From positions 1 through 64,000 of the forward strand of contig JAFUEZ010000020.1 of the NCBI GenBank assembly GCA_017470115.1: 64,000 nt of DNA, given 5' to 3'. Origin of the DNA: Bacilli bacterium. GTDB taxonomy: Bacteria > Bacillota_I > Bacilli_A > RFN20 > CAG-826. Numbering within the stretch: the first letter of the stretch is position 1; the number at the start of each line of letters is the position of its first letter. The notes beneath the pieces were generated by a model. The model worked only from the letters and a program-made list of their open reading frames with translations. It made no database searches and was not told where the DNA came from. This document shows, piece by piece, positions 1 through 64,000 of the stretch. A program made the position numbers and the translations under genes.

Positions 1-198
1 ACTGCATCAATGGTTAAGATGCTTGACATCGAAGATAATTTAGCACTTTTAGATTTAACAAAATTTAAAGATAGCGAATTCAAAAGAGCAAATACATATT
101 TAAAATGTTTCAAGTATATTAATGATAGATATAATTTCATCGAGAATAGCACGAAATATAGAAGAATGATGAAAAAGCTTGCAAAAGTCGAATATTAA
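1..198 (+). CDS. 3' end of an unrecognised gene (partial)
   Basis: The frame is already open at base 1 and runs to a TAA at 196-198. The gene therefore starts before the window and only the last 65 codons are seen. The visible tail is hydrophilic and Lys/Asn-rich with no membrane segment. I do not recognise a family. A U-tailed hairpin overlaps its end, so it is the last gene of its transcript. An internal ATG at 10 has no Shine-Dalgarno and is probably not the start. Confidence 0.6.
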   Translation, partial: TASMVKMLDIEDNLALLDLTKFKDSEFKRANTYLKCFKYINDRYNFIENSTKYRRMMKKLAKVEY

Positions 199-213
199 TT
201 CGGCTTTTTAATT
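182..213 (+). terminator. Rho-independent terminator
   Basis: A hairpin with arms AAGTCGAAT / AATTCGGCTT (one G-U pair) around a three-base loop is followed by a T-run. It spans the stop codon of the partial gene. Confidence 0.75.
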
Positions 214-314
214 TAAATCATATTCAAAAATTATTATTTTTTATGTGATAAATTACTATTCGTTTTCATATCAAACAATGATAAAATATTCATAATTAAT
301 TGTAGGTAAGAAAT

Positions 315-1187
315 ATGAAAGTAATGTGTACAAAATGTGGGAAAATAATTTCTTGTTACGATACAGATAAAACTGTGTTCTGCAATGAATGTGGAAATAA
401 CGTTTTCGTAGAAGAAGGTTTGAACTTATTAAATAGACAATATAAAACTTATATCGATAGGGCAAATAGATTTACGTATCAGTTATATGATTATGAAAAA
501 GCTATTGAAGAATATAAAAACGCTTTGAAGATTAAACCTAATGATTTCACCTGTGTTTTAGGTATTTTGTTATGTAATTTATCGATGCAAACACTTGATG
601 ATCTACGTTTTAATAAAGTAGAAGAGATATTAAATTCTTATGACATTGCTTTAAACAATGAAAATACGTTCATTTTCCTAAATTTAGTCGATGACATCAT
701 TAAACATATTCATATTTTCTATAATTCAATTAATTCCAAGTTCACAAAAAATGGGAAATTTATCAACGAGAATTATCTAAGAATGTATCGTGATGGATTA
801 AACGACGTCGTTGACGCTCTTGAATTTATTAAAAGCGTGTTCGAAATATGTGATGAAGGTGAACTCAAAGAATTTGTTGAGACAAATAATGTTCCTCAAA
901 AGGTAGATGAAGAGATAAAAATCGCTTGTGAAAAAAGAAAAGATGTTTATGAAGTTGTTGATGAACAATACGAACTCGACAATCTAAGTTTAGTTGAAAT
1001 TACTTCAGAGCAAAAAAGCATGGTAATGAAAGTTTATATTGCTTTAGGTGCTTCGCTATTAGTCTCAATTGGAATCATAATTGCAGCCGCTATAACAAAA
1101 ATTAATTACATATATTTTGGTTTACTTTTACCTGCTGGATTCTTATTTTGGCTCATTAGTAGTTACCGCAAAAAAAATGGTGTTTAG
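315..1187 (+). CDS. zinc-ribbon, TPR-like membrane protein
   Basis: This 290-residue protein opens with a zinc-ribbon pattern: Cys5/Cys8 and Cys23/Cys26. A helical segment at about 45-90 has the look of one TPR repeat (YDYEKAIEEYKNALKIKPND). The C-terminus has two hydrophobic helices, about 241-260 and 265-284, with a basic tail. It is probably anchored by its C-terminus, with the zinc ribbon and helical part in the cytoplasm. The start at 315 follows a weak Shine-Dalgarno (AGGTAAG). Such proteins are common in low-GC Firmicutes but have no firm function. It converges on rdgB, with one hairpin between them. Confidence 0.8.
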   Translation: MKVMCTKCGKIISCYDTDKTVFCNECGNNVFVEEGLNLLNRQYKTYIDRANRFTYQLYDYEKAIEEYKNALKIKPNDFTCVLGILLCNLSMQTLDDLRFNKVEEILNSYDIALNNENTFIFLNLVDDIIKHIHIFYNSINSKFTKNGKFINENYLRMYRDGLNDVVDALEFIKSVFEICDEGELKEFVETNNVPQKVDEEIKIACEKRKDVYEVVDEQYELDNLSLVEITSEQKSMVMKVYIALGASLLVSIGIIIAAAITKINYIYFGLLLPAGFLFWLISSYRKKNGV

Positions 1188-1189
1188 AG

Positions 1190-1218
1190 TAAAAAACCTG
1201 CCAATTCCGGCAGATTTT
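1190..1218. terminator. Shared terminator between convergent genes
   Basis: The hairpin CTGCC-aattcc-GGCAG has a T-rich tract on both sides. The tract is stronger on the minus strand (GGCAGGTTTTTT), where it ends rdgB. It should also stop the zinc-ribbon gene on the plus strand. Confidence 0.75.
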
Positions 1219-1219
1219 C

Positions 1220-1810
1220 TTAAATTTTGTTATTTTCGAAAAGATAATTTAATAATTTTTTAACGGCGTTATATCGATGTGATATGACGTTTTTTTCTTC
1301 AGGTTTTAAAGTGGCAACACTATGATTATAGCCTTCAGGAACAAACACAGGATCATAACCAAAACCATTTATGCCCTCGATTTTAGTATTGATTTTGCCT
1401 TCCATGATTCCTTCAAAATCTAATCTTTCACCCTCAAAGTTTAAATTTAATAAAACGATATGACATGTGAATCTAGCTTTTGAATTAGGGTGTTTTGAAA
1501 CAAGAATTTTATTCAACTTTTCTTGACCGCCATTTTCAACAGCAAATCTATGTGAATAAATGCCTGGGAAATGTTCTCCGAGCTCATCGATTTCAATGCC
1601 TGAGTCATCACTCATTACTGGTAAATTGGTAAATTTTGTTACTGCCTGAGCTTTTATGAATGCGTTTTCAGCATAAGTTTTTCCGTTTTCATCAGGATCA
1701 ACAGATATTCCAGCATCCTTTAAAGAAAGGAGTTCGACTTTTCCTTCAAGCATTGCGTTTAATTCTTCAACTTTGTGTTGGTTGTTAGTAGCGATAATAA
1801 TTTTTAACAT
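1220..1810 (-). CDS. rdgB: XTP/dITP diphosphatase (RdgB/HAM1 family)
   Basis: RdgB hydrolyses non-canonical purine nucleoside triphosphates (dITP, XTP) to monophosphates and so keeps deaminated purines out of DNA. The 196-residue length is typical. Family signatures are visible: the N-terminal IIIATNNQHKVEEL, the substrate and metal motif SDDSGIEIDEL, FGYDPVFVPEG, and the C-terminal SHRYNAVKKL. It is transcribed alone on the minus strand. There is no Shine-Dalgarno. A TATAAA box lies 8 nt before the ATG, so the transcript may be leaderless. Confidence 0.95.
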   Translation of the reverse strand: MLKIIIATNNQHKVEELNAMLEGKVELLSLKDAGISVDPDENGKTYAENAFIKAQAVTKFTNLPVMSDDSGIEIDELGEHFPGIYSHRFAVENGGQEKLNKILVSKHPNSKARFTCHIVLLNLNFEGERLDFEGIMEGKINTKIEGINGFGYDPVFVPEGYNHSVATLKPEEKNVISHRYNAVKKLLNYLFENNKI

Positions 1811-1925
1811 GTCTAAATTTTATACCTAAACGTTTCATCATATCTAGAGCAATTAGAAAAATTAATGAATATTGAATGCAAACAAGAAATGCATTAATAT
1901 TTTTATGCAAAACGGAGTTTACATT

Positions 1926-2552
1926 ATGAAGATTGAAGATTTTAGAAACGAGAATGAAACTATCTTATGGAAAGGCAAGCCTCATAAATCTGTATATATA
2001 AAAGAGCAAATATTTTCACCATTTTTCCTTTTCGCATTACTTTGGTTTTTTATTGATGCTGGAGTCATTATAACGATATTTGCTACTTCAGGTATGTCTT
2101 TAGAACTCTTTTTCATTATTCCGTTTTTTATTCTTCATTTAGCACCTGTTTGGATTTATTTAGCTAGTGTTTTTTCAGCATTTGCTAGATGGAAACATAC
2201 CGAATATATGGTTACTGATCAAGCAGTTTATTGTTTATCTGGTGTACTTACAACAAATTGCAAAAGAAAAACTTTCCAAGAAATAACAAATGTTTCAGTT
2301 CACCAAGGCATTTTTGATAAAAAGCATGATGTTGGTGATGTTTATATCATTACTGGTGTTACAACTAGCAGTAATGGAAAATTAACAAACGCAGGTTTTA
2401 ATATTGTTGATATTGAAGATTATATGAAAGTTTATAAATTAATTTCTGAAACAGGTAGAGATATCTACGCTGATACAATGTATCCAAATGATTTAAGGCC
2501 AAATAGTAATTCAGGATATAGAACCAAATACGATCCTGAAGATAAAAAATAA
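1926..2552 (+). CDS. PH-domain (YdbS-like) membrane protein
   Basis: The 208-residue protein has a hydrophobic region with about three membrane helices (residues about 25-95). A bacterial PH-like domain of the bPH2/YdbS type follows (HTEYMVTDQAVYCLSGVL, then TFQEITNVSVHQGIFDKKHDVGDVYI). The role is unknown; related proteins in Bacillus are linked to envelope stress and lantibiotic resistance. I chose the start at 1926 because CGGAG lies 8-12 bases upstream. An in-frame ATG at 1872 has no ribosome site. The gene ends at a bidirectional hairpin facing tRNA-Gly. Confidence 0.8.
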   Translation: MKIEDFRNENETILWKGKPHKSVYIKEQIFSPFFLFALLWFFIDAGVIITIFATSGMSLELFFIIPFFILHLAPVWIYLASVFSAFARWKHTEYMVTDQAVYCLSGVLTTNCKRKTFQEITNVSVHQGIFDKKHDVGDVYIITGVTTSSNGKLTNAGFNIVDIEDYMKVYKLISETGRDIYADTMYPNDLRPNSNSGYRTKYDPEDKK

Positions 2553-2577
2553 ACAGTTCACGAAGAACTGTTTTTTA
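2552..2577. terminator. Bidirectional terminator
   Basis: CAGTTC-acgaa-GAACTG is followed by six T on the plus strand. On the minus strand it is followed by TTTATTTTTT, just downstream of tRNA-Gly. It can serve both convergent transcripts. Confidence 0.85.
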
Positions 2578-2583
2578 ATCAAC

Positions 2584-2657
2584 TGGAGCAGGTGACGGGA
2601 ATCGAACCCGCGTAATCAGCTTGGAGGGCTGATGCTCTACCATTAAACTACACCTGC
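2584..2657 (-). tRNA. tRNA-Gly (anticodon TCC)
   Basis: The minus strand gives a complete cloverleaf. The acceptor GCAGGTG/CACCTGC is fully paired and the discriminator is T. The D-loop is normal, the anticodon loop is CCTCCAA on a TCAGC/GCTGA stem, and the T-arm GCGGG-TTCGATT-CCCGT carries the standard TTC. CCA is encoded. Nothing is unusual about it. Confidence 0.97.
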
Positions 2658-2751
2658 ATTCGGTTTTATTATTATATTTTATTTCAGTATTTGAAATCAA
2701 GTGTATTTTAATTTGATAAAAATAGTAAAAGTCTATATTATAAAAAGCGTT

Positions 2752-5112
2752 ATGAAAAAGAAGTGTATATTTTTAGTGAGCCTTTTTGCAATCAGCTTAT
2801 CATTATCAAGCTGTGGTACTTTTTTTAATGGCGGATCTAACAATAATAAAGACAAAGAACCTGATGTTGTTGTTCCAGTTACTTTAGAGAGCATTAGAGT
2901 CAAAACTCCACCAACCAAAACTACATATTTTGTTGGTGAAAGATTTGACAATACTGGTTTAGCTATTGAAGCGGTTTATAGTGATCAATCAACAAAAGAC
3001 ATTATTACCTATACAATCGATAAAAATGAACCTTTGAAGCTAGAAGATACAAAGGTCACTGTTTCTTATCATGAAAAAACTTGTGAAATCGCAATTACTG
3101 TTATTGAAAAAGAAAAAGACGATGAATTTGAAGAAGTAAAAAGTAGCGATATTGAAAGTATCGTTATTGAAGAAGATGGAATAGATTTACATTGGGGTGA
3201 AACTTATAAGATTAATTATAGTTATCTTCCTAGTGATGCTAGAAATCCTCAATTTAATTTAAGAAGTACAAACACTACACTTGCTACCGTTTCTAGTGAA
3301 GGGGTAGTTACTCCTACAGGAAAAGGTGAAGGCACTGTTGAAATTGTTATTTCTCATCAAAATATCAACGGAACAGTAATTAGTGAAAGAGTTACTTTTA
3401 ACATTATAAAAAGAATCGTAGTTACTGAACTTATTCCAAGTATTAAATCGGCAAAAATTGTCAAAGATGGTGGTAAAAAATCAATTAGTGTTGGTTATGT
3501 TCCTGAAGATGCAACAGAGACTGAACTAGTTTATACATTTGATGATCCAACAATTGCATCGATGAATGAAACAAATACTGAAATTGTTGGTCATAATCCA
3601 GGCAAAACAACCTTAACTATTTCTACACTTTTTGATAAAGATGATGCCGAAGCTACTGTCGCAATTGAAGTTCTTGAATCAGGATATGTTGCGCTTGCTG
3701 TTGATGAATCTCTTTCACCAACAAAATTTGGTGATTATCAAGACCTTGAGCAAGCGATTGGATACGACGTTTTATTAAGCAAAACTGATGGCGTTAAAAA
3801 AGCAAAAATCGCAGTATGTCCAATTGAATTTGATGATTATCCATTTTCAAGCAAAACATTAAGCGATCTTGAAATCGCATTTAATGGAACAGGTACAAAT
3901 CAAACTACTGGATATTGGGAATCTGTTGCTTCTTATTTTAAAACAGCAAGCCATGGTAAACTTGATTTAGAATTTGAAATTTTAGATGTTTATAAACCAA
4001 ATGAAACTTCATCTGAAGGTGTTGACGATAGCAATTATTACAACAAAATTCCTTCATATATGAGTGGTTGTTTAAGACAACATAAAGCAAATCATTCAGA
4101 TTTCAATTATGCTGATTATGATTACGATAGTAATGGTAATTTAGATTCGGTTTGGACAATTTATAGCTGTCCAGATTATAGCGAATTATCCTCATTAAGT
4201 TCGAATTATTGGGCATTTGTTACTTCAACAAATACGAAAATTACTGGCACAAATTACAACATCGTGAGATATGGCTGGGCAAGTTATGATTTTATGTATA
4301 AAGTTGGCTCATCTAGAGTTGATTCACATACATATATTCACGAAACTGGTCATCTTTTAGGCTTAAACGATTATTACAATTATGATGATAGTAGTAGTGC
4401 AAATGAACCAATTGGTTGTTTTGATATGCAATCATATAACGTTGGTGGCCATAATTCTTGGAGTAAAGTTGCATTAGGATGGGAAAATCCTGTAATTTAT
4501 GATGCATCAGTTGATACATACGCATCAGTTCATTTAGGAAAAGGAAATGATGGATCTTGCTTATTTATCACAAATAAGTATCAAGCAACAGCATTTGATG
4601 AATTTTTAGTGGTCGAACTTTATACTCCAGATGGGTTAAATAAACTTGATTCAACTTATGCATATAATGGAAGAGCTAAGATGCCTTCAACATTTGGAGC
4701 AAAAATTTATCACGTCGATAGTAGATTAATTTATGGATTCTCATCTACAATCGGAACTGAAACTCAAAAACAAAAATATATTGAATATCCACTTACAAGA
4801 TCTGGCTTCCCATATGGAGCAATGATTGGTGCATCAAATTCAAGTAATTATGATAGAAATTACACTCATGAATTATTTGATCAAATCGCTTTAATTTCAT
4901 CAAACAAGAATGGTGGAGCTTATATGAGACGTAAAACATATTCAAGTGCTGCTGATTTCTTCCAAACTGGTAATGTCTTTACAATGGAAGATTACAAAGT
5001 CAATTTCTACAACAATGAAGCAAAACTAAATAATGGTTCTTCACTTGACATAAAAATCAAATTTGAAAATGTTACAAATGAAGGAATCGATCTCCTCATT
5101 GAACCAATATAA
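2752..5112 (+). CDS. M6-like metalloprotease lipoprotein with Ig-like domains
   Basis: This 786-residue protein has a lipoprotein signal peptide with Cys21 (SLSLSSC). A group-3 bacterial Ig-like domain (PTKTTYFVGERFDNTGL) lies at about 45-110, and two group-2-like Ig domains lie at about 130-315. The C-terminal half is a zinc protease: HETGHLLGLND at 530-540 gives the HExxHxxGxxD pattern of M6 (immune-inhibitor-A-like) peptidases. It should be tethered outside the membrane and degrade host or dietary protein. The start at 2752 gives the signal peptide directly; an ATG at 2701 would add an unsuitable extension. No Shine-Dalgarno is seen. TATAAA lies 7 nt before the ATG, so this may be leaderless. 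Confidence 0.88.
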   Translation: MKKKCIFLVSLFAISLSLSSCGTFFNGGSNNNKDKEPDVVVPVTLESIRVKTPPTKTTYFVGERFDNTGLAIEAVYSDQSTKDIITYTIDKNEPLKLEDTKVTVSYHEKTCEIAITVIEKEKDDEFEEVKSSDIESIVIEEDGIDLHWGETYKINYSYLPSDARNPQFNLRSTNTTLATVSSEGVVTPTGKGEGTVEIVISHQNINGTVISERVTFNIIKRIVVTELIPSIKSAKIVKDGGKKSISVGYVPEDATETELVYTFDDPTIASMNETNTEIVGHNPGKTTLTISTLFDKDDAEATVAIEVLESGYVALAVDESLSPTKFGDYQDLEQAIGYDVLLSKTDGVKKAKIAVCPIEFDDYPFSSKTLSDLEIAFNGTGTNQTTGYWESVASYFKTASHGKLDLEFEILDVYKPNETSSEGVDDSNYYNKIPSYMSGCLRQHKANHSDFNYADYDYDSNGNLDSVWTIYSCPDYSELSSLSSNYWAFVTSTNTKITGTNYNIVRYGWASYDFMYKVGSSRVDSHTYIHETGHLLGLNDYYNYDDSSSANEPIGCFDMQSYNVGGHNSWSKVALGWENPVIYDASVDTYASVHLGKGNDGSCLFITNKYQATAFDEFLVVELYTPDGLNKLDSTYAYNGRAKMPSTFGAKIYHVDSRLIYGFSSTIGTETQKQKYIEYPLTRSGFPYGAMIGASNSSNYDRNYTHELFDQIALISSNKNGGAYMRRKTYSSAADFFQTGNVFTMEDYKVNFYNNEAKLNNGSSLDIKIKFENVTNEGIDLLIEPI

Positions 5113-5133
5113 CGACAAATTGTTGAATATATT

Positions 5134-5165
5134 AATGCTGAAAGTCAAAATTTCAGCATTTTTTA
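5134..5165 (+). terminator. Rho-independent terminator
   Basis: A perfect 10-bp hairpin, AATGCTGAAA / TTTCAGCATT, is followed by a T-run. It ends the metalloprotease transcript. Confidence 0.9.
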
Positions 5166-5223
5166 TAATTAATATTTACATAGTAAATTTTAATATATAA
5201 TGCACCTAAAAATTGAAATTTGA

Positions 5224-5267
5224 AATTCAATATTAAGATGATATTAAGAATTGAATTATTTTTTTTG
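5224..5267 (+). promoter_or_regulatory. AT-only inverted repeat with T-run in the leader of the next gene
   Basis: AATTCAAT (5224-5231) and ATTGAATT (5250-5257) are an exact inverted repeat, followed by a run of T (5259-5266). It lies 55 bases before the next start. It could be a weak attenuator, but such pairs are common by chance in AT-rich DNA. Confidence 0.3.
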
Positions 5268-5322
5268 AGTTATTTTTAATAAATTGTTTAATAATCTTGA
5301 TTTTTTGGTAGGAGGAAAATTC

Positions 5323-7830
5323 ATGAAAACTAAATTATTTAAAAAATTAGCCGTCCTTTCACTCATTGGATTAGGAATTGGCGGTTTAGCAAGTTGTGGT
5401 GGAACCGGTGAAAACGAAAAACCTATCGTCGAACCAGATAAAACTGGTACGGTTAAACTTCAATTTGATAATACTCAAGGTAACGTTACAGCTAGTGCTA
5501 CAGAAGGTAAGGTTGGCGAAGCAATTACTTTAACAGTTACACCTAATGAAGGTTATAGCGTTAAAGAAGTTAAGGCAAATAATGCTGTCTTAGCAGGTCC
5601 AAATTATGCTTTTGAATTAGTTGAAGGCGAAAACACAGTTGTCGTCACATTTACAAAGAACCCAACAATTACTTTAGCAGCAAGTGCAGAAGCTTTCAAA
5701 GCTCACTTAACTTACACATTAACAGCTACCGTTAATGATGCTCCAGTTCAAAACCCAGTAGTCAAATTTACTGATAATGCTTCTGGTGCAATCGAAGGAA
5801 GTGCTGAAGGTAATGTCTTTACATTTAAAGCTACAGCTGCTGGTACATACAAAATCCAAGCACAAGCTTATGAAAACGCAACTGCAACAACAGCATTTGC
5901 TTCAGCCACATTTGATCTTAATGTAGTTCAAGGTGTTGAAAAATATGCTTTAGCTCTTGATACAACAGGTGTCAAAGCTGCTTATAAACAAGGTGAAGCA
6001 TTTACAGCTGAAGGCTTAGGAATTAAAAAAGTCTTTACAGTTGATGGAACAAAGATTTCCGAAACTGAAATGGCACTTGCTGAAGTTACATTAAGCGTTG
6101 CAGAAGGAACAGTCTTTAAAGAAGTTGGCGATGTCGAAGTTACAGTTAGTGATATCGAAGAAGTTGCTGAAGCTGCTAAATTTACAGTTAGTGTTGCTGA
6201 AGATAAAGAATGGCAATTAATGCAAGCTCTCGAATCATTAAAATCTGGATATAAGAAATATCATGTTTCTAGTAGTGGTGTTTCATTAACTGATATTGTT
6301 TCAGATGAGTTAACAGTTACAACAACCGACTTAGAAGTTTACCACACTTATGAAAACGCTAAAACAAGTAGTGGCACTCCAGTTGTTTATGCAAACGATG
6401 TCACATTTGATGAAGAAGGTAAAGCAACAGCAAAATATACAGGTACATTAAGAGCTGGTTTAAATTATGCAGCCTATGCCGATGTACAAAGAGGTTTCTA
6501 TTCTGATGCTTTATGGAGTGATTTAACTGCTGAACAGCTTGCTACATTAACATTTGATGCTGAAACCGGCGTTGCTGCTGGACCAGTTTTCCAATCAACT
6601 ACAGCTGGTGCCGCAACTGCAGGATTCTCTGGATTAGCAATGAAACTTGCTGGCTTAGGAGATTATGTTGGCGATGGTTTTAGTTATTATAATTTATTCT
6701 TCCAAGCAACAGTTCAACTTAATGGTCCATATGTTGTTGTAGGTATCAATTATGGTTCAACTGCTGATAAAGTTACATCTAAAATAGGCCAAGCAGTTTA
6801 TGCACCTTTAGGAGAAGCAGATGAAGACTTAGCTACATTTAAAGCAGCTATTGCAGCCGAAGAAGATTTCACTATTACTTATCCTGAAGTTTTAACAAAT
6901 GCTATTAATGCTGTTGCTGCTAATAATGCTACGCTTGAATGTGATGGTGCTGATTACTCTGCACAATATAATGAAAAATATACTGTCTATACAGATCTTG
7001 AATCTGGTGCAAAAGAAGGTTACTTCGATATGCCTGCAGGAAAAGCAGATAAAGATAATAATGCATATAATGAATCAGCATATGCTTTCACACTTACAAG
7101 TGAAGAAGTTGAAGTTGAGAATCCTGAAGATCCAGAAAACCCATTGACTGAAACAAAATATACATTCGAGGTTGGTGACGATGAAGGAAGCTCTTTAGCT
7201 GATGACCCTTATGCAAGACTCGATTATTTGTTTGGCATTAACAATAGATTGGTAAGCAGTGTCGGCCTTAAAGCTGAATCATTCTGGACACCTATTCATT
7301 ATGGTGTTGATGATGAAACAGGTGAAATCGAATTCTCATATGGTCAATTTAATACTGGCTTCGGAAATGGTTTTGCTTACGTCAACTATGGTGCTAATTA
7401 TGGTGTTTGGGCTTCATGTAATGCTGTATTTGGTATGGTCAATGCAGGATTAAGCTATGCAAAATATGTCGCACCATTATCAATGGTTTTAAGCGGAACA
7501 GCTGATTCCGATGGAACTATCACATCATTAACATTAGAAGCAAACACAACATATAATGGAAATGCTGGATTCAATGTTGAAGTTGATTTCACTGAATTAG
7601 GTACAACAGCTGATACAGAACTTGAAAACTGTATTGCTGGTCTTGCTGATTATGTTGAACCTACACCAGACCCAGATCCAGATCCAACTCCAGATCCAGA
7701 TCCAGAAGGTGGCGAAGGCGGAGAAGGCGGCGAAAGCGGCGGCTCCGAAGGTGGTTCCGAAGGTGGTTCCGAAGGTGGAGCAAGCACTGACCCATTAAAA
7801 GGTTTATTAAGATTCTCTTATATTAAATAA
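5323..7830 (+). CDS. large surface lipoprotein with InlB-B-like domain, function unknown
   Basis: This 835-residue lipoprotein has its lipobox at Cys25 (GGLASCGG). Residues about 45-110 form an InlB-B-repeat-like domain (NVTASATEGKVGEAITLTV, ending in NTVVVTFT) that recurs in the next two genes. Ig-like segments follow, one of the Big_3 type (AYKQGEAFTAEGLGIKKVF). The main part, about 300-780, is not recognised. Near the C-terminus a DP-rich and then Gly/Glu/Ser-rich linker precedes a short tail, DPLKGLLRFSYIK. The start at 5323 follows a strong GGAGGAAAATTC. It is the first gene of a run with the next paralogue and the subtilase, probably co-transcribed. Confidence 0.8.
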   Translation: MKTKLFKKLAVLSLIGLGIGGLASCGGTGENEKPIVEPDKTGTVKLQFDNTQGNVTASATEGKVGEAITLTVTPNEGYSVKEVKANNAVLAGPNYAFELVEGENTVVVTFTKNPTITLAASAEAFKAHLTYTLTATVNDAPVQNPVVKFTDNASGAIEGSAEGNVFTFKATAAGTYKIQAQAYENATATTAFASATFDLNVVQGVEKYALALDTTGVKAAYKQGEAFTAEGLGIKKVFTVDGTKISETEMALAEVTLSVAEGTVFKEVGDVEVTVSDIEEVAEAAKFTVSVAEDKEWQLMQALESLKSGYKKYHVSSSGVSLTDIVSDELTVTTTDLEVYHTYENAKTSSGTPVVYANDVTFDEEGKATAKYTGTLRAGLNYAAYADVQRGFYSDALWSDLTAEQLATLTFDAETGVAAGPVFQSTTAGAATAGFSGLAMKLAGLGDYVGDGFSYYNLFFQATVQLNGPYVVVGINYGSTADKVTSKIGQAVYAPLGEADEDLATFKAAIAAEEDFTITYPEVLTNAINAVAANNATLECDGADYSAQYNEKYTVYTDLESGAKEGYFDMPAGKADKDNNAYNESAYAFTLTSEEVEVENPEDPENPLTETKYTFEVGDDEGSSLADDPYARLDYLFGINNRLVSSVGLKAESFWTPIHYGVDDETGEIEFSYGQFNTGFGNGFAYVNYGANYGVWASCNAVFGMVNAGLSYAKYVAPLSMVLSGTADSDGTITSLTLEANTTYNGNAGFNVEVDFTELGTTADTELENCIAGLADYVEPTPDPDPDPTPDPDPEGGEGGEGGESGGSEGGSEGGSEGGASTDPLKGLLRFSYIK
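7662..7791 (+). repeat. In-frame low-complexity tandem repeats (CCAGAT-type, then Gly/Glu/Ser)
   Basis: A run of CCAGAT-like hexamers encodes a Pro/Asp stretch. Near-repeats of GGTGGTTCCGAA encode GGSE units. The block is much richer in G+C than its surroundings, lies in frame in the lipoprotein, and is open to length change by slippage. Confidence 0.8.
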
Positions 7831-7852
7831 GATTATCACATACAAATTTTAC

Positions 7853-7881
7853 AAAGAGCCGTAAGTCGCTTACGGTTCTTT
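7853..7881 (+). terminator. Strong intergenic hairpin without a clean T-tract
   Basis: AAAGAGCCGTAAG-tcg-CTTACGGTTCTTT is a 13-bp stem in the 74-bp gap between two co-directed lipoprotein genes. It is followed by GCATGTTTA, not a T-run. It may be a partial terminator or an mRNA-stabilising or processing hairpin inside the operon. Confidence 0.55.
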
Positions 7882-7904
7882 GCATGTTTAAGAGGAGGAA
7901 AATT

Positions 7905-10370
7905 ATGAAGAGAAAGACTAAAATTACTCTTAGAGCAACTTCAGCAATTATCTTCGGTTTAGCAGGTTCTATGATTATCTCGTCTTGTGGAGGAACCGGC
8001 GAAACAAAAATCGTAAATAATGCTGCAGTTAATTTAGGTTTCGATTCACAAAAAGGTAATGTTACAGCTAGTGCTACGGAAGGCAGAGCTGGAGATACTG
8101 TTACACTCACAATTACACCAAATAGTGGTTATCAAATAGCTGAAGTTAAAGCAAATAATGAAGTTCTTCAAGGACCAAATTATTCTTTTAAACTTGTCGA
8201 AGGCGTCAATAATGTCTCAGTTACATTTGAAGCAATTGATGTAAAAGTTATCGTTACAGGTGCAAAAAATGGCGTGGTTGGCGATAAAATCCAACTTAAT
8301 GCTATTGTTAGCGGAGATGAAACAAACGCCGTTACATGGAGTGTTGATAATGAACTTTTTGCTAAAGTTAGTGAAACTGGTTTAGTTGAATTACTTTCAA
8401 AAGGAACAGTCACGGTTACTGCAACAAGTAAATTAAATCCAGCGAAAAAATCATCACCAGTTTATATTCAAATTTATTCAGCAACTACAACAACAAAATC
8501 CCTTGAAATTGTTAATTTACCTACAAAAACATCATATAAAGTAGGTGAGCAAACAAGTTTTGAAGGTATTGAGGTTATGGGTTATGAATATGCTCCAGAT
8601 GGTGCAAAAAACTATACTAGTGGTGTTGCATTTAATAAATCACAACTAACATTCTCAGTTGCTGAAGGAACAACTTTATCGACAACTGGCGAACAAACTG
8701 TTAGTGTTACAGCTCCAGGTTATCAAGCTGCAAACTTTACAATTAAAGTTGGAAACAACGTGGTTAGCGAAAGACTTTACGTTGCAAAATATCCAAACAC
8801 AACAAAATATGTTTTAAAAGAAGGCACAAAAGTTACACTTAATACCACTGGTTTAGTCATTAATAAATTGACTTATACCGATGGAGAATTAACTTCAAAT
8901 GTTGCTGTTAATTCTACAGCTTACACATTAAGCATGAAAAATGGTGATGAACTTAAATATGAAGGAACAACTTCAATTTATGTTTATCCAACTGACTCAA
9001 GTGTTGAAGGCACAAGTTTCAATGTTATTTGTTACACAGAAGATTTAACACTTAGAAACTTAATGCAACAACTTCAAACAACACATAATTATCAAGCAGA
9101 AGTCTTAAATAATGTTGGAACAACAAGAGATACAACCGGTTTCCACTATTTAAGAACTTATACTGAAAATTATTACGACGAAGTTACATATCAAAACGTT
9201 TCTGGAACAAATGGTATCGAATTTAACACTGATATTGAAAAAGAACATATTGGTTATGCTAAATTTGAAGATGGAGATACATCAGGTGTTTGTGAATATA
9301 GAGTTGATGAAATCGGCGATATTGTCGGTTCTGTCATCGTTTCTACAGATACTACAAATTGGTGGGATTTCTCATCAAAATTAACAAAACCATTTAGTAT
9401 CTTTAATTTGAATTTATTACCAACAGAAACATTAAATGGAAAATATCTTGTTATAAACGTTGAACAAGTTGAAGGTGATGATGAAAACGGCACACAAACA
9501 CTTCTCAAATATCCTCTTTGTGAACAATTCTTATCATATTGTGGTTGGTCAGGTTCGCTTATCACAATTATGACTAGATTTGTTATCTCAATTACAAACG
9601 ATTATAACTTATCAATGAAAGCTTATTTTGGTAGTTATGGAACAACCGAAATGAAAATTAATGCTTTAGGAAACGCATCAGTTAGATCAGTCGAAAGAGC
9701 ATTAAGAAGCGGAATTACTCCAAGTTATGATGTCCCACAAGAATTATCTCTTGCAAAAGAGGCATTACTTGAAAATAACTATTCAACCCATGGTTATGGT
9801 AATTCAACAGTTACTGCATATTTTAATGAAAAATATTCTTATAAAGTTTCAGGGAAAGTTGGCTATTGCGAACTCGATGATGGAAAAATTTATAAATTTA
9901 CTCAAAACGGCAGTGCATTTAAATTAGGTGAAGTAGTTGAGACAGACGCAACAAGTGTTCCTGAATATTTAGAGAGTTTAGGTAATGTTGGTATTACAAA
10001 TTCTTATCTTAGTTATTCATTTAAGAATGTCTTAGGAACAAATGGTGGTAATTCTTTATTGCACTTGTTCTCAAAACTTCAAAGTTATTCAAGTGATAGT
10101 TCAGTTTATTTTCAATCATATTCAAGGGAATCAACTGATGCTATTTACACTTTATATAGAGAATCTGCTTCAACTGCTGATGCAGAATTGATTTCTTGGT
10201 TTATTGTCAATTTCGAAGAAAATAAGCCTCATACAGTTGAATCAGTTACAGATTGTGAATTCTGGGCAATTAATGATGGTTCAGGTTGGCCAGTTTGCAC
10301 ATCAAATGTTGGAACTACACATGTTTCATGGATCGAAGAAGGAATTGCAGCTGCAAACGCAGCTTTATAA
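7905..10370 (+). CDS. surface lipoprotein paralogous to the previous gene
   Basis: This 821-residue lipoprotein has its lipobox at Cys28 (MIISSCGG). After it comes the same InlB-B-like domain (about 42-110, with NVTASATEG identical to the gene before). A group-2 Ig-like domain (about 112-180) and two Big_3-like segments (PTKTSYKVGEQTSFEGIEV and NTTKYVLKEGTKVTLNTTGL) follow. The C-terminal 450 residues are not recognised. There is no protease motif or wall-anchor signal. The start at 7905 has GAGGAGG upstream. It appears to be a duplicate of the preceding gene that has diverged widely outside the repeat domain. Confidence 0.8.
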   Translation: MKRKTKITLRATSAIIFGLAGSMIISSCGGTGETKIVNNAAVNLGFDSQKGNVTASATEGRAGDTVTLTITPNSGYQIAEVKANNEVLQGPNYSFKLVEGVNNVSVTFEAIDVKVIVTGAKNGVVGDKIQLNAIVSGDETNAVTWSVDNELFAKVSETGLVELLSKGTVTVTATSKLNPAKKSSPVYIQIYSATTTTKSLEIVNLPTKTSYKVGEQTSFEGIEVMGYEYAPDGAKNYTSGVAFNKSQLTFSVAEGTTLSTTGEQTVSVTAPGYQAANFTIKVGNNVVSERLYVAKYPNTTKYVLKEGTKVTLNTTGLVINKLTYTDGELTSNVAVNSTAYTLSMKNGDELKYEGTTSIYVYPTDSSVEGTSFNVICYTEDLTLRNLMQQLQTTHNYQAEVLNNVGTTRDTTGFHYLRTYTENYYDEVTYQNVSGTNGIEFNTDIEKEHIGYAKFEDGDTSGVCEYRVDEIGDIVGSVIVSTDTTNWWDFSSKLTKPFSIFNLNLLPTETLNGKYLVINVEQVEGDDENGTQTLLKYPLCEQFLSYCGWSGSLITIMTRFVISITNDYNLSMKAYFGSYGTTEMKINALGNASVRSVERALRSGITPSYDVPQELSLAKEALLENNYSTHGYGNSTVTAYFNEKYSYKVSGKVGYCELDDGKIYKFTQNGSAFKLGEVVETDATSVPEYLESLGNVGITNSYLSYSFKNVLGTNGGNSLLHLFSKLQSYSSDSSVYFQSYSRESTDAIYTLYRESASTADAELISWFIVNFEENKPHTVESVTDCEFWAINDGSGWPVCTSNVGTTHVSWIEEGIAAANAAL

Positions 10371-10384
10371 GGAGGTGAGGAAAT

Positions 10385-13300
10385 ATGAAAAAGAATAAAT
10401 TAGGTTTATTTGCCCTTGCAGTAGGTGCTCTTGGTTTCCTTGCTTGCTGCTCAAATGGTGAAGTTCAAACATCAAATCCAATTTTAGAAAGAAATACATC
10501 TTTCTTAGTTAACCTTGAAGGTTTATCAACAACACTTGGAGAAGATGGAGTCAAAGTTTCTCAAGATAACTTCATCCAAGCATTAAGAGAAAGAATTGGT
10601 TTTAATTTTAGAGTTGAGCATTCTTATAGTGCAATTAACGTCTTAAAAATTAGAGCTAATGAAGCTGTTAAAGGAATTATTGAATCAATTCCTGGCGTTG
10701 TTAAAGTTTCTGAAAACGCGATGTATAGATTCGGTGATACATTTAATGGTTTAAGAACACAAGCTGAAATTGACGAAGGTTATGTACCTTTAGCAGATCC
10801 AGTTGGTGGAGAAGATGACACATCAGCTGATGAGAATATGTCAGCTGAAACAATGCATGTCCCTCTAACAAATAATGGTGGAGCTGGTTCATTTGTCGCT
10901 ATCTTAGATTCAGGTTTTTATATTGATCACCACGCTTTCAAGAATTTAGAAGGTGAAGGTGCTGCAAAAGCAAGATTCAAATATAATGATTTAAAAGCAT
11001 TAAGTGGTAGTCTTGAAGCAAAAGCCGCAAAAACACTTACTGGTGTTACAGATAGTTATCAAGGTGAACTTGCTGATGGATCACTTTATTACAACTTAAA
11101 AGTTCCTTTCTATTTTGACTATGGTGCAAGTAATTTAAATACAAATGATGATTTCGATGCACTTTCAACAATTTCAGAACACGGAACTCATGTCGCATCA
11201 ATTACTGGCGCTAATGGTACTTATCAAGGTATCGCACCAAATGCACAACTTGCTTTAATGAAAGTTTTCAAAGAAACATTACCACAAAATGGCAGTGCAG
11301 CAGGTGGTGTTGGTGCAGGAGATGAAGATATCCTCCAAGCATTAAACGATTGTGTCCTCTTAAAAGTTGATGCATTCAATATGTCACTTGGTAGTGACCT
11401 TGATGATTTTGGTAACAAATCAACATCAATGTCAGTTATCGATCAATTACAAGCTGCTGGTACACAAGGATGTATTTCAGCAGGTAATGGTGGAAAAGGA
11501 TTATTCTCATCACTTTCTACTTATAAACACTGGTCAACAGAGGCAACAGATACAGGTGTTTTAGGAAGTTATGCATGTAGCGAAACAGCAAATATTATTG
11601 CTTCATCAACAACTCCAAAAGCATTTTATGAAAATGGTCTTCAAATTAATGGCCAAATCGTTGCTTATAATGACCAAGTTTCACACAAAACACAAGCAGA
11701 CATTCCTGAAGATCAACAACAAGTTTTAGCTGATGTACTCAGTGGAGAACTTGAACTTGTTACTGCAGGTGCTGCTGATTCAAATGGTAATTATTACGGT
11801 ACTGATGCTGATTATTCAGCAGTTACAGCAGCATTAGGATCAAATTACTATAAAGGAAAAATAGCTGTTTGTGATAGAGGTAGCAATACCTTCTTAGCAA
11901 AAGCTCAAGCTGCTGCTGAAGCAGGTGCTGCAGCTCTTGTTGTTATCAATAATGACCCAACAGCATATGAATTCAACATGAGAATGAGCTTCACAGATAG
12001 CACAACAAATACTCTTGTTGTTCCTACAATTCCAGTTGTATTTGTTCTTTTCAAAGATAGAGATTTAATTCTCTCTCAAGCAATGGGACAAAACATCGTT
12101 AGAGACGATAACGGAAAAGAAATTTGTAGAACAACATCAGCAAATTTAATTAAAAATAAGATCGCTGATAACCCAGATGCGGGAAAAATGAGTGATTTCT
12201 CCAGTGATGGTGCAGCAAGCGATATGTCAATTATTCCTACTATTTCAACTCCAGGTAGCTCAATTAAAGGTGCTACACTTGGTGAAACAAATTCACTTGG
12301 CGTTGTCGAAAACTTCGAACCAGATAGATATGAATACTTAAGTGGTACATCTATGGCTGCTCCAAACTTTACAGGTATCGTTGCTTTACTTGTTGGTGAA
12401 AGAGAAGCTGCTACTGAAGAAGAAAGAACAGATTACTTAAAGACAATCTCAATGAGAACCATGTCAACAGCTGATCCATATACTTCATCATCAACAAGAT
12501 ATGGAAGTATCAAAGCTAGTGAAGCTACAGCTACAGATGGTTCAAAAGTTACAATTTACACTCCAGAAGTTGAAGTTGATGAAGTTGCAAAATATTCACC
12601 ACGTAAACAAGGTGCTGGTATTGTAAATGCAGCCGAAGCAATTGGTTCAAAAGTTTATATTGAAGGTTTAGAACCAAATGAAGACGGAAGTTATGATGGT
12701 GCTAAAGGTAATAAATTTGGCAAGATTGAGTTAAGAAATAACGACCTTATTAAAGAAGGAAAGATTAAACTTGGCTTCAGACTTCATAACGAAGGATTTA
12801 ATGGCACATACCAAGTTAAATTAAATGTCCAAGCTTCACAAATTTCTGATTATCACAATCACGATAACCAACTTGCAAATTATGTTGGTAGCGATGCTAA
12901 ATTCGAAGGTGCTAAGATTCAAACAGCTTATGATAGAGTTTTAGAAGATAATATCGATTTAGGTACAATCGCACTCTCAAGTAGTGAAACAGTAAAAGAT
13001 GTCATTCTTGAAACACACGAATTAAGTAGTGAATCAAAAGAATACCTTAAAGGATTTGAAAATGGCGCATTTATCGAAGGTTATCTTACTTTAACACCAG
13101 TTGGTGTTGAACCAGATGATGATAATCCAGAACTTAATGTTCCTTACCTTGGATTCTATGGTGATTATGCACAAGCAGAAGCAATTGAAGCATTTGATTT
13201 CGAAAAGAAAGAAAAATATGATGTCAAGAATGCTCCTGATGGAAAACTTTACGGAAGTGATTTAGTTGACTTCTTAGGTACAAAATCATATGGCTTATCA

Positions 13301-14659
13301 TTTATTGATACAGGTTCTATGATTGCTGGTGATAGTTTTGAAAGATTCCAAGAAAACGATAGAAAATCTAGTGTTACAACTAACTCAGATAACTTCTATA
13401 ACTTCGGTCAACAATTAACCACAAGTTATGATGAAGATGCAGATCAATACACAATCTATGTTGGTGGTGCAAATACTGATGTTCTTTACATTCAAGAATT
13501 CGTCTATCGTTCCGTCCAAAGTGCAAATGTCTCAATTTATGATTCAATTGGCACAAGAGTTAAGAATGTTCCTATTACAGATTTATTAAGAGGAACATCA
13601 TACTTATTTAAATCACATGTTACATCAAGTTACATTAGTGGTAGAGAATTAGTCCATAGAGGCTATGCTGAAATTCCATTATATTCTGATTCAGGTTATA
13701 AACTTGCTAGTGGAACATATAAGATGGAATTCACACATAATCTTGTTTATGGATCAACACAAAAGAAGACATATAAGTTAGTTATCGATGGTGATGCACC
13801 AACACTTCTCTATAGAAGTATATTCGATAACAATGGTGTAAAAACACTTAGACTTAAATTCTCTGAAATCTATATTCCTGATGAAACAAAAGTCCACGTA
13901 AATGCTGACCAAACCGCATTTACAATGACAAAAGCAAGTGATGGCTATATCATTGATATCCCACTTGAAAATGCTTACCTTAATGGTAAATTATTCGTTT
14001 CAATTTACGATTCAACTTACAATTATGCTTCTATTATGATTAATGAAGGCGAACTTGAAGGTGGATTAGCAATTGAAAGTAGTAGATTAGGTTATGGTTC
14101 AACATATTCCTACTCTAGAAGAGTCAATGAAACAAGCAGAAATATCTCTTACATCTATGAAGTTAGTGCTAAAGACGCTAGAGGTAATGCAATCGATTTA
14201 GATTTATATAACGCTGTTGTTTCATTTGATAGAAAGATCAACCCAACATTCCAAGTTTATGAAATGGTTGATGATGGAAATGGCAATCTTGTTAAGGGTG
14301 CATTAATTGCTAACCAAAATACAAGAGGTGTCAGAGTTGATGATTCCACATTAAGAATCTCAACAAGAGCTACACGTTTCTTGGTCCAAGATACAGGTAG
14401 CAAAACAACCCCATATATTAACGTCCAAAACGCTACTGTTACTTATGAAGCATCTCCAGAACATGGTAAAGTTTACCTTGATAAAGAAGTAGGTGCAGAA
14501 GGTGATAGAGCTACAATTTATGCCCTTCCAGACAAAGGTTATAAAGTTGGTTCAGTTACTGTTAATGGTCTTGAAATTCAAGCTGATGAAAATGGTAATT
14601 ACGCATTTGTCCTTGCAAAAGGAAATAATGTTGTAGTTGTTACATTTGTTGAAGCTTAA
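10385..14659 (+). CDS. subtilisin-like (S8) cell-envelope protease, lactocepin-like lipoprotein
   Basis: This 1424-residue protein begins with a lipoprotein signal (Cys21, GFLACC) and an I9-like propeptide region (about 35-115). The catalytic triad is complete: Asp175 (AILDSGFYIDHH), His266 (EHGTHVASITG) and Ser656 (LSGTSMAAPNFTG). A protease-associated (PA) domain is inserted at about 455-560. Beyond residue 750 lie Fn3/A-domain-like beta segments, as in lactocepin and C5a peptidase. The last 70 residues are an InlB-B-like domain like those near the N-termini of the two genes upstream. GGAGGTGAGG precedes the start by a few bases. It is 14 bases after the previous gene, so it is in the same operon. 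It would supply peptides to the Opp systems downstream. Confidence 0.92.
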   Translation: MKKNKLGLFALAVGALGFLACCSNGEVQTSNPILERNTSFLVNLEGLSTTLGEDGVKVSQDNFIQALRERIGFNFRVEHSYSAINVLKIRANEAVKGIIESIPGVVKVSENAMYRFGDTFNGLRTQAEIDEGYVPLADPVGGEDDTSADENMSAETMHVPLTNNGGAGSFVAILDSGFYIDHHAFKNLEGEGAAKARFKYNDLKALSGSLEAKAAKTLTGVTDSYQGELADGSLYYNLKVPFYFDYGASNLNTNDDFDALSTISEHGTHVASITGANGTYQGIAPNAQLALMKVFKETLPQNGSAAGGVGAGDEDILQALNDCVLLKVDAFNMSLGSDLDDFGNKSTSMSVIDQLQAAGTQGCISAGNGGKGLFSSLSTYKHWSTEATDTGVLGSYACSETANIIASSTTPKAFYENGLQINGQIVAYNDQVSHKTQADIPEDQQQVLADVLSGELELVTAGAADSNGNYYGTDADYSAVTAALGSNYYKGKIAVCDRGSNTFLAKAQAAAEAGAAALVVINNDPTAYEFNMRMSFTDSTTNTLVVPTIPVVFVLFKDRDLILSQAMGQNIVRDDNGKEICRTTSANLIKNKIADNPDAGKMSDFSSDGAASDMSIIPTISTPGSSIKGATLGETNSLGVVENFEPDRYEYLSGTSMAAPNFTGIVALLVGEREAATEEERTDYLKTISMRTMSTADPYTSSSTRYGSIKASEATATDGSKVTIYTPEVEVDEVAKYSPRKQGAGIVNAAEAIGSKVYIEGLEPNEDGSYDGAKGNKFGKIELRNNDLIKEGKIKLGFRLHNEGFNGTYQVKLNVQASQISDYHNHDNQLANYVGSDAKFEGAKIQTAYDRVLEDNIDLGTIALSSSETVKDVILETHELSSESKEYLKGFENGAFIEGYLTLTPVGVEPDDDNPELNVPYLGFYGDYAQAEAIEAFDFEKKEKYDVKNAPDGKLYGSDLVDFLGTKSYGLSFIDTGSMIAGDSFERFQENDRKSSVTTNSDNFYNFGQQLTTSYDEDADQYTIYVGGANTDVLYIQEFVYRSVQSANVSIYDSIGTRVKNVPITDLLRGTSYLFKSHVTSSYISGRELVHRGYAEIPLYSDSGYKLASGTYKMEFTHNLVYGSTQKKTYKLVIDGDAPTLLYRSIFDNNGVKTLRLKFSEIYIPDETKVHVNADQTAFTMTKASDGYIIDIPLENAYLNGKLFVSIYDSTYNYASIMINEGELEGGLAIESSRLGYGSTYSYSRRVNETSRNISYIYEVSAKDARGNAIDLDLYNAVVSFDRKINPTFQVYEMVDDGNGNLVKGALIANQNTRGVRVDDSTLRISTRATRFLVQDTGSKTTPYINVQNATVTYEASPEHGKVYLDKEVGAEGDRATIYALPDKGYKVGSVTVNGLEIQADENGNYAFVLAKGNNVVVVTFVEA

Positions 14660-14669
14660 TTGACAATTT

Positions 14670-14700
14670 GTAGGTGCCTAGAAATCTACTAGGCACCTAC
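14670..14700 (+). terminator. Strong hairpin after the subtilase gene
   Basis: GTAGGTGCCTAG / CTAGGCACCTAC is a perfect 12-bp stem with a seven-base loop, ten bases after the stop. The next bases are TAAAAAAC, so there is no T-tract. It may be a 3' stabiliser or a weak terminator that lets transcription reach the DUF3899 gene. Confidence 0.6.
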
Positions 14701-14738
14701 TAAAAAACTACTAAATTAGAAGGAATTTTTAAAAATAT

Positions 14739-15152
14739 ATGGAATTTGCAGACTTTTTTAAAAAATATGGTGTTAAATTTCTTATATCTATTGCAATAGA
14801 ATTAACGTTCTTTCTTATATATTATTTAGTGTTTAATAAGACTATAGTGGGTGCTTGTGATGGCCTATTTATAGCAGGAATGATTGCTTTTGCAGCTGGT
14901 ACATTCTCAATCATTACTAATTTAGAATTCCTTGATATATTCGCTTATAGCTTCTTAAAGATGTTCTCGCATATCTCACCAAACAAAATGAAGCATATCG
15001 CTCAAATGAATGGAAGATATGAATATAGCAAGGCAAAAGAAGAAAGAAGAAAAGATAATAGATTCGTATTTCTTAGTTACTACGCATCTAGTATCTTGTT
15101 CTTAATTCCAGCGTTAATTATCTTTATTTATATAAAGATATCAATTGCTTAA
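14739..15152 (+). CDS. DUF3899 family membrane protein
   Basis: This 137-residue integral membrane protein has about three hydrophobic helices, near 12-32, 38-60 and 112-135, and a charged loop between the last two (KAKEERRKDNRF). The pattern DGLFIAGMIAFAAGTFSIIT fits the DUF3899 family, which is often found beside peptide ABC transporters. Its function is unknown. It lies 56 bp before oppA1, and a paralogue lies just before the second opp operon, which suggests a role tied to the transporter. Confidence 0.75.
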   Translation: MEFADFFKKYGVKFLISIAIELTFFLIYYLVFNKTIVGACDGLFIAGMIAFAAGTFSIITNLEFLDIFAYSFLKMFSHISPNKMKHIAQMNGRYEYSKAKEERRKDNRFVFLSYYASSILFLIPALIIFIYIKISIA

Positions 15153-15158
15153 TAATAG

Positions 15159-15183
15159 AAAAACATATAGTATATGTTTATCC
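15159..15183 (+). promoter_or_regulatory. Palindromic hairpin upstream of oppA1
   Basis: AAACATATA-G-TATATGTTT is a nearly perfect palindrome 25-30 bases before the oppA1 start. It may be a weak leader hairpin or an operator. It is AT-rich, so chance is possible. Confidence 0.35.
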
Positions 15184-15208
15184 AAAATTTAGATGGAGGT
15201 AAAAAGAT

Positions 15209-18200
15209 ATGAAACACAAGAAATATCTATTCGCATTAAGTGCTATTTTGCTCTTAGGCATGCCATTAGCTTCATGTGGAGGTAACGATACCCCAACAAT
15301 TGATCCTGATGACCCATCAGGTCCAGATGATCCAGTTGGTCCAGATACTCCAGATACACCTGATGAAGATTTAACAAAAGTTGCTTCATTTACAGTTGCT
15401 TTAAGTGGTGCTGATCAAATTTATGTTGGTGAATCAGTTTATGTTACATGTCACGCTGAAAACTCAAAAGGTCAAGAAGTTACAGGAAATTATACATATC
15501 AAGTAACTGAAGGTGCCGATTTCATTTCTGTTGATACAAACGGTAAAGTTGTTGGTAAAGCTTCAGGAACTGGTAAAGTCACTGTTAGAGTTAGAAATGG
15601 TGTTGAAGGCTTAACAGCACAAACAATTACTGTTACTGTTTTAAGTGTGCCAGATAAAGCAGTCGGTGCATTTAACTATGTTGGTAAAACTTATGAAGAA
15701 AAATTAGACATTTTAGGAAAACTTGAAAAATATGTTGTTGATAACCACTTAACTGGTATCACACTTTTCCAAAATGGTGGTTATGTTATGTATAGTAGCC
15801 GTATTAATAAACCTACAAATACATATATCACAGGTTATGGATTTGGTATTTTAACTGAAGGTACCATTACTAAACCAATGACAGCAGAACAAGAATCAAA
15901 CGAAGCTTGGAGAGAATATTATCACTCATATGCTGGTACAAATAATAAGAGAAAATTCAACTATCTTGATGATGATGGTAGTGAATCAAGTGATCTTTAT
16001 AGTTATGTTGCTTCAACTTTATATAACACAAAGATGAACGCTACAAAAGATGGCTATGAATATTTCCCACATTTAGCAAAACCATCACCAAAAACTATTC
16101 AATATAATGGTAAAACCATTACAGCTTATGAAGATAAAGATGCTGAAAAAGGTAAAGTTAGACCAATTGCTTTAAACAAGAATAGTTTAGGCTTAGCTTC
16201 TAAATATAGAGTCTATGTTAGAACTGGAAAGAGCGATGGTATTGCTTATAACACATTAAGTAATAAAAAATATAATTTCACCGATTCAAAAGGTGTTGCT
16301 CACCAAGATTATTCATTCAAGGGCAGATTACTTGAACTTGAAGACTACATTACACCATATAGAGTCCTTTTAAATGGCAAAATCCACTTAAAGAGAATGA
16401 CTGATATGATTTCTGATACCAGTGATTCAACTCTTAAAGGTGCAAAAGCATTTAATAGTGCATCAACTGGTAACTCAAACATCGACCAAATGAAGACACA
16501 ATTCGACAACATGGTCGGATTAAAGACTGGTGAAGATACTTATGGTGAATATATTGATTTCGAATTCAACAATCAATTAACAGCTTTCTCAGCAATGCAA
16601 GCTGTTTCAAGTACACTTGTTTCTCCATTCCCTGCGGATTTCATTAGAGCAATTGCTCCAGATCAAACAGAAGCAAATATCTATCAATCTGGTATGAAAG
16701 ATGCTTATGGTACAGTCAATAAAACAAATGACTCAATTACCCCAGTTGATAACCTCTTATCAGTTGGTCCATACGTTCTTGAAGAAGCTCAATCTCAATA
16801 TAACGTATATAAAAAGAATGAACTTTATAAAGAATGGGATGCAAATAATCAACTTTTAACAGGTAGATACAATGTTAAAGGTCTTAAATTAATGTATTTA
16901 CAAGGTGCATCAAGCGATCCAAACCTTGCATTTACAAATTACTTCTTAAAAGACATGATCGATGCATGTTCAATTCCTAAGGATTACATTCAACAATATG
17001 TTAATGACTCACGTACAACTAAGACAGAAGGTTCATCAACATTTAAATTGAATGTTAACTCATCGACCCAAGCCGAATGGAATGATAGATTCAAAGATCC
17101 AGAGAAACAAGCAACATATAACGCAACTGGTTCTTATAAAGTCAAACCATTAATGAGCAATGATAACTTCCTTAATGCATTAAGTTTTGCTATCGATAGA
17201 AAGAATTTTGCTGAAAATAGAGGTAACATTCCTTCACAAGATTACTTTGCTCCTGCATATCTTTGGGAACCAGAAGAAGGTAAATCATATGACGATACTC
17301 CTCAACACAAAGCAGTTTTAGCCGATTATTCACCAGAAACTTATGGTTACAACGAAGAATTAGCTGTTAAATTATTCGATGCTGCAATTAAAGAAGAAGT
17401 TGAAGTTAATGAAAGTTATCCAGGTTATAGTTCTAGCGAAGAAATCAAGATTTCTTGGATGAACACAACTGACCCTAAAGAATATGGTAACGATATTATT
17501 GGTTACTGGAATACAGCATTCCAAAAAACAAATGCTTATAAGACAGGTTTCAGAATTAACTTCACACAAGATGAAGGTAATAGTGATTATCAAGTCGTTT
17601 ATGACACAATGAGATCTGGTATGTTTGATTTAGGATTTGGTTCTATTTCAGGTATGACAAGTGACCCACTTGGTTTCATGGAAGTCTTAAAGAGTGATAA
17701 CTCTTCAGGATTTACACTTAACTATGGTATGGATACATCAACGATTGCTGAAGATGGCAGTAATGCTATTATCTATGATGGTAAAACATGGAGTTTTGAT
17801 GGCTTATGGGCTGCTTCAAAAACAGGTGCAATCATTGGTAGTGATAGTAAAACAGTTGCTACACCAGTTACAGTAAAACAAGCTGGTACAGGTACTCAAT
17901 CATTCACAATCAATTCAACTGCATGTCAAAGAATCGCTCTTGATTTAGAAGTTGCTGCTGCCGCGCAACAAGCCGCATTCAAGATCTTTGAAAACGATGA
18001 AGTTAAAAATGAAGCTTATGTTACAGCAAGTATCTCTTACAAGAAAGGTTCAGCAACAGAAACAGCTGCTGTTAACTTCTATTATGGCGATAATGCAAAT
18101 TCATCATTCTTTGCTCCAAGAGCAGGAGATGTTGATGAAAATGGTTACTTTGGTAAAGAAGAAGACGATGGTGTTGGTAGATTCTATGTTAATGTTCCTA

Positions 18201-18361
18201 TGATATTAACTTCAGAAATCACTAATGGCCAAGTCAGCGAAACAATCTTATGGAAAGATATTACTTCACTTAACATCACAGTTACATACTACATGGAGAT
18301 TGAAGGTATCGCTGTTGCAAGTTCATTAACAACACAAGCAATTCAATTATCAAATCAATAA
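15209..18361 (+). CDS. oppA: oligopeptide ABC transporter substrate-binding lipoprotein (OppA-like, copy 1)
   Basis: This is a 1050-residue lipoprotein (Cys23, PLASCGG), about twice the usual OppA length. It starts with a Pro/Asp-rich linker and a group-2 Ig-like domain (about 55-145). A family-5 solute-binding fold follows (for example VDNLLSVGPYVLEEAQSQYN and SFAIDRKNFAENRG). Near residue 830 a stretch (SSGFTLNYGMDTS) is shared with copy 2. A C-terminal beta-rich extension is not recognised. The start has GGAGG upstream. It should capture extracellular peptides and pass them to the permease encoded next. A terminator after it suggests that the binding protein is made in excess over the permeases. 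Confidence 0.9.
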   Translation: MKHKKYLFALSAILLLGMPLASCGGNDTPTIDPDDPSGPDDPVGPDTPDTPDEDLTKVASFTVALSGADQIYVGESVYVTCHAENSKGQEVTGNYTYQVTEGADFISVDTNGKVVGKASGTGKVTVRVRNGVEGLTAQTITVTVLSVPDKAVGAFNYVGKTYEEKLDILGKLEKYVVDNHLTGITLFQNGGYVMYSSRINKPTNTYITGYGFGILTEGTITKPMTAEQESNEAWREYYHSYAGTNNKRKFNYLDDDGSESSDLYSYVASTLYNTKMNATKDGYEYFPHLAKPSPKTIQYNGKTITAYEDKDAEKGKVRPIALNKNSLGLASKYRVYVRTGKSDGIAYNTLSNKKYNFTDSKGVAHQDYSFKGRLLELEDYITPYRVLLNGKIHLKRMTDMISDTSDSTLKGAKAFNSASTGNSNIDQMKTQFDNMVGLKTGEDTYGEYIDFEFNNQLTAFSAMQAVSSTLVSPFPADFIRAIAPDQTEANIYQSGMKDAYGTVNKTNDSITPVDNLLSVGPYVLEEAQSQYNVYKKNELYKEWDANNQLLTGRYNVKGLKLMYLQGASSDPNLAFTNYFLKDMIDACSIPKDYIQQYVNDSRTTKTEGSSTFKLNVNSSTQAEWNDRFKDPEKQATYNATGSYKVKPLMSNDNFLNALSFAIDRKNFAENRGNIPSQDYFAPAYLWEPEEGKSYDDTPQHKAVLADYSPETYGYNEELAVKLFDAAIKEEVEVNESYPGYSSSEEIKISWMNTTDPKEYGNDIIGYWNTAFQKTNAYKTGFRINFTQDEGNSDYQVVYDTMRSGMFDLGFGSISGMTSDPLGFMEVLKSDNSSGFTLNYGMDTSTIAEDGSNAIIYDGKTWSFDGLWAASKTGAIIGSDSKTVATPVTVKQAGTGTQSFTINSTACQRIALDLEVAAAAQQAAFKIFENDEVKNEAYVTASISYKKGSATETAAVNFYYGDNANSSFFAPRAGDVDENGYFGKEEDDGVGRFYVNVPMILTSEITNGQVSETILWKDITSLNITVTYYMEIEGIAVASSLTTQAIQLSNQ

Positions 18362-18406
18362 AATAAACAAAAATACTTGAGATTTGCAAGGTTTTTGGCA
18401 AAAAAG

Positions 18407-18435
18407 ATTAGCGTGTTAATACACGCTAATTTTTT
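18407..18435 (+). terminator. Terminator between oppA1 and oppB1
   Basis: ATTAGCGTGT-taat-ACACGCTAAT is a 10-bp stem followed by TTTTT. It lies inside the transporter cluster, 46 bp after oppA1. It is probably a partial terminator that lowers permease expression. Confidence 0.9.
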
Positions 18436-18492
18436 GTTATATACTTTTTATTTTAATTGTAGTAAAATCTATAAGATTTTAAGGGGAAAAAT

Positions 18493-19554
18493 ATGTGGAA
18501 GTATGTCGTTAAGAGATTGTTGCTTGCATTATTAACCGCCTTTATTATTCTAAGTTTAACTTACTTGATGATGAAATTGTTGCCTTTCCAACGTCCAATT
18601 GGTATGGCTACAGATCAGCGGCGTTATTATGAAGCACAACTAGATTATGGTTATGTAATTAAATTTACCGAAGAGAAAACTGGTTTCGGTGAACTTTTGT
18701 TTACCACAGAAGGTACATCAATTGGTGTTGATGGTGATGGTAATTACCTTTACTATTATCAACGTCCAATTTTGGAACAATATTTTAATTTCTGGGGTAA
18801 TATTTTAACAAAATGGGATTGGGGAACCTCAACAGCTATTCAATTTAATGCTTCCGCAATGAGTATTATTGGTTCAAGATTACCTGTCTCAATAGGTATA
18901 AATATTTGGAGCGTTTTGGTCAGTGTTCCGTTAGGAATTGCTCTTGGTATTTGGGCTGCTTTAAAGAAAAATAAACCAACAGACCACATTATTTCTACGA
19001 TTGTTATGGTCTTTATTTCAGTTCCAAGTTTTATCGTTATTTCACTTCTTATCAAATGGTTTGCTTTTGACCTTAAACTTTTCCCTTCTCAATGGCCAGA
19101 TGCAACAAGTAGTACACAAAATAAAATTTTAGGTTATTTTATCCCAGTCATGGCATTAAGCTTTGGTTCAATTTGTGGATATTGTAGATTCACAAGAGCT
19201 GAACTTTGTGAAGTCATGAGTAGTGATTATTTATTACTTGCTAGAACAAAAGGACTTACAAAAACTCAATGTATTACTCGTCACGCTTTACGTAATGCAA
19301 TGGTTCCAATTGTCCCATCAATTTTAGCTGAATTTATTGGTATTTTATCAGGATCAATGATCCTTGAAAATTTATACAACATTCCAGGTATTGGAGGTTT
19401 ATTCGTTTTAGCTATCAATTCAAAAGACTATAGTGTTTTGATGGTTGATATGGCTATGTTTACACTTATTTCATTAACAGCAAGTGTCTTCCTAGACATA
19501 TCATATGGATTTATTGATCCACGTATTAGAATGGGGGCAAAGAACAATGGATAA
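18493..19554 (+). CDS. oppB: oligopeptide ABC transporter permease OppB (copy 1)
   Basis: This 353-residue membrane protein has the standard OppB plan. There is one N-terminal helix (residues 8-28) and an extracellular segment of about 100 residues that ends in FWGNILTKWDWGTS. Five more helices follow. The EAA-type coupling loop reads YLLLARTKGLTKTQCITRHALRNAM. It ends with the family hallmark DPRIRMG. AAGGGGAAAA precedes the start. The stop overlaps the oppC start by 8 bases. Confidence 0.95.
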   Translation: MWKYVVKRLLLALLTAFIILSLTYLMMKLLPFQRPIGMATDQRRYYEAQLDYGYVIKFTEEKTGFGELLFTTEGTSIGVDGDGNYLYYYQRPILEQYFNFWGNILTKWDWGTSTAIQFNASAMSIIGSRLPVSIGINIWSVLVSVPLGIALGIWAALKKNKPTDHIISTIVMVFISVPSFIVISLLIKWFAFDLKLFPSQWPDATSSTQNKILGYFIPVMALSFGSICGYCRFTRAELCEVMSSDYLLLARTKGLTKTQCITRHALRNAMVPIVPSILAEFIGILSGSMILENLYNIPGIGGLFVLAINSKDYSVLMVDMAMFTLISLTASVFLDISYGFIDPRIRMGAKNNG

Positions 19555-21631
19555 AAAAGAATATATCTATGAAGATAGTTCAGGTATTGAACATAAAATT
19601 GCCCTTAGTGAAGGTGATTTTAATCTTTCACAAAAAGACGAAAAGATACATGATCAAAAATTTAAAACCAAACCTACAACATTCTTTAAAGATGCTTTAA
19701 AGCGTTTTGCTAAAAATAAGAGTAGTGTTGCTGGTGGCGTTATTTTAGGAATTTTACTCGTTTTAAGTTTATTAATTCCTGTTATTGATACAAATAACAT
19801 CGATGTTTCTCATCCTTATGAACTTTTCCTTGCTCCAAAAGCATTTAATGCTGGATCAGGATTCTGGGATGGCACTAAAGAAATTAAAGATGCTCCATGT
19901 GATACATCAAAGAAAATTACTGATAAAGCTGGAAACGTTTATTATTATCCATTTGAATCAAATTATCCTAAACGTGCAGTTTCAAAATTAACTCCAGCTA
20001 GAGTTGGATATTTAGAAGATGCAACAGCTGCAGCAAATTATGGTTTTGCAAATATCATTTGTCATGAACATGTTGCTACAGATATTGATGTAAGTAAACC
20101 TGAAGAATTAGATAGATATTCAACATATTTCTATTCACAAGATTATGCATTTAATTTAACTGATACATACAAATTTACTTTAACTGTTCTTGATGAAGAA
20201 ATCGAAGGTTATGCAAGAAGTAGTTTCAGAGTTTCTGTTGATTATAAAGCTAGAACAGTTGATGAAAGAAAATTATTAGTTTTAAAAGATTTTGATGATA
20301 CTTCAGCTTTGGAAAACGATAGAATCAATGACTCAATTCAAATTTTAAAAACAAAGAAATTGACAGTTGAAAACTTCCTTGAAGATGTCGCTTTAGATTC
20401 AGATGTAGCAGCTTATGGACTTGAAAGCGCAAATTTAAGAATCGATATGCTTCCAGTTCCTAATGCTGATGAATCAAGTTTACCTATTAGATCAGTCAAA
20501 TTTGAAGCTGAAAACGATACATCAGTTGGATTCATTAATCTCGGATTTGAAAATGCAAATGAAATGATTTTAAAACAATCGAGCGCAAGAGGTTATTGGA
20601 CAAGTAATGGAACTAAAAAGTTATATCATGGTTTAGGCTACGTTTGTTCATTTGTTTATGATACATATGAAGCAGCTTATGGCGTTCAAGAGAGAATATT
20701 ATCTGAAACTCAAGTAAGAGAATATGTCGCTAATGGTTGGATTTCTAGTGCATTTGATATTAATGATGCATTAGCCAGTGATGCAGCTTTACAACTAGAT
20801 GAATATTATAAAGGGCTTAAAACTGATAAAACTGATAAATATTGTCCAATCGTTTCAATGAAAGAGATTAAAGTCACATCAAGTGGTGGTCAAACTGCTT
20901 ATTCATTTGTTTGTGATATTTATGGATATAAATGGCTTGGTTATGCTGAAATGCCAAAATTCCTCTTTGGAACAGATAGTACAGGAAATGACTTACTTAA
21001 ACTTGTTTTTGTTGGTTTAAGAACATCACTTGCTTTAGGCTTAATGACATTTGCAATTTGTTTCACGATTGGTTTAATTTGGGGATCAATTTGTGGTTAT
21101 TTTGGTGGAACAGTCGACTTAGTTATGGAAAGATTTACCGATATTTTAAGTGGTATTCCATGGATTGTTATCATGACACTTTGTATCTTAAATCTTGGTA
21201 GTAATTTCTTCACATTCATCCTTGCTATGTGTATGACAGGATGGATTAGAACTGCAAGTCTTACTCGTACTCAATTCTATAGATTTAGAGATAGAGAATA
21301 TACGCTTGCTTCTAGAACTTTAGGAGCAGGGCATCCACGTTTAATCTTTAGACATATTTTACCTAACGCAATGGGAACAATTATTACTTCATCAGTTTTA
21401 ATGATTCCTAGCGTTATTTTCTCAGAAGCTACAATTTCATATTTAGGTTTAGGTTTCCAAAGTATGCATTCACTTGGTGTTACATTAAGCCAAAATCAAA
21501 CATACTTATTAACAAACCCAGTTCTTATTTTATTCCCAAGTGCCATCATGGCATTAATTATGATTTCGTTTAACTTATTTGGTAATGGTTTACGTGACGC
21601 GTTTAACCCATCATTGAAAGGAAGTGATTAG
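19547..21631 (+). CDS. oppC: oligopeptide ABC transporter permease OppC with large extracellular insert (copy 1)
   Basis: The protein has 694 residues, against about 300-350 in usual OppC. After the cytoplasmic N-terminus (with TTFFKDALKRFAKNKSS) and TM1 (about 62-84) there is a hydrophilic insert of about 380 residues. The normal permease core follows from about residue 460 (LFGTDSTGNDLLKLVFVG, then the EAA loop EYTLASRTLGAGHPRLIF). The topology puts the insert outside the cell, where it could dock OppA. The start at 19547 overlaps oppB and has GGGGG upstream. OppC copy 2 has the same layout. Confidence 0.92.
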   Translation: MDKKEYIYEDSSGIEHKIALSEGDFNLSQKDEKIHDQKFKTKPTTFFKDALKRFAKNKSSVAGGVILGILLVLSLLIPVIDTNNIDVSHPYELFLAPKAFNAGSGFWDGTKEIKDAPCDTSKKITDKAGNVYYYPFESNYPKRAVSKLTPARVGYLEDATAAANYGFANIICHEHVATDIDVSKPEELDRYSTYFYSQDYAFNLTDTYKFTLTVLDEEIEGYARSSFRVSVDYKARTVDERKLLVLKDFDDTSALENDRINDSIQILKTKKLTVENFLEDVALDSDVAAYGLESANLRIDMLPVPNADESSLPIRSVKFEAENDTSVGFINLGFENANEMILKQSSARGYWTSNGTKKLYHGLGYVCSFVYDTYEAAYGVQERILSETQVREYVANGWISSAFDINDALASDAALQLDEYYKGLKTDKTDKYCPIVSMKEIKVTSSGGQTAYSFVCDIYGYKWLGYAEMPKFLFGTDSTGNDLLKLVFVGLRTSLALGLMTFAICFTIGLIWGSICGYFGGTVDLVMERFTDILSGIPWIVIMTLCILNLGSNFFTFILAMCMTGWIRTASLTRTQFYRFRDREYTLASRTLGAGHPRLIFRHILPNAMGTIITSSVLMIPSVIFSEATISYLGLGFQSMHSLGVTLSQNQTYLLTNPVLILFPSAIMALIMISFNLFGNGLRDAFNPSLKGSD

Positions 21632-21632
21632 T

Positions 21633-24600
21633 ATGGCAAAACAAGTAAATAAATTTGATTATGCAAATGCTGAAAAAGTCCTTCAAGTTAAAAATTTAAG
21701 GGTTAATTTCACTAGTGATTCTGGTTTAGTTCATGCAGTTAGAGGTGTTTCATTTGACCTTTATAAAGGTGAAACTCTTTGTATTGTCGGTGAATCAGGG
21801 TCAGGAAAATCCGTTACAAGTAAGACAATCATGGGAATTTTAGCAGCTAATGCTATTATTGAAACTGGTCAAATTCTTTATGAAGGTGAAGATTTAGTTA
21901 GAATTTCTGAAGAAGAATTTCATCGTATTAGAGGACACAAAATTGGAATGATTTTCCAAGATCCTTTAAGTTCACTTAACCCAATCACAAAGGTAGGAAA
22001 ACAAATCACCGAAGCAACTTTAATCAATCGTAATATTTTGAAGAAACATTACATGGATTTAATTGCTGAACAACTTGTTGCAGTTAGAAATAATGAAGCA
22101 AATGTTGCTTATGAAGAAAACAAAACAAAAGTTGAACTTAAGCGTGTCGATCGCCTTATTAAAGTTTTAAAAGACACAAAAGTTACAAGTGAAGAACTTG
22201 ATGAAATTAATAATGAAGTTGTTGAATATAGAACTTTAATTAAGAAAAACTTAACTGAAGAAATCGATTCTCTTAATTACAAAAATAAATATCTTGTTGA
22301 AAATAAAAAACCTGATAACAGATTCTTAGATCAAGATATTAACACAGCAAAATTTGAATCTAATTTACGTAAAATTGAGTTTTTAAGTGACTATTTAAAT
22401 AGTGGTTTAGATGAAAAATCTCACTTAGAATTTTTAACGGATAGAAAAGTTTACTTGAAATCTTTTGTCGAATTTACACGTAAAGAAGCTAAAGCAATTA
22501 AACCTCTTTTAGCTCAAGCTTTAAAACTTAAAAAAGCAGATGCAAAAATAGAAAATGATGCTTATGCTAAACACTTAAAAGAAGAAAGAGATGCAAAAAT
22601 TAAAGAACTTCAAACTAAACTTGATGAAGTCAATAAAAACATTGATAACCAAGCTCAATTCTTAGACCTTGAATCTTCAGCACGTTATGACATTATTAAG
22701 CACGATAGGCAAGTTGCTTTAGATAAGAAAAAGAATTTATTCAAGAGTGAAAAACCTGAAGAAATTAATATCTCAAAGATTCAAAAGAAAGAAGAAAAAA
22801 TCACAAAAACTAATAACGAAGTTTTTGATAAATATCTTGAAGAACGCGATGCTTTAGAAGCTGAAATTGCAAAAGTTAATGAAGATTACATTAATTCAAC
22901 AAAAATCACAAAAGAAGAAGCAAAACGTATGGCTTTAGAAGTCATGAAAGAAGTTGGTATCCCTCTTCCTGAAAAGCGTTTTAAACAATATCCATTCGAA
23001 TTCTCTGGTGGTATGAGACAACGTATTGTTATTGCAATCGCTTTAACTGCAAATCCAGATATTTTGATTTGTGATGAACCTACAACAGCACTTGATGTTA
23101 CTATTCAAGCTCAAATTTTAGAGTTAATTAATAAACTTAAAGCAGAAAGAGGCTTATCTTGTATCTTCATTACTCACGATTTAGGTGTTGTTGCAAATAT
23201 GGCTGATAGAGTCGCTGTTATGTATGCTGGTAAAATTGTTGAATACGGAACAGCTTATGAAGTATTCTACAATCCAAAACATCCATATACTTGGGCACTT
23301 TTATCATCAATTCCTGATTTAGACTCTAAAGAAAGACTTGATGCAATTCCTGGAACTCCTCCAGATATGAGATTCCCTCCAAAAGGAGATGCTTTTGCTT
23401 TAAGAAGTAAATATGCTCTTGATATTGATTTTAAGTATGAGCCACCTTACTTTAAACTTAGTGATACACACTATGCTGCAACATGGTTATTACATGAAGA
23501 TGCACCTAAAGTTGAGATGCCTTCAATTGTTAAAACACGTATTGCAAATTCAATTAAACAATTTAAAGAAAGTGATTCAAAAGGCATTGCTCAACAACTT
23601 AAATATGTTCCAAAAGAATCATTTGAATTTATCAATCAACTTGAAGATAAATCACTAAACGAAAATCTTTTAAAAGAAAATCCAGTAGCTTATCAAAAAC
23701 TTCAAGAAGATAACGTGGTTGTCGAAAAAGTTGATGATGCTAAGATTGATGAAAACTATGTGCCTGTTAATGAAATTGAAGGAGCAGAAAACAAAGAAGA
23801 AGCTATTAAATCAATCAAGACAAAATGCAAATTCAAGCAAGAATATGTTGATAATAACGTTATTTTAAGTGTTAACCACTTGAAACAATATTTCTTCTTT
23901 GGAAAAGGTCCAAATAGATACAAACTTAAAGCAGTTCACGATGTCAATTTTCAAATTAAAGAAGGTGAATGCTTTGGTATAGTTGGTGAATCTGGCTGTG
24001 GCAAAACAACAACTGGTAGATCAATCATTAGACTTTATCATATTACTTCTGGATCAATTTATTATAAAGGACATAGAATTGGTGCTGGTTCTAGATGGAA
24101 CGAAAAAGAAATTAAATATACCAATATTCGTTATAAGAAGAAGGCTAATTCTTTAGCTAAACAACTTAAAAATGGAGAAATTGATAAGGAACAATATAAT
24201 CAAGAACTCAAAGAAGCTAAAGAATTTAGAAATGAAGTAGTAAGTGTTCAAAAAGCAAAAATTGCACAAATTAAACACGACGATAAGCATCCAGACAAAA
24301 AGCTTATTAATGAAATTCAAATGATCTTCCAAGATCCTATTGATTCTCTTGATCCTCGTATGACTGTTGAAGATATTATTAAAGAAGGTCTTGTTATTAG
24401 TCGTAATGTTCAAAAGCAAAGATTTAAAGAAGAGTACGAAGAAAAACTAGCTGAACTTCAAAATCAATTTGGTGAAACCTATGCTTCAAATGAAGAATAT
24501 ATTAAAGAAGCAGATGCTTTAAAAGTTGAATATGAAGCAAATCTTGAATCGGTCCACGCTAGACACGATCATGATAGAGTTGTTGATGTTTTAGAAAAAG

Positions 24601-25208
24601 TTGGCTTGATTGCCGATTATTGTAATAGATATCCACACGAATTTAGTGGTGGTCAACGTCAAAGAATCGGTATTGCTCGTGCTCTCATCATGAATCCAAA
24701 ATTACTTATTTGTGACGAACCAATTTCTGCACTTGACGTTTCAATTCGTGCTCAAATTATCAACTTACTTAACAACTTAAAAGAAGAAATGGGCTTAACT
24801 ATCATGTTTATCGCTCATGACTTATCAGTTGTTAAATATTTCTGCGATAGAATTGCTGTTATGTATTTTGGTGAAGTTGTTGAACTTGCAACTTCTGATG
24901 AATTATTCAAGCATCCTCTCCATCCTTATACAAAGAGTTTGCTTTCTGCAATTCCAAAACCTAATCCATTAACTGAAAAGAATCGTATTAGAATTCCTTA
25001 TAATCCAAGAGAAGCTCATGATTACTCAGTTGAGAAGCCAAAGTTTGTTGAAATTGAGCCAAATCACTTTATCTTAGCTAACTCTATTGAAGTAGAGCGC
25101 TATAAAAAAGAAATGGCAGAACTTGATAGAATCGCTAATGGAGAAGTAGTTGAAGAAAAACCTGTAAAAAAGGCTAGAAAATCAAAAAAGCCTGCAGAAA
25201 CCAAATAA
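21633..25208 (+). CDS. fused oligopeptide ABC transporter ATPases OppD-OppF (copy 1)
   Basis: This single 1191-residue chain holds two complete ABC ATPases. The OppD half has Walker A GESGSGKS at 53-60, the Q-loop FQDPLSSLNP, SGGMRQR near 457 and Walker B ILICDEPTTALD near 478. The OppF half has GESGCGKT near 785, SGGQRQR near 1004 and a second Walker B. Each half is interrupted between Q-loop and signature. In OppD a charged coiled coil of about 290 residues is inserted; in OppF shorter inserts occur. The OppD C-terminal peptide-transporter motif PGTPPDMRFPPKGDAF is intact. In the second operon the same two proteins are separate genes. I chose ATG 21633, one base after the oppC stop, with AAAGGAAG upstream; a GTG at 21624 is the alternative. 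Confidence 0.93.
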   Translation: MAKQVNKFDYANAEKVLQVKNLRVNFTSDSGLVHAVRGVSFDLYKGETLCIVGESGSGKSVTSKTIMGILAANAIIETGQILYEGEDLVRISEEEFHRIRGHKIGMIFQDPLSSLNPITKVGKQITEATLINRNILKKHYMDLIAEQLVAVRNNEANVAYEENKTKVELKRVDRLIKVLKDTKVTSEELDEINNEVVEYRTLIKKNLTEEIDSLNYKNKYLVENKKPDNRFLDQDINTAKFESNLRKIEFLSDYLNSGLDEKSHLEFLTDRKVYLKSFVEFTRKEAKAIKPLLAQALKLKKADAKIENDAYAKHLKEERDAKIKELQTKLDEVNKNIDNQAQFLDLESSARYDIIKHDRQVALDKKKNLFKSEKPEEINISKIQKKEEKITKTNNEVFDKYLEERDALEAEIAKVNEDYINSTKITKEEAKRMALEVMKEVGIPLPEKRFKQYPFEFSGGMRQRIVIAIALTANPDILICDEPTTALDVTIQAQILELINKLKAERGLSCIFITHDLGVVANMADRVAVMYAGKIVEYGTAYEVFYNPKHPYTWALLSSIPDLDSKERLDAIPGTPPDMRFPPKGDAFALRSKYALDIDFKYEPPYFKLSDTHYAATWLLHEDAPKVEMPSIVKTRIANSIKQFKESDSKGIAQQLKYVPKESFEFINQLEDKSLNENLLKENPVAYQKLQEDNVVVEKVDDAKIDENYVPVNEIEGAENKEEAIKSIKTKCKFKQEYVDNNVILSVNHLKQYFFFGKGPNRYKLKAVHDVNFQIKEGECFGIVGESGCGKTTTGRSIIRLYHITSGSIYYKGHRIGAGSRWNEKEIKYTNIRYKKKANSLAKQLKNGEIDKEQYNQELKEAKEFRNEVVSVQKAKIAQIKHDDKHPDKKLINEIQMIFQDPIDSLDPRMTVEDIIKEGLVISRNVQKQRFKEEYEEKLAELQNQFGETYASNEEYIKEADALKVEYEANLESVHARHDHDRVVDVLEKVGLIADYCNRYPHEFSGGQRQRIGIARALIMNPKLLICDEPISALDVSIRAQIINLLNNLKEEMGLTIMFIAHDLSVVKYFCDRIAVMYFGEVVELATSDELFKHPLHPYTKSLLSAIPKPNPLTEKNRIRIPYNPREAHDYSVEKPKFVEIEPNHFILANSIEVERYKKEMAELDRIANGEVVEEKPVKKARKSKKPAETK

Positions 25209-25232
25209 AATTTAAAATATCAACTTAAATAT

Positions 25233-25266
25233 GACCTATAAATTTAAAATTTGTAGGTCTTTTTTA
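25233..25266 (+). terminator. Rho-independent terminator of opp operon 1
   Basis: GACCTATAAAT / ATTTGTAGGTC (one U-G pair) is followed by TTTTTT, 24 bases after the oppDF stop. Confidence 0.9.
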
Positions 25267-25330
25267 TTTTAAAATATGTAAAATTTGACAATAAAATTTA
25301 ATGACTCTATTATTAATAAGGATAGTGAGT

Positions 25331-25753
25331 ATGGAAGAATTTAAAGAAAAAAGAAGTGTTAGAAAAGATCTATTCAATAGAAGAATTTTTATTAGATTAA
25401 TAGTTGGACTAGTTATAGAATATGGTGTTTTTGTTTTGATATACGGCATTAATGGATGGGGCATAAGAGCTTTAGTTGATGGTCTATTTGTTGCTGCCGT
25501 TGTCGGAATTGGTTTAGCATCTTTTTCTTTTTTAACATATAGTGGCTTTTTTGATACTATTGCTGTTGGAACGGCAAATCTAGTTGGTATCATGAGGAGA
25601 GAAGGCAAAAAGAAATATGATAGTCTTTTTGATTATAAAGAAATGAAAAAGCCAAAAAGAGCTGGAAACAGGTTTGCTCCTCTTGCATATTTGGTTGCAA
25701 GCTTACCAATGATTATCCTTTTTATAGTATTTTATTCGATAAATTACGTTTAA
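25331..25753 (+). CDS. DUF3899 family membrane protein (copy 2)
   Basis: This 140-residue membrane protein is similar in length and helix layout to the gene before oppA1 (compare VDGLFVAAVVGIGLASFSFLT with CDGLFIAGMIAFAAGTFSII). A charged loop (KKKYDSLFDYKEMKKPKRAGNRF) lies before the last helix. I start it at 25331, where AAGGATAGTGAG serves as ribosome site. An ATG at 25301 has none. It is followed by its own terminator and then opp operon 2, so the pairing of DUF3899 with oppA is kept in both duplicates. Function is unknown. Confidence 0.75.
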   Translation: MEEFKEKRSVRKDLFNRRIFIRLIVGLVIEYGVFVLIYGINGWGIRALVDGLFVAAVVGIGLASFSFLTYSGFFDTIAVGTANLVGIMRREGKKKYDSLFDYKEMKKPKRAGNRFAPLAYLVASLPMIILFIVFYSINYV

Positions 25754-25772
25754 AAACAATTTAACAATATTT

Positions 25773-25806
25773 AGTGCTTACATAAAATGTAAGCGCTTTC
25801 TTTTTT
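25773..25806 (+). terminator. Rho-independent terminator
   Basis: AGTGCTTACAT-aaa-ATGTAAGCGCT is an 11-bp stem with one G-U pair, followed by TTCTTTTTT. Confidence 0.9.
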
Positions 25807-25880
25807 GAAATATTAAGACAATATTAAAATTTTTTATTATATTTACGATTTTTATTATTTTAGTCATAAATTTTAGAAAA

Positions 25881-25905
25881 AGTGAACTCGTATGAGTCAC
25901 CTTTT
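25881..25905 (+). promoter_or_regulatory. Leader hairpin before oppA2
   Basis: GTGAACTC-gtat-GAGTCAC forms a short hairpin with one bulged base, followed by CTTTTATAATTTT and the AGGAGG ribosome site. It could be a small attenuator or a leader stabiliser. Confidence 0.4.
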
Positions 25906-25925
25906 ATAATTTTAGGAGGTATTCT

Positions 25926-28900
25926 ATGAAAAAATTTAAGAAAAATACTTTAACTGTTTTAGCCGCTAGCTTTTTAATGCTTAGTTTAACAACTGTTACT
26001 GGTTGTGGCGGTGACAACGGTGAAGGAACTTACACTGGCGCTGAAGGTACACCTGAATATAATCTTAAACTTGGTGAGAACTTGTTCAATCCTAAAGGTG
26101 AAGGAACAAGATATTTTGCACCATATTTATTAAGAGAAGATGGTAAAACTTACGCCAACACTAAAGATGCTGCTTTAATTCAAAGCGGAGAAAAGTTCTA
26201 TCTTTCAACTTATGGTCTTCCAGCAGATTATGAAGTTGGACTTACAGTTGAAAATCCAGCTACTGGAGAAAAAGTTGATTTCTCAATTGGTGAAGACGGC
26301 AAATTTACTGCTCCAACTGTTACCGCAGAAACAACATATAATTTTGTAGTTTTTGGTAATAAAGAAGGTCAACCACAAGTTAAGAAAACTTTAAAAGTTA
26401 CAGTTGTTCCTGCTGATTCAATCGCAACTGGTTGGAAAAACTTCTCAGGCAAAAACGGTGACGAAAGAGAAAAAATGACCGCTGCTATTGAAGAATATAT
26501 GCTTAACCAAGGCCTTTCTCCATTAACATATATGAACAATGCTGGATATCAACTTTATAATGCACGTGTTCATAGTCCATTCTTAGATGCTGGCAGATAT
26601 ATTCCAGGTTATGGATATGGTATCTTAACATATGGATCACTTTCTGCTGATTTAGAAGCAGAACAAACTGCAGCTTTCAAGAGATTCTTCCACCAACAAG
26701 AAGCAGCTGAAAGCGATATTGGTAGCTTTAACTACCTCGCATCAAATGCTGGTGCTGTTGCTGATTTCTATGACTACATTGCTGCTTCATATTTTGGAAC
26801 ATTTGTTAACCAAGATATGGGTGGAACACATTATGAAGGTATTCTTTCTAGAGAAAATGCTCCAATTGCCGTCAATCCAGATGAAAATGGTGCAAGTACT
26901 ACATGGAAAGTTAAATTAAGAGTTGGTGGAGATACTGCTGATGCTACAAAAGGTGTAACTCCAGGTTTAGCCTATAGAAGTGCTTCAACACATTCATTAC
27001 TTTCACCATTCAATGGTAGAAATATTGAATTAAGAGACTATTTAACACCATTCAAATTATTAGCTACACAAGCTGTTGGCTACTATAGAGGTAGTGAACA
27101 AGCTGGTGAAAATACAGCAAATAGACAAGTTAAAGGTTTTGCTGAATTCTACAAAGGTAGTAAGAATTTAACAGAGTTACCAACAGATGCAGAGATTCAA
27201 GCAGCATTAGGTGTCAAACTTGATGAAACCGATAACTCAATTACAATTGAATTTAACGGAAAGATTACTCCAGACTATGCTGAATATCAAATCGATGGTC
27301 TTTGGGCAAATCCAATCTGTGAAGATTTCTTAAAAGCATTAGGCGGTGGAAACGCTCTTAATGGTTCAAAAATTTATGGTGGTAATGGTAAAGTTAATGA
27401 TATTAACGTCACACCACTTGATACAATTCTTTCTGTAGGTCCATACTACACAAGTTATTATGAATCAAAGAAAACTTGTGCATTTGCAAAGAATGAAGCA
27501 TGGCCAAAGAAGAAGGACGATGCTGGTAGAGATTTATATCAAATCGCTGGTGTCCATTTAAATATCAATAGTGCTCTTACAAATAATGAAAATGAAACTA
27601 TTGAAAAATTTGAAGCAGGTTTAAACGATACAAGTAATATTCCATCATCATACTGGGATAAATATGTTTCTGATGCTAGAAGAAAGAAAGTTGATGCTTC
27701 TGGTTTATATCAATGGTTCTTACAAACAATTGATAGACAATTCCAAGATGAACTTTTCCCTGAAAGTGATTGGGAAGTCAAACCAGTTATGTCAAACAAC
27801 AATTTCTATAAAGCATTACTTACTGGTGTAGATAGAAATGCAATAGCTGAGTATTATCACAGATCAAGCACTTCATTTGAAATGCAAGAACCTGTCAATA
27901 AATCAACTCCTAAATCATCAAAAGTTTATAACGAAAGTGATGCTCATAAACAAGCTGTTGCTAATGCAATGGGTGATGCATTTGCTGATCCTGCAAACTA
28001 TAAAGAAGTCGGTGCTGATTACTTTGAAGCAGCAATTTTAGAAGAATTAGATGCAGGCCACTATAAACTTGGTACTCCAGATAATCCAACCAAAATCGAA
28101 ATGAAGATTGCTTATATTGAGTCAGAATCAATGGCAAAACGTTTCCAATTAATCACTGATGGTTGGAAAGAAGCGTTTGATTTAGCTGTCAAATCGCATA
28201 AGAACTCACAAGGTAAGAACGACTGGGTTAAAGGCGGAAAACCATTAATTGCTCTTGATCCTGCTTCACTTGATTTCCCACAAGAATCAGATACACAAAT
28301 GCAAAATGATATCCTCTATAATGGTGTCAAAGCTGGTAAATATGAAGGTGAAGGTGTCTACTATGTTAGTGGTAATCCATACGATGTCTTAAACAACATT
28401 GAAAAATATAAAGCTGATGATAGTAGTGGATTTACTCTTAACTATGGTCCAAATACCTCATTACCATCAAGAGAAATCAAATATGAAGGTAAATACTATT
28501 CATTTGAAGGCTTATGGGCCGCTGCAAATGGTGGTAAGATCTTAAATGAATTCGGTCAACCATCAGAAGAATTTGTACTTGGCGATGATTTCTTAGCTGT
28601 TGATTATGTTAGCGCTACTGAAATCGATGTAACTGTTGAATTCTCATATTTTGAAGAATATGTTAAGAACATCGAATGGTATGCATTGGATTTAGATGAA
28701 AATGTAACTCCACTTGATACTGTTGAAAATGGCGATGGAACATTAACATTGAAATTCAAGGGCGATCAACTTTGTGATATTGAAGCATATTTCCTTGACG
28801 TAGCTGCATATTATGAATCTGTTGGTAGCGCAGATGGTAAAGCTTATTATGAAGATCTAGCAAAAGAATATAAAGGAATGTATAATATCATGCCAGTTGC

Positions 28901-28988
28901 TACATATGACTTCGAAATCGAAGGTGAAGTTGCTCAAAAACAACATAGCGCTGATTGGTATGTTCCAATGACAAAGCCTGCAGCATAA
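25926..28988 (+). CDS. oppA: oligopeptide ABC transporter substrate-binding lipoprotein (OppA-like, copy 2)
   Basis: This 1020-residue lipoprotein (Cys27, TTVTGCGG) is a diverged paralogue of the OppA at 15.2 kb. The family-5 binding fold is recognisable (TPLDTILSVGPYYTSYYESK and NNFYKALLTGVDRNAIAEYY). Near the C-terminus it shares DDSSGFTLNYGPNTS and EGLWAAANGGKI with copy 1. An Ig-like domain may be present at about 60-160. The start has AGGAGG upstream. The large difference from copy 1 in the binding regions suggests that the two systems take different peptides. Confidence 0.9.
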   Translation: MKKFKKNTLTVLAASFLMLSLTTVTGCGGDNGEGTYTGAEGTPEYNLKLGENLFNPKGEGTRYFAPYLLREDGKTYANTKDAALIQSGEKFYLSTYGLPADYEVGLTVENPATGEKVDFSIGEDGKFTAPTVTAETTYNFVVFGNKEGQPQVKKTLKVTVVPADSIATGWKNFSGKNGDEREKMTAAIEEYMLNQGLSPLTYMNNAGYQLYNARVHSPFLDAGRYIPGYGYGILTYGSLSADLEAEQTAAFKRFFHQQEAAESDIGSFNYLASNAGAVADFYDYIAASYFGTFVNQDMGGTHYEGILSRENAPIAVNPDENGASTTWKVKLRVGGDTADATKGVTPGLAYRSASTHSLLSPFNGRNIELRDYLTPFKLLATQAVGYYRGSEQAGENTANRQVKGFAEFYKGSKNLTELPTDAEIQAALGVKLDETDNSITIEFNGKITPDYAEYQIDGLWANPICEDFLKALGGGNALNGSKIYGGNGKVNDINVTPLDTILSVGPYYTSYYESKKTCAFAKNEAWPKKKDDAGRDLYQIAGVHLNINSALTNNENETIEKFEAGLNDTSNIPSSYWDKYVSDARRKKVDASGLYQWFLQTIDRQFQDELFPESDWEVKPVMSNNNFYKALLTGVDRNAIAEYYHRSSTSFEMQEPVNKSTPKSSKVYNESDAHKQAVANAMGDAFADPANYKEVGADYFEAAILEELDAGHYKLGTPDNPTKIEMKIAYIESESMAKRFQLITDGWKEAFDLAVKSHKNSQGKNDWVKGGKPLIALDPASLDFPQESDTQMQNDILYNGVKAGKYEGEGVYYVSGNPYDVLNNIEKYKADDSSGFTLNYGPNTSLPSREIKYEGKYYSFEGLWAAANGGKILNEFGQPSEEFVLGDDFLAVDYVSATEIDVTVEFSYFEEYVKNIEWYALDLDENVTPLDTVENGDGTLTLKFKGDQLCDIEAYFLDVAAYYESVGSADGKAYYEDLAKEYKGMYNIMPVATYDFEIEGEVAQKQHSADWYVPMTKPAA

Positions 28989-29020
28989 AAACAATTCAAT
29001 ATTTCAAATAAATGTTGTAG

Positions 29021-29055
29021 AATAATTCTAGCCTTATGGCTAGAATTATTTATAT
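29021..29055 (+). terminator. Terminator between oppA2 and oppB2
   Basis: AATAATTCTAGCC-ttat-GGCTAGAATTATT is a perfect 13-bp stem followed by TATATTTAT. It is placed exactly as in opp operon 1. Confidence 0.85.
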
Positions 29056-29082
29056 TTATGGATTCAGAAAGGAGGAATAATA

Positions 29083-30132
29083 ATGACAAAATATGTCATA
29101 AAAAGAATTTTATTAGCATTTTTTACTTGTTTTATTGTTTTGTCACTTACATATATTCTTCTTTGCTTACTTAAAGTTGAAAAAGTGTTTTTACCTTCTC
29201 AAGGTCAAGTTTTCGCTTACTATATGGATCAAGTTAAAAGAGGTTTCCTTGTTGTAACTGAAAATATTCCAAGTAACAAATATGGTAATCTTCTTGATAC
29301 CATTACACTTGGAGAAGGTGCAAACAAAACCATCTATTATTTTTATCAAAAACCAGTTTTTGATAGATATATTAGTTGGTTAGGAAGTATCTTTACAAAA
29401 TGGGATTGGGGTACGAGTAGTGGATTTGAAGTAGGTAGAGATACACTTGATATTTTACTTTCACGCCTTCCTACGACAATGACTTTAAATATCATTTCTG
29501 TTCTTATTTCTGTTCCGCTTGGTATAGGATATGGTGTCATTTTAGCTCTTAAAAAGGGTTCAGTATTTGATAATGTATCTCAAGTTATAATCATGATTAT
29601 GATTTCAATACCTGGTTTCGTATTGATCTCATATTTAATCATGCTTTCTTATAATGTCGATTGGCTGCCATCGTATTGGCCACAAGCCACTGACCCAACT
29701 TCAAGAAAAGTTGCCGCATATATTATTCCGGTCACAGTTTTATCACTTGGTTCTATTTTTGGATATGCAAGATTTGTTAGAGCCGAGCTTTGTGAAGTTT
29801 TGGAATCAGAATATTTACTTTTAGCACGTACAAAAGGTTTGACAAGACGTCAAGCTATTTTGCGTCATGCTTTTAGAAACTCAATGGTTCCTGTTTTACC
29901 ATCTGTTGTTAGTGAATTCGTTGGAATTTTAGGTGGTTCTATGATTTTAGAAAACCTTTATCAAATTCCAGGTGTTGGCCAACTTTATATGGCTGCATTC
30001 AATCATAAAGATTATTCACTTTTGATGACAGATATGGCGTTTTATACAATTATTGGTTTATTAGCCGGAATTATCGTTGATTTATCATATGGATTTATCG
30101 ATCCTCGTATCAGAATGGGGGCAAAGAAATAG
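29083..30132 (+). CDS. oppB: oligopeptide ABC transporter permease OppB (copy 2)
   Basis: This 349-residue permease is a paralogue of the OppB at 18.5 kb. It has the N-terminal helix (8-28), the extracellular segment ending in FTKWDWGTS and the EAA loop EYLLLARTKGLTRRQAIL. It closes with YGFIDPRIRMGAKK. AAAGGAGG lies just before the start. It lies one base before oppC2. Confidence 0.95.
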   Translation: MTKYVIKRILLAFFTCFIVLSLTYILLCLLKVEKVFLPSQGQVFAYYMDQVKRGFLVVTENIPSNKYGNLLDTITLGEGANKTIYYFYQKPVFDRYISWLGSIFTKWDWGTSSGFEVGRDTLDILLSRLPTTMTLNIISVLISVPLGIGYGVILALKKGSVFDNVSQVIIMIMISIPGFVLISYLIMLSYNVDWLPSYWPQATDPTSRKVAAYIIPVTVLSLGSIFGYARFVRAELCEVLESEYLLLARTKGLTRRQAILRHAFRNSMVPVLPSVVSEFVGILGGSMILENLYQIPGVGQLYMAAFNHKDYSLLMTDMAFYTIIGLLAGIIVDLSYGFIDPRIRMGAKK

Positions 30133-30133
30133 T

Positions 30134-32128
30134 ATGGAAGAAAAGAACATTACATATTTAGATTCTGATGGAAGAGAAGTAAATCTTAATCAAAGTGATT
30201 TTGAACTTGTTCAAAATAATAAAAAGATTACTGATGTTAAATTGCATGGAAAGCCAACTACATTCTTTAAAGATGCAATGAAACGTTTCGCTAAATCAAA
30301 ATCTGCAGTCGTTGGTGGTATTATTGTTGGAATGCTCGTTCTTGGAGCAATTATATTCCCAACATTTACTCCTGATGAAGGAGTTTATGATGTTTCAAAT
30401 AAGGGTGGTGGAACCGCTGCTGAAGCAGGCCTTTCTCCTAAATTATTTGATGCTGGATTTGGGTTCTGGGATGGAACCGTTAAAAGAGAAAGAGTTTTAT
30501 ATGATAACGAAGCGAAAGCTCCGGTTAATTATAAAGAAGACACATATTTTAATGTTGTTGTTTACGAAAGAATCGAAGAAAACGTTTATAGTGAATACGC
30601 AAAAGGTGGATTTGTAAATGTTTTCTGTTCAAATGCTGATGACCCATCTAATTATTTCTCACCTGTAATTAATTTTACTTCTACAGAAAATTATCAGCTT
30701 TCATATAAACTAAGTAATGAAGATTATGAAGTTTATCAATTTGTTGGTTATAAATTAGGAATTAAATCAGGTGATCAAATGTATTATCTTGTTGGAGATT
30801 CTAGTTCATACTCAACTGTACTTGAAAATAATTTCAGTATTAAAGAACAATTTGTAGCTAATGGCTATTCAATTTCTGAATTCCCAACTAGTGGTTCTTT
30901 ATATTTTGAAGTCTCTCCATCAGAAGATGATGAAAAGAGTGGAAATTTACTCATTGAAAAAGTAAATATTTCTTCATCGAAAGAAGAAGAAAATGAACTT
31001 TTAAGTCGTATCTCATTTAATGATGGAAACGAAGCAATGGTTAGAGAAAGAGATGAAGCAACTGGATGGGATGGTGATTTTGGGCTTTCTGCTCATAAAG
31101 TCTTATTCACTTATTGCGATTTCACTTTTGATCAATACGCAAATGCTTATGGAAAATACCGTACAACTTATGGACCAAGACAATTATCAATCGATGTTGA
31201 AAACGGTGGAGTCGAAGTAGATTTTGCTCATCATGGAACTAATGCAACTAATGATTTAGAAGTTTTAAAAGAAAGATATAAAGTTATCGATCAAACTAAA
31301 ACTGCTTTAGCTGAAGTTGTTGAACAAATTGGTGATGCTGTTTATAATCCAGCAACTGGAAAATATTCAGGATTTACATTAACTGTTAAATTATGGAAGT
31401 ATAGAGAGCTAGGTTATGAAACTATGCCAAGATTCTTCCTTGGAACAAATACAAAATGTCAAGATTACATGAAATTATTATTTACAGGTATGAGATTCTC
31501 GTTCTTACTTGCAATTGGAATTAGTGCTGTAAATATTATCATTGGTCTTATTTGGGGTTCAATTTCTGGTTATTTTGGCGGATGGACCGATATTATCATG
31601 GAAAGAATTTGTGATATTCTCGCAGGTCTTCCAACTACAGTTATTATTACACTTTGTATTCTTTATGGTCGTGAGTTTAATTGGGGCAATAGTGCCGATG
31701 TTATCGCACTTATGATTGCTTTATTCATGACTGGTTGGATGGGAGTAAGTGCAAGAACTCGTACCCAATTCTATAGATACAAAGGTAGAGAATATGTTTT
31801 AGCAAGTAGAACACTTGGTGCAAAAGATGCTCGACTTATTTTTAAACATATTTTACCAAATAGTGCTGGTACAATTATTACTGGTTCAATTTTAATGATT
31901 CCAAGTGTTATTTATACAGAAGCTAGTATTGCTTATTTAGGTTTAGGTTTAAAGAATCAAATCTTATTTGGTGTTGTTCTTGCAAATAACAATAACTACT
32001 ATAAAGGAGATTTGGCATATTTACTCTTTATTCCTACATTCATTATGATGCTTTTACTTGTCTCGTTTAATTTATTCGGTAATGGCTTACGTGATGCCTT
32101 TAACCCTCAATTGAAAGGAAGCGAATAA
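30134..32128 (+). CDS. oppC: oligopeptide ABC transporter permease OppC with large extracellular insert (copy 2)
   Basis: This 664-residue OppC has one membrane helix (about 57-77) and then about 360 residues of hydrophilic, beta-rich insert. The permease core starts near residue 430 (FFLGTNTKCQDYMKLLFTG; EAA loop EYVLASRTLGAKDARLIF). The N-terminal TTFFKDAMKRFAKSKS matches copy 1, while the insert has diverged strongly. The start at 30134 follows GGGGGCAAAG. The insert faces outside by topology and may contact OppA. Confidence 0.92.
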   Translation: MEEKNITYLDSDGREVNLNQSDFELVQNNKKITDVKLHGKPTTFFKDAMKRFAKSKSAVVGGIIVGMLVLGAIIFPTFTPDEGVYDVSNKGGGTAAEAGLSPKLFDAGFGFWDGTVKRERVLYDNEAKAPVNYKEDTYFNVVVYERIEENVYSEYAKGGFVNVFCSNADDPSNYFSPVINFTSTENYQLSYKLSNEDYEVYQFVGYKLGIKSGDQMYYLVGDSSSYSTVLENNFSIKEQFVANGYSISEFPTSGSLYFEVSPSEDDEKSGNLLIEKVNISSSKEEENELLSRISFNDGNEAMVRERDEATGWDGDFGLSAHKVLFTYCDFTFDQYANAYGKYRTTYGPRQLSIDVENGGVEVDFAHHGTNATNDLEVLKERYKVIDQTKTALAEVVEQIGDAVYNPATGKYSGFTLTVKLWKYRELGYETMPRFFLGTNTKCQDYMKLLFTGMRFSFLLAIGISAVNIIIGLIWGSISGYFGGWTDIIMERICDILAGLPTTVIITLCILYGREFNWGNSADVIALMIALFMTGWMGVSARTRTQFYRYKGREYVLASRTLGAKDARLIFKHILPNSAGTIITGSILMIPSVIYTEASIAYLGLGLKNQILFGVVLANNNNYYKGDLAYLLFIPTFIMMLLLVSFNLFGNGLRDAFNPQLKGSE

Positions 32129-32130
32129 TT

Positions 32131-34134
32131 ATGGAAAATAAAGAAAAAGTATTGGAAGTAAAAGATTTAGTAGTTTCCTTCAAAACCGATAGAGGCATAG
32201 TCCACGCAGTTAGAGGAGTTTCATTTGACCTTTATAAAGGTGAAACTCTTTGTATTGTTGGTGAATCTGGTTCAGGAAAATCAGTTACTAACAAAGCAAT
32301 CATGGGAATTAGTGCTAAAAATGCAATCATTGAACAAGGTTCAATTATGTATGAAGGTGAAGACTTAATCAGAGTTTCTGAAGAAGAGTTCCACCGTATT
32401 AGAGGACATAAAATTGGAATGATTTTCCAAGATCCTTTAAGCGCTTTAAATCCTGTTATGAAAATTGGTAAGCAAATTACAGAAGCTACCATGGTTAATA
32501 ACGATATTTTAAAAAGAAAATATAACGAATTAATCGCAAATGAGTTAACTGCATTTAGAAATAATGAAGCTAATACAAATTACAATATTTCAAAACTCAA
32601 AAATGAAATAAATATTAATGAAGGCTATATTAAGAATTTAACTGAACTTAAAAAGAATGAAGAAAAGGTTCAAAAACAGCTTGCTAATCCTTCATTAAAA
32701 GAAGAAAAGAAAGTAGCTTTAGAAGCTTCATTACAAGAAAATAAAGAGAAGCAAGAAAGAATTAGTACCGAAATTGCTGATTATGTCTTGAATTTCAAAA
32801 AGCAAAATGTTGCTAGTATTGAACGTTATGAAAAACGTATTAAAAAATATGAAGCTTTAAGTTTTGAAGATGAGATTAAATCACAAATTAACCAAAACAA
32901 TATCGCTAAAACTAAGTTACATTTAGATATCATTAAAGATCCTTCATTTGTTGAATTTGATCTTAATGATGTTATGTCTTCTTTAAAACATCGTAACGCA
33001 GAACTTAGCAAACTATTAGAATCTTATAAAGCAGAATTTAAACTTTGTAAAAATGCTTTAAAAGCAGATTTAGATAGAAAGAAAAAAGAAGCAAAAGCAA
33101 AAGTTGACGCTTATCATAAAGAACTTATTGAAGAAAATAAAGCTAATCTTGATGCAATTGCTAAAGAAAAGGCTGAATATGAAGCTGAACTTACATCTTT
33201 AAGAAGTACGCTTTCAGAAGCTGAACTCAAGACAATCGATGAAATCTTAGATTACAATAAGAAAGCAAAAGCGGCTTATGAAAAAGCTCAAAAGAAAAAT
33301 AAAGAAATTAACCTTTCTAAGCAAATTAAAAATGATCTTGAGTTAAAAGAACTTCCAAATGCTAGATATGCAGAACTTTTAGCTAAGATTGAAGAATGTG
33401 ATGTAAAAACCGAGCAAGAAAAACAAGATTTTATTAATAAGACTCGTATTACAAAAGCTGAAGCAAAACGTATGGCTTTAGAGGTCATGAAAGAAGTTGG
33501 CATTCCACTTCCTGAACAACGTTTCAAACAATATCCATTTGAATTCTCAGGTGGTATGAGACAACGTATCGTTATTGCAATTGCTTTAACTGCAAATCCA
33601 GATATTTTAATTTGTGATGAGCCAACAACAGCGCTTGATGTCACGATTCAAGCTCAAATTCTTGATCTTATTAATAAACTTAAAGAAAAACGTAATTTAT
33701 CGTGTATTTTCATTACGCACGATTTAGGTGTTGTCGCTCATATGGCTGATAGAGTTGCTGTTATGTATGCTGGTAAAATTGTTGAATATGGAACTGCTCA
33801 AGAAGTATTTTTTGATCCACGTCATCCATATACTTGGGCACTTTTATCATCAATTCCTGATTTAAATAGTAAAGAAAAACTTGATGCAATTCCAGGAACA
33901 CCTCCTGATATGCTTTATCCTCCAAAAGGAGATGCATTTGCTTTAAGAAGTAAATATGCTATGAAGGTTGACTTTGAACATATGCCACCTTACTTTAAGG
34001 TTACAGATACTCACTATGCAGCAACTTGGCTTTTAGCTAAAGAAGCACCAAAAGTTGAGATGCCAGCAATCGTTAAAACTCGTATTGAGACAGCTAAAAA
34101 GATGATGGAGGAGGACGCAAAGAATGAAAAATAA
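32131..34134 (+). CDS. oppD: oligopeptide ABC transporter ATPase OppD with coiled-coil insert (copy 2)
   Basis: This 667-residue ABC ATPase has Walker A GESGSGKS at 44-51, the Q-loop FQDPLSALNP and the signature SGGMRQR near 475. Walker B is ILICDEPTTALD, and the C-terminal PGTPPDMLYPPKGDAF is intact. Between Q-loop and signature lie about 300 residues of Lys/Glu-rich coiled coil (about 120-440). Usual OppD is about 330-360 residues. AAAGGAAG precedes the start. It is the separate counterpart of the first half of the OppDF fusion. Confidence 0.94.
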   Translation: MENKEKVLEVKDLVVSFKTDRGIVHAVRGVSFDLYKGETLCIVGESGSGKSVTNKAIMGISAKNAIIEQGSIMYEGEDLIRVSEEEFHRIRGHKIGMIFQDPLSALNPVMKIGKQITEATMVNNDILKRKYNELIANELTAFRNNEANTNYNISKLKNEININEGYIKNLTELKKNEEKVQKQLANPSLKEEKKVALEASLQENKEKQERISTEIADYVLNFKKQNVASIERYEKRIKKYEALSFEDEIKSQINQNNIAKTKLHLDIIKDPSFVEFDLNDVMSSLKHRNAELSKLLESYKAEFKLCKNALKADLDRKKKEAKAKVDAYHKELIEENKANLDAIAKEKAEYEAELTSLRSTLSEAELKTIDEILDYNKKAKAAYEKAQKKNKEINLSKQIKNDLELKELPNARYAELLAKIEECDVKTEQEKQDFINKTRITKAEAKRMALEVMKEVGIPLPEQRFKQYPFEFSGGMRQRIVIAIALTANPDILICDEPTTALDVTIQAQILDLINKLKEKRNLSCIFITHDLGVVAHMADRVAVMYAGKIVEYGTAQEVFFDPRHPYTWALLSSIPDLNSKEKLDAIPGTPPDMLYPPKGDAFALRSKYAMKVDFEHMPPYFKVTDTHYAATWLLAKEAPKVEMPAIVKTRIETAKKMMEEDAKNEK

Positions 34135-35566
34135 AGAAAAAGAAAAAAAGATAATTACTCCTGAAGAAACTTTAGCTGACGAAGAAGTACTTGTTGAACA
34201 AGATTATCAAAACATTAAAGATGATCCAATTTTAAGAGAAAATTTAGCTAAAGCTCAAGAATCTCTTGATGAAAGACGTCTTGTTGATAATGAGTATTAT
34301 AGTGAACATGCTCACCCAGTTAGTGAAAACGAGATTGAAGGTGCTAAAACTCCTGAAGAAGAAAAAGAACTTATTGAGAAAATTCAAAGTAAAACAAAAT
34401 TTAGAGAAGAATATGTAAAAAACAATGTAATTCTTTCTGTAAATCATTTGAAACAATATTTCTTCTTTGGAAGCGGTCCAGGAAGATTCAAGCTTAAAGC
34501 GGTTCACGATGTTTCTTTCCAAGTTCATGAAAAGGAAGTTTTTGGTATCGTTGGTGAATCAGGATGTGGTAAAACAACAACTGGTCGTTCTATTATTCGT
34601 TTATATAACATTACTAGTGGTTCTGTATATTATAAAGGACATAGAATTGCTGCTGGTTCAAGATGGAACGAAAAAGAAATCAAATATACTAAAATCAGAG
34701 AAAGAAAACGTCTTAAAGAACTAAATGAAAAGCTTAAAAAAGGCGAAGTGACAAAAGAAGAATTTGAAGCTCAAAAGAAAGAGATTGTTGATCACGCTAA
34801 AGGTATTATTAAAGTTCAAAAAGCAAAAATTAAGCAAATTAAATATGATGATACCCACGTAGATCCAAAACTTATGAGAGAAATTCAAATGATCTTCCAA
34901 GATCCTATTGATTCTCTTGATCCTCGTATGACTGTCGAATCAATTATTTCTGAAGGTTTAGAAATTCAAGGATTCCATAATAAGAAAGAAAACCATATCA
35001 AGGTCGTTGAAGCTCTTGAACGTGTTGGTTTAATTGAAGATTATGCAAACAGATATCCACATGAATTTAGCGGTGGTCAACGTCAAAGAATCGGTATTGC
35101 ACGCGCTCTTATCATGAATCCAAAATTATTAATTTGTGATGAACCAATTTCCGCACTTGATGTCTCTATCCGTGCTCAAATTATTAATTTACTTGATGAT
35201 TTACGTAGAGAAATGGGCTTATCAATTATCTTCATTGCTCACGATTTATCAGTTGTTAAATATTTCTGTGATAGAATTGCTGTTATGTATTTTGGTGAAA
35301 TTGTTGAGCTTGCTACATCAGATGAACTTTTCAAGCATCCTCTCCATCCATATACAAAGAGTTTATTATCAGCAATTCCTATTCCAAATCCATATTTAGA
35401 AAAGAAGAGAGTAAGAATTTCTTACAATCCTAGAGAATATCACGATTATAGTGTTGAAAAACCATCACTTGTTGAAATCTTACCAGGACACTTCATTCTT
35501 GCAAACTCAGCAGAAGTTGAAAAATATAAAGTTGAGATCGCTGAACTAGATAAGAAAAAGGAATAA
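34124..35566 (+). CDS. oppF: oligopeptide ABC transporter ATPase OppF (copy 2)
   Basis: This 480-residue ABC ATPase starts with about 95 acidic residues, then VILSVNHLKQYFFFG. It has Walker A GESGCGKT, a small helical insert (about 190-235), the Q-loop FQDPIDSLDPRMT, the signature SGGQRQR and Walker B LLICDEPISALD. It overlaps oppD2 by 11 bases in another frame with GGAGGAGG just upstream, so translation is probably coupled. The acidic N-terminal part contains NEIEGAKTPEEEKE, which matches the linker in the fused OppDF (NEIEGAENKEEAIK). Confidence 0.94.
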   Translation: MKNKEKEKKIITPEETLADEEVLVEQDYQNIKDDPILRENLAKAQESLDERRLVDNEYYSEHAHPVSENEIEGAKTPEEEKELIEKIQSKTKFREEYVKNNVILSVNHLKQYFFFGSGPGRFKLKAVHDVSFQVHEKEVFGIVGESGCGKTTTGRSIIRLYNITSGSVYYKGHRIAAGSRWNEKEIKYTKIRERKRLKELNEKLKKGEVTKEEFEAQKKEIVDHAKGIIKVQKAKIKQIKYDDTHVDPKLMREIQMIFQDPIDSLDPRMTVESIISEGLEIQGFHNKKENHIKVVEALERVGLIEDYANRYPHEFSGGQRQRIGIARALIMNPKLLICDEPISALDVSIRAQIINLLDDLRREMGLSIIFIAHDLSVVKYFCDRIAVMYFGEIVELATSDELFKHPLHPYTKSLLSAIPIPNPYLEKKRVRISYNPREYHDYSVEKPSLVEILPGHFILANSAEVEKYKVEIAELDKKKE

Positions 35567-35579
35567 AAACTACATTATT

Positions 35580-35606
35580 AACCTCTAACTTTGATTAGAG
35601 GTTTTT
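35580..35606 (+). terminator. Rho-independent terminator of opp operon 2
   Basis: AACCTCTAA-ctttga-TTAGAGGTT is followed by a T-run, 13 bases after the oppF stop. Confidence 0.9.
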
Positions 35607-35700
35607 AATTTAAATTTGCTTTATTCTTGAATGAAATTACTTATAGTTAATAACAAGTTATTAGCAGTTAAAAAACATTAAGATAAAATTAACATTTTGC

Positions 35701-35728
35701 TTGTTTAAAATTCTATCTATTGTAAAAT
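35701..35728 (+). promoter_or_regulatory. Candidate promoter for the structured leader / SWIM gene
   Basis: TTGTTT (35701-35706) and TAAAAT (35723-35728) are spaced by 16 bases. It would start RNA near 35735, about 190 bases before the SWIM-domain gene. Confidence 0.45.
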
Positions 35729-35734
35729 TAAAGT

Positions 35735-35900
35735 ATGAATAAAATAAAAGTCGCAAATAATGCGCGTCAAAACATAATTTTTATTTTATATGGAGATAGA
35801 CTCTTAAAATTCAATGTTTTAAGAAGTAATAAATGATGAACAGAAATCTGGCCTGCTTATTTATGCAGTGCAAAATGGTTTCTGTTTTTTATTACTTTCG
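35735..35900 (+). ncRNA. Structured leader RNA, class not recognised
   Basis: The 357-base gap between oppF2 and the next gene holds a terminator, a promoter and then several stems. One is ATAAAATAAAA with TTTTATTTTAT (about 35738-35790). The second is CTTAAAA-ttcaatg-TTTTAAG (35803-35823). The third is a long stem: AAGTAATAAA (35824-35833) with TTTATTACTT (35888-35897), continued by ACAGAAA (35840-35846) with TTTCTGT (35879-35885). The apex holds CCTGC...GCAG. A GGGGAGG ribosome site follows at once. It matches no riboswitch consensus I can name; a stand-alone small RNA is also possible. Confidence 0.5.
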
Positions 35901-35923
35901 TTTAGTTAGGGGAGGAATAAGAA

Positions 35924-37597
35924 ATGACTAAAGAAGAAGTATTCTCATTAGAGGTCCTTGAAAAAGGTAAAAGACGTTACAATCAAGGAAAAGTTAAAAA
36001 CATTCACATGCTAGACAATATGCTCTATGCATCAGTTTATGGTAACGATCTTTACAAAGTTAAAATCAATTTAGTTGATAACGTAGTTAAAAGAATGGAT
36101 TGTTCATGTTTAGAAGCTCAACTCGGTAAAAGATGTAGACATGAAGCAGCAGCTATTACAGCTTTAGAAAACGAACTCAATCAACGTTTAAAATTTGAAC
36201 TTAATGATAACCATCGTGAAGATAGAATCAAATGGGCTCTTGAAAGAATGAACGAAAATGAAAAAGATGAGCTTTTATATTCATATATTGCAAATGATTC
36301 TAAAGAAAATAGACACATGGTTTTATTTAGATATGCTTTCAAAACAATGGAAGAAAAAGAAGAATACATTAGAAATAAAGCTAAAGACGTCATTGATTCA
36401 TATGAGAATTATTATGGATTAATTAATGATAACGATGAATATTTATTTGAAATCGTTCCTCAATTTGCTCCAATTGAAATCGTATTCCCATTTGTTAATG
36501 AATATTTAAATGAAGGATATAAAAAAGAAAGTATTGCATTAGTTAGTGAAATGCTTCATTACTTACTCAAAAATAGCGAAAAGACATTCAATATTTTTGG
36601 TGAAAAGATTGTAAATTTACTCGTTGATTTAAGTAAGTATGTTGAAAATCCAGAGTTAGTTAAATTTGCATATGAACAATTAAGAAGCGCTCTTGATGCC
36701 GCTCCAACTCCAAAAGAAAGAGAACTTATTGTCAAGAAGATGATTTATGGCTTCAATGATCCTGAATTTTCACTTGAAAAACTTAAGGATATTAAATCAT
36801 TCTTAGGCTCAGTCCCTAAAGCAGATTTAGTTAAAGCAAGTGACGTGATTAAAGTATTTGTTGAAGATTCACTCCCAGAAGAAGTTAAATCAAGCAAGCA
36901 ATACGAAGCACTTGTTAATGAATTCTCATTCTTACCATGTTTCTTATTCTCAAAGATTGATGAACTTACAGCAAAAGGTAAAAATAAAGAAGCTCTTGTC
37001 TTAATTGATGAATCATTAGTTAAACTTGAAAATGAATATGACTATAGATTTGATGATGCAACTTTACTTTTAAAGGAAGCAGAACTTAATGCTGCAGAAG
37101 GTTTCAACGAAGAAGCAGTCAAGAATATTAGAGCTGCATTTAAACTTGAACCAAAACTTGAAATCTTAGAGCAATTAAAAGCTTTACTTTCAAAAGATGA
37201 ATATCAAAAAGAAATTCTTGCTTCTTATCTTGATCTTAAAGACACAGAAGCAGTTAGAATTTTACTTTCAGAAGGTTATGATGGCTTAGCATTAAAGATT
37301 ATTGACCGTAAATTTACTGGTAAATATGCTTTAACTTTCATTTCAAAATATCTCAATCAATTTAAGACAGTTGATAAATCAACCTTAAAAGAGATTGTTG
37401 AATCCAAGATCAATGAAGCATTAAACGGAACAATTGCTGTTAAATATGCTGATGTCTTAAATTATGCGAAAATGGTTTATAGACTAGATGGCTCAAAAGA
37501 TGAAGCAATTAAAATCTTAAGATTATGGGAAAAGAAATTTGCTAGAGATGAGCAATTTGTCGAACTTATTGAAAGAGAAATTAAGAAATTAAATTAG
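35924..37597 (+). CDS. SWIM zinc-finger domain protein
   Basis: This 557-residue protein has an N-terminal SWIM zinc finger of the CxC...CxH type: Cys60, Cys62, Cys71 and His73 (CSCLEAQLGKRCRHEA). The rest is mainly helical, with TPR-like repeats in the C-terminal half (for example AELNAAEGFNEEAVKNIRAAFKLEP). SWIM domains bind DNA or proteins and are often found with SNF2-type helicases, but no helicase lies nearby. The start has GGGGAGG upstream. It sits behind the structured leader described above. Function is unknown. Confidence 0.85.
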   Translation: MTKEEVFSLEVLEKGKRRYNQGKVKNIHMLDNMLYASVYGNDLYKVKINLVDNVVKRMDCSCLEAQLGKRCRHEAAAITALENELNQRLKFELNDNHREDRIKWALERMNENEKDELLYSYIANDSKENRHMVLFRYAFKTMEEKEEYIRNKAKDVIDSYENYYGLINDNDEYLFEIVPQFAPIEIVFPFVNEYLNEGYKKESIALVSEMLHYLLKNSEKTFNIFGEKIVNLLVDLSKYVENPELVKFAYEQLRSALDAAPTPKERELIVKKMIYGFNDPEFSLEKLKDIKSFLGSVPKADLVKASDVIKVFVEDSLPEEVKSSKQYEALVNEFSFLPCFLFSKIDELTAKGKNKEALVLIDESLVKLENEYDYRFDDATLLLKEAELNAAEGFNEEAVKNIRAAFKLEPKLEILEQLKALLSKDEYQKEILASYLDLKDTEAVRILLSEGYDGLALKIIDRKFTGKYALTFISKYLNQFKTVDKSTLKEIVESKINEALNGTIAVKYADVLNYAKMVYRLDGSKDEAIKILRLWEKKFARDEQFVELIEREIKKLN

Positions 37598-37618
37598 TTA
37601 ATATAACTTAACTTTATT

Positions 37619-37649
37619 GGTGTCAAGTAAAAATACTTGACACCTTTTT
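37619..37649 (+). terminator. Rho-independent terminator
   Basis: GGTGTCAAGT-aaaaat-ACTTGACACC is followed by TTTTT. Confidence 0.95.
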
Positions 37650-37808
37650 AATTTTCAAAAATATTAGGGTTTTGCAAGGTATTTATATCAAATTCCTAAT
37701 TTTATTGTTAAAAAATCATGATAATTTCATTAATTTTTTTATCTTCTCTCTTTACTAATATTGATAGAAGTCTAAAATATTAATGATATTTTAAAGGGAG
37801 AATTCGTT

Positions 37809-39563
37809 ATGTTTAAAAAGGAAAATTTAGTAAAGTTACAAGAGACACTAAAAAAAGACAATCTTAAAGCATATCTTATTGTTACAAGTGATCCTCATAA
37901 CAGTGAATATATTGCCACATATTATAAATCATTTAGAGAATATTTCTGTCCATTTACAGGCTCAGCCGGCCAACTTTTAGTAACTCAAGATGCAGCTTAT
38001 CTTTTTACTGATGGTAGATATTGGATTCAAGCTGAAAATGAGCTTAAAGATAGTGGAGTCACATTAGTTAAAGTAGGAGATAAAGATGTCCCTACACTTG
38101 ATAAATTTATTAGGAAAAACGAACTTACTCCTTTAGGATGTGATTTATCAATGGTGACAAGAGATTTTCTTGAAACATTGAGAAAGAAAAACGTTAATCT
38201 TGTTGATAAAGATTATGGTTATTTAATTGAAAATAGACCATCATTATCGGAAGAAAAGGTTTGGAAACTAAGAGAGGATTTATATACACTAACATATCAA
38301 GAAAAGATTGACAGAATCATTAAAGAACTTGATAAAAAAGGAGTAGAAGCATGCTTAATTACTCCTCTTGATGAAGTAGCTTATGTTCTTAATTTAAGAG
38401 GAAATGATATTCCATGTAATCCAGTTTTTTATGCATATTTATATATTTCTAAAAATAATGGGAATCATTTATTTATAAATAAAAAGAAGATAGATTTTGA
38501 ACTTGAAGGCATTAAAATTCACGAATATGATGAGATTTTTTCTTTCATGAAAAAATATAGAGATATTAAGACTTTAGTTGATTCTTCAAGAGTAAACGCA
38601 AGAGTATTTCATCTAATTTATAGTGCTGTAAGAGGCAAAAATCCAAGTTACTTAATGAAAGCAATTAAAGATGAAGCCGAGATAGAAAATACAAAACGAA
38701 TCCAGGCTATTGATGGCTTAGCTCTTGTTAAATTTAAGAAATATTTAAGAGAAAATTTATCGAAGAATTTAACTGAATTTGACTATGCTACCAAACTAGA
38801 AGAATTTAGAAGAGAAAGCAAGGAATTATTCGAACTTTCTTTTGATACAATTGCAGCGGTAGGTAGTAATGGTGCTCAAATGCATTATGAGCCAACAAAA
38901 GAAAAAAGCTCGATTGTTAACGATAAAAATATAGAATTACTCGTTGATAGTGGTGGTCAATATTATGGTGGCACAACGGATACAACAAGAACGTTTTTAA
39001 TTGGAAAACCAACAGAAGAATTTAAACACGATTATACCTTAACTTTAAAAGCTGTAATTGCTGTTAGTGATGCTGTTTTTATTGATGGAAGCGATGGTCA
39101 TACACTCGATATAAAAGCACGTGAATTCATGTGGAAAGAAGGCATGGATTATAAGTGTGGAACAGGTCATGGTGTTGGCTATATGCTTAATGTTCATGAA
39201 GGGCCTAATGGATTAAGATATAAAAAAGTTCCAGAACGTGACGATCAAAGCCCAATTGTTCCTGGTATGATTACAACAATTGAACCTGGGGTTTATAAAG
39301 AAGGAAAATATGGAATAAGAATTGAAAACAATTTACTTTGTGTTCCTGCTTTTGAAACAGATATGGGAGTATTTTACAAATTTGAAACAATTACTTATGT
39401 ACCAATTGATGTAGAAGCATTAAATTTAAACGAACTGACTGATCAAGAGATTGAGTGGCTAAATAATTATCATGATGAGGTTTATAAAAAATTAGCTCCT
39501 TTAACAAAAGATAAGGAGCTACTCGATTTCTTAAGAAATCAAACACGTAAAATTTTCAGATAA
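37809..39563 (+). CDS. Xaa-Pro aminopeptidase (M24B, long three-domain form)
   Basis: This is a 584-residue cytosolic metallo-aminopeptidase that releases an N-terminal residue preceding proline. It has two creatinase-like N-terminal domains (FTDGRYWIQAENEL near 78) and the C-terminal pita-bread domain. Metal-ligand motifs are seen: VDSGGQYYGGTTDTTRTF (two Asp), GTGHGVGY (His), TIEPGVY (Glu) and GIRIENN (Glu). The length fits the aminopeptidase P1 type with a C-terminal extension. AAAGGGAG lies before the start. It fits the peptide diet implied by the Opp systems. Confidence 0.93.
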   Translation: MFKKENLVKLQETLKKDNLKAYLIVTSDPHNSEYIATYYKSFREYFCPFTGSAGQLLVTQDAAYLFTDGRYWIQAENELKDSGVTLVKVGDKDVPTLDKFIRKNELTPLGCDLSMVTRDFLETLRKKNVNLVDKDYGYLIENRPSLSEEKVWKLREDLYTLTYQEKIDRIIKELDKKGVEACLITPLDEVAYVLNLRGNDIPCNPVFYAYLYISKNNGNHLFINKKKIDFELEGIKIHEYDEIFSFMKKYRDIKTLVDSSRVNARVFHLIYSAVRGKNPSYLMKAIKDEAEIENTKRIQAIDGLALVKFKKYLRENLSKNLTEFDYATKLEEFRRESKELFELSFDTIAAVGSNGAQMHYEPTKEKSSIVNDKNIELLVDSGGQYYGGTTDTTRTFLIGKPTEEFKHDYTLTLKAVIAVSDAVFIDGSDGHTLDIKAREFMWKEGMDYKCGTGHGVGYMLNVHEGPNGLRYKKVPERDDQSPIVPGMITTIEPGVYKEGKYGIRIENNLLCVPAFETDMGVFYKFETITYVPIDVEALNLNELTDQEIEWLNNYHDEVYKKLAPLTKDKELLDFLRNQTRKIFR

Positions 39564-39565
39564 TT

Positions 39566-40306
39566 TTATTCATCAAAATAATTTAGAGATTTGAAAATTT
39601 CTCCAATTTTACCTGAGATTTGCAGCTTTATTTTTCTATACACGTCTAATTTTTCTTTATTAATAATGAAAATATTATCTCCATAGAAATAGTTTATATA
39701 CATTGCTGCAGGATAAACTTTTAAGCTTGTTCCAGCGACAATTAATAAGTCAGCTTCTTGTAAGGCAATCATTGCTTTAGTTACAGTTCTTTCATCAAGA
39801 GGCTCTTCATAAAGTACAACATCAGGTTTGATCTCGCCTCCACAAATAGGGCATGTTGGTACGCCAGTGGAGTTTTTAACTATATTTACATCATATAATC
39901 TGCCACAACGTTCACAATAATTTCTATGAATGCTTCCATGCAATTCAATAACGTTTTTACTACCAGCCATTTGATGTAAGCCATCGATATTTTGTGTGAT
40001 TACAGTCACATTTTTTCCTTGCTTTTCTAACTTTGCTAAAAATTCATGAGCGTAATTTGGTTTTGCATCAGTGATCATAAATTCTCTATAAAAATCATAG
40101 AAAGTATCTGTATGAGCTCTAAAATATGAATGAGATAGCATAGTTTCATATGGCAAACCATATTTTGATTGAAGATTATAAAGTCCGTCTTTACTTCTAA
40201 AATCTTTAATGCCACTTTCAGTCGAAACTCCAGCACCACCAAAAAACACTATTCTCTTAGCGTTTTTAATAGCTTCTTTTAATTCAAATAGTTCTTCTTT
40301 ATTCAT
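39566..40306 (-). CDS. cobB: NAD-dependent protein deacylase (sirtuin)
   Basis: This 246-residue Sir2 protein has the NAD-binding GGAGVSTESGIKDFRS, TQNIDGLH, the catalytic His in IELHGS, and four zinc cysteines in CERCG and CPICGG. GTSLKVYPAA is also present. It removes acyl groups from lysines, using NAD. It converges on the aminopeptidase with 2 bases between the two stop codons and no terminator visible there. There is no Shine-Dalgarno; TAAAAT lies 11 bases before the ATG, so the mRNA may be nearly leaderless. Confidence 0.95.
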   Translation of the reverse strand: MNKEELFELKEAIKNAKRIVFFGGAGVSTESGIKDFRSKDGLYNLQSKYGLPYETMLSHSYFRAHTDTFYDFYREFMITDAKPNYAHEFLAKLEKQGKNVTVITQNIDGLHQMAGSKNVIELHGSIHRNYCERCGRLYDVNIVKNSTGVPTCPICGGEIKPDVVLYEEPLDERTVTKAMIALQEADLLIVAGTSLKVYPAAMYINYFYGDNIFIINKEKLDVYRKIKLQISGKIGEIFKSLNYFDE

Positions 40307-40363
40307 AATCTATATTTATTTTATCATTAAATATTAAAAAGAAATGTATTAAAATATTTCTAC

Positions 40364-40448
40364 GCGTGAGTGGCGTAATTAGTAAACGCACTAGCCTCAG
40401 AAACTAGTGGAGAAATCCGTGCAAGTGCAAGTCTTGTCTCACGCACCA
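40364..40448 (+). tRNA. tRNA-Leu (anticodon CAG), unusual D- and T-loops
   Basis: The acceptor GCGTGAG/CTCACGC is perfect, the discriminator is A, CCA is encoded, and a long variable arm (GGA-gaaa-TCC) marks a class II tRNA. The anticodon loop is CTCAGAA on CTAGC/ACTAG, with a C31-A39 mismatch. The D-loop reads TAATTAGTAAA, with A where G18 is expected. The T-loop reads TGCAAGT, with G where U55 is expected. The conserved G18-psi55 contact is therefore lost on both sides. It may be decaying, or adapted. The 3' end abuts the stop of the phosphatase gene on the other strand. Confidence 0.88.
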
Positions 40449-40877
40449 TTATTTATCAATATTTTTAATTATATATTTGATACAAGTTGTTAATTCGTTA
40501 ACAACTTTTTCAAAATTTCCTGTATACCAAGGATCTTCGATCTCTTTAATATGCGGAGTAAATTTAAAAATGGGCATTATTTTATTGCTTTCAGGAAACA
40601 TTCTTTTTAAATAATACAAATTGCTATTATCCATGTAGAAGATGTAATCAGCATTATTAAAATCATTTAGATTAATTTGCTCTGCATAGTGTCTTTCAAA
40701 GCGGATATTATGGCGATTTAATTCTCTTTTCATTGATGGATATATGTCATTTCCAATTTCTTCTCTAGATACAGCTCTTGAACACACATCAAAATCATTA
40801 GTTAAGCTTTTCATAATATATTCAGCTGCAACTGAACGACAAATATTTCCATGGCAAACAAAAATAATCTTTTTCAT
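40449..40877 (-). CDS. low-molecular-weight protein tyrosine phosphatase
   Basis: This 142-residue protein has the C-x5-R P-loop at Cys8-Arg14 (VCHGNICRS) and the general-acid loop DPWYTG. Both are diagnostic of the LMW-PTP/arsenate-reductase-like fold in its phosphatase form. The substrate is not known; in Firmicutes such enzymes act on tyrosine or arginine phosphate. No kinase lies beside it. No Shine-Dalgarno is seen; TATATT lies 11 bases before the ATG. Confidence 0.93.
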   Translation of the reverse strand: MKKIIFVCHGNICRSVAAEYIMKSLTNDFDVCSRAVSREEIGNDIYPSMKRELNRHNIRFERHYAEQINLNDFNNADYIFYMDNSNLYYLKRMFPESNKIMPIFKFTPHIKEIEDPWYTGNFEKVVNELTTCIKYIIKNIDK

Positions 40878-40954
40878 ATGTTATATATAATATAGGATAG
40901 ATATCTTAAAGAAAGCATAAAATAGCAAAATATTGAATTTATTGAGCAAATTTG

Positions 40955-41002
40955 TTGAATATTCTGATATTATTCTTATAATTACTATATACCTACTAGG
41001 TA
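40955..41002 (+). promoter_or_regulatory. cysK promoter with palindromic operator candidate
   Basis: TTGAAT (40955-40960) and TATAAT (40977-40982) are spaced by 16 bases. The palindrome TACCTA-C-TAGGTA (40990-41002) sits at the expected transcription start, before the AGGAG ribosome site. It is well placed to bind the Rrf2-family repressor encoded in the same operon. Confidence 0.6.
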
Positions 41003-41016
41003 AATAGGAGTTAAAT

Positions 41017-41946
41017 ATGAAAGTTTATAGACATATTGATGAATTAATCGGCAAAACACCACTCGTTGAACTATCAAATATTGAAAAAGAGTTAAATCTA
41101 GAAGCTATAATATACGCTAAGGTTGAATTTTTCAATCCTGCTGGTTCAGTTAAAGATAGAATTGCTTTAGCAATGATTGATGATTTAGAAGAAAGAGGAA
41201 TTTTAAAAGAAGGATCAACAATTATCGAACCTACTTCAGGAAATACGGGAATTGGCTTATCTTCAGTAGCAGCAGCTCGTGGATATAGAGCAATTATTGT
41301 AATGCCAGAAACTATGTCAATTGAAAGACGTAAATTAATGAAAGCTTATGGAGCTGAGATTGTTTTAAGTGAAGGCGCTAAGGGAATGAAAGGTGCAATA
41401 GCAAAAGCAGAAGAACTTAATAAAGAAATTCCAAATTCAATTATTCCTGGTCAATTTGTTAATCCAGTAAATCCATTTACACATAAAGTTAAGACAGGAC
41501 CAGAAATTTATGAAGATTTAGATGGCAAAGTTGATATTTTTGTTGCTGGTGTTGGAACTGGTGGCACTATAAGTGGAGTAGGGAATTTCTTAAAATCAAA
41601 ATTACCAAATATAAAAATAGTAGCAGTAGAACCAGCTTCATCTCCAGTTTTATCAAAAGGAGTAGCTGGACCACATAAAATCCAAGGAATTGGTGCTGGA
41701 TTTGTTCCTAAAACACTTGATACTTCAATTTATGATGAAGTTATTGCTGTTGAAAATGAAGATGCCTTTAAATTTGGTAGAATGATTGGCAAAAAAGAGG
41801 GATTCTTGGTTGGAATTTCTTCTGGAGCAGCTACTTATGCAGCTGTTGAACTCGCTAAACGTCCAGAAAATAAAGGCAAAAACATTGTCGTTTTACTCCC
41901 AGATACTGGTGAAAGATACTTATCAACAGCACTTTTTGAAGAATAG
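41017..41946 (+). CDS. cysK: cysteine synthase A (O-acetylserine sulfhydrylase)
   Basis: CysK makes L-cysteine from O-acetylserine and sulfide, using PLP. The 309-residue length is normal. The PLP lysine is Lys46 in NPAGSVKDR. Substrate and phosphate loops are seen in PTSGNTGIGL and GVGTGGTISG, and the C-terminal part has LLPDTGERYLST. It heads a three-gene operon with a pyridoxal kinase and an Rrf2 regulator. In Bacillus and Staphylococcus, CysK is also the partner of the Rrf2 repressor CymR, which makes this grouping meaningful. Confidence 0.96.
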   Translation: MKVYRHIDELIGKTPLVELSNIEKELNLEAIIYAKVEFFNPAGSVKDRIALAMIDDLEERGILKEGSTIIEPTSGNTGIGLSSVAAARGYRAIIVMPETMSIERRKLMKAYGAEIVLSEGAKGMKGAIAKAEELNKEIPNSIIPGQFVNPVNPFTHKVKTGPEIYEDLDGKVDIFVAGVGTGGTISGVGNFLKSKLPNIKIVAVEPASSPVLSKGVAGPHKIQGIGAGFVPKTLDTSIYDEVIAVENEDAFKFGRMIGKKEGFLVGISSGAATYAAVELAKRPENKGKNIVVLLPDTGERYLSTALFEE

Positions 41947-41947
41947 T

Positions 41948-42772
41948 ATGTATAGAAAAATTTTAACAATCCAAGATATTTCTTGTGTTGGTCAATGCTC
42001 TTTAACTGTAGCTTTACCAATTCTTTCTGCTGCAGGAAATGAAACTGTAATTTTACCTTCAGCATTGCTTTCAACTCATACAATGGGATTTAATAAATTC
42101 ACATGTTTAGATTTAACTAATGAGATGGAAAAAATCATTAATCATTGGAAAGAAGAAAATGTTAAGTTTGATGCTTTTTATACTGGATATTTAGGCAATG
42201 ATGGACAAGTAGAAGCCGCTTTAAAAGCAGTGCCATTGCTTAAAGAAAACGCTATTAAAATCATCGATCCAGCAATGGCAGATTTTGGTGTTTTATATCC
42301 TGCATTTGATTTAGATTATGTTGAAAAAATCAAAAAAATATGCGAGATTGGCGAGGTTATTCTTCCAAATATAACGGAAGCGTGTTTTTTAACGGGTTTA
42401 AAATATCAAGAAAAACATGATGAAAAATATATTTTAAATCTATTATATTCTTTAAGAAATTTAGGTTATAAAAAGATCGTTTTAAAAGGTGCGAACTTGT
42501 CAAAAGATAAAATTCGAATCTATATTTACGATAAAGAAATTTCATATTATGAACACGAGAAAATAGATAAATCTTTCCATGGAACTGGTGACGTTTTTGC
42601 TTCTTCATTTGTCGCTAAATATTTAGAGACAGAAGACTTATATTTATCAACAAAATTTGCAGGTGATTTCACTTTAAAGGCTATCAAAGAAACTTTAGAT
42701 GATCCTGAACATTGGTATGGAGTCAAATTTGAAAAGTGTTTAAATTTATTAACTGAAGGGGCAAAAAAATGA
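41948..42772 (+). CDS. pyridoxal/pyridoxamine kinase
   Basis: This 274-residue ribokinase-fold enzyme phosphorylates B6 vitamers to yield PLP or its precursors. The N-terminus ILTIQDISCVGQCSLTVALP, the motif LPNITEACFLTG and the C-terminal anion hole FHGTGDVFASSFVAKY mark the PdxY/pyridoxamine-kinase group. The start is one base after the cysK stop. It ends in an ATGA overlap with the next gene. It would feed the cofactor of CysK. Confidence 0.9.
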   Translation: MYRKILTIQDISCVGQCSLTVALPILSAAGNETVILPSALLSTHTMGFNKFTCLDLTNEMEKIINHWKEENVKFDAFYTGYLGNDGQVEAALKAVPLLKENAIKIIDPAMADFGVLYPAFDLDYVEKIKKICEIGEVILPNITEACFLTGLKYQEKHDEKYILNLLYSLRNLGYKKIVLKGANLSKDKIRIYIYDKEISYYEHEKIDKSFHGTGDVFASSFVAKYLETEDLYLSTKFAGDFTLKAIKETLDDPEHWYGVKFEKCLNLLTEGAKK

Positions 42773-43185
42773 TTTCATCACGTTCAAAAAACGCTTTAAA
42801 AGTTTTGATTTATCTTTCAGAAAAGGATAAAGAAGAATACATTTCTCTCAAAGAAATTAGTGATATTAATAATATTTCTTTAAAGTATTTAGAGCAAATT
42901 ATGCCTAAATTAGTAAGGGCAAAATTTGTAGATGCTAAATTAGGAAAATCAGGTGGTTATCGACTTTTAAAGAATGCAAACGACATAAAAGTTTGGGATA
43001 TATTCTTACTTTATGATGAAGATGTTTATGTAGTTACTGAATTAAAAGAAAATGATTCAAAAGCAAATCTTGGCAAAACTATGAAGATGTGGGAAGAGTT
43101 CTTCAAAAAAGAAAAAGAATATTTCTCTAATATATCTATTAAAGATTTATCTGAAGAAGAATACGTATTAGATTTTGTAATTTAA
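42769..43185 (+). CDS. Rrf2 family transcriptional regulator (CymR-like)
   Basis: This 138-residue protein has the Rrf2 winged helix (SRSKNALKVLIYLSE, then ISLKYLEQIMPKLVRAKFV, and the wing GKSGGYRL). It has no cysteine at all, so it cannot carry an iron-sulfur cluster as IscR or NsrR do. This leaves a CymR-type mechanism, sensing cysteine status through CysK, as the best guess. It is translationally coupled to the kinase gene by ATGA. Confidence 0.88.
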   Translation: MISSRSKNALKVLIYLSEKDKEEYISLKEISDINNISLKYLEQIMPKLVRAKFVDAKLGKSGGYRLLKNANDIKVWDIFLLYDEDVYVVTELKENDSKANLGKTMKMWEEFFKKEKEYFSNISIKDLSEEEYVLDFVI

Positions 43186-43210
43186 AAGGCAAGTTCAATC
43201 TTGCCTTTTA
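43183..43210. terminator. Shared terminator between convergent genes
   Basis: TAAAAGGCAAG-ttcaat-CTTGCCTTTTA is an 11-bp stem that is A/T-flanked on both sides. It serves the Rrf2 gene and the convergent binding-protein gene. Confidence 0.85.
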
Positions 43211-44677
43211 ATTGTTTTTTATGTAACTTTCTGCGTCGCTCACATAAAAATTAAATAATTCATCAATTTCTTCATCTAAGTTTTCGCTATTTAAACAATC
43301 TTTAATTAATAAACCAACATTAGTTCTAACATTTGATGAACCTCTAAAAACAGGAGTGTTAAATGTATCATCTCTAACTTCAGAGATTTTGTTTAAATTG
43401 TTAGCTGTAGCAAGCTTTAATAAATCTGAGCTATCAGTAACGCTTTTTGCAGCAATATATTCTTCAGTTTTATAAGAACTTTTTCTAACTCCCATATATC
43501 CGGTTTTTAAAGCCCGTGAAGAAGAATTCGTTTCGTTTGTGAAATGTTTCCATAACAAGAATGAAGCGGTAGCTCTATTTTCATCATTATGATCTAATAT
43601 GCATAATGAAGGACCTTGATTTATAGCAGAATAATCATGATTTTTTGCATGAGGAATTCTAGCAACACCAATCTTAAATGGATTATTTTTATTGTAATTA
43701 TATGAAAGTCCAGCTGTTGAAGAGATGGTAAATAATGCTTTTTTATCAGTGAATGTATATGAAACATAATTGCCTTTGTTGCTGCCACGAGTTAAAAGAT
43801 ATTTATTATCTTTTGCTGCTTTTAAGGTTTTCATAAGGTTTTTCATGTTTTCATTATTAAAGTCGATTTTGCCTTTTGAAGTAGAATCAATAGATGTATA
43901 TCCATATTGATATTGATTAGCAAGTGTGATGAAAAAATTCTCATCACTATCGTAAGTAAAGATTGCACTCGTATCTGAATCAACATAAATTTTATGAGAG
44001 CTATCTTGGGCATCGTTATAAGCTTTAATCGCAGGGCAAAGTTCATCAAATAGTTCTTCCCAAGTTAGGTTATCTAAGTAAGTTGCATCAAGTGGTTTTC
44101 CTTCATTAAGCGAAGGATTAACGCTTGAAAGATTTAACCCAATCAAAGCATCAGCATTGTAATATAAAAGTTCGGTTGATTTACAAAATGGTAAAGAATA
44201 TGTTCCTTCTTTTTGGTATCTTCTTCCTTCTTCGATAAAAGAAGCAATATAATCTTCTATTTCCTCATCACTTAATCCATATTCTTTATTATTTACTAGA
44301 GGATCTACATTAACTGCTTTATCTTGACCAATATATTTAATGACGTTATCAGGATAACATTGAACTAAATCTGGATAATCTTCTTTAAAAAACCCTGCAA
44401 CAACATATTTTTCAAGCATGTTATAGTTGCCACTTCCTAAAGGATTGTATAGATTTACTTTTACATTTGGCTCTTTTTCTTCAAAAGAAGTTATCATTTT
44501 AGTAAGTTCATCATGATATCCAGAATCTGACATGCTTAAAAAATTAATGGTTGTTTTCTCTTTAATAATGCAATTAACGTTTTCATCACCATCAGTATTT
44601 TCGTTATTATCAGTAGGGCTTTGGCAGCCACTTAATAATAAGGGAACTAAAAGAAATATATTTTTATATATTTTCAT
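43208..44677 (-). CDS. extracellular solute-binding lipoprotein, family 1 (orphan)
   Basis: This 489-residue lipoprotein (Cys18, LLLSGCQ) resembles family-1, UgpB/MalE-like carbohydrate-binding proteins (TINFLSMSDSGYHDELTKMI, YPDLVQCYPDN, STELLYYNADAL). There are no permease or ATPase genes beside it. It is divergent from an HD-GYP sensor gene with only 56 bases between the starts, so a sensing role is possible. It lacks a Shine-Dalgarno; TAAAAT lies 8 bases before the ATG. Confidence 0.88.
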   Translation of the reverse strand: MKIYKNIFLLVPLLLSGCQSPTDNNENTDGDENVNCIIKEKTTINFLSMSDSGYHDELTKMITSFEEKEPNVKVNLYNPLGSGNYNMLEKYVVAGFFKEDYPDLVQCYPDNVIKYIGQDKAVNVDPLVNNKEYGLSDEEIEDYIASFIEEGRRYQKEGTYSLPFCKSTELLYYNADALIGLNLSSVNPSLNEGKPLDATYLDNLTWEELFDELCPAIKAYNDAQDSSHKIYVDSDTSAIFTYDSDENFFITLANQYQYGYTSIDSTSKGKIDFNNENMKNLMKTLKAAKDNKYLLTRGSNKGNYVSYTFTDKKALFTISSTAGLSYNYNKNNPFKIGVARIPHAKNHDYSAINQGPSLCILDHNDENRATASFLLWKHFTNETNSSSRALKTGYMGVRKSSYKTEEYIAAKSVTDSSDLLKLATANNLNKISEVRDDTFNTPVFRGSSNVRTNVGLLIKDCLNSENLDEEIDELFNFYVSDAESYIKNN

Positions 44678-44733
44678 ACTAAATCATTTTATCATTTTGC
44701 CTTTTAATTTGATAGAATATAAATGTTTTAAAT

Positions 44734-46518
44734 ATGAAAAAGAAAATGCGTTTTACAATTAGAGCAAAATTGATGATATTGAGCTCAATTACAATTGCTG
44801 TAGCTGTTATGAGTTTAGCTATCTTTTTAACTATTTCTTTTGATCAATCAGCATATGAAAGCGCTAGTCAAACATTACAAAATACTTCATCAAACGCATT
44901 TTTAGCTCTTGAAAATTCAATTAGTAGTGTTGAAACATCAATGAACTTACTTGCAAATCAAATTGGTTACAATGTCGATTTTGCAAATTCGATTACAACG
45001 ATTAGTGAAGATCAAAATTCATATGAAACAATAATTGAATCTCTTCAAGGAAAAGATAAATCTGGAGATGGATCTACAATTATTGGTGCAATGGATTATT
45101 TAATTGTTTCTGATCCTGATATTGAAAGCGCAACAATGTATTCACAATATGTTCATGAAGACATTTTGGAAAGATTAAAACCGGTTAACGAAAGTAAAAT
45201 CGCTTATACTGCAGAAAGATTTGCTGAGCTTAAAAAGCATCCAGGAAAATCGATGTGGTTTTTTACTGAAAACGGAAAAGAAGAATATCTTTATGTTTGG
45301 AAAGCATTAGTAAATTATGGCGTAAGAGATAACTACGACATGGAAGTTGTCGGATACATTGAATACGGATTTAATAGAAAATCATTTCTTTCATGCATTT
45401 CTGATACAAAATATGAAAATGAAGGAATGGCACTTTTTGATGAATCAGGAAAAAATATTCTTCTTTTAGAAAGCGGAGATAAAAATGCTGATGAAGCGTT
45501 TATTAAAGATTATTCTTCGTTAAATAAAGAAGTAGAACGTAAATCAAATTATACAGTTTGTAAGAATAAACTCGATTCTAAAAATCGGGAATATTATACA
45601 TATATTAATCACAATGCTTTATCAGAAATGAGAACGAAAAATGCGATTACTACTGCAATTATTATCACGATAGCAGTTGTTTCAGCTACTCTAATTTCTT
45701 TCCTTTTATCAGCTGGAGAAATTAAACGTATCAAAGAAACTTCTAAAGCGGCACTAGCGATTAGTGATGGAGATTATAGTGTCAGAGTTAAAGTAAAAGG
45801 AAATGATGAATTAACAGATCAAACTAACGCAATGAATTTAATGGCTGGTAACATTGAATCTTTGATTTCTGAACTTAAAGATTTAAATAAAATGTTGGTT
45901 TTGCAATCCGATTTATTGACAGAGAATTTTGCAACTGTTGTTTCAAATAAATCAGGTGAATCAGGATATCACGTTAGACGTGTTGCCACTTATAGTGAAA
46001 TTTTAGCTAGAACTTTAGGTTTTAGCGAAGATAAAGTACATTCTATTAAAGTTGCTGCAACGCTTCATGATATTGGTAAGATTATGATTGCTGATTCAGT
46101 GCTTCATAAACCTGGAAGATTTACTGATGAAGAGCGTGAAATTATGCAACATCACGTTGATTATGGTGCTCAAATTTTAGCTAACGTTCCTGGTGAAATT
46201 ATGGAAATGGGTAAAAAAATTGCCTTATATCACCATGAAAGATGGGATGGTAATGGATATATTTATCATCTAAAAGGAGATGAAATTCCTATTGAAGCTC
46301 AAATTTGTTCAGTTGCAGATGTTTTTGATGCACTTATTTCTAGACGTTGTTATAAAGAACCTTGGAACATTAATCAAGCTTATGATGAAATTGTAAAAAA
46401 TAGTGGAACGCAATTCTCTCCTAGAGTAGTAGATGCTTTCATTAAATCATATAAAGAAATTGAAGAAGTTGCTTTAATGTATCTTGAAAAAGAAAAAGAA
46501 GCTGAAGCAGCGCACTAA
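44734..46518 (+). CDS. HD-GYP domain membrane sensor (probable c-di-GMP phosphodiesterase)
   Basis: This 594-residue protein has TM1 (about 12-32), an extracellular sensor of about 270 residues, TM2 (about 305-327) and a HAMP-like region (about 328-390). The C-terminal HD-GYP domain has HD at 445-446 (LHDIGKI) and HHERWDGNGYIYHLKGDEIP, so the GYP signature reads GYI. The other metal residues look intact (QHHVDYG, SVADVFDAL). It likely degrades c-di-GMP, with activity set by an external signal. No Shine-Dalgarno is seen and TATAAA lies 10 bases before the ATG. Confidence 0.9.
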   Translation: MKKKMRFTIRAKLMILSSITIAVAVMSLAIFLTISFDQSAYESASQTLQNTSSNAFLALENSISSVETSMNLLANQIGYNVDFANSITTISEDQNSYETIIESLQGKDKSGDGSTIIGAMDYLIVSDPDIESATMYSQYVHEDILERLKPVNESKIAYTAERFAELKKHPGKSMWFFTENGKEEYLYVWKALVNYGVRDNYDMEVVGYIEYGFNRKSFLSCISDTKYENEGMALFDESGKNILLLESGDKNADEAFIKDYSSLNKEVERKSNYTVCKNKLDSKNREYYTYINHNALSEMRTKNAITTAIIITIAVVSATLISFLLSAGEIKRIKETSKAALAISDGDYSVRVKVKGNDELTDQTNAMNLMAGNIESLISELKDLNKMLVLQSDLLTENFATVVSNKSGESGYHVRRVATYSEILARTLGFSEDKVHSIKVAATLHDIGKIMIADSVLHKPGRFTDEEREIMQHHVDYGAQILANVPGEIMEMGKKIALYHHERWDGNGYIYHLKGDEIPIEAQICSVADVFDALISRRCYKEPWNINQAYDEIVKNSGTQFSPRVVDAFIKSYKEIEEVALMYLEKEKEAEAAH

Positions 46519-46526
46519 TTATTTAT

Positions 46527-46552
46527 AAAAAAAAGATAGATTTTACTCTATC
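46527..46552 (-). terminator. Terminator of the GGDEF gene
   Basis: On the minus strand GATAGA-gtaaaa-TCTATC is followed by eight T. It overlaps the stop codon of the GGDEF gene and also separates it from the convergent HD-GYP gene. Confidence 0.85.
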
Positions 46553-47468
46553 TCATGTTAGGATCGTAGAAAGCGATCTTTTCTTTTGATTTTTTAGCTA
46601 CATAAAGTGCTTCATCAGCGTGTTTAAAGAGCCTATTAAATGTTGTTGCATCTTTATTTAATATAGAAATACCTATCGAAGCTTTAACTTCATGCATACC
46701 TACTTGATACGATAAGAATTTTTCTAAATCTTTTTTGAGTTTTTCTTCGTTTTCAAAGTTTTCAATAAAGATAATGAACTCATCGCCACCAAATCGGCCA
46801 ACAATATCAGTATCGGAAATATTTGAATTTAGTGATTTAGCAACAGTTTCTAAAACTAAATCTCCAACATCATGGCCATAGAAGTCATTAAAATGTTTAA
46901 AATTATCGATATCAAGAATAGCAAACGCTCCTTTTTTAGATTTTAAAGAAGTTTCAATTTTTCTATTTATTAACTTAAATGCATTCGTTTTATTAAATAA
47001 TCCTGTAAAAAGATCTCTACGAGTAGCTTCTTCTAGTGAAATTATTTCGTATTTTTGTTCTGTGACATCTTCAAATAGACCTAAAAGTTTAGAGGCAACA
47101 CCTTTATTTGTTTGAATATAGAATGTAACTCTAATCCATCTTTGTCTTCCTTTATCGTCTAAAGGCTTAATTTTTATAACTAAACTACAATTTCCAATCT
47201 TAAAAAGATTAAAGAATTCTTTTTTAACTAAATCTCTTGATTCTTGATCGACATAAAGAGAAGAAGCAGCTTCAATGAGAGAACAATTATTTTGATCGCA
47301 ATAAGTATTTAAAGCTTCTCTAATTTCTTCTTCGCTCTGGTTTAAGATACATTTTGTATTTTCAAGGTAAAAATCTTGATCTCCAGTGAGATCTTGAGCG
47401 TAGATCATTTGATTTGTAATTTGAAATAAATTGATAATATCTCTTTCGCAAATTTTAATTATTGACAT
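46548..47468 (-). CDS. PAS-GGDEF diguanylate cyclase
   Basis: This 306-residue soluble protein has an N-terminal PAS-like domain (about 10-145) and a C-terminal GGDEF domain. The domain reads TGLFNKTNAFKLINRKI, DIDNFKHFNDFYGHDVGD and GRFGGDEFIIF. The active-site GGDEF is exact. It can be expected to make c-di-GMP from two GTP. I see no RxxD inhibitory site just upstream of GGDEF. It has no membrane helix. TACCTAGGTA, a palindrome, lies just before its ATG and includes the only candidate ribosome site (AGG). Confidence 0.92.
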   Translation of the reverse strand: MSIIKICERDIINLFQITNQMIYAQDLTGDQDFYLENTKCILNQSEEEIREALNTYCDQNNCSLIEAASSLYVDQESRDLVKKEFFNLFKIGNCSLVIKIKPLDDKGRQRWIRVTFYIQTNKGVASKLLGLFEDVTEQKYEIISLEEATRRDLFTGLFNKTNAFKLINRKIETSLKSKKGAFAILDIDNFKHFNDFYGHDVGDLVLETVAKSLNSNISDTDIVGRFGGDEFIIFIENFENEEKLKKDLEKFLSYQVGMHEVKASIGISILNKDATTFNRLFKHADEALYVAKKSKEKIAFYDPNMR

Positions 47469-47740
47469 ACTTAATACCTAGGTAATAATAACAAATCCAA
47501 TATTGAAAGTTAAGAATTTTATAAAATCGTTGAGAAGATGACTTTTTAAAAAAATATAAATATAAAAAAGATAAATATAGTTTTTGGCTTGAACGCGGAA
47601 CAAGATAAAAACTCTTATATTAAACTCATTAAATTTATTTGTTTTTTTAAAAAATGACTTAAATTTTATAAGATACATTATGAAAATTAACGTTTGTTAT
47701 CGCATTTTTCTATTTATATTAAATTTTTTAAATAATTTTC
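47469..47740. other. AT-rich intergenic region between divergent genes
   Basis: The full gap between the GGDEF gene and the next SipW-type gene is 428 bases. This part is very AT-rich and must hold the GGDEF gene's promoter on the minus strand. I see no ORF with a ribosome site and no RNA motif that I can name. Confidence 0.5.
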
Positions 47741-47770
47741 TTGACAATATATTTTTTTGTTTGAGATAAT
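47741..47770 (+). promoter_or_regulatory. Strong sigma-A-type promoter
   Basis: A consensus TTGACA (47741-47746) is followed after 18 bases by GATAAT (47765-47770). It drives a leader of about 120 bases before the SipW-type gene at 47897. The leader contains a short GGGA-tagt-CCC hairpin but not a GEMM motif. Confidence 0.75.
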
Positions 47771-47896
47771 TAATTTGCGAAAGAAATTTGAAAGGGATAG
47801 TCCCAATTCCAATCAAGATGGACTTCGTAATTAACTATCATCGAGCAAATGTAGAAATATTTTGTTCTTTTTTTGGTTTTACGGAGGAATTTATAT

Positions 47897-48859
47897 ATGA
47901 AAAAATCAAGAATTATCGCCCCAGCAGCAGCTATCTTAGTATTCTCAAGTGCAGCAGCAGTCACAGGTACTGTCGCATGGTTCACAGCAAGCAGAATTGC
48001 TGATCTAAGTATCTCATCAATTACAGCAGTTAACCCAGAAGCAGGTTTAGTTTTAGAATTAGCACAAATCAATAACGCAGGTGCAACTAAAGTTGAAGAC
48101 AAAGATGAGAGCAATAACGTTATCGGTTACCACATCCAAAATACCGCTTTAAGAGATGCATCAGTTTATGGCACAGATACTTCAGATCCTTTAGTTTATA
48201 AGAGCGTTTTAGATGGCGATGGCGAATTAGATAGTTTTGCTTTAGTAGGAACAAACGGAAAAGCAGATGGTACAAATAAATTAATTTATGGTACAGTTGC
48301 TTCTAAAGATGTTTATTATGCTAATGCATTTGATGCAAATATTACATTAGGTTCAGAAGTTGATACAGAAAATTATCATGTCTTCTTTGATCAAGTTAAA
48401 TCAAGTGCTACAATGACAGGCGCTCAAGCTTCCGGTACAGATAAAGCTTTCAGTAAAGCTTTTAGAATCGGTATGAAGAGTGATGACAATCAATGGATCG
48501 TTTGGGCTCCATTCTATGCTTCAGCAACAACAATCCAAAACGTTACAGGTTTAACAAAAACAGACGTTGCAGCTGTTGCTGATACTTATTCTTTATTTGG
48601 CAATAATGTAGCTAATGCTAGTGGTTCATCAATTTCTGAAACAGAATTAAACAGCACAACAGCAGCAGGCAAAAAAGAATACCTCGGAACACTTGATGGT
48701 TCATTGAACGATGGAGATCCAGACGACAAAGATGTCTTAAAAGTTACAGTTTATACATGGTTCGAAGGTACAGATGAAAACTGTATCAACGAAGCAAAAG
48801 AAATCACAAATACATTCGCTGCAAATTTAGTCTTCAAAGCTGTTAAAAACGCTGCTTAA
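47897..48859 (+). CDS. SipW-dependent exported protein (TasA/camelysin-like), likely abundant subunit
   Basis: This 320-residue protein has a signal peptide of the SipW type: KKSRIIAPAAAILVFSS, then VTGTVAWFTAS near residue 30. The mature part is Ala/Thr/Ser/Asp-rich with no membrane anchor, lipobox or LPXTG, like TasA/camelysin matrix proteins. It is transcribed alone from a consensus promoter, has a CGGAGG ribosome site and ends at a strong terminator. These point to high expression, as for a main fibre subunit. I chose ATG 47897 over 47873 for its ribosome site. Cleavage would need the SipW peptidase at 55.5 kb. Confidence 0.8.
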   Translation: MKKSRIIAPAAAILVFSSAAAVTGTVAWFTASRIADLSISSITAVNPEAGLVLELAQINNAGATKVEDKDESNNVIGYHIQNTALRDASVYGTDTSDPLVYKSVLDGDGELDSFALVGTNGKADGTNKLIYGTVASKDVYYANAFDANITLGSEVDTENYHVFFDQVKSSATMTGAQASGTDKAFSKAFRIGMKSDDNQWIVWAPFYASATTIQNVTGLTKTDVAAVADTYSLFGNNVANASGSSISETELNSTTAAGKKEYLGTLDGSLNDGDPDDKDVLKVTVYTWFEGTDENCINEAKEITNTFAANLVFKAVKNAA

Positions 48860-48879
48860 TCACTAAGAATTGTAGAATT

Positions 48880-48907
48880 AGCTCAGTCTTATGACTGAGC
48901 TTTTTTT
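48880..48907 (+). terminator. Rho-independent terminator
   Basis: AGCTCAGTC-ttat-GACTGAGCT is followed by a run of seven T. Confidence 0.97.
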
Positions 48908-49114
48908 ATTTATTGTGGAGATGAAATTTTAAATATAAAACCTATTATTTAAGCAAAAAATCCATATACTTATTATTTTTATTATATTTAAAATATAATC
49001 TTAAATTTTTATGGCAAAAATACATAATTTAAAAAACTTTTATTTTAAAAAATAATTAGATTGGTTTATAATTATTGCGAGTTTATTTATAAGAAACTTT
49101 TATTTGTGTTGAAT

Positions 49115-49468
49115 ATGAAGAAGAAACCATTATACATAGCATTATTTACATTAGATATTATTGCTACCATATTCTTGTTCGTCGTTAGCATTATTATGCT
49201 TGCTACAATGCCAGCAAATATGGCCGAACTTGAAGCAGGAGAAGGATTTATCAATTACCTTCAAAGAAATCCTACAATATTCCTTGTCGCATTTGTAATT
49301 CCATTATTTTTACTTCTTGCAGGAAACATTGTAATTCTTGTTTGGTACGTTAGAAAAGTCACAGCAGCTAAAAAGGTCACAGTTAAGGATCTTAGCGATG
49401 AAGAAAAAGAAGCTTTGAGAAGAGAATTGCTTAAGGATATTGCTTCAGAAAACAATCAAGAAAATTAA
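49115..49468 (+). CDS. small membrane protein with two helices
   Basis: This 117-residue protein has helices at about 7-29 and 48-70, then a basic stretch and the acidic/basic tail LSDEEKEALRRELLKD. A similar tail ends the SipW peptidase (MSEEDRKRLKEELLNQ). There is no homology to a known family that I can name. The start at 49115 is the first Met directly before the first helix, but the ribosome site is poor; 49061 is the alternative. It lies between the SipW-type subunit and the first riboswitch. Confidence 0.65.
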   Translation: MKKKPLYIALFTLDIIATIFLFVVSIIMLATMPANMAELEAGEGFINYLQRNPTIFLVAFVIPLFLLLAGNIVILVWYVRKVTAAKKVTVKDLSDEEKEALRRELLKDIASENNQEN

Positions 49469-49496
49469 TTTAAATTAATTTAAAAAAATACTTGCA

Positions 49497-49525
49497 TTCA
49501 TAAACCCATTAGTTTATTATATAAT
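49497..49525 (+). promoter_or_regulatory. Promoter of riboswitch 1
   Basis: TTCATA (49497-49502), 17 bases, then TATAAT (49520-49525). It places the RNA start just before the GEMM-I aptamer. Confidence 0.55.
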
Positions 49526-49527
49526 CA

Positions 49528-49600
49528 GTAAAAAGCAAAGTCAGAGTGATCTGGCGGCGCAAAACTAAAGGGTCTTAAAATTGTAAGATAGCCAGTTGCC
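49528..49600 (+). promoter_or_regulatory. Cyclic di-GMP-I (GEMM-I) riboswitch 1
   Basis: The class I aptamer landmarks occur in order. The 5' GCAAAG at 49535 is followed by the P2 hairpin CAGA-gtga-TCTG. Next come GGCGCAAAAC (tetraloop-receptor side) and GGGTCTTAAAA. The closing P3 strand is AGATAGCC, followed by AGTTGCC. It precedes the eight-gene SipW operon, and the aptamer's 3' strand is part of a terminator. Confidence 0.92.
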
Positions 49601-49655
49601 TAGAAAGAGTGATGAAATAATTACTCGTTGAAGATGATAGCAACTGGTTTTTATT
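49592..49655 (+). terminator. Riboswitch 1 expression platform (terminator)
   Basis: CCAGTTGC (49592-49599), part of the aptamer 3' strand, pairs with GCAACTGG (49640-49647), followed by TTTTTATTTT. A smaller hairpin (GAGT/ACTC) sits in the loop. The aptamer and the terminator cannot both form, which predicts that c-di-GMP turns the operon on. Confidence 0.8.
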
Positions 49656-49702
49656 TTATATCTCAGTGGGACACATACGTAATTTATTAAAAAAGAAAGC
49701 AC

Positions 49703-49735
49703 ATGAAAAAGATACTTTTTGTAGTGCGCAGGTAA
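49703..49735 (+). CDS. possible 10-codon leader peptide
   Basis: ATG at 49703 opens a 10-codon frame (MKKILFVVRR) that stops three bases before the next gene's ATG at 49739. Upstream AAAGAAAG is a weak ribosome site. It might couple translation of the operon's first gene, or be chance. Confidence 0.25.
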   Translation: MKKILFVVRR

Positions 49736-49738
49736 TCT

Positions 49739-50569
49739 ATGGTCGAATCGAGATATATTGTTAAAAGAAAAAGGAAAAAGTTTGCTGCTATTATGAGTGC
49801 TATTGCATCTGGTGCGATAACTACACTTGTCATAATTTCTTTTTTAGGCAGGCGTGTTGGATCTTTCACAGTGAAGATGAACAGTAATGAAGTCAAACTA
49901 GCCTTATCTCAAACAAAATCTTTTGACGAAGGAACTACCTACCTAATGGTGGATTCATTGCCTTCATTTGACATTAATGAATATAGTACTTTTGTTAATG
50001 ATGCTAAATTCGATACTGAAGAAACAACATATAAAGATGCTTTAGATATCGATCCTCAAACAGGTAAAGCAAATTCAATTTATTATTTTAAGTATACATT
50101 CTATGTTAAAAATGTTGGTGAGATTCCAGCAAACTACACGATGACCCTTAATATTGCTGATAATGTTAAGCCATCTAATGTTTCTTATGGTTATGATGAC
50201 ATTTTACGTATCAAATTCTATGACAATGAAGCTGATAGTGAAGAACATTCATATGATGATAAGATCTACGCTAAGCGTATTAGAAATGGTGAAAATCAAT
50301 ACACAGATTCAGAAGGCAATCCAATTTATAGTGAATTAATCTATGGAGAAGAAGGGTCTGCGGATTTTGTTGGATATTGTACTAATTTTGAAAATGATAC
50401 AACTATATTCACTAAATTTAGGGAAAATTTTGTTCCTGGAGCATCACGTCGATTCACAATGGTAATGTGGCTTGACGGTAATGATAGTCAAGCCAAAGGA
50501 GATTCGCCAGATGGTGGATCCTTAAGATTGGGGTTGAATATCAATGCAACAGAACACACTGCGCAATAG
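49739..50569 (+). CDS. TasA/camelysin-like exported protein
   Basis: This 276-residue protein has a basic start, a signal helix (about 15-36, AIASGAITTLVIISFLG) and a beta-rich mature part. YTFYVKNVGEIPANYTMTLNI and FVPGASRRFTMVMWLDGND are typical of TasA/camelysin family members. It lacks the AWF/AWY element found at the cleavage region of its neighbours. It is the first gene of the riboswitch 1 operon. The start at 49739 has GCAGG upstream. It overlaps the next gene by 26 bases. Confidence 0.75.
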   Translation: MVESRYIVKRKRKKFAAIMSAIASGAITTLVIISFLGRRVGSFTVKMNSNEVKLALSQTKSFDEGTTYLMVDSLPSFDINEYSTFVNDAKFDTEETTYKDALDIDPQTGKANSIYYFKYTFYVKNVGEIPANYTMTLNIADNVKPSNVSYGYDDILRIKFYDNEADSEEHSYDDKIYAKRIRNGENQYTDSEGNPIYSELIYGEEGSADFVGYCTNFENDTTIFTKFRENFVPGASRRFTMVMWLDGNDSQAKGDSPDGGSLRLGLNINATEHTAQ

Positions 50570-51545
50570 AAATATATATGTATCGGTTGGTGTTTACGTT
50601 TTACTTGTTTTAAGTTTTTCTGGTACCTTAATGGGTACGTATGCTTGGTATAGCTACAATGCTAAAGCCAACTCATCATTCAGAGGAACTGCAGTAAGTG
50701 ATCGTGGCGATTTGAGAATTGGCATATATAGTGAGGCTGAACTTTTAAACGCGGATAGTGTTGAACTCGTTAGAGATAATGACAATCCAAATGTTTACTG
50801 GGGAAATAAAGGCTTAAAGCCAGAACAAATCACTTATTATTTGAAAAGTAACGGTTACGCTACAAACTGCATGAATCCGGTTACAAGCGGCTCTAGAAAT
50901 TATGAAGGCAACTTAAAACTGCACAGTTACCCAACAGCTCTTGATAATTCATTTATTACTTCAACAGCTAAATTAAGTGACTATGTTAAAATTCCGCTTG
51001 TTTTCTCGACTACAGGTGAAACAAATAAATCCAATCTATATATCAATGATGCAAATGTTAGGTCAAACGGAAAATTATCTGAAGCTGTTAGAATTTTTGT
51101 TGATAGCGATTTGACAAATTTTGTTTTTGCCCCAGATATCGCTAACGATAGTTATGATGATGTTGGAGGCATCTTAAATTTGGAATTGAACGATCCATAT
51201 TATGATTTCTCAAGCGGCTATGAATTTCCATATGGCGAATTTGAAAGTTTGGTATATAAAAGCGAAAGAACATCAAGCGAAGTTGAAGTAGACAATCCTT
51301 CAACTTTCAATGCTATTCATAAATCTGGGATTTATGCTATTGATTTCGAAAGTTCTGTAGTTAAAAAATCCTATTTTTATGGTTATGAATCTATTTTTAA
51401 TAAAGAAAAAGCTATTGCTGAAGTTGATGGCGGATATAACATGGTTGATCTAACAATTTACCTTGAAGGATGGAATAAAACACTTGATAATGCTGAAATC
51501 GATCATTTCTTTAATTTAGATTTAACCTTTGAAGTAGGTGCATAA
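50544..51545 (+). CDS. SipW-dependent exported protein
   Basis: This 333-residue protein has a signal peptide of the SipW type (VGVYVLLVLSFSGTLMGTYAWYSYNA). The mature part is Asp/Asn/Ser-rich and ends in LTIYLEGWNKTLDNAEIDHF, a closing motif shared with the next gene (LSIYLEGWDTDNIDS). There is no wall-anchor motif. It begins inside the previous gene and ends 2 bases before the next. Confidence 0.78.
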   Translation: MQQNTLRNRNIYVSVGVYVLLVLSFSGTLMGTYAWYSYNAKANSSFRGTAVSDRGDLRIGIYSEAELLNADSVELVRDNDNPNVYWGNKGLKPEQITYYLKSNGYATNCMNPVTSGSRNYEGNLKLHSYPTALDNSFITSTAKLSDYVKIPLVFSTTGETNKSNLYINDANVRSNGKLSEAVRIFVDSDLTNFVFAPDIANDSYDDVGGILNLELNDPYYDFSSGYEFPYGEFESLVYKSERTSSEVEVDNPSTFNAIHKSGIYAIDFESSVVKKSYFYGYESIFNKEKAIAEVDGGYNMVDLTIYLEGWNKTLDNAEIDHFFNLDLTFEVGA

Positions 51546-51547
51546 AT

Positions 51548-52600
51548 ATGAGAAAAGATAAATTAATTATCGGCACTTTATTTACAATTTCCGCAACTCT
51601 TGTTATCAGTTTTGCAACAACTGTTGCATGGTACGAGAGATCAAATCGACTTCAAGTAACAAATATTGAAATCTCTTTTAGAGGTGAAAAAGATCTTCTT
51701 ATTAGTTCTACACCTGATAACTTTAGAGAAAGTATTAATGATTTCGACTACGATTTTGAATATAAACCAGTTAGTAGTATGTTTTCTTCAAGTTGGCTTG
51801 AATCAAAAGAAACAATGCCTAAATTTAGAAACTCATATGAAGACGTCAAAATCACTGAAGAAGAAAGCTATACACAATCTAGTTTAGCCAGCGAAGGATA
51901 TTTTCAAACTGAATTATATTTGTATTCTAGTAGCAATATATATGCTTCCATTGCACCTGAAACGTCATTTGTTCCAGATGAAGAAAGAAATCGTGCTAAA
52001 GCAGATCAAATATATAGTGAAAATTTAGGTTATACAAAGGAAGAATTAGTAGAAAAACTTAATAAAGTTACTGATGCTTTAAGGGTATCAATCCTTGATC
52101 CAGATGAAGAAAGTTATAGTTATACTATAATTGACCCAAAAAAGAAGGATGAAGAAACTTATTTTTGTGGTAAACTTGATTTAGATAAGGATGGGTATTA
52201 CGATTTTGCAAAAATCGACGGTACAACTAAAGAAATCATTTATGGTGAATATCAAAGCAAAGATAAAATCATTTATGACGATTATAGTGATACTGATTCT
52301 GATTACAAAGAAGAAGGAGAGAGATCAGCATTTAATGCAAGAACAAAACGCAATGTTGATTCATTCAATTTTGAAAGATCAGTTGAAAACGGATTTGTAC
52401 CAGTGAAAGAAAATTCTATTAAATTAGAAAACGCAAATTCAAGTCTCCTTATTCCAGTAAAAGCTAGAGAAGCAAAAAAGATTGTCCTTTCTATTTATTT
52501 AGAAGGCTGGGACACTGATAACATTGATTCAACTGTCGCAGGATCATTTTTGGCAGATATTTCATTCAATATCGGAAGGGATATGGTGGTTAGTTTATGA
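51548..52600 (+). CDS. SipW-dependent exported protein
   Basis: This 350-residue protein has a signal peptide (IIGTLFTISATLVISFA, then TTVAWYERS). The mature region is acidic, with the C-terminal YLEGWDTDNIDSTVAGSF shared in form with the gene before. The two look like paralogous subunits. The stop TGA overlaps the next ATG (ATGA), so it is coupled to the AAA+ gene. Confidence 0.78.
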   Translation: MRKDKLIIGTLFTISATLVISFATTVAWYERSNRLQVTNIEISFRGEKDLLISSTPDNFRESINDFDYDFEYKPVSSMFSSSWLESKETMPKFRNSYEDVKITEEESYTQSSLASEGYFQTELYLYSSSNIYASIAPETSFVPDEERNRAKADQIYSENLGYTKEELVEKLNKVTDALRVSILDPDEESYSYTIIDPKKKDEETYFCGKLDLDKDGYYDFAKIDGTTKEIIYGEYQSKDKIIYDDYSDTDSDYKEEGERSAFNARTKRNVDSFNFERSVENGFVPVKENSIKLENANSSLLIPVKAREAKKIVLSIYLEGWDTDNIDSTVAGSFLADISFNIGRDMVVSL

Positions 52601-54114
52601 GCGCATATTTTGAGTATTTAAGAGAAATGTTTTTAAAGGTAATCGTTAATATTGCCTTATTTATTGCTGACATTTTTGCAGGTCCTTGGTATAGAGTTCC
52701 TGGTGAATTTGCTGAATATAACGACTTATTTTCTACCTATGTTCCAAATTTTGATTTCTTTGGATGGTTCTTTTATGTTTTATTCTGGATCTTACTTGCA
52801 GCACTCGTTGCAGGTGTAGGATATTTACTTTATAGATTTTTTAGACGTCACATTAAATTTGTTAAAACTGAACTTGATAAACAAGCTTTACGTGATCAAG
52901 TCGAAAGATTAAATTACGAACTTTATCAAGCAGTTCAAGAAAGAGATAAGATTTTAAACTTAAAAGTCACAGCTATGGGTTTAAAAATGGATGACTTAAC
53001 AAAAACTGACAAGAATACAGTTGAAGAAGTCGTTTCACGTTTCCCAAAATTAAAATATGTTGATCATGAATATGCAGATTTAGATGTTTCTATTCCTGAA
53101 GTTGAAAATATTTCTCTTGAAGAAATTTGTAATAGATTTAGATTATTTGCCGCAAGTCAATTAAAACTTTATTACACAACTGACACAATCAGACAACTTT
53201 TTGCTGGTATGGCAGCTTCTAAACTCATTATTTTAGAAGGTATCTCAGGTACAGGTAAAACTTCTATGCCTTATGCTTTAGGTAAATTCTTCGATTTTGA
53301 TGCAAACATTTGTTCAGTCCAACCATCATGGAAGGATAGAAGTGAACTTTTAGGTTACTACAACGAATTTACTAAAAAATTCAATGAAACCGAATTCTTA
53401 AGAGCTTTATATACAGCTACTTATAGAAAAGATTTAAATATCATCGTCCTCGATGAAATGAACCTTGCTCGTATCGAGTATTATTTTGCAGAATTCTTAT
53501 CCATCATGGAAATGCCAAACATTAACGAATGGAAAATTGAGTTAATTAATTCTTATGATAATAATGACCCAGAACACGTTAACCAAGGTAAAATTTTAAT
53601 TCCTCAAAATGTTATCTTCTTCGGTACAGCAAATAACGATGACTCAACATTTACAATTTCAGATAAGGTTTATGACCGTGCTATCTCATTGTTCTTCGAT
53701 AACAAAGGTATTCCATTTGATGCTGAATATACAGAACAACTTAAGATTCCTTATTCACAACTTGAAGGTCTCTTCCAAGACGCTTTAAATCAATATCCAG
53801 TTTCAGAAACAATCCTTGCTCAATTCGACAAACTTGATTCATTTGTTATTTCAAACTTCAAATTAGCATTTGGTAACCGTATTTTGAAACAATTAAAAGT
53901 TTTCATCCCTGCATATGTTGCTTGCGGTGGAACCGAACTTGAAGGTTTAGATTTTATCTTTACCAACAAGATTTTAAAGAAGATCGAATCTCTTAATATC
54001 GCATTCTTAAGAGAAGAATTAAAACAACTCAATCTTAAGATTGATGAATTATTTGGAAAAGATACATTTAGAATGGCTCACGCTTACATTAATAACTTAA
54101 TCAAAATGAGCTAA
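52597..54114 (+). CDS. membrane-anchored McrB-like AAA+ ATPase
   Basis: This 505-residue protein has a hydrophobic N-terminal region with one clear helix (about 54-80, FFYVLFWILLAALVAGVGYL) and possibly another at 12-28. A short coiled coil follows at about 85-125. The AAA+ module has Walker A GISGTGKTS at 215-223, Walker B IIVLDEMNLARIEYYFAEFL near 283-300, sensor-1 FFGTANNDD near 340 and YDRAISLFF near 360. The long Walker B helix motif (DEMNLARIEYYFAEFL) is typical of the McrB / AAA_5 group. Classical McrB is soluble and binds modified DNA; this one is tied to the membrane and has no DNA-binding domain. It sits between exported proteins and their peptidase and may drive assembly or export. 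Confidence 0.85.
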   Translation: MSAYFEYLREMFLKVIVNIALFIADIFAGPWYRVPGEFAEYNDLFSTYVPNFDFFGWFFYVLFWILLAALVAGVGYLLYRFFRRHIKFVKTELDKQALRDQVERLNYELYQAVQERDKILNLKVTAMGLKMDDLTKTDKNTVEEVVSRFPKLKYVDHEYADLDVSIPEVENISLEEICNRFRLFAASQLKLYYTTDTIRQLFAGMAASKLIILEGISGTGKTSMPYALGKFFDFDANICSVQPSWKDRSELLGYYNEFTKKFNETEFLRALYTATYRKDLNIIVLDEMNLARIEYYFAEFLSIMEMPNINEWKIELINSYDNNDPEHVNQGKILIPQNVIFFGTANNDDSTFTISDKVYDRAISLFFDNKGIPFDAEYTEQLKIPYSQLEGLFQDALNQYPVSETILAQFDKLDSFVISNFKLAFGNRILKQLKVFIPAYVACGGTELEGLDFIFTNKILKKIESLNIAFLREELKQLNLKIDELFGKDTFRMAHAYINNLIKMS

Positions 54115-54123
54115 TAATTAGTT

Positions 54124-55536
54124 ATGGCAAAAGTCAAAGTAGTAGACAATACTTCGAAATACCAAAAAATTTCAAAGAATTATCAGAAGAAGGTGGAAAG
54201 TTTCATCTCTTCTTCAAAAGGCGCATCGGAATTATACGATGCTTTTTCACATGGTGATACTCGAATTGTAAAGTCTTCTAGAATTGAAAGTGCTAACTAT
54301 AATCCTGAATGGCTCAAAAAAATTGAAGATTGTATGATTGATCTTGGTGAAATCATCAATAATCCTCGTAAAGTTACAAAAACAGAAACAGATATTGTCC
54401 CTATCGAACTTGCTAAAAAAACTAACGATGAATCTGTTAGACATTTAGCAAGTCACTCACAATATGTTAAAAATATTACCGATAAAGGTGATGTTATTCC
54501 TGATAAGATTCTTAATATTGGCGCTGATGATGATTACATTACTTATGAAAATAAGTTTATCGCAACATTAATTAGACGTTTAATTGTTTTCGTTGAAAAA
54601 CGTTATGAATACATTGCTAAAAATACTCCACTTAAACATGTTCAAGTTTTAAAATATAAAACAAGTCAAGCAATTGACGGTTCTTTAATTGAAATTGAAA
54701 CTAAAGTAAGAGTTACTAAAGTCAATACTGAAGTCGTTCCTTCGCTTGGTGAAGCGTATTTAAAACGTATTGAAGAAGTTAGACGTTATTTAAAATATTA
54801 TTACACAACTGATTTCATGAAACTTTTCAAAAATGAAAGAGATGTTCATGGTCAAATTTTACAAACCAATATTATAAGAAAGAATCCAAAATATCACCAT
54901 TGTTATCTGCTTTATAGATTTATTGAAAACTATAGAGATGTTGGTGCTGAATATAACGTAAAAGAAAGTTATAGAGATTTAAACGAAGAAGAAATTGAAC
55001 TTGTTAATCAAACAATTCTTGCTAATTTTTTGGCTGTAAATCCAGAAAATCCTTCTCCAGAAGTTTTTGCAACCGAAGTTAAATCAAAACCACAAATCGA
55101 GCACACACTTGATGATGATATGTTCACATATAGTCCAATTTTGGATCAAAACGTTACATATATTAGAGTTGATGAAAATTATCAACTTGGTTTAGAAAGT
55201 GAAATTGAAGAAATTAGACGTAATCCATCTAGACAAGAGGCTAATTATCAACAACAAGAAGCTGAAAAGAAAAAGCTTATTGAAAAAAGACGTAAAGAAC
55301 GTGACTCTCTTTTAAAAAGACAAGAAAAAAGAGAAAAAGCTTATTTAGAGCGTCAAGCTGAACTTGCTGAAGGAGAACGCAAAAGAATAGAAAAACTTAC
55401 TCGTGAAGAGGAAGAAAGGCGTAGACAGATTCTTTTGAAAGAAATCGATAAAGCTCGTGACGTTCTTAAAACAAAAGCTAAAACTCAACCAAATACAGTC
55501 GTAAAAATTAAGAAAACAGAAAAGAAAGAAGCTTAA
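54124..55536 (+). CDS. DUF2357/McrC-like protein with C-terminal coiled coil
   Basis: This 470-residue soluble protein lies 9 bases after the McrB-like gene. The middle part resembles DUF2357, the family that partners McrB-like ATPases: YENKFIATLIRRLIVFVEKR near 140, and IIRKNPKYHHCYLLYRFIENY near 255. No PD-(D/E)xK nuclease motif follows. Instead the C-terminal 90 residues are a highly charged coiled coil (QEAEKKKLIEKRRKERDSLL). The DUF2357 assignment is my inference from pattern and context. If right, the pair is McrBC-like but without DNA cleavage. Confidence 0.6.
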   Translation: MAKVKVVDNTSKYQKISKNYQKKVESFISSSKGASELYDAFSHGDTRIVKSSRIESANYNPEWLKKIEDCMIDLGEIINNPRKVTKTETDIVPIELAKKTNDESVRHLASHSQYVKNITDKGDVIPDKILNIGADDDYITYENKFIATLIRRLIVFVEKRYEYIAKNTPLKHVQVLKYKTSQAIDGSLIEIETKVRVTKVNTEVVPSLGEAYLKRIEEVRRYLKYYYTTDFMKLFKNERDVHGQILQTNIIRKNPKYHHCYLLYRFIENYRDVGAEYNVKESYRDLNEEEIELVNQTILANFLAVNPENPSPEVFATEVKSKPQIEHTLDDDMFTYSPILDQNVTYIRVDENYQLGLESEIEEIRRNPSRQEANYQQQEAEKKKLIEKRRKERDSLLKRQEKREKAYLERQAELAEGERKRIEKLTREEEERRRQILLKEIDKARDVLKTKAKTQPNTVVKIKKTEKKEA

Positions 55537-55540
55537 TTAG

Positions 55541-56302
55541 ATGAGTGAAAAAACAGTAAAAGAGAAGAAACCAAAAAGCAAACTTCGTAAAACCTTGGAA
55601 TGGGTATTTACAGGTCTTTTTGCTGCCCTTTTAGTGTTTTTTGCCGGTGCTAATATTTATGGTCAAATTGCTGCAAAAGACAATTATGGCGTTCCATCAT
55701 ATTTTGGTTATTCAATCCTTGTTGTTCAAACAGACTCAATGGAACCAGAATATAAAGTAAATAGCACAGTTATCGTTCAAAAGGTTGATTTTGATAAAAT
55801 CAAAATTGATGATGATCTTACATTTTTCTGGACAGGTGATGGTTTAAATTATCCAATGACCCATAGAGTATCAGCGATTAAAACACCAGAAGAAAGTGGA
55901 GATGGACATTATTACTTCACTACACACGGTATTAATAAAGAAAGCAGCCAATGTGCTGGCGATTGTACCGGACAAACTCAATATTTTTCAGATAACTATG
56001 TTATCGGAAAAGTCATTGGAAACTCTGTATTTCTTGGAGGAGTATTTAATTTCCTTACACAATGGTATGGTTTATTAGTTTTGCTCCTTATTCCAGCTGG
56101 TTATTTAATTGTTACATCTATTATGGATATTTCTAGAGCACTTAAGACTGATGAAAACGGAGAAATTATTACAACAGCTCAAAATAATACTGTTCAAGAA
56201 GACAGTGTGCTAAACAATATGAGCGAAGAAGATAGAAAGAGATTAAAAGAAGAACTTCTAAATCAAATGTTAGAGGAAAAAGGTTTAAAGAAAGATGAAT
56301 AA
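55541..56302 (+). CDS. sipW: SipW-type signal peptidase I
   Basis: This 253-residue membrane peptidase has TM1 (about 20-43), the catalytic Ser66 in QTDSMEPEYKVNS, and His108 in MTHRVSAI where bacterial type I peptidases have Lys. This Ser/His pair marks the ER-type (SipW) group. A second helix (about 170-195) follows, then a cytoplasmic tail with MSEEDRKRLKEELLNQ. It should cleave the SipW-type precursors encoded around it. It starts 4 bases after the previous gene and overlaps the next by 8. Confidence 0.93.
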   Translation: MSEKTVKEKKPKSKLRKTLEWVFTGLFAALLVFFAGANIYGQIAAKDNYGVPSYFGYSILVVQTDSMEPEYKVNSTVIVQKVDFDKIKIDDDLTFFWTGDGLNYPMTHRVSAIKTPEESGDGHYYFTTHGINKESSQCAGDCTGQTQYFSDNYVIGKVIGNSVFLGGVFNFLTQWYGLLVLLLIPAGYLIVTSIMDISRALKTDENGEIITTAQNNTVQEDSVLNNMSEEDRKRLKEELLNQMLEEKGLKKDE

Positions 56303-57842
56303 AATTAAGACTTTATTAACTGAATTAATTATTATTGCTTCATTAATTGTTGCGATTATTTTCGTTGTCTCTTTTTTGAGCTTTGCTTATGGAACAAAAT
56401 ATATCGTTATTGATCTAATTTTATTATTTGCTATGGCAGGATTTATAACTCTTGGCGGTTATGTTTTTGCTTTGCTTTATGGTGAAAAGAAGACAATTAA
56501 CAGTTTAAAAAATGAAAACGAATATAACTTAAACAGGAATTATGTTTTCTTTAACTACGATTATTTCACAAGAAAGATTACTTTAAGAAATATAAAAAAT
56601 AAAGATCTTGAAGGTTATATGATTGCTTTCAACTGTGTTAGAAATGTTGATTCAACCACAAAAGCAATCAAGGATGATATTTCGGAACTTAATGGTTGTG
56701 TCGCAGATTATTTGCTTGAAAGAATCAACAATTTTGATAAAAAAGACATCAAGTTTTCATATTTCTGTTTCTATCATGGTGTTTTCTTAGTTTATATAAA
56801 TTGTTCACCGGAATATTTAAATAATTTAATCAACGACATCGAAACAAGGATTTATGACATTTCTCGTGAACATGATTTCAGACTTTATATTCAACCATAT
56901 TTTGGTATTTATGATAGAAGAAATGAAAATGTAGAAGAACATGATGTCATTTATAAAGTTATCAATTATGCTATGACTGCTAGAGAATACGGTTCTCAAA
57001 ACTTTGATTCAGTTACTTTCTATTCCTCAGAATTATTTGGATCAAATATTACAACCGAATTTGAAGCTATTGTTGAAGCTCTTGATAAAAAGGAATTTAT
57101 TGTTTTCTATCAACCAAAATATTCTTTAGGAAAGAAACAATTTATTTCATCTGAAGCTCTTGTTAGATGGCAATCTCCAAAAAATGGATTAGTATCGCCA
57201 ATTAAATTCATTTCAGAAGCTGAAAATGGTGGCTTAATCCATAGAATTGATATGTTTGTTTTGGAACAAGTTTGTAAAGATTTAAATGAAACTAAGCGTA
57301 AGGGTAGAAGGCTTTTACCAGTTTCAATTAACTTCTCAATTTATGAGTTCTACGCTCCAGATTTTGTTGATGATATCATCAACACAATCACTAAATATAA
57401 AGTCAATCCATCATTGATTGAAATGGAAATTACTGAATCTGTTAGTGGTGCAAACTCATTTGTTCCAATTTCAATTATTAAAAAATTAAAAGAATTTGGT
57501 CTAAGAATTTTGATGGATGATTTCGGTGTTGGCTATTCTAATTTTAATAACATTAAAAATATGCCTATTGATGTTCTTAAAATCGATAAATCTTTTATTG
57601 ATAACATCGTTGATGATGAAAAGAGCAGAGAAATCGTTAAACTTTTAATTGATTTTGCTCGTTCACTTGGATTAGAGTCAATCGCTGAAGGTGTTTCAGT
57701 AAAAGAACAAGTTGACATTTTACGTAAATATCACTGCGATACAATTCAAGGATATTTCTATTCAAAGCCTATTTCTAAAACTGAATATGAACAATTTTTA
57801 GCAAATAATCCTTACGAAAAGAAAGGAGTAGTTGAAAAATGA
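56295..57842 (+). CDS. EAL-domain c-di-GMP phosphodiesterase (membrane)
   Basis: This 515-residue protein has two N-terminal helices (about 9-30 and 36-62), a region resembling a degenerate GGDEF (about 80-255, no GGDEF motif), and an EAL domain. Active-site motifs look complete: SEALVRW (Glu287), VSINFSIYEF, MEITES, MDDFGVGYSN, VLKIDKSFI, IAEGVS and QGYFYSKP. It likely hydrolyses c-di-GMP to pGpG. Located in an operon led by a c-di-GMP riboswitch, it may give negative feedback. ATGA overlap with the next gene. Confidence 0.92.
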   Translation: MNKIKTLLTELIIIASLIVAIIFVVSFLSFAYGTKYIVIDLILLFAMAGFITLGGYVFALLYGEKKTINSLKNENEYNLNRNYVFFNYDYFTRKITLRNIKNKDLEGYMIAFNCVRNVDSTTKAIKDDISELNGCVADYLLERINNFDKKDIKFSYFCFYHGVFLVYINCSPEYLNNLINDIETRIYDISREHDFRLYIQPYFGIYDRRNENVEEHDVIYKVINYAMTAREYGSQNFDSVTFYSSELFGSNITTEFEAIVEALDKKEFIVFYQPKYSLGKKQFISSEALVRWQSPKNGLVSPIKFISEAENGGLIHRIDMFVLEQVCKDLNETKRKGRRLLPVSINFSIYEFYAPDFVDDIINTITKYKVNPSLIEMEITESVSGANSFVPISIIKKLKEFGLRILMDDFGVGYSNFNNIKNMPIDVLKIDKSFIDNIVDDEKSREIVKLLIDFARSLGLESIAEGVSVKEQVDILRKYHCDTIQGYFYSKPISKTEYEQFLANNPYEKKGVVEK

Positions 57843-58579
57843 TCTTAATTGTTGGCGGAACAAAAGATGATATCTTATTTTTCGAAACAAAAATAAGAAA
57901 TAAAAAACATGAAACTATTCTTGGCGACACCTATCATTTATTAGTTGGAAATATTTTTGACCAAAGAGTAGGTATTCTTTATAATGTTCATTCTTCATAT
58001 CTAACAACTCTCCTTGTATATGAAGTTATTAAAAAATATCACGTTATTCTTGTTATTAATGTTGGATATGCAGTTAGCTATTTAGATACGATAAAAACTG
58101 GAGATATTGTTTTAATTAAGCAAACATATTTTGGTGATGTTAATTTCACAAAAATGCAACATACTCTCCTTGCACAAATTCCAAGCCAACCACAATTTTT
58201 TGCAAGTGATGGCTATGTTACTCAAATCTTCTCTAAGGTTTTAGATACAATTTTAAAATCACATTATCTTTCAGGTTCTTTAGTAAGCATAAATAAAGTT
58301 CCAGAATCAAAGGAAGACTTGTCAGAGATCTCATTTGAAAACACTGTATTGGGTAGAACAAGTAATGTTTTAGTTGATTCAGAAGGAGCAGGTTGTGCAC
58401 TTGCTGCTCACATAGCTAATGTTCCATTTATTGCCATTAAAGTATGTGAAAGAAACATTGATGATCGTTTAAGTGTTGCTAATTATCTTAAAGTTTTAGA
58501 TAAATATGCTGACCTTGGTAAGGTTGTTACTTCATTAATTGGTGAAGTTTCACGTAATGATGTTAGAATTGGAGAATAA
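57839..58579 (+). CDS. nucleoside-phosphorylase-like (MTA/SAH nucleosidase fold) protein
   Basis: This 246-residue protein has a PNP/UDP-phosphorylase family fold pattern: VILVINVGYAVSYLDTIKTG, GDIVLIKQTYFGD and VDSEGAGCALAAHIANVPFI. The usual catalytic segment RAISDxA reads KVCERNIDD, and the Gly-rich VGxAG reads VGYAVS. The enzyme may therefore be altered or inactive. It is the last gene of the riboswitch 1 operon and is coupled to the EAL gene. Its role there is unknown; a link to nucleotide breakdown products is a guess. Confidence 0.7.
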   Translation: MILIVGGTKDDILFFETKIRNKKHETILGDTYHLLVGNIFDQRVGILYNVHSSYLTTLLVYEVIKKYHVILVINVGYAVSYLDTIKTGDIVLIKQTYFGDVNFTKMQHTLLAQIPSQPQFFASDGYVTQIFSKVLDTILKSHYLSGSLVSINKVPESKEDLSEISFENTVLGRTSNVLVDSEGAGCALAAHIANVPFIAIKVCERNIDDRLSVANYLKVLDKYADLGKVVTSLIGEVSRNDVRIGE

Positions 58580-58717
58580 ATTTTTAATAAAAAATTTATA
58601 GGGAAGTTTGCTAAAAACTCATAGTTGTAAGGAAAAACTATGCAAAACTCATATATTTTTAGTAAAATTCAACAAAATCGTTTGATATATTTATTATCAA
58701 TAAATATTCAAAAAATA

Positions 58718-58746
58718 TTGAAAAAAGATAAGAAGTTATTTATAAT
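58718..58746 (+). promoter_or_regulatory. Promoter of riboswitch 2
   Basis: TTGAAA (58718-58723), a 17-base spacer and a perfect TATAAT (58741-58746). It starts RNA just before the second GEMM-I aptamer. Confidence 0.8.
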
Positions 58747-58752
58747 AACTTA

Positions 58753-58825
58753 GACAAAAGCAAAGCTAGAGCAATCTAGCGACGCAAAACTATAGGGTCT
58801 TAAAAAAGTGAGATAGCCAGCTGCC
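58753..58825 (+). promoter_or_regulatory. Cyclic di-GMP-I (GEMM-I) riboswitch 2
   Basis: The order of landmarks is the same as in riboswitch 1. GCAAAG (58760) is followed by the P2 hairpin CTAGA-gcaa-TCTAG, then CGACGCAAAAC, then GGGTCTTAAAA, and AGATAGCC before AGCTGCC. It controls the second set of SipW-type proteins. Confidence 0.93.
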
Positions 58826-58854
58826 GATATTCATGGAGGCTGGTTTTTATTTTT
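58816..58854 (+). terminator. Riboswitch 2 expression platform
   Basis: CCAGC (58817-58821) pairs with GCTGG (58839-58843), followed by a T-rich run up to the ATG at 58855. The only ribosome site, GGAGG (58835-58839), is in the loop and stem edge. The element could act on termination, on translation, or on both. Confidence 0.65.
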
Positions 58855-59769
58855 ATGAAAGCAAGAAGAGAAAACAAAAATTTAAAAATCATCTGTGCAA
58901 CGTCAGTTGCTATCTTTTCTTTGCTATCAGTTTTCATGGGTACAATTGCTTGGTTTAACGCACAAAGACTTGTAAATGGAGATAATGAAAAAATTAATGT
59001 TCTTACACCAAGTGGAATTTTTAAACAACTCACATTTCATAAACTTGTTAGCGATCCATATGATGATGAATTATATTCATTTAATCAAACTCCTGTTGGA
59101 ACTTTAGTTTGCGATGACTGGGTTAAAAAGACGGTCAAATATACACCAACTGATGCATCTATTAAAACAGTTAAAATGGATAGATATTCAATCCTTGAAC
59201 ATAGACATCCAATGTTACTTTTGATCGAACTTGATAAAGCTTATGACATTAGTAATTTTAATATATCATTAAGAGCTTATACTGATACAATAGGATTTGT
59301 GGGAGATAGGTCTTTAAAAGAAGCGGAAACATTAGTTCTAAATGAATCGGGCAACCCTTTAAGTTCAATTGTCCATTTTGCTACATATGGTTATACACAA
59401 AATGCATTAGAAGCAACTAAAGGAAGATATTCTTCAACAAGCGTTTATCAATTTCCTAAGCCAATTGAAGAGGATAAATCAAAAAATATTAAGGGAGATT
59501 ATAAAGCGTTTACTGACTTTGAAGTAAGCGATGAAAATAATGAAATTGTTGAAATTGATTTTCACGACCAATTTGATTTTTATGTATCAAATGAAGATAC
59601 TTCAAGAAATGTTAAGACCAATGATGATACAACAACTGAAATTAAGTATTTGCCAATCATTATGGATTATTATGATTCAGCACTTGAACATATTTATAAC
59701 ACTTATTTAGGCGAATCAATTTTGGAAAAAGATTTATCATATACATGGGATTGGGAGTTGAAACTTTAG
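58855..59769 (+). CDS. SipW-dependent exported protein
   Basis: This 304-residue protein starts right after the riboswitch T-run. It has a basic start, the helix IICATSVAIFSLLSVF and then MGTIAWFNAQ, a SipW-type signal. The mature part is a beta-rich domain of unknown type, ending in YTWDWELKL. GGAGG is 15 bases from the ATG, a long spacing. One base separates it from the next gene. Confidence 0.77.
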   Translation: MKARRENKNLKIICATSVAIFSLLSVFMGTIAWFNAQRLVNGDNEKINVLTPSGIFKQLTFHKLVSDPYDDELYSFNQTPVGTLVCDDWVKKTVKYTPTDASIKTVKMDRYSILEHRHPMLLLIELDKAYDISNFNISLRAYTDTIGFVGDRSLKEAETLVLNESGNPLSSIVHFATYGYTQNALEATKGRYSSTSVYQFPKPIEEDKSKNIKGDYKAFTDFEVSDENNEIVEIDFHDQFDFYVSNEDTSRNVKTNDDTTTEIKYLPIIMDYYDSALEHIYNTYLGESILEKDLSYTWDWELKL

Positions 59770-59770
59770 G

Positions 59771-61756
59771 ATGAAGAAGAATAAATTTATAGCATTCTTA
59801 ACTACAATTACAGTAACTGTTGTTGCTGCATTTTCAGCTACAGTCGCTTGGTTTAGTACAACAATTAGATTCGGAGATGCTACTGCTGATGTAACTGGTT
59901 ATAGTGATGGTGCTTATTATGATTATGGTTCAGGAACAGCTGATGATCCATATGGTATTCGAACCCCACGTCATTTATATAACCTTGCTTGGCTTCAATA
60001 TTTAGGTTTTTACAACAAGAAAATAAGTGATGAACAAGGCAACGAAAAGCGTGAACAATATTATTTTGAACTCGCTGGAGATGTTGATATGACTGGATGG
60101 ACTATTCCTCCAATCGGAACTACTACATATCCATTTATTGGTGAGTTTAATGGAAATGGATACGTAATTTCCAATGCGAGCACAAGTAATTTATTTAATG
60201 ATTACGAAAGAACCCCTGATATTGTTGATTCAGTAACTGGGGTAGATATCATTGGTTTATTTGGTGTCGTTGGAAGTTTGGATACTGGTGTTACTGACGA
60301 TAACAAAGCATCAGTCCCTCTTACTGACGCTTATGGATCTGCTCCATATGATTCACAAGTAAATAAAATCATTAACTTGGGAATTGAGAATACATCTGTA
60401 TATAGTAAAACAGACAAAACTCTTATTGGTATTGCTGCGGGTTACGTTAACGGCACATTAGATGGAGTAGCTGTAAATAACTCAAATATCTCAATTTCAT
60501 CAACTACGAAACAAGCTTATAATACTGCTTTAACTGAAAATTACTCGGATTATTCTTTGGTTGGCTATGCTACAGATCACTATAAAGGAGCAATTGAAGA
60601 AAAAGAAATTAAAGTTGAAACACCTGAAGCAGAGTATTTAAGTGCAGCAGATGCAGGTGATAATTGGGGTAATTCTATTAATTTCTTGAATGCTTATAAT
60701 AGACTTTTACGTGAAAAGAATACTGTTGGTACAGATTTAAGTGTTACTTATGTTTCTGGATCTTTATATGATACAGATGGAACAACTGTAATTAATTCAA
60801 CAGAAACTACTGTTAATAGGCACAAACTTAACTCCGGATTCGCCAGCTCATTTATTATTACACAAAGCCAAGTTAAAAATTCTGCTAATAAACAAGTTGC
60901 ATCTTACACTTTTTATAACAGAACTAAAACTGAAAGTAGTACAAACCTTGATAATTACATGTATATGTTTGGCGATTATCAGTTCAGCCTTAATACTTCA
61001 AAAATTCAATTAACTGAACCATCTTCGTTCGCAACAGGAACCGCATATTTTATTCATGATAATGATAATCATTATTTAGTGGCGGATGGCGCAACAATTG
61101 AAAATACTACAAAACAAAATTTATTAAATTATACTGGGTTTACTTATACAAATCGTAATTATCTAAGTATTACTAGTGGTAATTATACTTACTATTTATA
61201 TGTAAATAATGGAACTCTTTCATTGAACAGATACAATCAATCTGTATGGTATTACGATAGTTCTAATCATGTTCTTTATACAACAGCAAATAATAGGACA
61301 TATTATTTACATTACTCAAATAACCAATGGGTGGTAAGTGAACTTCCTGATTATGATTCTGTTCAATACATTTTCTCTTTTGTTTACAACGGAAATACCT
61401 ATTATCTTTCTGCTAACGGGACTACTATAGCTGCAAAAACAGGAATCGAAAACGCATTGAAGTTTACTTATGATGACAATGATCATTTTTATACAATTAT
61501 AAATGGCCAGGAGTATTTCTTAAGTGCAACTAGAAGTGGCGGTAGAACATATACATATACATTTGGTTTAAATCTTAGCAGTACAAACAATCTTTCTTAT
61601 ATTTCTTATGATGGACAAAATATGTCTATTTATGCGAGAAACGGAAATGGTATATTCTCTGGCAGTAGCACTTTTATTGTCAATTATAATGGTAGTTTCT
61701 CATTAGTAGCTAATGGCGGAAGCAATGATGTTACATTCAATTATGAGGAAGTATAA
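59771..61756 (+). CDS. SipW-dependent exported protein, N-terminal part of a gene split by TAA
   Basis: This is the 661-residue first part of a large protein. The SipW-type signal is FLTTITVTVVAAFSATVAWF. Residues about 45-140 resemble GLUG-type adhesin segments (GTADDPYGIRTPRHLYNLAW, FIGEFNGNGYVIS). Tyr/Asn-rich beta repeats follow (HYLVADGATIENT, TYYLSANGTTIAAKT). The frame ends at TAA 61754-61756 but continues open in the same frame for another 619 codons. The break looks like one nonsense change, perhaps GAA to TAA, since EEV-E-PTIPDD would read well. Confidence 0.75.
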   Translation: MKKNKFIAFLTTITVTVVAAFSATVAWFSTTIRFGDATADVTGYSDGAYYDYGSGTADDPYGIRTPRHLYNLAWLQYLGFYNKKISDEQGNEKREQYYFELAGDVDMTGWTIPPIGTTTYPFIGEFNGNGYVISNASTSNLFNDYERTPDIVDSVTGVDIIGLFGVVGSLDTGVTDDNKASVPLTDAYGSAPYDSQVNKIINLGIENTSVYSKTDKTLIGIAAGYVNGTLDGVAVNNSNISISSTTKQAYNTALTENYSDYSLVGYATDHYKGAIEEKEIKVETPEAEYLSAADAGDNWGNSINFLNAYNRLLREKNTVGTDLSVTYVSGSLYDTDGTTVINSTETTVNRHKLNSGFASSFIITQSQVKNSANKQVASYTFYNRTKTESSTNLDNYMYMFGDYQFSLNTSKIQLTEPSSFATGTAYFIHDNDNHYLVADGATIENTTKQNLLNYTGFTYTNRNYLSITSGNYTYYLYVNNGTLSLNRYNQSVWYYDSSNHVLYTTANNRTYYLHYSNNQWVVSELPDYDSVQYIFSFVYNGNTYYLSANGTTIAAKTGIENALKFTYDDNDHFYTIINGQEYFLSATRSGGRTYTYTFGLNLSSTNNLSYISYDGQNMSIYARNGNGIFSGSSTFIVNYNGSFSLVANGGSNDVTFNYEEV

Positions 61757-61816
61757 CCTACTATTCCCGATGATATTTATGAAGGTCTTCATGTTTATTA
61801 TAATGGAGTTAATAGC

Positions 61817-63613
61817 ATGAATAGTGATCCATATTTATATAGATCTAATCCAACTTATTTCCCACTTGGCTTTCAATCAAACACTTCAAGCGATGCTGGT
61901 TATAACGAAATTGCTGATAATAATACTGGATACATTGTTTCTGGTGCTAATTATTTGACTCAACCAGGCGACCTTCGTATTTCTAAATATTCGATTAGTG
62001 ATATTTCTAATTCTTTAGGTAATGGTGCGACCAGCTATACTTATAATGAAAGTCAAAAGAATTGTAACTTAAACATTGTCACAAGAAGTGCCGCTAGTAA
62101 TGGCTATAAATTGATTAAGGACGATTATAATCAAAATAATACGACAGTCTCTACTGCTTTAAGTAACCAATTTGGAAGCACAAAATATGATTATAAAACT
62201 ACTTTAGGATTGGCAAAATATGCTGACTCTAGAGAAAACCTACACAAATTATTCAGTGGCGCTTCAAATATTTATGGTTTGCACTTTATGGATTCTCAAA
62301 TCTCAACTTCAAATAAAATTATGATCCCTTATGCAAAAGTTAATCGTAATGAATTTGAAAATTATGAATTGCCTGAAGATTGTGTTGACTTTAACTTAAA
62401 GAGAAAAGGTTATATTAATTTCTTTGCTGGAACATATTTTAACAATAACAAAACATTCTTCTCACTCCACGAAATTCAACGTGATTCAACTGGCACACAA
62501 ATCACAGCAATTTTTGAAATCAGTAAAATTTATAATAATAGCGGATTAAACAGTAAGGATTACCCATACATTTATCTTTATTCAAACGGTAATTATAGCA
62601 TCCCTGTTACTGAATCTAGCGATGCGAAACTTGGCAGTTTAGCTTTTGATATGGAGTGGGTTACAAGTCCGACAGTTGTTGATGATGCTTTATATTATTA
62701 TGAAATTCCAGCATGTGCCGGTGAATATGCATTAGGTTCAGTTAAGAATAAAGATGGTGCTTATTTAATGTATCTGGATATTGGAGCAAGCACTAATTCA
62801 ACTGATGTTACAACAGTTACAGAAAGAATTACGACAATTACAGATAGTTTTGAATTTGTTATTGGTATCGACTTTGTAACAAGTATGCCAAAGATTAAAA
62901 ACGAAAACGAGGAAAACGAATTTGAAGCAATTACTGGTCATGAATCAGCTCTTGTCGTTGTTCCTTCAACAGCAACCGGTACATTAAATTACACAATGTC
63001 AGTCAATCAAACTGATGAAAAGCAAAATACATTAACTTTAAGTGCTGGCACTGACTCATCATTTAGTGGCGCTTTAGCTTCAACATATAGCTCTCTTAAT
63101 ACGACTATTGTTGATAATGTCAATTCTACAAGTATTATTCCAAATCCGATTGAGCATCATGAAGTTATATTGGATAAGATTACATCTTATGAATATAATG
63201 CTGCAACATCAGTTATGGTGGTTGGTGTTTCTAGAAGACTTACAGTAGATGGTGTAAAAGGTCAATGGACTGATGATGATGCAGATGTTAGAGAAGGTGT
63301 AGAAGCGACATATACAAGCGAAGTATCATTAACCAATGTTGGTGATATTATCTTCGAATTTGAATATTCAGCTCCTTCAACAGCAAACATTACTGTTGAA
63401 ACATTCTATCATCCAGAAACGTCACAATATTTCTTTACAATTACTTCAGATGTCGACATTACTATTCACATTACTAAGTTAGTTACTACTTATAATTATG
63501 TTGATGATGGCGGCAATGAACGTTCAGTAACCTATTCATTCTATATTAATAGTGAAGATACTACCGTTTCTCAAGGAGACTACATTAATATTAAAGCTCC
63601 TAGCCAAGGCTAG
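61817..63613 (+). CDS. C-terminal part of the same split gene
   Basis: This region is in the same frame as the gene before, and the 20 codons between the TAA and ATG 61817 are also open. The part from 61817 encodes 598 residues without a signal peptide, so on its own it would not be exported. TGGAG lies nine bases before the ATG, so separate translation cannot be excluded. It contains beta-rich segments and no anchor at the C-terminus. I favour a broken 1280-residue gene, or one read through at UAA. Confidence 0.65.
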   Translation: MNSDPYLYRSNPTYFPLGFQSNTSSDAGYNEIADNNTGYIVSGANYLTQPGDLRISKYSISDISNSLGNGATSYTYNESQKNCNLNIVTRSAASNGYKLIKDDYNQNNTTVSTALSNQFGSTKYDYKTTLGLAKYADSRENLHKLFSGASNIYGLHFMDSQISTSNKIMIPYAKVNRNEFENYELPEDCVDFNLKRKGYINFFAGTYFNNNKTFFSLHEIQRDSTGTQITAIFEISKIYNNSGLNSKDYPYIYLYSNGNYSIPVTESSDAKLGSLAFDMEWVTSPTVVDDALYYYEIPACAGEYALGSVKNKDGAYLMYLDIGASTNSTDVTTVTERITTITDSFEFVIGIDFVTSMPKIKNENEENEFEAITGHESALVVVPSTATGTLNYTMSVNQTDEKQNTLTLSAGTDSSFSGALASTYSSLNTTIVDNVNSTSIIPNPIEHHEVILDKITSYEYNAATSVMVVGVSRRLTVDGVKGQWTDDDADVREGVEATYTSEVSLTNVGDIIFEFEYSAPSTANITVETFYHPETSQYFFTITSDVDITIHITKLVTTYNYVDDGGNERSVTYSFYINSEDTTVSQGDYINIKAPSQG

Positions 63614-63627
63614 AAGCTTTTCTTATT
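63595..63627 (+). terminator. Probable terminator after the SipW locus
   Basis: AGCT-c-CTAGC-caag-GCTAG-a-AGCT, followed by TTTCTTATTT, overlaps the stop codon at 63611. Confidence 0.6.
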
Positions 63628-63631
63628 TATT

Positions 63632-64000
63632 ATGAAACTTAAAATTTTATCTTTATTTATTCCTTTAATTTTCACACTTGCATCGTGTGATTTTTCACCA
63701 AAGCAAAATAGTGGAGAACAAACTGATACTCCAGATACTCCAGATGTTCCTGATAATCCAGATGCACCAACTCCTGGAGGAGATGATAATCCTGGTGGAG
63801 AAGAAACTCCAGCTGATGATCCAATGAAAATCACTGAACCATATGAAAAAGTTGATGCATCTAAACTTTTAAAATGGGACACAACTCAAGCTAGTTTAAG
63901 AAGTGGAACAAAAACTTTAGACTTTTACAATTTAAATGACACTCATGGTGCAGTTGAAGATATTCCTTCAAATGGTGAACCTGGAATTTCTAAATTATCA
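63632..64000 (+). CDS. 5'-nucleotidase/metallophosphatase-like lipoprotein (partial)
   Basis: The frame from ATG 63632 runs off the window (123 codons seen). It has a lipoprotein signal with Cys19 (FTLASCDF) and then a long Pro/Asp/Gly-rich linker (DTPDTPDVPDNPDAPTPGG). DFYNLNDTHGAVED starts near residue 97. The NDxHG motif is the first metal-binding motif of the UshA/CpdB-type metallophosphatases, which hydrolyse extracellular nucleotides or cyclic nucleotides. No good ribosome site is seen. Confidence 0.75.
   Translation, partial: MKLKILSLFIPLIFTLASCDFSPKQNSGEQTDTPDTPDVPDNPDAPTPGGDDNPGGEETPADDPMKITEPYEKVDASKLLKWDTTQASLRSGTKTLDFYNLNDTHGAVEDIPSNGEPGISKLS

Follow-up and report, generated by a model that had tools for sequence, protein, structure and literature searches.

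The closest described systems to the locus reported here are the TasA fibers of Bacillus and a group of McrB-like NTPase systems named CoCoPALM. In the B. subtilis TasA fiber, the donor strand begins at residue 28 and uses Phe29 (PMC9674648), and TasA is reported to be processed poorly by LepB owing to its aromatic second mature residue (PMC10269814). Among the McrB-like NTPases, the NxD form represents one branch, and the DUF2357 domain of McrC binds and activates McrB (PMC11090510). CoCoPALM was named in one paragraph by Bell et al. in 2024, in which pilus assembly was proposed; the system was not characterized, and the rest was deferred to a later paper (PMC11090510).

We analyzed a 64-kb stretch of DNA, from here on referred to as the window, from a 65-kb contig of a 96%-complete genome of 1.41 Mb, which belongs to an uncultured gut-type member of the Bacilli. 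A first-pass annotation of the window had proposed a dedicated, c-di-GMP-induced surface fiber or matrix system. Using ORF calling, Rfam, Pfam, and profile searches, we found all the parts named in that annotation in the window, and our analyses support that it was right on the observation and largely right on the interpretation. We consider it likely that the locus encodes a c-di-GMP-induced, pilus-like surface-fiber system consisting of an assembly operon and an S5/S6 module, with a membrane NTPase as motor or gate. The genes are arranged in the order S1, a 117-aa protein, riboswitch 1, S2-S3-S4-NTPase-partner-SipW-EAL-nucleosidase, riboswitch 2, S5, and S6, and the features are as follows:

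47897 to 48859, + strand: S1, exported TasA-like protein with the SipW-type site ...TGTVA/WFTASR, candidate main subunit (ORF, motif, profiles, and structure model)
About 48870 to 48910: terminator of S1's own
49115 to 49468, + strand: small 117-aa protein with two TM helices and a C-terminal tail in common with SipW (LS[DE]E.K..L[KR].ELL)
49524 to 49603, + strand: c-di-GMP-I (GEMM-I) riboswitch 1, 136 nt before S2 (Rfam, 57.1 bits)
49590 to 49655, + strand: terminator hairpin, predicted expression platform, with a 5' arm (GCCAGUUGCC) that is the 3' strand of the aptamer (z −5.0)
49739 to 50569, + strand: S2, membrane-anchored or exported, with a TasA-like core and without the AWF motif (43 of 44 loci)
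50544 to 51545, + strand: S3, exported, with the SipW-type site GTYA/WY
51548 to 52600, + strand: S4, exported, with the SipW-type site TTVA/WY, homologous to S1 along its length
52597 to 54114, + strand: McrB-type AAA+ NTPase, membrane-anchored, with coiled coil (Walker A G215-T222, Walker B D286-E287, and NxD N346-D348, invariant)
54124 to 55536, + strand: partner of McrC N-domain (DUF2357) type with an extended coiled coil at the C-terminus and no nuclease domain detected
55541 to 56302, + strand: SipW/SEC11-type signal peptidase, catalytic Ser66/His108
56295 to 57842, + strand: predicted membrane EAL c-di-GMP phosphodiesterase with intact signature residues (PF00563, 1.5e-66)
57839 to 58579, + strand: nucleosidase/phosphorylase-family protein (PF01048, 3.8e-10)
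58749 to 58828, + strand: c-di-GMP-I riboswitch 2, 27 nt before S5, with its 3' strand also in a terminator-like hairpin (Rfam, 61.2 bits)
58855 to 59769, + strand: S5, exported, with the SipW-type site GTIA/WF
59771 to 63613 (59771 to 61756 plus 61757 to 63613), + strand: S6, large exported adhesin-like protein with the site ATVA/WF, frame of about 1280 codons

A single operon spans 49739 to 58579; its adjoining genes, as the first-pass annotation had noted, overlap (by 4 to 26 bases) or nearly touch (2 to 9 bases apart). This operon encodes three TasA-like exported proteins (S2 to S4), the NTPase, its partner, the SipW-type peptidase, the EAL protein, and the nucleosidase-like protein. Two details of the earlier description needed revision. 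First, five intact SipW-type or TasA-like proteins had been counted; S1 and S3 to S5 carry the motif, whereas S2 lacks the AWF/AWY motif, although the shared core and a signal/TM helix are present. Second, the gene described as split, S6, is one frame interrupted by a single TAA at 61754 to 61756. Because S6 homologues of 1195 to 1298 aa span both halves, S6 is broken here, through mutation or through an assembly or strain difference. We note that a GGDEF gene (46548 to 47468, minus strand) and a gene for an HD-domain protein of the HD-GYP type (44734 to 46518) lie just upstream of the locus.

The order S2-S3-S4-NTPase-partner-SipW-EAL-nucleosidase is kept in about 24 loci or genomes from many genera, and because it is kept in more than 20 related genomes, chance is excluded as the source of the locus. 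The NTPase family, which has several classes, is present in 91 of 144 relatives. In a wider collection, we considered those loci among the matches listed that had at least 4 kb of sequence on both sides (n = 44); total counts are lower bounds. The first-pass annotation had suggested that a SipW peptidase next to an McrB-like ATPase and a DUF2357-like protein would be conserved across Bacilli, and this co-occurrence was found in Bacilli and beyond: among these 44 listed loci, SipW is present in 44, the partner, S2, and an exported protein with a SipW motif in 43 each, and the EAL and nucleosidase-like proteins in 37 and 23, respectively. In a further fourteen loci, most of them from other NTPase classes, 7 of 181 ORFs carry the SipW-type motif. 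At the level of the phylum, an even draw of 392 genomes gave 68 genomes with a strong NTPase match (E at most 1e-120), other classes included. Members among the matches listed include Paracholeplasma vituli, Mycoplasmatota zrk2, Izemoplasma-like genomes, and clostridial genomes, while most of the relatives among these matches are MAGs from rumen or gut that carry the labels Bacilli, Bacillales, or Erysipelotrichaceae.

The peptidase of the locus matches the SipW model at 2.9e-15 and scores 56.3 bits against NCBIfam NF046067, for which the cut-off is 190 bits; based on these scores, we classify it as a SipW-type peptidase and not as the Bacillus SipW equivalog. The family profile matches human SEC11A at 3e-16, and the Ser66/His108 pair, already recognized in the first reading, forms a Ser/His dyad of the ER/archaeal type that is invariant in 27 relatives. 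S1, S3, S4, S5, and S6 each start with a basic segment, which is followed by one hydrophobic helix and a site of the form [GAT]-T-x-A/W-[FY] (GTVA/WF, GTYA/WY, TTVA/WY, GTIA/WF, and ATVA/WF, respectively), in which the slash marks the predicted cleavage position. In S1, the two residues after the slash are Trp28 and Phe29. With the model for SipW-cognate signals, TIGR04088, S1 and S5 were the two best matches in the whole 1.4-Mb genome, both below the cut-off.

The SipW-type peptidase and the small two-TM protein of 117 aa have similar C-terminal tails, of the form LS-[DE]-[DE]-x-K-x-x-L-[KR]-x-E-L-L. The strict pattern is present in 18 of 32 small proteins, 13 of 135 SipW-type sequences, and 6 of 125 NTPases, and in none of 80 S2 proteins, none of 114 partners, and 1 of 672 other ORFs. 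A change in the form of the SipW tail is accompanied by a change in the tail of the small protein. A reasonable guess is that both tails dock on a shared cytosolic protein, perhaps the DUF2357 protein.

To relate the exported proteins to one another, we rely on profile comparisons, in which S1 and S4 matched full-length (99.1%, 4e-19), S4 matched S2 (97.1%, 6e-11), and the match between S1 and S2 was located in the EG.D region at the C-terminus (96.5%). On this basis, we assign S1, S2, and S4 to one family. When S2 and S4 were searched against PDB profiles, only chance matches were returned. The first-pass annotation had predicted TasA-like jelly-roll folds, and the model of S1 (pLDDT 67.8, pTM 0.71) is a β-sandwich, almost all β after the signal helix, with a poorly modelled N-terminus. 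A Foldseek search with this model gave no match below an E value of 0.001. Upon re-alignment to about 1000 chains, the best matches were the TasA fiber (8aur, Z 6.5) and Pyrobaculum bundling pili (7ueg, Z 6.2), followed by FimA variants and a Sulfolobus thread (7pnb, Z 5.1). All Z scores are below 8 and thus middling; the top rows are strand-complementing fiber subunits. These data suggest, with modest confidence, that S1 and its relatives are TasA-like.

The modest fold support for S1, together with the rapid divergence of S3 to S5 and the long, diverse, and adhesin-like nature of S6 and its homologues, is also what would be expected if c-di-GMP induced the export and anchoring of separate adhesins or matrix proteins that do not polymerize into a fiber. 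However, the structures that S1 matches best are subunits of strand-complemented fibers, and the locus combines several related subunits with a peptidase of their own, similar to tapA-sipW-tasA (PMC9674648). We therefore regard export without a fiber as unlikely and favor a fiber-forming system.

Both GEMM-I riboswitches described in the first reading were recovered by Rfam based on aptamer sequence and structure, with scores well above the gathering score of 35 bits. In 28 related genomes, we identified 60 c-di-GMP-I riboswitches, with at most six per genome; this genome has three, two of them at this locus. Targets were counted for the 53 riboswitches with downstream sequence. Altogether, 45 of them precede genes of the system, i.e., 22 the assembly operon and 23 an S5/S6-type gene or another gene for an exported protein with a SipW motif, while 5 precede genes for GGDEF or EAL-type enzymes and 3 precede other genes. 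One of these 5 targets, that of the riboswitch on contig C15 of this genome, was assigned via N-terminal resemblance to the EAL-type gene of another genome (G024). Among genomes with the 5' end of the operon, one exception was seen (G032), in which no GEMM-I was found. No riboswitch was found before S1. Outside this group, seven loci from Mollicutes relatives and Clostridia were scanned. GEMM-I is located 53 to 203 nt before S2 in five of them, namely Paracholeplasma, zrk2, two further Tenericutes loci, and one clostridial locus; no GEMM-I was found in the two Oscillospiraceae loci.

GEMM-I riboswitches of both senses are known, and those described here could in principle be OFF switches, in which case the system would be made at low c-di-GMP. 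In addition, one Bacillus c-di-GMP-I riboswitch bound its ligand while expression was unchanged (PMC11218506). In both window riboswitches, however, the 5' arm of the terminator is the 3' strand of the aptamer (z −5.0 for riboswitch 1 and −2.7 for riboswitch 2), and a script detected a terminator using this strand for 39 of the 53 riboswitches compared to 9.8% with shuffled downstream sequence. Sharing of this strand would make the ligand-bound aptamer and the terminator mutually exclusive, as in an ON switch. Together with the regulon counts, these terminators support the c-di-GMP induction proposed in the first reading, and we consider OFF control highly unlikely. The signature residues of the EAL protein are kept in nearly all of 23 relatives, from which we infer that induction of the operon should lower the c-di-GMP level again.

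The NTPase has hydrophobic stretches at residues 10 to 31 and 52 to 83, followed by a charged stretch of the coiled-coil type and the AAA+ domain. Across 29 sequences, Walker A, Walker B, and N346-x-D348-D349 do not vary. In line with the earlier description of the NTPase as McrB-like, the family profile gives a match to E. coli McrB (2e-6). The partner had been described as DUF2357-like, and DUF2357, the N-terminal domain of McrC, is matched by 6 of 28 family members (best, 2.7e-9) and not by the window protein alone. The model of the partner ends in one 85-residue helix. A Foldseek search with this model gave no significant match, and the VIA-align rows comprise coiled-coil and mixed folds under Z 6, with no clear match in the PDB. 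A similarity to PvuII was rejected as a sign of a nuclease, as it spans only about 31 profile positions and one short helix.

The match to E. coli McrB raises the question of whether the NTPase/DUF2357 pair is an anti-phage defense system, of the type IV restriction or CoCoNuT-like kind, that lies by chance inside an operon for surface proteins. The nearest named relatives are restriction-like systems (PMC11090510), and PADLOC matches the AAA domain to the candidate defense family PDC-M26A at 1.3e-35. This match, however, includes the AAA domain only. We found no nuclease family match in the 28 members of the partner family and no nuclease core in the secondary structure of the model; similarly, the NTPase has two hydrophobic stretches in place of a recognized nucleic-acid specificity domain. 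Moreover, the NTPase is under the same c-di-GMP switch as the exported proteins, and at the order level, SipW is located within 6 kb of 39 of 43 NTPases of the window's class versus 0 of 20 of the tandem class; in three of the four misses, the SipW of the genome is on another short contig. Based on these observations, a defense function seems very unlikely to us, and we favor a role of the pair in surface assembly. We note that such a motor is not generally required, because B. subtilis TasA fibers are made without any such NTPase and the second SipW of the present genome, on contig C23 beside small exported FALT/FALY-type proteins, has no NTPase of this kind nearby.

These considerations suggest the following mechanism for the favored fiber system. 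Binding of c-di-GMP to both GEMM-I aptamers would block the terminators and allow transcription of the assembly operon and of S5/S6. TasA-like precursors would be inserted or exported with signal helices ending in G-T-x-A/W-[FY], and the aromatic second mature residue would make them substrates of the dedicated SipW-type peptidase. Cleavage by SipW after G-T-x-A would free N-termini that may act as donor strands complementing the next subunit. S1 is the probable bulk subunit, while S2 to S4 could be base or minor subunits and S5/S6 a large tip or adhesive module. By analogy with McrB, the NTPase may form a hexamer under the membrane, at its inner face, where the DUF2357 partner would activate it as McrC does McrB. 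As an assembly motor or gate, it would couple NTP hydrolysis to the release, ordering, or cleavage of membrane-held precursors. Finally, the EAL enzyme would lower c-di-GMP and thus close a negative-feedback loop.

More broadly, the locus may represent a new pilus-assembly class of Gram-positive bacteria and mollicutes, in which a restriction-motor NTPase pair at the membrane drives or gates SipW-processed, strand-exchanging fibers as part of a c-di-GMP regulon; we put this forward tentatively, as a proposal that falls somewhat short of an even chance. It would give the CoCoPALM class a concrete job, with the cargo, the trigger (c-di-GMP), and the switching terminators all present in the DNA, and a restriction-type motor would apparently have been reused for surface assembly. 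The analysis also widens the range of TasA-type proteins to include many uncultured gut Bacilli, wall-less relatives of the Mollicutes, and Clostridia, and describes a riboswitch regulon that serves, with few exceptions, a single surface system. Among the carriers is a named strain, Paracholeplasma vituli 92-19.

Compared to tapA-sipW-tasA of B. subtilis (PMC9674648) and TasA/CalY/CapP of B. cereus (PMC13082335), the locus shares a dedicated SipW, TasA-like subunits, and the aromatic second mature residue. In contrast, no NTPase or DUF2357 protein is described for the Bacillus systems (the word "ATPase" is absent from PMC9674648), their control is by SinR rather than by c-di-GMP riboswitches, and they have other accessory proteins; a search of this genome for the camelysin family (PF12389) gave no match. 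Archaeal bundling pili (7ueg) and Sulfolobus threads (7pnb) are likewise strand-complemented fibers and are among the best matches of the S1 model, at middling Z scores. With McrBC type IV restriction systems, the locus has in common the McrB AAA+ core and the N-terminal DUF2357 domain of McrC; it differs from them in that a membrane anchor replaces the DNA-recognition domain, in that no PD-(D/E)xK nuclease was found in the 28 partner proteins, and in having NxD instead of NxxD. By its features, namely a shortened NxD followed by a second acidic residue, an N-terminal TM region and coiled coil on the NTPase (described as FtsB-like for CoCoPALM), a DUF2357-type McrC homologue with a coiled coil (by the family rather than by the window protein alone), and an adjoining signal peptidase, we place the locus in CoCoPALM (PMC11090510). 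Thus, the view in the first-pass annotation that this form is not known to be described holds only in part, since the class of ATPase, partner, and signal peptidase was named in 2024. In the main text of that paper, neither SipW nor TasA-like substrates, c-di-GMP riboswitches, or EAL/nucleosidase genes come up in this context, and we found no description of the combination of SipW, NTPase, DUF2357, and c-di-GMP in the literature searched, which excludes most subscription journals. Within that literature, what appears to be new relative to the known systems is the SipW/SEC11 type of the peptidase, the TasA-like cargo with SipW sites, and the c-di-GMP regulon.

The small two-TM protein (window 49115-49468) and the signal peptidase SipW (55541-56302) have a conserved C-terminal tail in common, and the form of this tail varies jointly in the two proteins from locus to locus. 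Directly after the gene for the large, adhesin-like exported protein S6 lies a gene for a 523-aa lipoprotein-like protein, which contains an NDTHG motif and is perhaps a 5'-nucleotidase.

Window 63632-64000 (complete in L031:18181-19749): lipoprotein-like protein gene

Genes for c-di-GMP-associated proteins adjoin the fibre locus, and the window's genome (G000) contains a third c-di-GMP-I riboswitch.

Window 44734-47468: HD-GYP-type sensor gene (plus strand) and GGDEF protein gene (minus strand)
L156 (G000:C15) 2490-2565, minus strand: third c-di-GMP-I riboswitch
L156 5-2488: downstream gene, 829-aa membrane protein

GGDEF genes likewise adjoin the fibre loci of several relatives, and in many relatives the fibre operon has, in tenth position, a gene for an EAL-type protein of about 1020 aa. 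The N-terminus of the 829-aa protein is similar to that of a 1011-aa EAL-type protein, itself riboswitch-led, in the relative G024.

Relatives also possess a sibling system comprising a McrB-like NTPase of about 610 aa, a weak DUF2357-type partner, ABC-transporter-like genes and numerous exported proteins in which F-[AS]-T-W replaces A-W-[FY].

L065 (G005:C3) 2009-13277: sibling system

SipW was found within 6 kb of 27 of the 35 NTPases of this class and of 0 of 20 of the tandem class. The latter form NTPase-partner-NTPase cassettes (L060, L061, L062 and L066) adjoining giant membrane or exported proteins (1151 and 1670 aa, one of them containing an MBG domain), and are possibly another export or surface machine.

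The window's genome encodes a second SipW-type peptidase.

L176 (G000:C23:18000-33000) 7316-8206: second SipW-type peptidase

No NTPase is present in its vicinity in L176. With the three accompanying exported proteins of 189, 301 and 300 aa, which have FALT/FALY sites, L176 is an ordinary SipW cluster.
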